A DNA stretch of 22,304 bases from a virus, in the IMG/VR virus record IMGVR_UViG_3300003322_000227, positions 1 through 22,304 of that record. One strand, 5' to 3'. The position numbers were made by a program, and so were the translations under genes. Shown here one piece after another: positions 1-22,304 of this stretch. The notes beneath the pieces were generated by a model. It did no database searches. It had not been told where the DNA came from and was given only the letters and a program-made list of their open reading frames with translations. How positions within the stretch are numbered: the first letter of the stretch is position 1; the number at the start of each line of letters is the position of its first letter.

Positions 1-11
1 CCACGAAAGCC

Positions 12-42
12 TTGACAACCCACACCACGGGGTTGTAAGAAT
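12..42 (+). promoter_or_regulatory. Candidate promoter with an overlapping dyad operator
   Basis: A perfect TTGACA -35 hexamer lies at 12-17. It is followed after 18-19 bases by a weak -10 candidate, TAAGAA at 36-41 or AAGAAT at 37-42. A 7-bp perfect inverted repeat, ACAACCC at 15-21 and GGGTTGT at 30-36, starts within the -35 box and fills the spacer, so it could be an operator. Transcription would begin only a few bases before the ATG at 52, giving an almost leaderless first gene, which fits the lack of a good Shine-Dalgarno there. The dyad could instead be the end of a terminator of an upstream gene, but no T-run follows it. Confidence 0.35.
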
Positions 43-51
43 GCGCGCGAG

Positions 52-249
52 ATGAATCGGTTCCAGAGATGGAGGACGGAGCAGCGGGCGAAGGGGCTGT
101 GCGTGTTCTGCACCTCTCCGGTGGCCCGAGGGAGCAAGTCGCAGTGCGCGTGGCATCTCGAGGCGGCGGCGAAACGTGATCGCAAGGCCAAGGGGCACCA
201 AGCGTGGAGGCCGGGGAGCCGGGGTCGGAAGCCATTGAGCGTGGCATGA
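52..249 (+). CDS. Small putative zinc-binding protein
   Basis: This 65-residue basic protein carries one Cys/His cluster, Cys17-x2-Cys20 and Cys32-x2-His35, followed by a Lys/Arg-rich tail. The spacing suits a single structural zinc site. Small proteins of this kind, with a basic N-terminus and a GLC-x2-C opening, are common in phage genomes near HNH or terminase genes, but no catalytic HNH residues are present. It is the first gene of the transcription unit, just after a promoter-like element, and its TGA overlaps the ATG of the terminase small subunit gene. A role in DNA binding or packaging is a guess from position and charge. Confidence 0.6.
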   Translation: MNRFQRWRTEQRAKGLCVFCTSPVARGSKSQCAWHLEAAAKRDRKAKGHQAWRPGSRGRKPLSVA

Positions 250-707
250 GCAAACCCCTGGCGGCCCGGCACAAGGGGACGACGGCAATCCGGGTCCCGA
301 AGCAGAAGCACCGGGAGCAGGTGGTGTACATGCTGCTGGCCGCGGGGTGGACGGACGCGGAGGTCGCGGAGAAAACCAAGCTGTCGGTCAAGACGGTGGC
401 CATTCTGCGGCAGCATGGGCGGCTGGCCGTGCGGGAGATGCAGGGGCATCTGCGGCGGTCGCTGGCCGAGGACTGGGCGGCGAAGATCGGCAAGGAGACG
501 ATGCCGTCGCTGGACGTGTTGGTGCGGTTGCGGGACCGGGTGGACGAGGACGTGGACGACCGGAAGTTGCAGCGGGCGGCGGCGAAGGATCTCTTGGAGT
601 TGAACCCGGCGTTGCAGGTCAAGCGGGAGGCGGTGGAGGTGACGCACCGGATCGTGTTGGCGAAGGAGGATCTGGAGGGGATGCGCGCAGCGATGGGGGG
701 CGAGTGA
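246..707 (+). CDS. Probable terminase small subunit
   Basis: The protein has 153 residues. A helix-turn-helix lies at residues 31-58, around GWTDAEVAEKTKLSVKTVAI, and is followed by a long charged helical region (about 60-150) that could be the oligomerisation part. Small terminase subunits bind the packaging site of the genome with an N-terminal HTH and hand the DNA to the large subunit. The ATG at 246 was preferred to one at 204 because it forms the ATGA overlap with the previous stop and removes 14 residues encoded within the upstream gene. Its place 0.75 kb before the TerL ATPase supports the call. It could instead be a generic HTH regulator. Confidence 0.62.
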   Translation: MSKPLAARHKGTTAIRVPKQKHREQVVYMLLAAGWTDAEVAEKTKLSVKTVAILRQHGRLAVREMQGHLRRSLAEDWAAKIGKETMPSLDVLVRLRDRVDEDVDDRKLQRAAAKDLLELNPALQVKREAVEVTHRIVLAKEDLEGMRAAMGGE

Positions 708-877
708 TGTTCCCGCACCCCGCGATCACGGCGGTGCTGGAGCGGTTGCCGGTGGAGGTGCCAGCGTCCGACATGTTCGACATCGACTGGTCATGCTGGC
801 GTCCCGGCTTTGTTGTGTATGACGACATCGGGCGATCCGCGGCGACGGTGTCGCAACACAGCCTCGCCTCTCTGTGA
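707..877 (+). CDS. Small hypothetical protein (56 residues)
   Basis: The start is the ATG that shares one base with the TGA of the small terminase gene (TGATG), and the end overlaps the GTG of the next gene. The product is 56 residues, acidic in the middle (DMFDIDW near residues 22-28), with no signal peptide, membrane segment or recognisable motif. The same frame is open further upstream, but that stretch reads as Gly/Arg/Ala-rich shadow sequence of the terminase gene and was excluded. The coupled junctions on both sides are the main reason to call it a gene. Confidence 0.45.
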   Translation: MFPHPAITAVLERLPVEVPASDMFDIDWSCWRPGFVVYDDIGRSAATVSQHSLASL

Positions 878-1137
878 CCTCCGCCGCGATGGTCGCCGCG
901 CTCCTGCTGACGCTGACGCCTCAGGCCGGCGCCTGTCGCGGCGAATGCCCCCGCGTGTCCTGCGACCTCGGGGAGTACCTGACGGTCGGGGGCGAGCTTG
1001 GCAAACTGACGCCGCGCCACGCCTACGTGCTGTTCTTCGATCCGCCCGACACCTCGCGCGGGTTTCACTACGTGGCGATGGTCGAGCGGTGGAAGCGGAT
1101 TGCTGCCGCCTGTCATACCCGAGAGTTGGCGCGGTGA
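874..1137 (+). CDS. Small exported protein with N-terminal signal sequence
   Basis: This 87-residue protein starts at a GTG in a GTGA overlap. Residues 1-20 look like a Sec signal peptide: a short hydrophobic core, AAMVAALLLTL, and an AGA before Cys21. The mature part has cysteines at 21, 25 and 30. A Cys at +1 could make it a lipoprotein, but the lipobox is poor. A single membrane anchor is the other possibility. It lies directly before an M15-type peptidase gene, so a lysis accessory or export role is plausible, but no family was recognised. The basic Arg/His-rich end shows no further motif. Confidence 0.5.
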   Translation: MTSAAMVAALLLTLTPQAGACRGECPRVSCDLGEYLTVGGELGKLTPRHAYVLFFDPPDTSRGFHYVAMVERWKRIAAACHTRELAR

Positions 1138-1466
1138 TCGCCCTCAAGGCCGGCGTCGGGCTCGGGCTCCTGAAGCTCCAGACGTGGATCGCCGTGCAGA
1201 TCGCCGACAGCGTGTGGGGCCAAGTCGTCGTGACGTCCTGCAACGACTCCGAGCACAAGGGCCACGCGATTGCCGGGGAGGACAAGGACCCGCACTACAC
1301 CGGGCGCGCGGTCGATCTTCGACTGAATGACCGTCCAGTCGGCAACGCGCGCGCGTTGGCCGTCGACAAGCTCGTACAGGCCCTCGGGCCCGCCTACCGC
1401 GTGATCCACGAGAACGTGGGCACGGACGCCGAACACGCTCACGTGCAGTACGAAGGCCCGTTGTGA
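1134..1466 (+). CDS. M15-type zinc D,D- or L,D-peptidase (probable endolysin or wall hydrolase)
   Basis: The 110-residue product carries the zinc peptidase signature of VanY, CwlK and T5-endolysin-like M15 enzymes. His54 and Asp61 lie in DPHYTGRAVDLR, which follows the SxHxxGxAxD pattern with Asp for Ser. Glu100 and His103 lie in EHAHVQYE, an ExxH pair. The predicted zinc ligands are His54, Asp61 and His103, with Glu100 as general base. Such enzymes cut peptidoglycan peptides. The start is the GTG of a GTGA overlap; an in-frame extension back to 810 is shadow of the upstream genes. It has no wall-binding domain and is short for the family. It could act in lysis or in DNA entry if carried in the virion. 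Confidence 0.72.
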   Translation: MIALKAGVGLGLLKLQTWIAVQIADSVWGQVVVTSCNDSEHKGHAIAGEDKDPHYTGRAVDLRLNDRPVGNARALAVDKLVQALGPAYRVIHENVGTDAEHAHVQYEGPL

Positions 1467-2605
1467 GACGGGCCGCGCCCACGCCTCCCACCCCCGATCT
1501 GCACGAAGAGATCATCGTCGAAAAGTCCACCGGCAGGGTGCGCCAAGCCGGCGCCACCCAGGGCGGCGAGTTCATCCAGAAGTTCAAACAGGCCGCCGAG
1601 TCGTCGCTTTTCACCTTCGCCGTCGGCGTGCTCGGCCGGACCTACCTGACGCGCACGCTGCACGAGCCGATCTGCCGCTGGCTGACCGATTTCTCGACGG
1701 GCCGCCGTAAGGGACTGCTGCTTCCGAGAGAGCACGCCAAGACCAGCATCGTCGCCCACGCCCTGCCGATCCACATGCTGATCCAGCCGGCGGCGACGAA
1801 TCTCTACTTCCCAGGCCAGACCGGCGCCGACACGACCGTGGTCCTGGCCTGCGAGACGGCCGCGCGCGGCGCCGACCACCTGCGGGTGATCGAGACGGCC
1901 TTCGAGGGCAACGCGCGGCTGCGCGCGCTCTGGCCCAACGTCTGCTGGGACAAGCCCAAGCAGGAGTCGAAACGCTGGAACGACATGGAGATGATCGTCC
2001 CGCGCCCGACCGAGTACCCGGACCCCTCGGTGCGGGTCATCGGTGTGGACGGCGCGATCACCGGCGCGCATCCGATGGTGTTGCTCAAGGACGACCTGAT
2101 CTCGGAGAAGGCCGCTGACTCCCCCACCGTGATGCAGGCCGCGATCTCGTGGCACACCATCAGCCGCGCGCTCATCAACCGGCCGGAGGCCATCGAGATC
2201 ATCGACGGCACGCGCTGGGCCGCGTACGACCTCTACCGGTACATCCAGGAAGAGGACCCGTCGGTCGCGTGGCACATCCGCTCGGCGATCGAGGACGGGC
2301 AGCCGATCTACCCCGAACGCTTCACCCTGGCCACACTCGACCGACTCCGCAAGGAGTTCGGCGTCCGCTTCCCGCTGCTCTACCTCAACACCGCGATCGA
2401 CGCGGCGCTGACTGACTTCGACATGCACGACGTGCGGACCTACCGGCTGGTCGGCGGGCGTATCGTGTTCGACGAGGATGCGCGCGATACCATGCTGACC
2501 GACCGCGCCAACGGCCCCGCCGAGCCCGAGCCCGCCATGGCTGGCCCGCGCGACTACACGCACCCCCGGATGTACGCGCCGTCCCACCGGTTGCGCCAGG
2601 GATGA
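1463..2605 (+). CDS. Terminase large subunit, ATPase domain (split gene, part 1)
   Basis: The 380-residue protein matches the N-terminal ATPase half of a terminase large subunit, the motor that pumps DNA into the prohead. A degenerate Walker A is seen at residues 85-95 (LLLPREHAKTS), a Walker B at about 205-213 (MVLLKDDLI), and a likely coupling motif around IIDGTRW. The PERF and FPLLYLN segments near the end are typical of the close of the ATPase domain. The chain stops 90 or so residues after the PERF segment, without the RNase H-like nuclease, which is encoded by the gene at 2943. A GTGA overlap with the peptidase gene sets the GTG start. The split is discussed in the findings. Confidence 0.85.
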   Translation: MRRAAPTPPTPDLHEEIIVEKSTGRVRQAGATQGGEFIQKFKQAAESSLFTFAVGVLGRTYLTRTLHEPICRWLTDFSTGRRKGLLLPREHAKTSIVAHALPIHMLIQPAATNLYFPGQTGADTTVVLACETAARGADHLRVIETAFEGNARLRALWPNVCWDKPKQESKRWNDMEMIVPRPTEYPDPSVRVIGVDGAITGAHPMVLLKDDLISEKAADSPTVMQAAISWHTISRALINRPEAIEIIDGTRWAAYDLYRYIQEEDPSVAWHIRSAIEDGQPIYPERFTLATLDRLRKEFGVRFPLLYLNTAIDAALTDFDMHDVRTYRLVGGRIVFDEDARDTMLTDRANGPAEPEPAMAGPRDYTHPRMYAPSHRLRQG

Positions 2606-2736
2606 CCCCGCGGCGGCTCTGCCCGAACGCCTGGTGCCGGGGCAAGATGATCCAGGCCGAGGACGGGACGTGGCACTGCCGGCAATGCGACCGGGAAGCG
2701 CTGTACCTGTCGGTCGGTGCTCGCCAGCCCGCCTAG
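2602..2736 (+). CDS. Tiny zinc-ribbon protein inside the terminase split
   Basis: A 44-residue frame starts at an ATG overlapping the TGA of the TerL ATPase gene. It contains Cys7-x4-Cys12 and Cys26-x2-Cys29, a four-cysteine zinc ribbon with a GTW-H turn between the pairs. Nothing else fits in the protein. The ATGA junction and the intact cysteine pairs argue that it is translated. Zinc ribbons of this size usually make a protein or nucleic-acid contact. Here it may help hold the two TerL halves together or bind DNA, which is inference from position only. Confidence 0.55.
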   Translation: MTPRRLCPNAWCRGKMIQAEDGTWHCRQCDREALYLSVGARQPA

Positions 2737-2950
2737 GCGGTGTGGCCGCTGCAATGGGCTGCTGGCCGAAGAGCCTGGGGCCACGCGATGCGTCAACTGT
2801 GGGCGGGTGTCCTATCATCCAGACCGGACGCTGATCCAGATGCGCTGGGAGTCCTCAAGCGGCATGCGACGGCGGGGCAGCCCGATCGAGGCCCCCAGCC
2901 AAGCCCGGCGCTACACCCCACGGATCAAGTCCTCGCCCGCCGATGCTTAG
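2717..2950 (+). CDS. Second small zinc-ribbon protein inside the terminase split
   Basis: This 77-residue frame begins at a GTG within the end of the preceding mini-gene, a 20-base overlap, and ends within the first codons of the TerL nuclease gene (ATGCTTAG, 8-base overlap). It has a second four-cysteine ribbon, Cys9-x2-Cys12 and Cys25-x2-Cys28, followed by a basic, Ser/Pro/Arg-rich tail. The start is uncertain because any later start would lose the first Cys pair. Together with its neighbour it exactly fills the DNA between the two terminase domains. Function unknown. Confidence 0.5.
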   Translation: MLASPPRRCGRCNGLLAEEPGATRCVNCGRVSYHPDRTLIQMRWESSSGMRRRGSPIEAPSQARRYTPRIKSSPADA

Positions 2951-3551
2951 CGGCCTCGTCGACATCGTGGCGTTCATCGACCCGGCCTCCGGGCGCAAGT
3001 CGGCCGCGCTGAAGCGCAACGCCTCGAGATCGGCCGATCTGGTCGTGGGTCGTGATGACCTCGGCCGGATCTTCGTCCTGCATGCGTGGGCCGGCCGCAT
3101 CCCGACGACCACGCACACCGATCGGATCTTCGCGCTGAACCAGCAGTGGCACCCCCGGATCATCGGCATCGACGCCTCGGCCATGCAGTCGCTCTACGCC
3201 GATGCGTTGACCCGGGAGGCCAAGCAGAAGGCCGAACGCCTGCCGCTGCAACCCATCGGCATGCCGACGACGGTGGACAAGGACAGCCGCATCCGGGCCA
3301 TCCTGCAACCGGTGATTGCGATGGGGCGCCTCTTCCTCCTGGCCGACCAGCGCGACCTGCATCAGGAGCTCGAAGCCTTTCCCCACGGGTTGACCAAGGA
3401 CTTGGTGGACGCGCTCTCGCAGGCCATTGCGCTGCTGAAACCCGTCAACCCCAAGCGCATGGAGGACGCCGACCGGGAGGCGCGGCTCGCGTACCTGCGG
3501 GAGACGAACGCCCCCGGCTACTACATCGACGCGGTGGCGCGGGGCGCGTGA
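2943..3551 (+). CDS. Terminase large subunit, RNase H-like nuclease domain (split gene, part 2)
   Basis: The 202-residue protein is the C-terminal nuclease half of a terminase large subunit, which cuts the concatemer at the start and end of packaging. The three acidic positions of the fold are visible: Asp13 in FIDPASG, Asp78 in IIGIDAS, and Asp153/Asp156 in KDLVDALSQA. A typical beta-hairpin (VVGRDDLGRIFVLHAW) follows strand 1. All active-site positions are present, so this looks like a working separate polypeptide and not a decayed remnant. The ATG lies 8 bases inside the upstream zinc-ribbon gene. The ATPase partner is encoded at 1463-2605. Confidence 0.82.
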   Translation: MLSGLVDIVAFIDPASGRKSAALKRNASRSADLVVGRDDLGRIFVLHAWAGRIPTTTHTDRIFALNQQWHPRIIGIDASAMQSLYADALTREAKQKAERLPLQPIGMPTTVDKDSRIRAILQPVIAMGRLFLLADQRDLHQELEAFPHGLTKDLVDALSQAIALLKPVNPKRMEDADREARLAYLRETNAPGYYIDAVARGA

Positions 3552-3611
3552 TTTCTCTTGCCAGCGTGACGGGTTCGACCGCAGACTGACGGCGCGAGCA
3601 GTCCCACACGT

Positions 3612-3625
3612 ACACGGAGGACGCT
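3612..3625 (+). promoter_or_regulatory. Strong ribosome-binding site, 14-base copy of the scaffold gene leader
   Basis: The 14 bases ACACGGAGGACGCT directly precede the ATG at 3626, with GGAGGA well spaced from it. The identical 14-mer precedes the scaffold-like gene at 17991-18004. The 74-base gap at 3552-3625 is the longest unassigned stretch after the leader, and I see no clear promoter or terminator in it. Confidence 0.45.
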
Positions 3626-3823
3626 ATGGCCTACATGGGTTCGGGCGAAGGTGGACGCAAGGCCGTCAACATCAAGTCCAAGGAACGAAACAACTATTAT
3701 CAGGGCAAATCGGGCTCCAAGGTCCCGATGCTCTCGGGCCCGGTGCGGTCGGTGAAGCACAACCCCCAGCAGTCGGGCGGGATCAACCGCGCGACCAAGG
3801 GCACCGGCATGGGGGCGAAGTGA
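3626..3823 (+). CDS. Small basic Gly/Lys/Asn-rich protein
   Basis: This 65-residue protein is rich in Gly, Lys, Ser and Asn, strongly basic, and without hydrophobic segments. It looks largely disordered. It has one of the strong Shine-Dalgarno sites in the window, placed well before ATG 3626, suggesting high expression. The TGA overlaps the GTG of a 31-residue basic peptide gene. Composition and expression signal would suit a minor virion or DNA-associated protein, but no family was recognised. Confidence 0.6.
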   Translation: MAYMGSGEGGRKAVNIKSKERNNYYQGKSGSKVPMLSGPVRSVKHNPQQSGGINRATKGTGMGAK

Positions 3824-3915
3824 AGCCAAAGGGCCGCGAGATCAACACGCAGAAGCAGGGCCGCATCGGCCTGACGGCGGTGTCCAAGATCAAGAAGAAG
3901 CCGCGCGCCAAGTAG
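3820..3915 (+). CDS. Very small basic peptide (31 residues)
   Basis: The frame starts at a GTG in a GTGA overlap with the previous stop and ends in TAG, which also begins the AGGAGG site for the next gene. The 31-residue product begins MKPKGREIN and has eight lysines and three or four arginines. Its basic character resembles the preceding protein and the 17-residue MKPK-starting peptide at 7248. It is short enough that chance cannot be excluded. The tight junctions on both sides are the main support. Confidence 0.4.
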   Translation: MKPKGREINTQKQGRIGLTAVSKIKKKPRAK

Positions 3916-3925
3916 GAGGGCCATC

Positions 3926-4294
3926 GTGTCCACGGACCTGCTCGTCAGGATGCCGCTCTGGTCGGCCTCCGCGCTCACCTCCGGGGGCACGCTGACCTCC
4001 GCCGCCATCAACAACCGGAGCTTCTCGCGCATCGAGTCGCTGATGTTCAAGCTGACCGTGAGCGCCGGCAATCCCGACGTCAAGATCGAGTATCTGGTCT
4101 CGGAGGACGACTCGACCTACAGTTCGGTGATCTCCCTGGTGGCTTCGACCGCCACGTCCTACTCCGGGTCGCCGTCGGGGGAGAATGTCGTGCCGATGCC
4201 CGCGCCGCTGGCGCCGTACTTCAAGATCAAGCTCACGGAGTTGGCGTCGAAGGCGACCACCGTCACCCTCGTCTGTCTCGCCCGGGAGCGGTAA
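3926..4294 (+). CDS. Putative small structural beta-sandwich protein
   Basis: The 122-residue protein starts at a GTG six bases after a full AGGAGG (3914-3919). It is rich in Ser, Thr and Val with alternating patterns such as VKIEYLVSEDDSTYSSVISLV, which suggest a beta-sandwich of the kind used in virion decoration, neck or tail-completion proteins. There is no signal peptide. It resembles in size and composition the proteins at 10456 and 15607, and all three lie beside fibre or portal genes. No precise family was recognised. The place before the first fibre gene suggests a virion part. Confidence 0.55.
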   Translation: MSTDLLVRMPLWSASALTSGGTLTSAAINNRSFSRIESLMFKLTVSAGNPDVKIEYLVSEDDSTYSSVISLVASTATSYSGSPSGENVVPMPAPLAPYFKIKLTELASKATTVTLVCLARER

Positions 4295-4297
4295 GCC

Positions 4298-5446
4298 GTG
4301 CGCCGATGGCTCGCGCTCCTGGCGGTGCTGCTGTGCGTCGTCGCCTCGGTCCCGTTCGCCGCCGGCCAGTCGTGGATCTATTCCTCGGCCGCCGAGCGCG
4401 CGATCGAGGCGCTGCTCCTCTTCCCCTCGTCCTGCTGCGTCATCACGAACATCTACGGGGCCGGCGGCACGCCGCACTGGACGTGGCCGACCTCGGACGG
4501 CACGCCGAATCAGGCGATCGTGACCAACGGATCGGGGGTGCTCTCATTTGGCTCGGTTGCCGGCACCACTGGCCCGACAGGACCCACCGGCCCCACGGGG
4601 GCCACGGGGCCAACGGGCGCGACTGGCGCGACGGGACCGACCGGGCCGACAGGCGCCGCAGGGGCGGCCGGCGCCGGCATCGGCTACGGATCGGCGCAGC
4701 TCTCCTACGTCGACTCCACGCACGTGCAGCTTGGCATCGGCGTCATCCCCCTCAAGGTCTCGGGCACGTGGACCACGCGGGCGATCACCGCGGCCGTGTC
4801 CGTCGACACCACGGGGCTCTCGACCTCGACGCTCTACTACGTCTACGCGCAGGATTCCTCGGGCTCGACGGTCCTGGCCCTCTCGGCCACGGCCTACGCG
4901 GTCGACACGACCTACGGCGTGCAGACCAAGAGCGGCGACGCCACGCAGACCCTGGTGGGGCTCGTGTTCACCGACGGCTCGACGCACTTCAACGACTCGG
5001 CCACCAAGCGGAACGTGCGGAGCTGGTTCTCGCGCGACGCGACCAAGACGACCACCAATCGCTTCACCGCCGAGCGGACCACGACCTCGGCGACGCCCGT
5101 GGAGATCAACTCGGAGATCGCCGTTGAGTGGGTGAACTGGGCCAACGACCGCCTCAACTACACGATCGCCGGGGCCACCAAAGTCAGCGCGACCTCCAAG
5201 GCCTCGTCCTCGATCTTCGCGATCGACGGCACGGTCGGCGCTTTTGACTTCGAGTCGTTTTCGTTCGCGACCAGCGCGTACACGTCCTTTGCCTTCACGG
5301 CTCCCGTGGCAGTGGCCGAGGGGCACCACACCGGATCGCTCTACGGGGCCGTCTTGGGCTCCAGTTCGCCGACGGCCACTTGGTACGGAGATGCCTCAGC
5401 GACGGCAGCGACCCAGATCTTCACGTCCCTGACGGGCAACCCGTGA
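4298..5446 (+). CDS. Collagen-stalk tail-fibre-like protein with a Sec signal peptide
   Basis: The 382-residue protein opens with a convincing signal peptide (residues 1-23: MRRW, then a Leu/Val/Ala core ending AAG). Residues 92-127 form twelve Gly-X-Y triplets, a collagen-like trimeric stalk. The C-terminal 250 residues read as phage tail-fibre beta domain, with LYYVYAQDSSG, TYGVQTKSGDATQTLVGLVF and VRSWFSRD segments of a kind seen in receptor-binding fibres. Fibres normally fold in the cytoplasm, so the signal peptide is odd. The GTG start is three bases after the previous TAA. The TGA at 5444-5446 is followed in the same frame by the propeller gene with no other stop between them. Confidence 0.72.
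   Translation: MRRWLALLAVLLCVVASVPFAAGQSWIYSSAAERAIEALLLFPSSCCVITNIYGAGGTPHWTWPTSDGTPNQAIVTNGSGVLSFGSVAGTTGPTGPTGPTGATGPTGATGATGPTGPTGAAGAAGAGIGYGSAQLSYVDSTHVQLGIGVIPLKVSGTWTTRAITAAVSVDTTGLSTSTLYYVYAQDSSGSTVLALSATAYAVDTTYGVQTKSGDATQTLVGLVFTDGSTHFNDSATKRNVRSWFSRDATKTTTNRFTAERTTTSATPVEINSEIAVEWVNWANDRLNYTIAGATKVSATSKASSSIFAIDGTVGAFDFESFSFATSAYTSFAFTAPVAVAEGHHTGSLYGAVLGSSSPTATWYGDASATAATQIFTSLTGNP
4571..4678 (+). repeat. Collagen-like Gly-X-Y repeat coding region
   Basis: Twelve consecutive Gly-X-Y codon triplets lie here, mostly Gly-Pro-Thr and Gly-Ala-Thr, ending in Gly-Ala-Ala and Gly-Ala-Gly. They encode residues 92-127 of the fibre protein. The DNA repeat is a 9-base period with varied third positions, so it is kept at protein level and is not a simple satellite. 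Confidence 0.9.
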
Positions 5447-5455
5447 CCGGACTGT

Positions 5456-6976
5456 GTGGCTGGCGGGGCGCCAGCGCCGCCGGCTCCCTCGTTGCCGCTA
5501 CGTGGGATCACTACCTACCACGGTGACAACGCGAGAACCGGCGTGACCGACACCGAGACGATCCTCACCTCTGGTACCGTGACCGTTGATCACTTTGGCA
5601 AGCTCCGCACGCTGACGGTGGACGGCGACGTGTACGCGCAGCCGCTCATCGTGGAGGGCCTGTCGATCGACGGCACGCTGCGCCGCGTGCTCTACGTCGC
5701 CACGTCGAAGGACCAGATCACGGCGTTCGATGCCGACACGGGCTCGGCCATCTGGCAGATCAGCCTACTCGGCTCGGGGATCGCGCCCTGGCAGAACGGC
5801 GGCGTGGACTTCAACTGCACCGATTACCTTTCGACCTACCTGGGCGTCCTCGGCACGCCGGTCATCGCGCTGGGCGACGGGACGGCCACGCTCTATCTGA
5901 TCGCGAGAACCAATGACCACGGGACCACGAAGGACACCCTGCACAAGATCAACGGGGCGACGGGCGAGATCCTCGCCAGCCACGTCATCACGGGCAGCGT
6001 GTCGGGATCCGGTGCCGGGAGCAGCGGCGGCACCCTGACCTTCGATCCGACGCTCGAAGTCAACCGCGTTTCGCTGGTCCTGTCGGGCGGTGTCGTATAT
6101 GCCGCGTGGGGCTCGCTATGCGACGCCGGCAACTATCACGGCTGGGTCATGGGCTTCAGCGCCGACGATCTCTCGCCGACGATGGTGTGGGCCTCCACGC
6201 CCGACGGCGCGCAGGGCGGCGTCTGGAACCCCGGCGGCCTCGTGGCTGACGGCGACGGCAAGCTCTACGTCACGACCGGCAACGGCGACTTCAACGCGGA
6301 CTCGGCCGGCAAGAACTACGGCATGTCGGCCGTCAAGCTCGACACCGACGGCGCCGTGCTCGACTGGTTCACGCCCTACAACTGGTCCGATCTCTCGGCG
6401 GCCGATCGCGACCTCGGCAGTGGCGGCGTGCTTCTGCGGTCGGGCCAGGTGATCCTCGGCTCGAAGGGCACCGGCGTCGAGAACGAGGCCGGGACGGGCG
6501 TGCTCTACGTGCTCGACCCATCGAACCTCGGGCACCTCGTGAACAACGACACGCAGATCCTGCAGAAGTGGGCCAACGGCGTGGCGGTGTTCTCGCCACT
6601 CGCCTATTTCAACGGCGCGCTGTTCCTCAACGACTCGGGCGCGGTGCGGCGCTATCCGTACTCGGGCGGGGCCTACGCGACCACGCCCTCCCACACCTAC
6701 GCGGGCGGATTCAGCCGTGGCGCGCCTTGGATCTCCGCCAACGGCGACACCGATGGAATCCTCTGGCTCGCCAACAACGGCGGCTTTCACACGGCGGCCG
6801 GTCCCGCTGCGCTGTACGCGCTCCGCGCCGACGACCTGACGAATCTGTGGGCGAGCAACCAACGGCCCGGCGATCAAGCGCCAGGACGGATGAAGTGGGC
6901 CACGCCGATCGTGTGGAACGGGCGCGTCTACTTCGGCGGCACCGACGCCGTCACCGTCTACGGGCTCCGGCCATGA
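5456..6976 (+). CDS. PQQ-type beta-propeller protein
   Basis: The 506-residue protein begins with a Pro/Ala-rich linker followed by TYHGDNARTG (residues 20-29), a motif at the start of bacterial PQQ-like or WD-like propellers. Blade motifs repeat: VLYVATSKDQITAFDADTG, LYLIARTNDHG, KLYVTTGNGDFN, VLYVLDPSN and RVYFGGTDAV, giving about six or seven blades. Such proteins are usually exported, but this frame has no signal peptide. The GTG at 5456 lies nine bases after the TGA of the collagen-stalk gene, in the same frame, with no Shine-Dalgarno. It may be made by reinitiation or as a readthrough fusion. A binding role at a cell surface or on the virion is inferred. Enzyme activity is not evident. 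Confidence 0.7.
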   Translation: MAGGAPAPPAPSLPLRGITTYHGDNARTGVTDTETILTSGTVTVDHFGKLRTLTVDGDVYAQPLIVEGLSIDGTLRRVLYVATSKDQITAFDADTGSAIWQISLLGSGIAPWQNGGVDFNCTDYLSTYLGVLGTPVIALGDGTATLYLIARTNDHGTTKDTLHKINGATGEILASHVITGSVSGSGAGSSGGTLTFDPTLEVNRVSLVLSGGVVYAAWGSLCDAGNYHGWVMGFSADDLSPTMVWASTPDGAQGGVWNPGGLVADGDGKLYVTTGNGDFNADSAGKNYGMSAVKLDTDGAVLDWFTPYNWSDLSAADRDLGSGGVLLRSGQVILGSKGTGVENEAGTGVLYVLDPSNLGHLVNNDTQILQKWANGVAVFSPLAYFNGALFLNDSGAVRRYPYSGGAYATTPSHTYAGGFSRGAPWISANGDTDGILWLANNGGFHTAAGPAALYALRADDLTNLWASNQRPGDQAPGRMKWATPIVWNGRVYFGGTDAVTVYGLRP

Positions 6977-7251
6977 AAGGACCGCACATGTTCCGCTTGG
7001 TCGCCGCGCTGCTCATCACGCTGGCCATCGTCGTGTCCGCATCCGCGCAGGGGTCCACGCCCGCCGCGTCCTGCGACGATCAGCTCAAGATCGTCCTCAA
7101 GCACGACCAGGACCTTGACCAGCACCGGCGCCAGTTGGAGGTGCGCGTCGCCTCCCAGGCGGCGCAGATCGAGGACAAGGACCGCGAGATCGCCAAGCTC
7201 AAGGCCGATCTGGCGAAGGCCACGCCGAAGCCGGAGGAGAAGAAGAAGTGA
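6973..7251 (+). CDS. Exported or membrane-anchored coiled-coil protein
   Basis: The protein is 92 residues if read from the ATG in the ATGA overlap. An alternative ATG at 6988 has AAAGGA six bases upstream and gives 87 residues. A hydrophobic segment, LVAALLITLAIVVSASA, looks like a Sec signal or an N-terminal anchor and ends in ASA before Gln. The rest is a charged coiled coil (DQDLDQHRRQLEVRV, then IEDKDREIAKLKADLAKA) with a Lys-rich tail. The layout resembles inner-membrane spanins (Rz type), but no matching outer-membrane partner follows. It could instead be a secreted stalk component of the neighbouring fibre and propeller. Confidence 0.6.
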   Translation: MKGPHMFRLVAALLITLAIVVSASAQGSTPAASCDDQLKIVLKHDQDLDQHRRQLEVRVASQAAQIEDKDREIAKLKADLAKATPKPEEKKK

Positions 7252-7301
7252 AACCGAAGAAGAAGCCGGGCCATCGTCCGGGGCCGCCGAGGCACAAGTG
7301 A
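7248..7301 (+). CDS. Possible 17-residue Lys/Pro peptide linking two genes
   Basis: A GTG overlaps the stop of the coiled-coil gene (GTGA), and the 17-residue frame ends in TGA, which overlaps the GTG of the next gene, again GTGA. The product starts MKPKKKPGHRPG and is almost entirely Lys, Pro, Gly, Arg and His. It may be only a translational bridge whose passage brings ribosomes to 7298. It may also be a real cationic peptide. Size makes the call weak, and it rests on the two perfect overlaps. Confidence 0.3.
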   Translation: MKPKKKPGHRPGPPRHK

Positions 7302-7480
7302 TCGCCTCCGACCAATGCACGAAGAACTGGCTTCCGCCGCAGGTCGATGCGCTCGCGGCGGCTGTGACGTCGCTCACGGACACCGTGGCCGGCCTACAGG
7401 GTGATCTCTCGACGTTCAAGGATCTGCTCGCCAAGCTGGACGAGCGGGTGACGATCCTAGAGAAAAAGGTCGGCGCGTGA
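7298..7480 (+). CDS. Small coiled-coil protein (60 residues)
   Basis: Read from the GTG at 7298, this gives a 60-residue protein. A short N-terminus with one Cys is followed by a heptad-patterned segment, VDALAAAVTSLTDTVAGLQG, then FKDLLAKLDERVTILEKKVG, a clear trimer- or dimer-forming coiled coil. The frame is open upstream to 7115, but that part is Arg/Ser-rich shadow of the preceding gene. It has no signal peptide. It resembles short phage coiled-coil proteins placed before tail-fibre or chaperone genes. The end overlaps the ATP-grasp gene by GTGA. Confidence 0.55.
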   Translation: MIASDQCTKNWLPPQVDALAAAVTSLTDTVAGLQGDLSTFKDLLAKLDERVTILEKKVGA

Positions 7481-8820
7481 AGCTCGCCTTCGCCGATCTG
7501 GAGGGCGACCTCTTCCCCGCCGTCTGGCGCGTGGCGCAGGAAGGCCATCAGGTCCGCTACTGGCTCAAGGACCAGGACGACATGATCCAGAAGATCGGCC
7601 GCGGGATGGTCGGCAAGGTCGAGTCCTTGGACGATCTGATCGGCTGGTCCCCGGATGTCGTGGTCGCCTACCAGACGCCGCAGGCGACGCATGCGGCCAA
7701 GCGGGCTGGCATCGCCGCGTGGGGCGCTACCCCCGACTCGCTGGCCCTCGAAAGCGACCGCGTCGAGGCGGCCAAGATCGCCGGCAAGTACGGCGTCGGC
7801 GTGGTTCCTCTGACCAAGCGATTCGGCACCGTGCGGGCCGCGCTCAATTTCGCCGACGCCCACCCAGACGAACGGTGGGTCGTCAAGGCGGACGGGGGCC
7901 CGAAGGTCGAGACGTCTACCACGCATGTCACCACGGACGGTGAACATCTGCGCCAGGTGCTCGCCTACGAGGCCGGGCGGGGCGCGGATACGTTCATCTT
8001 GCAGGCGCGAGTGTCGGGCGTCGAAGTGTCCACCGAAGGGTGGTTCGATTACCGGCGCGGGTGGCTCCGGCCCGTCAACTCGACACTCGAGCGCAAGCAC
8101 CAGCAGGAGGGCGACCTCGGCCCGATGGTCGGCTGCGCCGGCTCCATCGTCTGGACCTGGCCCGACGCCGAGCCTCGTCTCTGGCGGGAGACGCTGAAGG
8201 GCCTGACCCCGTGGCTGGAGGACGTCAAGTACGTCGGCCCCATCGACGTGAACGCGATCATCGATTACGAGACGCACCGGCCGCATTTCCTGGAGTTCAC
8301 GCCGCGGCTCGGCTGGTCGGCCTTCAACGCGCTCATGGCCGGGATCACCGGTAACCTCGGGGAGTTCTTCGTGGCCCTCGGCCATGGCGAAGCCGACCGT
8401 CTGCCAGACTTCCGGCACCCGTTCATGGGGTCGGTCATGGTGTCGATACCCGATGCGGCCGACGTCCCGCTGACCGCCCCGTACCATGCCGTGCGCCACA
8501 TCCAGCCCAAGAACGTGTGGCTGGACAAGGGCGTCCTTCGCTCAACGGGAGCGGGCGCTGAATCGGGGTTCATCGGTGTATTTGAGGCCACGGATGCCGG
8601 GTCCACGCTGGACGAGGTGCGCTCGCGCATCTATGGGCGCGAGATCCCCCGCATCAGCGCGGCCAGTGAGTTGGCCTACCGGCGCGACATCGGCGAGCGC
8701 GCGTCGATGGACCTCATGGCGCTGGAAGCGTGGGGGTATCAAGTCTACCCCGCCGAAGATCTGAGGCCGTCGACCCGTGATCGTCGGGCCGTCCCATCGC
8801 CCGTGGCGGTAAGCGCATGA
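7477..8820 (+). CDS. PurD-like ATP-grasp ligase
   Basis: The 447-residue protein reads as an ATP-grasp enzyme of the phosphoribosylamine-glycine ligase type. The N-terminal region (LAFADLEGDLFPAVWRVAQEGH) resembles the pre-ATP-grasp domain. Lys137 in WVVKADGG is the ATP-binding lysine. Residues 174-190 (ILQARVSGVEVSTEGWF) and 253-279 (VGPIDVNAII, then FLEFTPRLG) hold the metal-binding acids, with Glu273. The usual Asn of E-x-N-x-R is Thr here. ATP-grasp enzymes join a carboxylate to an amine or thiol through an acyl-phosphate. A purine pathway role is unlikely among virion genes. Modification of a virion or host peptide is more plausible but unproven. The start is a GTGA overlap. Confidence 0.72.
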   Translation: MKLAFADLEGDLFPAVWRVAQEGHQVRYWLKDQDDMIQKIGRGMVGKVESLDDLIGWSPDVVVAYQTPQATHAAKRAGIAAWGATPDSLALESDRVEAAKIAGKYGVGVVPLTKRFGTVRAALNFADAHPDERWVVKADGGPKVETSTTHVTTDGEHLRQVLAYEAGRGADTFILQARVSGVEVSTEGWFDYRRGWLRPVNSTLERKHQQEGDLGPMVGCAGSIVWTWPDAEPRLWRETLKGLTPWLEDVKYVGPIDVNAIIDYETHRPHFLEFTPRLGWSAFNALMAGITGNLGEFFVALGHGEADRLPDFRHPFMGSVMVSIPDAADVPLTAPYHAVRHIQPKNVWLDKGVLRSTGAGAESGFIGVFEATDAGSTLDEVRSRIYGREIPRISAASELAYRRDIGERASMDLMALEAWGYQVYPAEDLRPSTRDRRAVPSPVAVSA

Positions 8821-8987
8821 GTCAGACGATCGAGGAACATCTGGCCTCACTCGGCGTGATCGGGAAGGTCGTCTGCGACGACTGCGGATGGATGCGATTT
8901 GTCTATCGTGAGCCCGCCGAAGCTAACTCCATGCGTCAGGCGACCCGTGAGTTGACCAGTCACCTCAAGGAGCGCCACGGTGTCTGA
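8817..8987 (+). CDS. Small C2H2-type zinc-finger protein
   Basis: Fifty-six residues are encoded from an ATG in an ATGA overlap. Cys20-x2-Cys23 in VCDDCGW and His49-x4-His54 in SHLKERH give a C2H2-like finger with a 25-residue loop. The charged helix before the histidines (RQATRELTSHLKE) fits a finger helix. The stop lies inside the next gene, which starts eight bases earlier. Small C2H2 proteins of this kind are frequent in phages and their roles are mostly unknown. Confidence 0.6.
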   Translation: MSQTIEEHLASLGVIGKVVCDDCGWMRFVYREPAEANSMRQATRELTSHLKERHGV

Positions 8988-10119
8988 GGAGACGATCAAT
9001 CCACTCCCGACGGCCGGGAGTACCTTCCTCGAAGTCCTGCGCGCGTTCCTCCAGAACGAGGACGCGGACCGCTTCGTCCAGCAGTTCCGGGGCTATGTGG
9101 TCAGCGGAGGCATCCACGGTGCCGTCGCTGGGCTGACCGCCACGCCGACCCCGCTCACTGCCTACCCCGGCGGCCTTTACACGACCGAGACCGGCGCGAT
9201 CACCTACGCGGACGCTTCGACCACGCACGTCATCGCGCACAGCGACACCACGGGCAACGAGGGCTCGTACATCCGCGTGCCCGGGACGCACTACCTCACG
9301 GCCGTTGGGGGCGCGGCCCCCACGCTGCCGGCCTCGTGCGTGCGCCTGATGACCGTGACCACGGCCGGCGGGGCGATCACCGCCGTCGCCGATGTGCGCG
9401 AGCTCTCGCCGCTGTACAACGAGACGGGCCAACCGTACGTCCGTCTTGCGGGGACGGAAGCCTCCGGCGAGGACTACAAGATCCTCGAAAACTCGGGGCT
9501 GCTCCAGGTCCATCGCAACGACGGCACGAACGACGCGCCCGTGTGGACGGTCCTGCTCGGCATGGCCTTCCCCGACGTGTCGGTCGGCTGGGACCTCAGT
9601 CTCATCACGGCGCCGCGCTATCAGGTGTTTCCCGACAAGGACGGCACGTTCGCCATGCTGTCCGACATCTCGGCCGGCCTGTTCGCTGCTGGCACGCGCA
9701 TGCTGTTCGATCAAGATGCCGCGCCGACGGGCTGGACCCGTGACACGACGGCTAGCCTCGACGACCGCGTGCTCCGTCTGGTCACCGGCGCGAGGGCCGA
9801 TGGCGGATCATGGACGATCACCGGCCTCAGCATGGTCCCCCACGCGCACTCCATGTCCGATCACCACCACGGCGTGCCGGTCTCGGGCAGCGACGGCGTG
9901 ACCCAGGGCGGCATCGCCAAGGCGGCTTCGTGGCCGTTCGGGACCGGCGGTGTCGCGACGCTCGATCGTGGTGGGGCGATCGACGCGGAGTTTTCCGGCA
10001 ACATCCTCATGTCGGCTGGCCCGGATACCGCGAACACGGACGCGCAAGCGCCGGCCGCGTCGAGCGATGGCACGTGGCGGCCTCTGCACCGCGACGTCAT
10101 CGTCTGTACCAAAGACTGA
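8980..10119 (+). CDS. Tail fibre with C-terminal collar-type receptor-binding domain
   Basis: The 379-residue protein starts at a GTG eight bases inside the previous gene. The N-terminal third has fibre-type beta segments (GGLYTTETGAITYADASTT, GSYIRVPGTHYLTA). From about residue 238 it matches the phage tail-collar or fibre-tip pattern: GTRMLFDQDAAPTGWTRDT, a VLRLVTG strand, a His-rich site (HAH 288-290, HHH 295-297), and the closing TWRPLHRDVIVCTKD. In related fibre tips, paired HxH motifs coordinate iron along the trimer axis. It has no signal peptide, unlike the other two large fibre-like proteins here, so it is the best candidate for a conventional virion receptor-binding protein. Confidence 0.8.
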   Translation: MSEETINPLPTAGSTFLEVLRAFLQNEDADRFVQQFRGYVVSGGIHGAVAGLTATPTPLTAYPGGLYTTETGAITYADASTTHVIAHSDTTGNEGSYIRVPGTHYLTAVGGAAPTLPASCVRLMTVTTAGGAITAVADVRELSPLYNETGQPYVRLAGTEASGEDYKILENSGLLQVHRNDGTNDAPVWTVLLGMAFPDVSVGWDLSLITAPRYQVFPDKDGTFAMLSDISAGLFAAGTRMLFDQDAAPTGWTRDTTASLDDRVLRLVTGARADGGSWTITGLSMVPHAHSMSDHHHGVPVSGSDGVTQGGIAKAASWPFGTGGVATLDRGGAIDAEFSGNILMSAGPDTANTDAQAPAASSDGTWRPLHRDVIVCTKD

Positions 10120-10478
10120 TGGCCGACAAATTCTGGATCGCCCGCATCGTCAACACCGAGGGCTGCGAGTGCCCGCTCCGCGCCCGGATGTGTCCCGGCC
10201 AGCGCAAGGGCAAGCACGGCTGCGCGTTCTGGGTGGACGAGGTGGTCCGCAACGACACCGGGCTCTCGGAACCGCTGTCGGGCTGTCTCTTCGCGTTCCA
10301 GTACGTCATGGGGCACGAGATCGTGCTGGAGTCCGTGCGGAGCCAGGCGACCGTGCAGCAAGCGTCACAACGGCTGGTCGAATCCGGGCGCACGATCGCG
10401 CAGGGCGTGGTGCGACTGATGGCCGATGCGGTCCCGCTGACCTCAGGAGGCGCGCGTGGCGTACTTTCTCCTCGGTAA
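10119..10478 (+). CDS. Small Cys/His-containing protein
   Basis: The 119-residue protein starts at an ATG sharing one base with the fibre stop (TGATG). Near the N-terminus it has Cys16, Cys18, Cys25, His33 and Cys35, a possible zinc or disulfide cluster. It continues with a hydrophobic and then helical part (SLFAFQYVMG-like segment, then VQQASQRLVESGR). The final 23 bases overlap the next gene. No family was recognised. Its place right after a fibre tip would suit a fibre-assembly factor, but nothing in the sequence proves that. Confidence 0.55.
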   Translation: MADKFWIARIVNTEGCECPLRARMCPGQRKGKHGCAFWVDEVVRNDTGLSEPLSGCLFAFQYVMGHEIVLESVRSQATVQQASQRLVESGRTIAQGVVRLMADAVPLTSGGARGVLSPR

Positions 10479-10821
10479 CCAGCAGGACGGCCGGATCGGC
10501 CCCCAAGAAGCGCCCACGATTATCGGCACGCTCCTGACCGTGGCCGAGCCGCTACTGCTCAAGGCCATGGTGCTCAGCAACACGACGGCGAGCGCCCGGA
10601 CCTATACCGCGCATGTCGTCGCGTCGGGTGACACGGCCGGAGCCACGAATCAGGTCATCCCAGGAGTGAACATCGCCCCGAACGACACGCTGACCTACGA
10701 GTTCGGCCCCGGCATCCCTGTGAGCGGGGGCGCCGCCGTCCCCGCGAACGACACCATCCAGCACGTCGCGTCGGGGGCGGGCGTGAATGTCACGGCGGTG
10801 CTCAGCCGGAGGAATCGGTGA
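10456..10821 (+). CDS. Putative small structural beta protein
   Basis: This 121-residue protein starts at a GTG five bases after a full AGGAGG (10445-10450), so it is probably well expressed. It is rich in Ala, Val, Thr and Gly with segments such as LLLKAMVLSNTTASARTYTAH and GVNIAPNDTLTYEFG, reading as a beta-sandwich of the kind found in phage decoration or fibre-attachment proteins. It has no signal peptide. Its stop forms a GTGA overlap with the large exported fibre gene. It resembles the proteins at 3926 and 15607 in size and composition, but I cannot show homology by eye. Confidence 0.55.
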   Translation: MAYFLLGNQQDGRIGPQEAPTIIGTLLTVAEPLLLKAMVLSNTTASARTYTAHVVASGDTAGATNQVIPGVNIAPNDTLTYEFGPGIPVSGGAAVPANDTIQHVASGAGVNVTAVLSRRNR

Positions 10822-13800
10822 CAAAGCACCGATCATTCGTCGTCCTCTGGCTCGCGCTCTGCCTCGCGGTCATTGGCGGCACGTGTTCCTCCGCTGACGC
10901 GCAGCAGGTCGTGCTGTCGGTCAAGGAGCAGCAGGCTCTCAAGGCCCTCATGGGCCCGACCGCCACCATCGAGCAGCTACTCATCACGGAGTCCACCGGA
11001 CAGCCGCTCTCCTCGTCAGGTATCGCTCGGATCTATGTCGACAGCGGCACGCACCTGCTCATGTGCTCGATCAACGGCGGGTCGTACGCCGCGTGTCTCG
11101 GCAGTGGCGGCGGGGTGACCACGTTCGGGGGCGCGGCGGGCGCGATCACGCTGACCAGTGATAGCAACGTCACGCTGACGATGGTCGGCAACGCGCTGAC
11201 CGCCGGCTGGTCGGGCACGCTCCTCGCCGCGCGCTTCCCGATCCTCACGGGCGACGTCACGACGCCGGGCGGCTCGCTGGCCACCACCCTCGCGGCAAGC
11301 GGCGTGACCGCCGACACGTACGGTGATGCCTCGCACGTCGCGCAGATCACGGTAGACGCGAAAGGTCGGATCACGGCGGCATCCAACGTCGCTATCCCGG
11401 CTGCGCTGACGGGCAGCGGGGCGGCCACGCGGTGTGCGTTCTGGACGGGCGCGTCCGCGCTGTCGTCCGACTCGGCGTGCAACTGGGACAACACCAACAA
11501 GCGCCTCGGCATCGGCGGTACCCCCACGGCCTTCCTGCACGTCTTGGAGACGATCTCGGCCCCGCAGGCCACCACGCAGATTCTGGCCAAGATCGCCCCA
11601 ACCGTCAGCGGATCGCGCAAGACGAATCCGGTGGTCGTGCCCTACGGCTTCTCCAACTTCAACTTCTACCCCTCCGCGGGCTACGACCTCTGCTCAGACG
11701 CCACCACGATCGACAACCCGACGGCCAAGGTGTTCAACGACACACGGGTGTCCTCGGTCTGCCGCATGATCGACATGCAGACTACGACGGCCTTCATCGG
11801 CCCCGGGGCCGGATTCCTCGTCTCGTTCAAGGACAACTCGACCGCCTCCGCGGCCCCCGGCAACGAGCGCGCCGGGATGGGCGTCCGCATGACCTTCAAC
11901 GGCACCTCGGGGGGTTGGGGCGCGCTGATCGACGCCGTGGCCACGAGCTCGGCCGACGCCGGCATCCCCGTGATCCAGGGTCTCGGCGTGAACACGGGCG
12001 ACGCGCGCAGCGGGGCCACGCCGATCGCCATCGGGCTCGGCATCGGGCACAACGGATTCCTCGGAGACACCGGAACGGCCGGTGATACGGCGCTGTCCAT
12101 CTCGGCGGACTATGGCACGACGCAATCCGGTGACTTCCCGGCGGGGCCGTATGCCGAAGCCTGGACGACCGCCATCAAGCTCTCTGGCAATAGCGGCAAT
12201 CGCTTTGTCCTGAGCAACGCCGGCACGGTGACGACTGGGGTCTGGAACGCGGGCGCCGTGACGTCCTCGAGTACGGTGACCGCCACGACCACGATCACGG
12301 GCGCCACCGTGCGGGCTGGCACGGCCGCCGATGGCATCGCCATGACGTCCACCGTCCTCAAGGGCACGGCGTCCAGCACCGACAACTTCAAGCTGACCGC
12401 GACCACGGGCCAGATCCTCTCCGGCTCCTCGACCGACGGCACCTTCATGGAGCCGACCCAGATCTACGGTAAGGCCAGCGGGACGGCGATGTTCCAGATG
12501 GTCACCACGACCGGACAGATCGGAGGCTTCTCGCTGGCCCTGACCGAGACGGGCGGCGGGACGGATACGGTGACGCTGAAAGCCGTCTCCGCGATCACGA
12601 CGTCCTACACGCTGATCCTGCCGAACGAGTCGGGGGGCAACGGCGATTGCTTGGTCCGCGACGCCGGCAGCAGTCACGTCGTCACGCTGTCGTTCTCGGC
12701 CTCGTGCGGCGGCGGTGGTGGTGGTATCACCGACCTCAACGGCCTGTCGGCCGCGTCGCAGACCTTTGTGGACGATACGAACGTGTCGATGGTCTCGTCG
12801 GGCAGCACGCACACCATCACGTGGCTGAGCACGCTGGCTAAGACGCGCGGCGGGTGGGGTGCGGACATCTCGGGGTCGTCGGGCCTTGTCAGCCTGAACG
12901 CGGGGACGGTCACGTTCAACACGATCACCGCCACGCGCATCCCCGTGATGGCCGCGAGCAATGCGATCACGTCGGACAGCGACTTCACCTACGACACCAC
13001 GACCGACACCCTGCGCGTGGGAACTGGCGTCGCGGGCGTGTTCGCCGACAAAACGCAGATCGCCGGCCTCGCCGCGAGCGTCGCCACCTTCCAGTTGAAT
13101 GCCGCAACGGGCCAGATCGGGACCACGGGCACCGTCCTCGCGGGGACTGCCGCCAACGGCTGTTACATGGACCCGAACCAGATCTATTGCAACAACGCCA
13201 GCGTGGCGACCTTCCAGGTCGTGCGCTCGTCGGGTCAGGTCGGCACCTCGAATCTGGCCGGGACGGGGACGCGCGTGCTCGGTGCGACCAGTGCCGGCGT
13301 ACTCACCGATGCGATCACGGGGGCCAATCTTCAGGTCAACGCGCTCGGGGTCGGCACGGCCAACTCCACGGCGGGGACGATCAAGACGACCGCCGAGATC
13401 CGATCGGGGACCAGCACGACCTACGCCTTCATGGACCCGACGCAACTGGCGACCATCGGCAGCGGGTCGGCGACGTTTCAGGTCACGGCATCCAGCGGTC
13501 AGGTGGGCTCGTCCAATTGGGCGGGCACCGGTAATCGCCTGACCTACGCGACCGCCGCGGGCGTGATGACCCCGGCCTCGGGCATCCGCACCGACGGCAA
13601 CAAGCTGACGCTTTACAACAACTCGTCGATCACCAACGGCCAACTCCTCATCGGCAACACGGCCACCGGTACCTTCGACAAGAACACGCTGACCGGCACG
13701 GCCAATCAGGTCACGGTGACGGTCGGCGGCGGCACGATCACGCTGTCCACCCCGCAATCCATCGGCACCGCCAGCAGCGTGACGTTCGGCGACATGACGG

Positions 13801-14297
13801 CGGGCACGTCGACCAATGGCTGTTACGTGCAATCCACGCAAGTGTTCTGCAACAATGCGAGCGTCCCGACGATCCAGCTGACGCGCTCCACGGGGCAGCT
13901 CGGTGGTGTGACCGGACTCCTCCAGGGCGCGGGGCAGACCTCGGCGTCGTTCAGCACCTCGGGCAACATGGGCGGCTCGTGGAAGCTCCAAGACTCGGGG
14001 GCGTCCGCGGGCAACGGCGGCGCGATCGTGTTCGGAGCCAGTCAGGGCTTCTACGCGGCCATCAAGGGGTTGCTCGCCAACGGCACCAACAACACGGCAG
14101 GTGACGTCATCGTGGCGACCCGAGTGAACACCACGGACGGCACGCTGACCGAGCAGATGCGGATTGCGGGGTCGGGGGCGATCACCATGACGACGCTCAA
14201 GACCACGGGGTCGGCCGGCAGCAAGAAAGTGGTGTGCGTGGACACCTCGACCGGCCAACTCTACGCCAGTAGCACGAGCACGGACTGCTCCAACTGA
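10818..14297 (+). CDS. Large repeat-containing tail-fibre-like protein with a signal peptide
   Basis: The 1159-residue protein begins with a Sec-type signal (SFVVLWLALCLAVIGG core, likely cut after ADA at about residue 28). The body is typical fibre sequence: GDVTTPGGSLATTLAASGVT, HVAQITVDAKGRITAASN, then a beta-rich region, a six-glycine hinge (residues 631-636) followed by ITDLNGLSAASQTFV, and LAKTRGGWG. Six copies of a 36-residue unit occupy the second half. The C-terminus ends with a short Cys-containing segment (VVCVDTSTGQLYAS). Such proteins form trimeric shafts that touch the host. The signal peptide implies export from the infected cell or an unusual assembly route. Start GTG in a GTGA overlap. 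Confidence 0.78.
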   Translation: MTKHRSFVVLWLALCLAVIGGTCSSADAQQVVLSVKEQQALKALMGPTATIEQLLITESTGQPLSSSGIARIYVDSGTHLLMCSINGGSYAACLGSGGGVTTFGGAAGAITLTSDSNVTLTMVGNALTAGWSGTLLAARFPILTGDVTTPGGSLATTLAASGVTADTYGDASHVAQITVDAKGRITAASNVAIPAALTGSGAATRCAFWTGASALSSDSACNWDNTNKRLGIGGTPTAFLHVLETISAPQATTQILAKIAPTVSGSRKTNPVVVPYGFSNFNFYPSAGYDLCSDATTIDNPTAKVFNDTRVSSVCRMIDMQTTTAFIGPGAGFLVSFKDNSTASAAPGNERAGMGVRMTFNGTSGGWGALIDAVATSSADAGIPVIQGLGVNTGDARSGATPIAIGLGIGHNGFLGDTGTAGDTALSISADYGTTQSGDFPAGPYAEAWTTAIKLSGNSGNRFVLSNAGTVTTGVWNAGAVTSSSTVTATTTITGATVRAGTAADGIAMTSTVLKGTASSTDNFKLTATTGQILSGSSTDGTFMEPTQIYGKASGTAMFQMVTTTGQIGGFSLALTETGGGTDTVTLKAVSAITTSYTLILPNESGGNGDCLVRDAGSSHVVTLSFSASCGGGGGGITDLNGLSAASQTFVDDTNVSMVSSGSTHTITWLSTLAKTRGGWGADISGSSGLVSLNAGTVTFNTITATRIPVMAASNAITSDSDFTYDTTTDTLRVGTGVAGVFADKTQIAGLAASVATFQLNAATGQIGTTGTVLAGTAANGCYMDPNQIYCNNASVATFQVVRSSGQVGTSNLAGTGTRVLGATSAGVLTDAITGANLQVNALGVGTANSTAGTIKTTAEIRSGTSTTYAFMDPTQLATIGSGSATFQVTASSGQVGSSNWAGTGNRLTYATAAGVMTPASGIRTDGNKLTLYNNSSITNGQLLIGNTATGTFDKNTLTGTANQVTVTVGGGTITLSTPQSIGTASSVTFGDMTAGTSTNGCYVQSTQVFCNNASVPTIQLTRSTGQLGGVTGLLQGAGQTSASFSTSGNMGGSWKLQDSGASAGNGGAIVFGASQGFYAAIKGLLANGTNNTAGDVIVATRVNTTDGTLTEQMRIAGSGAITMTTLKTTGSAGSKKVVCVDTSTGQLYASSTSTDCSN
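12315..13907 (+). repeat. Six copies of a 36-residue fibre repeat
   Basis: Six related units of about 108 bases start at 12315, 12420, 13017, 13140, 13404 and 13800. The protein consensus is xGT-x3-Gly-x2-Met-Asp-Pro-x-Gln-Ile, then an Ala-Ser stretch, Phe-Gln, and Thr/Ser-Gly-Gln-Ile/Val-Gly. Phe or Ile 25 and Gly32-Gln33 hold in all six. The first two units are adjacent; the others are separated by spacers. Units four and six share NGCY and CNNASV, with cysteines at the same two places (8 and 17). Confidence 0.8.
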
Positions 14298-14596
14298 TGC
14301 ACGAATTCTACGGCTTCCGATTCGATCCGACCTTCAGCCTCGGGACGATCATCAACCTCTTGCTCTTCATCGGGGTGGTGTTCGGGTATTTCCAGCGCCT
14401 GGAGCGACGCCAGAACGCTCGCGCCGCAGTTATCGATAGGCGTCTCGATCATCTCGATAAGTGTGTCGACACCAAGGCGGCCGAAATGGACGCCAAGGTG
14501 GATCGGCTGCACGCCGAGAACGTGAGCGAAATCCGCGTCATCAAGGCGCAGGTCGGCGACATGTGGCACGAGTTCATCGGACGCAAACGCCGATGA
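14297..14596 (+). CDS. One-TM coiled-coil protein (spanin- or holin-like)
   Basis: The 99-residue protein starts at an ATG sharing one base with the fibre stop (TGATG). Residues 15-34 (SLGTIINLLLFIGVVFGYF) form a single membrane segment, followed by a basic patch (RLERRQNAR) and a long charged coiled coil to the end. The layout matches inner-membrane spanins, or some small phage membrane proteins of unknown role. The next gene, overlapping by ATGA, encodes a lipoprotein, the same order as Rz and Rz1. Whether it works in lysis, in anchoring the exported proteins or in something else is open. Confidence 0.6.
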   Translation: MHEFYGFRFDPTFSLGTIINLLLFIGVVFGYFQRLERRQNARAAVIDRRLDHLDKCVDTKAAEMDAKVDRLHAENVSEIRVIKAQVGDMWHEFIGRKRR

Positions 14597-15432
14597 CGCT
14601 GGGGCGGGCCCTCATCCTCGCCGCCGCGCTCCTCGCCCTGTACGGCTGCGACACGTCCTGTACCGACCAGCCCGACGGGCTTCGTCACTGCACGTTCACG
14701 CGCGAGTTCGAGGGCCGATCCTTCCGTCTGCGCGCCCCGAGCGCCGCCATGACGCATCCGCTCGTGGTCATGCTCCACGGTGGCGGCCAAGACGAGACGA
14801 GTGGCCCCAACGACATCCGCACCATCTCGGCGGTCGAATCGTCGGTGAGCCCCGACACCGTGATCGTCTACCCGCACGCCACGGGCACGCAGTGGAACCT
14901 CGTGCCCGAAGCGTGCGATCTGCTCGGCCTCTGCGACGATGACGTGGCCTACGTCAACGCCGTCCTGTACACCGTGGCGCAGATGTACGCCCTTGACCCG
15001 ACGAGGGCGGTGCTGGCTGGACACTCAGGCGGCGCGTTCATCGCTCTGCGGATGGCTTGCGAGCCCGATGCGAACCCCGGACAGATCGCGCTCGTGGCGA
15101 TGGCCGCGACCCTCAGCGACGGCGAGGCGGCTCTTTGCGCGAGTCATCAAGAGTCTCCGCTCGTCATGCTCAACGGCACCGAGGATGGCCTGATCCAGTA
15201 CGGCGGGGCCACCTTCGCTGGGGTCCACGGCCTGCCGGTGGTCGACGCGGCTGAACGGATCGTCCAGGCGCGTGTGGCCGATCCTGACGCCGGGTGGGGA
15301 TTTGCGTATCCCCCGGCCGAGGTGAGGCTGTACGATGCCGACGTGACGCTGGTCACGCTCAACGGCTGGGGCCACGGCTGGCATCCCTTCGCGACTCTCG
15401 CCGTGGCGAATTACGCACGAGGAGGCTGGTAA
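14593..15432 (+). CDS. Alpha/beta-hydrolase lipoprotein, polyhydroxybutyrate-depolymerase or feruloyl-esterase type
   Basis: The 279-residue protein has a lipoprotein signal (ALILAAALLALYGC, Cys19). The mature enzyme has an HGGG oxyanion loop at 62-65, the nucleophile Ser145 in GHSGG, Asp198 in NGTEDG and His261 in GWGHGWHP: a complete serine hydrolase triad arranged as in LpqC-like (COG3509) esterases. Extra cysteines suggest disulfides, as expected outside the cytoplasm. Such enzymes cut ester bonds in polyesters or acylated polysaccharides. In a phage it may strip ester groups from the host surface or help late release. The real substrate is unknown. The start is the ATGA overlap with the TM protein. 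In-frame sequence before 14593 is shadow. Confidence 0.8.
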   Translation: MTLGRALILAAALLALYGCDTSCTDQPDGLRHCTFTREFEGRSFRLRAPSAAMTHPLVVMLHGGGQDETSGPNDIRTISAVESSVSPDTVIVYPHATGTQWNLVPEACDLLGLCDDDVAYVNAVLYTVAQMYALDPTRAVLAGHSGGAFIALRMACEPDANPGQIALVAMAATLSDGEAALCASHQESPLVMLNGTEDGLIQYGGATFAGVHGLPVVDAAERIVQARVADPDAGWGFAYPPAEVRLYDADVTLVTLNGWGHGWHPFATLAVANYARGGW

Positions 15433-15605
15433 TGGCGAATGGACCGAGCGGCAAGCCCTACAAGCGCGTGGCCCGCACCCACGCCGTCAGTCCCGACCGG
15501 TGGCCGCTGGACAAGAAGTCCATCAAGGTGACCACCGCGCCGATCCGGCTCGAGCGCGACATCCAGGGCCAGAACCGACGCGGGGCCGGGAACCCCTGGA
15601 AGTAG
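15432..15605 (+). CDS. Small basic protein (57 residues)
   Basis: An AGGAGG at 15420-15425 is six bases before the ATG at 15432, which shares one base with the lipoprotein stop (TAATG). The product has 57 residues, rich in Lys, Arg and Pro, with no hydrophobic segment, and is probably extended or disordered (GPSGKPYKRVARTH at the start, RRGAGNPWK at the end). Its strong ribosome-binding site and basic composition resemble the 65-residue protein at 3626. The two mark the left and right edges of the fibre and export island. Function not recognised. Confidence 0.6.
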   Translation: MANGPSGKPYKRVARTHAVSPDRWPLDKKSIKVTTAPIRLERDIQGQNRRGAGNPWK

Positions 15606-15606
15606 G

Positions 15607-15957
15607 ATGCCGACGCTCGAAGCCACGCTGATCCTCAAGCAAGACGGCGAGGCGCTGGGCGATCCCATCGTCTCCCGGCTCGACGTGGACGCTGTGCTGA
15701 CCTACGTGGCGCCGAGTAACACGGGTGGCCCCTACGTCACCATCGGCAGCATCCCCACGGCCCAGGTCGTCCTCCTGCGTCCGCTCGCCCATGCGTTGAC
15801 CGCGCGATTCGACGGGCAGACGGATGCCGGCGTGACCGTCAATGCGGGGGGCTTCGTGTTCATCTTCAACGCCACCCTTGATGCCGGGGCCTCGGACAAC
15901 GTGAAGATCAGCGTGCCGGTCGAGACGGACGTGCTCTTCATGGAAGCGGGCGCGTGA
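15607..15957 (+). CDS. Putative small structural beta protein before the portal
   Basis: The 116-residue protein starts one base after the previous TAG and ends in a GTGA overlap with the portal gene. It has alternating beta-type segments (LEATLILKQDGEA, AQVVLLRP, VTVNAGGFVFIFNATLDA) and no signal peptide or membrane segment. It is likely a small virion protein. The similarity to the proteins at 3926 and 10456 is in size and composition only. Confidence 0.55.
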   Translation: MPTLEATLILKQDGEALGDPIVSRLDVDAVLTYVAPSNTGGPYVTIGSIPTAQVVLLRPLAHALTARFDGQTDAGVTVNAGGFVFIFNATLDAGASDNVKISVPVETDVLFMEAGA

Positions 15958-17807
15958 GACTCGTCGCCAAACATCGCACCGTCCCGAAACTCGAATACAC
16001 CGAGGCGGGACTGGCGGCGATGGTGGCCTACTTCGACCGCGAAGTGGAAGATGCGGTCAGCGCCCGCAACCCGCAAGAGGGCGTCTGGCGCGAAGTGCTG
16101 CGCCAGTACGACGCGGTGCCGCGCACGCCGGTCCGCAACGTGCCGATCGAGAACGCGCCGAACATCGAAGTCCCACTCGGCGCCATCGCCACGGATAGCG
16201 TCTACGCGCAGATCATCGACCTCATCTTCAATATCCAGCCGATCCTGACCGTCCGTGCCGTCAGCGCCGATGACTTCCCCGACCGCCGCATGCGGGCCGA
16301 AGCTCTCCAGGAACACATCAACTGGGGGGTGGCGAACGAGTGGGGCCTGCGGGCGGCGGCCGACGAGACCATCCTGGACGACGTGAAGCTCGGGACCGGG
16401 ATCTTTCACATCCCGTTCGTGGAGTCGATCCGCAAGACGCGCGTGGAGACCGTGACCTCCCGCGGACCAGCCATCCGCCCCTTCCCCGTCGAGGACTTCT
16501 TCGTCCCCGGTGGCGCCTACGGCGACCTCCAGACCGCCAAGTGGTGCGCGGGCCGGTGGTGGTACACCGAATCCGAGTTGAAGGATCACGCGCGAGCCGA
16601 GGACTGGGACATCTCGATGGTTAGCCCGTCAGCGGCTATCGGCTGGGTCCGCAACCGGCGCGAGATGCTGGGGCGCACGTGGCGCAACGTGTGGGCCGAG
16701 CTCTTCGAGATCTGGCGCATCTGGTGCGTCTACGACATCGACGAGGACGGCATTGCCGAGGATCTGATCGTCACGTGGGACCGGACCAGTCGCACGTTGC
16801 TGAAAGTCGAGTACAACGGCTACGACAGCCGCCCGTGGGAGGCCGCGCGCTACCAGTTGCGCGGCCACCTCTTCTACGGCATCGGCGTCATGGACATGTG
16901 CTCGCCGTTCCAGTACGAAGCCAGCGAAGTCCACTCCTACGCGCTGGCCAATGCGCTGCTTGCCAACGCGCGGTTCTGGAAAGGGCGAGATTCGAGCATG
17001 CCGGAGAGCATGCATATCTGGCCGGGGAAGTATCAGTCGATGAACGACCCCGACGACCTCCAGGCCGTCCAGATGGCGGATGTCTACCCGTCGATGATTA
17101 TGATGCAGGGCTTCCCGATTCAACTCTCGAAGGAGCGGGTCGGGATCAACGAGGTCGCCCAGCCCGGACGGGGGGCCATGCCGCGGACGCCCGGGATCAC
17201 GGCCATCAGCCTGCTCTCCCAAGCCAACAAGCGATTCACGCCGGCCTTCGACGGGGTGCGGCTCGCCTGTGCCGGGGCCGTGCGGCAGTGCCTCCTGCGG
17301 GAGTCCGAGCGGCTGCTGGCGGGCGATAAGGGACTCGCCGAGCACATCGAAAAGATCCACGGCCCGCGCAAGGGCATGGAGATCGTTGAGACGCTGAAGG
17401 ACCCGGACTTTCACCTCCACTACGCGATCGAATTGACGGCCTCCTCGACCACGATCAACCGGGACGTCGAGCGCCAGAACTCGATCCTGCTGGTCAACAT
17501 CCTTGGCCAGTATTACCAGCGGGTGTTGGAACTGGTCGCCATCGCCAGTAACCCGCAGACGCCAGAGCCGGTGAGGGACGCGGCCAAGAAGATCGCCGAG
17601 GCGGCGGGGGCGATCATCGGCCGCACCCTGCGGACCTTCGATCAGGTGCGGGACCCGGAGGCGTTCATCGTGGACGTCAACGCCGAGCTCGACAAGGCAG
17701 GACAGGCCGGCCAGCAGGGCATGCAGATGCTCATGCAGATGTTCGCCCCGATGGCCGGCGCGGGGGCCTCAGCCGGGGCCCTGCCCAGCGGGATTACCAC
17801 CGGATGA
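15954..17807 (+). CDS. Portal protein
   Basis: The 617-residue protein has the features of a P22-like portal, the dodecameric ring through which DNA enters and leaves the head. The segment NVPIENAPNIEVPLGAIA (residues 62-80) and SVYAQIIDLIFNIQPILTV after it are a typical N-terminal portal signature, and a wing region with aromatic-rich WWYTESELKDHAR and WRIWCVYDIDEDGIAEDL follows. The C-terminus is Gln/Met/Gly/Ala-rich (GQQGMQMLMQMF), which often forms the barrel or a flexible tail. Length suits the family. The start is a GTG in a GTGA overlap. Unlike most phages, the gene is 12 kb away from the terminase genes. Confidence 0.85.
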   Translation: MRLVAKHRTVPKLEYTEAGLAAMVAYFDREVEDAVSARNPQEGVWREVLRQYDAVPRTPVRNVPIENAPNIEVPLGAIATDSVYAQIIDLIFNIQPILTVRAVSADDFPDRRMRAEALQEHINWGVANEWGLRAAADETILDDVKLGTGIFHIPFVESIRKTRVETVTSRGPAIRPFPVEDFFVPGGAYGDLQTAKWCAGRWWYTESELKDHARAEDWDISMVSPSAAIGWVRNRREMLGRTWRNVWAELFEIWRIWCVYDIDEDGIAEDLIVTWDRTSRTLLKVEYNGYDSRPWEAARYQLRGHLFYGIGVMDMCSPFQYEASEVHSYALANALLANARFWKGRDSSMPESMHIWPGKYQSMNDPDDLQAVQMADVYPSMIMMQGFPIQLSKERVGINEVAQPGRGAMPRTPGITAISLLSQANKRFTPAFDGVRLACAGAVRQCLLRESERLLAGDKGLAEHIEKIHGPRKGMEIVETLKDPDFHLHYAIELTASSTTINRDVERQNSILLVNILGQYYQRVLELVAIASNPQTPEPVRDAAKKIAEAAGAIIGRTLRTFDQVRDPEAFIVDVNAELDKAGQAGQQGMQMLMQMFAPMAGAGASAGALPSGITTG

Positions 17808-18034
17808 TCCCCAAGTGGATCGAGGCGCTGCGCCAGTCCCAGACCGAGGACGAGTACCGGGACATGCTGGAGCGCCGGATCGCCGAGCAGCAGCAGATTC
17901 AGGACCGGGCGACCTCATGGGAGGCCGCCAAAGAGGCGCTAGGGGGCAAGAAAGTTCTTGCCAACCTGCTACGAGATTTGGAACGCTCTGACACGGAGGA
18001 CGCTGCCCATGCCGGATACACCCGAAACGCCTGA
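17804..18034 (+). CDS. Small helical protein between portal and scaffold
   Basis: The 76-residue protein starts at an ATGA overlap with the portal stop. It is charged and helical (WIEALRQSQTEDEYRDML, RIAEQQQIQDRATSWEAA) and lacks any motif known to me. Its last 26 bases overlap the scaffold-like gene in another frame. It may be a head-assembly accessory protein by position. Confidence 0.55.
   Translation: MIPKWIEALRQSQTEDEYRDMLERRIAEQQQIQDRATSWEAAKEALGGKKVLANLLRDLERSDTEDAAHAGYTRNA
17991..18004 (+). promoter_or_regulatory. Ribosome-binding site that fixes the scaffold start
   Basis: GGAGGA at 17995-18000 lies eight bases before ATG 18009 and decides that start over an ATG 51 bases upstream in the same frame. 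The surrounding 14 bases are identical to those before the gene at 3626. Confidence 0.6.
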
Positions 18035-18851
18035 GACGCCGACCCCGGAGACGACGCCCCCGGCCACGCCGACGGCCGAGTACGTCAGCAAGGTCGACTT
18101 CGAGCGCATCATCGCCGAGAACCGGGCGGCCTACCAAGCGGCTCGCGAGGAAGATCGGCGCCTCTTCCAGCAGATCCTCGAGTCCAGCCAGCGCCCTGCC
18201 GCCCCGGCCCAGCCGGCGGCCACCGACATGACCACGTGGTCCGACGAGCAGTTGCAGGAGGCCGTGGACCGTGGCGAGTTGTCCGTGGCCAAGATGACCC
18301 GGGTCATCACCGAACGGGCGACCAAGCATCTGGAGTCGACCCGGCTGGACCGGCTGGAGCAGGTCGGCTCGCAGCAGATCGGGTCACTCTCGATGGCCGT
18401 GGCGCAGGGGATGACCTACGGGGACGACGCCCCGGAAGCCCTGCGCGGCAAGCCGATGATGCCGCACTACAAGCGGTACGAGAAGGAGATCAAGGACGTG
18501 CTCGCGACCTACCCCAAGGGCACGGTGCTGACGACTGAGCACATCCAGGGCGCCTACCGCTACGTCATCGGTGGCCATGCCGAGGAGCTGGCGGCCGAGC
18601 GCGAGGAGCAGGCCATCCGTCGGGCCAGCGCCCCCAAGCCGGAACCTGGCGTGACGACCGGTCGCGGGGGCCGCACAGTGACCTCCGGGCGAGACGAGAT
18701 GCCGGCCCCGGCGGAACTGTTCGGCACGGAGTACATGAAGGCGCTCGGTGAGAAGGGCGACGTGGACGCGTGGTGCAAGAAGCTCGGGTACAAGGGCGGG
18801 TACAAGGAGTACGCGGCTCTGGCCCTAGCCCAGCAGAACGAGGTGGCGTGA
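18009..18851 (+). CDS. Probable scaffolding protein
   Basis: The 280-residue protein opens with a Pro/Thr/Glu-rich disordered segment, then a charged helical region (FERIIAENRAAYQAAREEDR and on), a Pro/Ala linker, and more helix. The C-terminus is basic and Gly/Tyr-containing (LGYKGGYKEYAALA), as in scaffolds that hold the capsid protein by a positive helix. The position between portal and capsid and the acidic, helical make-up support the call. Scaffolds direct prohead assembly and are then lost. ATG 18009 was chosen for its strong ribosome-binding site. Confidence 0.68.
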   Translation: MPDTPETPETPTPETTPPATPTAEYVSKVDFERIIAENRAAYQAAREEDRRLFQQILESSQRPAAPAQPAATDMTTWSDEQLQEAVDRGELSVAKMTRVITERATKHLESTRLDRLEQVGSQQIGSLSMAVAQGMTYGDDAPEALRGKPMMPHYKRYEKEIKDVLATYPKGTVLTTEHIQGAYRYVIGGHAEELAAEREEQAIRRASAPKPEPGVTTGRGGRTVTSGRDEMPAPAELFGTEYMKALGEKGDVDAWCKKLGYKGGYKEYAALALAQQNEVA

Positions 18852-19540
18852 TGGCGGCCGACAAGACGCCGCGGGTGGCGCATCAGGGCGAAGGCGGCGG
18901 GACGGAGAGCCTGCCCCCGGCCGGTGACGAGCGCCGCGAGGTGCTGGCCCGCCGTGCCGATGCGCTCGTGGAGAAGGCCGAGGAGTTGGGCGCGGCCGGC
19001 GGCCAGATCGACCCCGACGCCTTCCACATCGAGAACGAGATCGGGCGCTACTTCAACCATCTCGAGGTCCCCCACCGGCAGGAGGGGTACGCCTACAAGT
19101 GGGAGCAGCGCGACCCGAACAACCGGTTCGGCAACTTCCACTTCCTGGCCGCGCAGACACAGGGCTGGGAGCGCGTGCTGTTCGGGGACCCCGACGCCAA
19201 GGGGCTGGAGCACTGTCGCCACCCCGACGGGTCGATCATCGTCGGCGACACCATCCTGATGCGGATTCGCTACGACCGGTACATCCAACTGCGCCGGGCC
19301 GAGTACCACCTCGCGCGGCGTCAGGAAGGCGCGATCGACTCCGAGCTCATGGACATCGCCGGCCGCCGTGGGGTCCGCGTGCTGAAGGACGAAGAGATCG
19401 GCGGCAAGGAGCACGGTCGCTGGAGTGCGGCTCAGGAGTCGCGGGCGGCCCATGCGGCGGCGCAGAAGCTCGCCTTGCAGGAACTCGACAAGCAGATCCG
19501 GGGCGGTCACGTCCCCGGTCGACCGTCACCGGGACGATAG
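18851..19540 (+). CDS. Conserved-looking head-region protein of unknown function
   Basis: The 229-residue protein starts at an ATG sharing one base with the scaffold stop (TGATG). It has an acidic helical first part (VLARRADALVEKAEELGAA), a compact middle part rich in aromatic residues (RYFNHLEVPHRQEGYAYKW, NRFGNFHFLAAQTQGWERVL), and a charged helical end. The middle reads as a folded domain with a GDTILMRIRYDRY segment. Genes of this kind are often seen between scaffold and capsid genes in metagenomic phages, but I know of no assigned function. No catalytic motif is evident. Confidence 0.6.
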   Translation: MAADKTPRVAHQGEGGGTESLPPAGDERREVLARRADALVEKAEELGAAGGQIDPDAFHIENEIGRYFNHLEVPHRQEGYAYKWEQRDPNNRFGNFHFLAAQTQGWERVLFGDPDAKGLEHCRHPDGSIIVGDTILMRIRYDRYIQLRRAEYHLARRQEGAIDSELMDIAGRRGVRVLKDEEIGGKEHGRWSAAQESRAAHAAAQKLALQELDKQIRGGHVPGRPSPGR

Positions 19541-19549
19541 GAGGAGCGC

Positions 19550-20083
19550 ATGCCGCTGACCAACACCCCGATCGTGTGTCAGGAAGTCAAGTCGCTCGGC
19601 CGCACCAGCACGAACCTCGTGCATGGGGTCGAGAAGGCGAGCCAAACCTACTTGCAGGGGGCCTTCCTGATCGACGACGACGCGGGGCGGATCACGGAGT
19701 CCGCGTCGCCCATCGACGGCAGCGCGGTGACCAAGCGCACCCTCGGGCTCTCGCTCCAGGCGGCCACCGGGACCACGGGCAACGACGTGCCCTTCGATCT
19801 GGTCGGCGAGCACGCGGTCTACAAGGCCACGCTGTCGGATGCGACCGCCGGCACGCACACGCTGGCTCAGGCCAGCCAGTGGCAGACCTACCCGATCACC
19901 AAGGACTCGGTGTCGGGGCACTGGTATCTCGACGCCAACGCCGTCAGCGACACGGGCGGCGGGCTGGTCATCAACTCGCTCAACGGCTTCGCCACCGACA
20001 TCGGGACCGTCGATGCGGTCGTGCTGTTCATCGTGACGACCCCGGCACGTGGCACGGCCAACGCCGGCAGCGCGAACATCTAG
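19550..20083 (+). CDS. Probable capsid decoration or head-stabilisation protein
   Basis: The 177-residue protein has an AGGAGG (19539-19544) five bases before its ATG, a sign of high output. It is rich in Thr, Ala, Gly and Val with beta-type segments (THTLAQASQWQTYPITK, VDAVVLFIVTTP) and lies immediately before the major capsid gene. This place and composition suit a decoration protein made in near capsid amounts. The fold cannot be proven by eye. Confidence 0.6.
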   Translation: MPLTNTPIVCQEVKSLGRTSTNLVHGVEKASQTYLQGAFLIDDDAGRITESASPIDGSAVTKRTLGLSLQAATGTTGNDVPFDLVGEHAVYKATLSDATAGTHTLAQASQWQTYPITKDSVSGHWYLDANAVSDTGGGLVINSLNGFATDIGTVDAVVLFIVTTPARGTANAGSANI

Positions 20084-20092
20084 GAGGGCTGA

Positions 20093-21007
20093 ATGCCACC
20101 TCTGACGACTGGACAGTTCTCCGGCCTGCTGGCCCCCGACCTCCGCAAGGTCTACGTGGCGACCGGCAAGGAACGCCCGATCGAGTACAAGATGATGCTC
20201 AACGTCGAGGGCATGGAGTGGAACCCCCTGACCGACCGGATCTACTCCGGCCTCGGGACCATGCCGTCGATGCCGGAAGGCGACCGCTTCGACCTCGACA
20301 CGGCCAAGCAGGGCCCGACGAACACCTACACGGCTAACCCGTACGGCCTGGCCGTGGAGATCACCTACCCCATGTGGCGGGACGACCTGTACGGCTACAT
20401 GCGGGAGATCATCCGGGGTCTCGCGCGGGCCAGCCGCAACCGGCTGGAAGTCTCCGCGTGGGCGGCGTTCAACAACGCGTTCAACACCGCGTTCCCGGGC
20501 TTCGTGTCCGGGGAGTCGCTGTGTTCCACGGCGCACGTCTCGTTCGCCGACCCGTCGATCGTGCAGGCCAACCGCCCATCGCCCGACATCGGGTTCTCGG
20601 TCACCGGCATCCAGTCGTCCATCCAGCGCTTCCAGTCGATGGTCGACGCGCGCGGGCTGCCGCGGCTCATGACCCCCGTGATGGCCCTGATCCACCCGTT
20701 CAACCAGTTTGTGGCCCGCGAGATCCTGGGGTCCTCGGGCAAGCCGTACACGGCCGACAACGAGATCAACTCGCTGCTGGAAGAGGAATTCTCGTGGATG
20801 GTCGGGCACTACCTGACCTCGCAGACCGCGTGGTTCCTCACGGCCGCGCAGGGTGTGCACGACGTCAACTTCCTCGTGCGCGACGAGCCGATCTTCGACT
20901 CGTTCGACGACCCGTGGACCAAGAACGCGATCTTCACGGTCTGGCAGCGCCACCTGCCCAATTCCAAGTTCGGCGACTGGGCGGGGGTGGATGGAAGTTC
21001 GGGCTGA
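20093..21007 (+). CDS. Major capsid protein (HK97 fold)
   Basis: The 304-residue protein has an AGGAGG (20082-20087) five bases before its ATG. It shows head-protein features: a start LTTGQFSGLLAPDLRKVY, a central LAVEITYPMWRDDLYGYM segment, long helix sequences around RFQSMVDARGLPRL, and a C-terminal part ending WTKNAIFTVWQRHLPNSK and FGDWAGVDG, all common in HK97-type capsid proteins of this group. It has no N-terminal protease-cleaved delta domain; the scaffold is separate. The gene is followed by the longest non-coding gap of the head module (21008-21076). Confidence 0.82.
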   Translation: MPPLTTGQFSGLLAPDLRKVYVATGKERPIEYKMMLNVEGMEWNPLTDRIYSGLGTMPSMPEGDRFDLDTAKQGPTNTYTANPYGLAVEITYPMWRDDLYGYMREIIRGLARASRNRLEVSAWAAFNNAFNTAFPGFVSGESLCSTAHVSFADPSIVQANRPSPDIGFSVTGIQSSIQRFQSMVDARGLPRLMTPVMALIHPFNQFVAREILGSSGKPYTADNEINSLLEEEFSWMVGHYLTSQTAWFLTAAQGVHDVNFLVRDEPIFDSFDDPWTKNAIFTVWQRHLPNSKFGDWAGVDGSSG

Positions 21008-21023
21008 CCAACTTCGGGTAAGC

Positions 21024-21060
21024 GGTGGTGAGATTCCACCGGGCAGCCCCGAGGCTGTCC
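21024..21060 (+). terminator. Two adjacent hairpins after the major capsid gene
   Basis: Hairpin one pairs GGTGG (21024-21028) with CCACC (21036-21040) around a 7-base loop. Hairpin two pairs GGGCAGCC (21041-21048) with GGCTGTCC (21053-21060), eight pairs with one G-T wobble, around a 4-base loop. No T-run follows, so it is not a classic intrinsic terminator. An RNA-stabilising or partial attenuation element that keeps capsid mRNA levels high is more likely. Confidence 0.4.
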
Positions 21061-21076
21061 CTACAAGGAGCGTGAC

Positions 21077-22003
21077 ATGGGACTGACCAACTTTCCGCAT
21101 GGCGTGACCTCCTTCGGCGTTCCGGTCATCGGCGCGTCGATTCCACAGACGGCCCAGGGCCAGGCGTGGTTCGTCGATGCCGTCAACGGCACCTCGGGCG
21201 GCGGCGCGCAGCACGGCGGGGCCCCGGACTCGGCCTTCGCGACGATCCAGGCGGCCGTGAACGCGGCGTCGGCCGGAGATACGATCTTCGTGTTCCCGGG
21301 CTCCTACACGGAGAACGTCGTCGTGACCACGGACTACCTGACGATCTGCGGCGCGCTCGAGGGCCGCTACGGCTGGCCCGATCTCGTCCCCGATTCTGGG
21401 CTGCCGCTCGCGGTGACCTCCGCGCAGGGCTTCGTGGGGCGCCGGCTGCGGCTGGCCGCCACGGGGGCCGACTGCTGCGTCCAGCGCGGCAACGGGTTCA
21501 CCTACGAGGACTGCGTGTTCGACGGCGACGGCACCGCCGCCAAGGCGGGCCTGCGGCTGTTGCCGAGCGACACCGACGACAGCTACACGGCCAGCGAGGG
21601 GTTCATCCGGCGCAACGTCTTCCGGGGCAACGCCAACGGGATCATCTTCGACACGGGCGCCGCCCCGGCCGTGGGCGTGGGGTCGACCGACAACCTGATC
21701 GAGGGCAACCGCTTCTACGCCAACACGCTGGATCTGGCGACCGCCGACACGGGCGGCGGCGTCTACAGCGTGCAGACGACCGACATCCTGCACAACACGT
21801 TCGAGGACAAGAACAAGACCACGTACATCGACCTCACGACCACGAACGGCGGCGCGGCGGGAGACCAGACCGGCGCGATCAACGGCAACGTCTTCGCCTC
21901 CGACACCATCACGACCACGAAGATCAAGATGGTCGGCACCGGGTTCACCTTCGCCGGCAACTTCTCGACGGTCGGCGTGGTGGACGGCTCCGGGCTCGAC
22001 TGA
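21077..22003 (+). CDS. Right-handed beta-helix (pectin-lyase-like) virion protein
   Basis: The 308-residue protein follows AAGGAG, a good ribosome-binding site. Residues 1-20 (MGLTNFPHGVTSFGVPVIGA) form a head-module type N-terminus, and residues 55-92 (FATIQAAVNAASAGDTIFVF, then YTENVVVTTDYLTICG) are the classic opening of a beta-helix domain. Later rungs show the usual asparagine, aromatic and Gly pattern (EDCVFDGDG, RRNVFRGNANGI, NLIEGNRFYANTLDL, ILHNTFEDKN). It is probably a capsid or neck spike that binds glycans. Depolymerase activity is possible, but no active site can be assigned. Confidence 0.7.
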   Translation: MGLTNFPHGVTSFGVPVIGASIPQTAQGQAWFVDAVNGTSGGGAQHGGAPDSAFATIQAAVNAASAGDTIFVFPGSYTENVVVTTDYLTICGALEGRYGWPDLVPDSGLPLAVTSAQGFVGRRLRLAATGADCCVQRGNGFTYEDCVFDGDGTAAKAGLRLLPSDTDDSYTASEGFIRRNVFRGNANGIIFDTGAAPAVGVGSTDNLIEGNRFYANTLDLATADTGGGVYSVQTTDILHNTFEDKNKTTYIDLTTTNGGAAGDQTGAINGNVFASDTITTTKIKMVGTGFTFAGNFSTVGVVDGSGLD

Positions 22004-22182
22004 TGAACCTGCTCGACACCGCGCGCGCCGTGAAGGCCGGCAAGCTGAAACTGGCCGACATCCCCGATGCGCGCCGCAAGCACGTGCAGCGGCTCATCCC
22101 GGTGGCCGGGGAAGCGCCCAAGCCGCGCCCCGGCCGCGTGTTCGATCCCGGCGCCCGCTTCCGTTCCGCGCGTACCGTGTAG
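22003..22182 (+). CDS. Small basic protein (59 residues)
   Basis: An ATG sharing one base with the previous stop (TGATG) opens a 59-residue, Arg/Lys/Pro-rich protein. It begins with a helix (LLDTARAVKAGKLKLADIPD) and ends in a likely disordered tail (PGRVFDPGARFRSA). No motif was recognised. It lies between the beta-helix gene and the next head or tail gene and ends 19 bases before it. Confidence 0.55.
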   Translation: MNLLDTARAVKAGKLKLADIPDARRKHVQRLIPVAGEAPKPRPGRVFDPGARFRSARTV

Positions 22183-22201
22183 GTCGCGCTAGAGTGAGCT
22201 G

Positions 22202-22304
22202 ATGGCGATCGTCAGCGACATCGCCCGTCAGGCACTCTCGGACACCGCGTCCGACGCCGCGCTGGCCCTGGCCGCCCAGTGGGTCAACGAGCGGTACCGC
22301 GAGA
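22202..22304 (+). CDS. Start of a further head/tail gene (runs off the window)
   Basis: Only the first 34 codons are present, with no stop before the window end. The product starts MAIVSDIARQALSDTASDAA and continues ALALAAQWVNERYRE, a helical segment. Position after the capsid and beta-helix genes and the helical start suit a head-tail connector or adaptor, but this is tentative. A purine-rich GAGTGAG lies upstream as a weak ribosome-binding site. Confidence 0.4.
   Translation, partial: MAIVSDIARQALSDTASDAALALAAQWVNERYRE

Follow-up and report, generated by a model that had tools for sequence, protein, structure and literature searches.

The signalled fibre-like proteins of this phage lineage very probably leave the cytoplasm of the infected cell. 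The evidence is a set of signal peptides that have diverged and yet been kept in an ortholog, enrichment of such signals across the lineage, a high cysteine content of the signalled proteins, and gain and loss of the signal on one and the same fibre domain. Ordinary phage tail fibres fold in the cytoplasm, serve the virion and need no export. A sequence-only reading of this DNA had proposed that fibre-type proteins are sent out of the cell; on the evidence above its export component stands, while superinfection exclusion, adhesion or release as the purpose are guesses. We lean slightly towards the view that several phage lineages (from metagenomes, spring water and soil) repeatedly turn virion fibres into Sec-exported, disulphide-bonded fibres that either decorate the infected cell or join virions outside the cytoplasm, which would amount to a second place for making fibres. 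Infected cells may then carry phage adhesins on their surface or release them ahead of lysis, or virions may be completed outside the cytoplasm.

Genomic context

The window (the whole stretch of DNA analysed, 22,304 nucleotides) is a 22.3-kb linear IMG/VR virus record of even GC content (~67%) from a soil-type phage. The plus strand encodes, in order, small genes, a split terminase, the fibre cassette, the portal, scaffold-like genes, the major capsid protein and a beta-helix-type protein. The fibre cassette is thus placed between terminase and portal, inside the late structural region. The main features are:

1463..3551, + strand: terminase large subunit in two ORFs (ATPase 1463-2605, nuclease 2943-3551)
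4298..5446, + strand: predicted exported collagen-stalk fibre, 382 aa (signal 1-23, short mature N-terminus, collagen 89-125, tip 133-351)
4298..4366, + strand: Sec signal peptide MRRWLALLAVLLCVVASVPFAAG, then QSWI (codon usage, upstream GGGAG, detector)
5456..6976, + strand: beta-propeller (BamB/PQQ-like), 506 aa, without its own signal or a Shine-Dalgarno site
6973..7251, preferred start 6988, + strand: predicted exported coiled coil; AAGGA upstream; MFRLVAALLITLAIVVSASA, then QGST
8980..10119, + strand: fibre with a receptor-binding-protein-like shoulder domain (~residues 40-141); no signal, signalled relatives elsewhere
10818..14297, + strand: predicted exported giant fibre, 1159 aa (signal 1-28)
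10818..10901, + strand: Sec signal peptide MTKHRSFVVLWLALCLAVIGGTCSSADA, then QQVV (strong GGAGG just before GTG; signal in the L012 ortholog)
14297..14596, + strand: small protein with one membrane helix and a coiled coil; distant homolog at L043:5071-5289
14593..15432, + strand: predicted lipoprotein esterase of feruloyl-esterase / PHA-depolymerase type; lipobox MTLGRALILAAALLALYG, then CDTS
15954..17807, + strand: portal protein
20093..21007, + strand: major capsid protein, the query that found the lineage
21077..22003, + strand: fibre/beta-helix-type protein after the capsid gene; no signal, L018 homolog signalled

Between the terminase ATPase and nuclease ORFs lie small zinc-ribbon-like ORFs (2602-2736 and 2717-2950); the terminase split is present in all nine relatives examined, and the small genes in between vary or are absent. 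The late cassette also includes a PurD-like ATP-grasp protein (7477-8820), with a relative in L029 at 29% identity. A search against Rfam gave no match.

Signal peptides in the window

Signals were called with our own rule-based detector (not SignalP), which identifies a tripartite signal with an AxA site or a lipobox and places cleavage positions approximately. A codon-usage gene caller, which is heuristic and wrong in places (e.g., a spurious antisense ORF in contig G001), puts starts at 4298, 6988, 10818 and 14593, and there is a signal at each N-terminus. Four of the 31 called window genes are signal-positive; in 500 N-terminus shuffles the mean was 0.31 and no shuffle gave more than 2. 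With the same detector, 2 of 102 non-gene ORFs of the window are positive. The products of 4298, 6988 and 10818 have a positive n-region, a hydrophobic core and an AxA-type site at the true start, and the starts have Shine-Dalgarno support (GGGAG, AAGGA and GGAGG, respectively). The esterase encoded at 14593 has a lipobox, LALYG followed by C, with the cysteine after the hydrophobic core and an unusual tyrosine at -2.

The four Sec or lipoprotein signals that the sequence-only reading listed at 4298, 6973 (better 6988), 10818 and 14593 are therefore recovered, where 0.3 are expected from shuffles. It had named absence of a signal at the fibre genes 4298 and 10818 as grounds for giving up export, and both are positive in the rule-based detector. 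A further signal that it placed at 874 was rejected: there is no positive charge ahead of the hydrophobic stretch, the cleavage-site test fails as well, and the gene is without a Shine-Dalgarno site. Fibres 8980 and 21077 are without a signal, so the trait is not found in every fibre of the window.

The probably exported fibres and their neighbours

As proposed earlier, the 4298 product has a collagen stalk (residues 89-125). It shares its tip with the myophage fibres L005, RHph_TM26 and RR1-A; these are unsignalled and begin with a different N-terminus, which is swapped for a signal and collagen in the window. At the corresponding locus, contig G001 encodes a 50-aa protein with a signal (MRRLWMTVVLPLVLLAGALPAQA, then SHFY) that is the counterpart of the first 50 residues of 4298. 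The 4298 fibre and the adjoining propeller share a frame, with one TGA (then C) between them (window 5444-5492), and a Pro/Ala-rich linker follows the 4298 stop codon. Read-through of the UGA could, on this arrangement, append an exported propeller to the fibre.

The fibre character ascribed to 10818 is borne out by fibre repeats that it has in common with the phage fibres L001-L003 and with Tunturi_4. Both 4298 and 10818 thus have sequence in common with phage fibres and a position in the late module, as is expected of phage tail fibres. The esterase matches PDB 9j07 (E 4e-9) and, below the cut-off, NF050058 (E 3e-14). The small protein encoded at 14297 is probably located in the inner membrane.

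Retention of signals, and cysteine content, in relatives

The capsid protein query of IMG/VR found 36 relatives; portal, terminase and propeller queries of the same database returned no new ones. The nearest relative, L012 (contig G001; length 53 kb, terminal repeat of 123 bases), has a capsid protein 73% identical to that of the window and the same region. Whether relatives keep the signals had been put forward as a check, and L012/G001 is signalled at all three shared loci (4298, 6988 and 10818), with 8980 unsignalled in both genomes. The giant fibre ortholog in L012 has 1604 aa and starts MKRFILGFVLGTVFGFVLCAVAPLAVA, then QQVILTTREQQALKALMG, where the window has MTKHRSFVVLWLALCLAVIGGTCSSADA, then QQVVLSVKEQQALKALMG. 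Identity is 29% over the signal and 63% over the mature N-terminus, i.e., the letters of the signal have changed and its property has been kept, as expected of a working signal. When the mature N-terminus of 10818 was used to scan IMG/VR, only the contig of L012 came up, as before. The G001 ortholog of the coiled coil (6988) is 39% identical and keeps its signal; here the signal has diverged to about the same degree as the mature part, thus this locus shows retention only.

L004 was considered as a separate relative and rejected. It is the same virus (12 of 6272 bases differ, all of them within 1220-1277) and is therefore uninformative on selection on the signals. These differences are packed into 58 bases of an M15-peptidase-like gene, a small recombination patch. 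Species genomes scanned with the capsid alignment yielded a single hit, a 5-kb contig of a TA06 MAG, and this is too weak for a host call.

Across the window and nine relatives, a signal at the called start is present in 21 of the 193 proteins that are 200 aa or longer, compared to 2.1 expected and a maximum of 4 in 40 shuffles. Signalled proteins occur in six of the nine relatives (G001, G003, G004, G007, G008 and G009; none in G002, G006 and G014). The median cysteine content of signal-bearing proteins is 2.2%, versus 0.7% for the remaining large proteins encoded by these genomes (one-sided Mann-Whitney P=6e-9, a value that is only indicative because the proteins are not mutually independent). 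The window's signalled fibres are at the low end, with 0.6% and 1.2% cysteine, and are mildly enriched at best. Overall, the sequence comparisons show signals that are real and selected, and the cysteine content of the lineage fits an oxidising compartment; cysteines may have been acquired alongside signals in this fibre-exporting lineage.

Two arrangements in relatives may be mentioned here. In G008 (30843-36694 and 43150-44589; L026) there is a run of consecutive signalled genes; Thr-Pro linkers and repeats very rich in cysteine give several of their products the look of proteins secreted by a particular bacterial group. At L015:62-2503, a TspO/MBR membrane domain is fused in a single ORF to a tailspike-like / pectate-lyase-type beta-helix.

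One fibre domain with and without a signal

Homologs of the 8980 fibre fall into those without a signal (n=6: the window, G001, L025, two in L039, and L095) and those with a signal or membrane helix (n=7: L027, L043, L026, L036, L046, L100 and L098). The domain directly follows the signal in L027 and L100, and is near the C-terminus in L026. Signalled members do not form one clade (AU P=0.027), and at least 3 changes are required on the best tree. The family scan was run with a closer subset, as the alignment of the whole family is too diverse. Five of the seven signalled members, and none of the six unsignalled ones, have a pair of cysteines (CW.. and HYL.DC, with minor variants; Fisher P=0.016). 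Given the few independent signal gains, we consider a tie between this pair and export suggestive. The 21077 family repeats the pattern, with a signalled form in L018. The same fibre domains thus move between signalled and unsignalled forms.

The 8980 structural model is good only at ~residues 70-140. The structural matches of the family's domain, all below the level of a safe match, are the p2 receptor-binding protein (Z 5.0), the cyanophage A-1(L) fibre (4.9), Mtd (4.1) and the HFTV1 baseplate (3.6). The only match to a Bdellovibrio mosaic adhesive trimer (MAT) is to the Bd2133 tip (Z 3.1), and Foldseek against viral models returned nothing significant for 8980.

Possible destinations of the exported fibres

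We give an even chance to the possibility that the exported fibres act at or outside the host envelope, and favour this over loading onto virions. Late in infection, host Sec machinery would take the fibre- and adhesin-type proteins unfolded across the inner membrane, and the signal would then be removed or, for 14593, lipid added. The fibres would trimerise with disulphides in the periplasm. As adhesins that are either displayed or shed, and together with exported surface-active enzymes (here the esterase), they would work at the envelope of the infected cell or in its surroundings. Virions would be equipped with unsignalled fibres, e.g., 8980 and 21077. The likeliest uses would be to cover or alter host receptors and to loosen the host's own matrix before release.

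The envelope is favoured because relatives have predicted lipoprotein, membrane-anchored and TspO-fused versions: lipoboxes on L036 and on the L043 fibre (LAGC in the latter), a membrane helix on L098 and the TspO fusion in L015. We also count for the envelope or the outside the lipoprotein esterase together with the lectin and spike domains predicted to be exported elsewhere (polysaccharide-active or lectin-type companions such as the laminin-G protein of L046, the beta-helix of L028 and the tail-spike-like L009), as well as the unsignalled fibre-like genes that persist in most members, among them the window, G001, G003 and G007. Against this reading, 4298 and 10818 are without a recognised cell-surface anchor.

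It is possible, although we think it rather doubtful, that the exported fibres are receptor-binding proteins of the virion, folded in the periplasm with disulphide bonds and docked onto virions at lysis. The edge of the 8980 domain is precisely where the signal is gained or lost (L027 and L100 versus L025), the best structural matches of that domain are to the receptor-binding, fibre and baseplate proteins given above, and the signalled genes are placed in the virion module. Retention of the shoulder-like domain in signalled members of the family (Z ~5, modest) would suit docking. In G008 the fibre-like genes are all signalled, and no clear unsignalled fibre was seen there. However, tailed virions are assembled in the cytoplasm, the lipoprotein, membrane-helix and TspO-linked versions would remain on membranes, and separate unsignalled fibres are kept in the window and other members.

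It is improbable that these are host adhesin and enzyme genes carried as passenger cargo, exported and without a phage-specific role. Cells do have exported fibre-like adhesins, such as Bdellovibrio MAT (PMC10769870), the propeller and esterase are like cellular families, and the Thr-Pro linkers and cysteine-rich repeats of the G008 and G009 proteins look cellular. Yet signalled and unsignalled forms of one phage fibre family occur within the same late module, the 4298 tip is a known phage fibre tip, and the signal of the giant fibre is kept across a large divergence. It is very improbable that the N-termini are wrong starts or chance hydrophobic runs and not working signals: the calls do come from a rule-based detector only, and 874 is a case of this kind, but Shine-Dalgarno sites and codon usage back the other starts, orthologs keep the signals, and the cysteine enrichment is independent of the detector's rules.

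Comparison with known systems

Signalled fibres are also found in other phages. The control phages gave 7 signal-positives in 200, six of the seven in ctLwi270 and Tunturi_4, for which "control" is a loose term because both were met through similarity searches. In ctLwi270 (MW202554) four signalled genes, counting the 195-aa one, follow the portal. Tunturi_4 (PP885687) is a cultured siphovirus of the acidobacterium Tunturiibacter, and its annotated tail fibre, tail protein and virion structural protein are all signalled. A fibre motif, GDAxHVxQVTxDAKGR, has a flanking cysteine pair in both signalled Tunturi_4 fibres (L006:6321-11263). Like the window lineage, each of these phages has at least three signalled fibre, spike or lectin-type proteins adjoining virion genes, although they are unrelated or only distantly related to it. 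The main text of the Tunturi paper (PMC11924767) makes no mention of signal peptides or mass spectrometry, and our open-literature searches, with most subscription papers outside their coverage, found no description of signalled phage-encoded fibres.

Small exported phage proteins of another kind are known. Lambda Lom and Bor and T5 Llp are signalled morons of the host envelope, and lom sits among tail genes. Unlike the window fibres, these are small outer-membrane proteins or lipoproteins and not trimeric fibres. PblA and PblB are tail-type proteins. Encoded by Streptococcus mitis phage SM1, they are adhesins that bind phosphocholine and reach the host surface via permeabilisation by holin and lysin (PMC2920869). 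They may be compared with the window fibres in being phage-encoded, and they reach the surface of the host. However, they do so by the holin/lysin route in a Gram-positive host, whereas the Sec signals of the window proteins suggest another route.

The Bdellovibrio MAT proteins are phage-tail-fibre-like, with a signal peptide, then a beta-rich domain of ~130 aa and variable tips, and are displayed outside the cell; the N-domain has no structural homologue in the PDB (PMC10769870). By description, several fibre-like proteins of the window lineage are similar in that they open with a signal. MAT proteins differ in being encoded by a bacterium and serving a predator's recognition of prey. Fibre export in these phages would be the viral counterpart of the fibres that Bdellovibrio exports, and the cultured phage Tunturi_4 makes the question testable.
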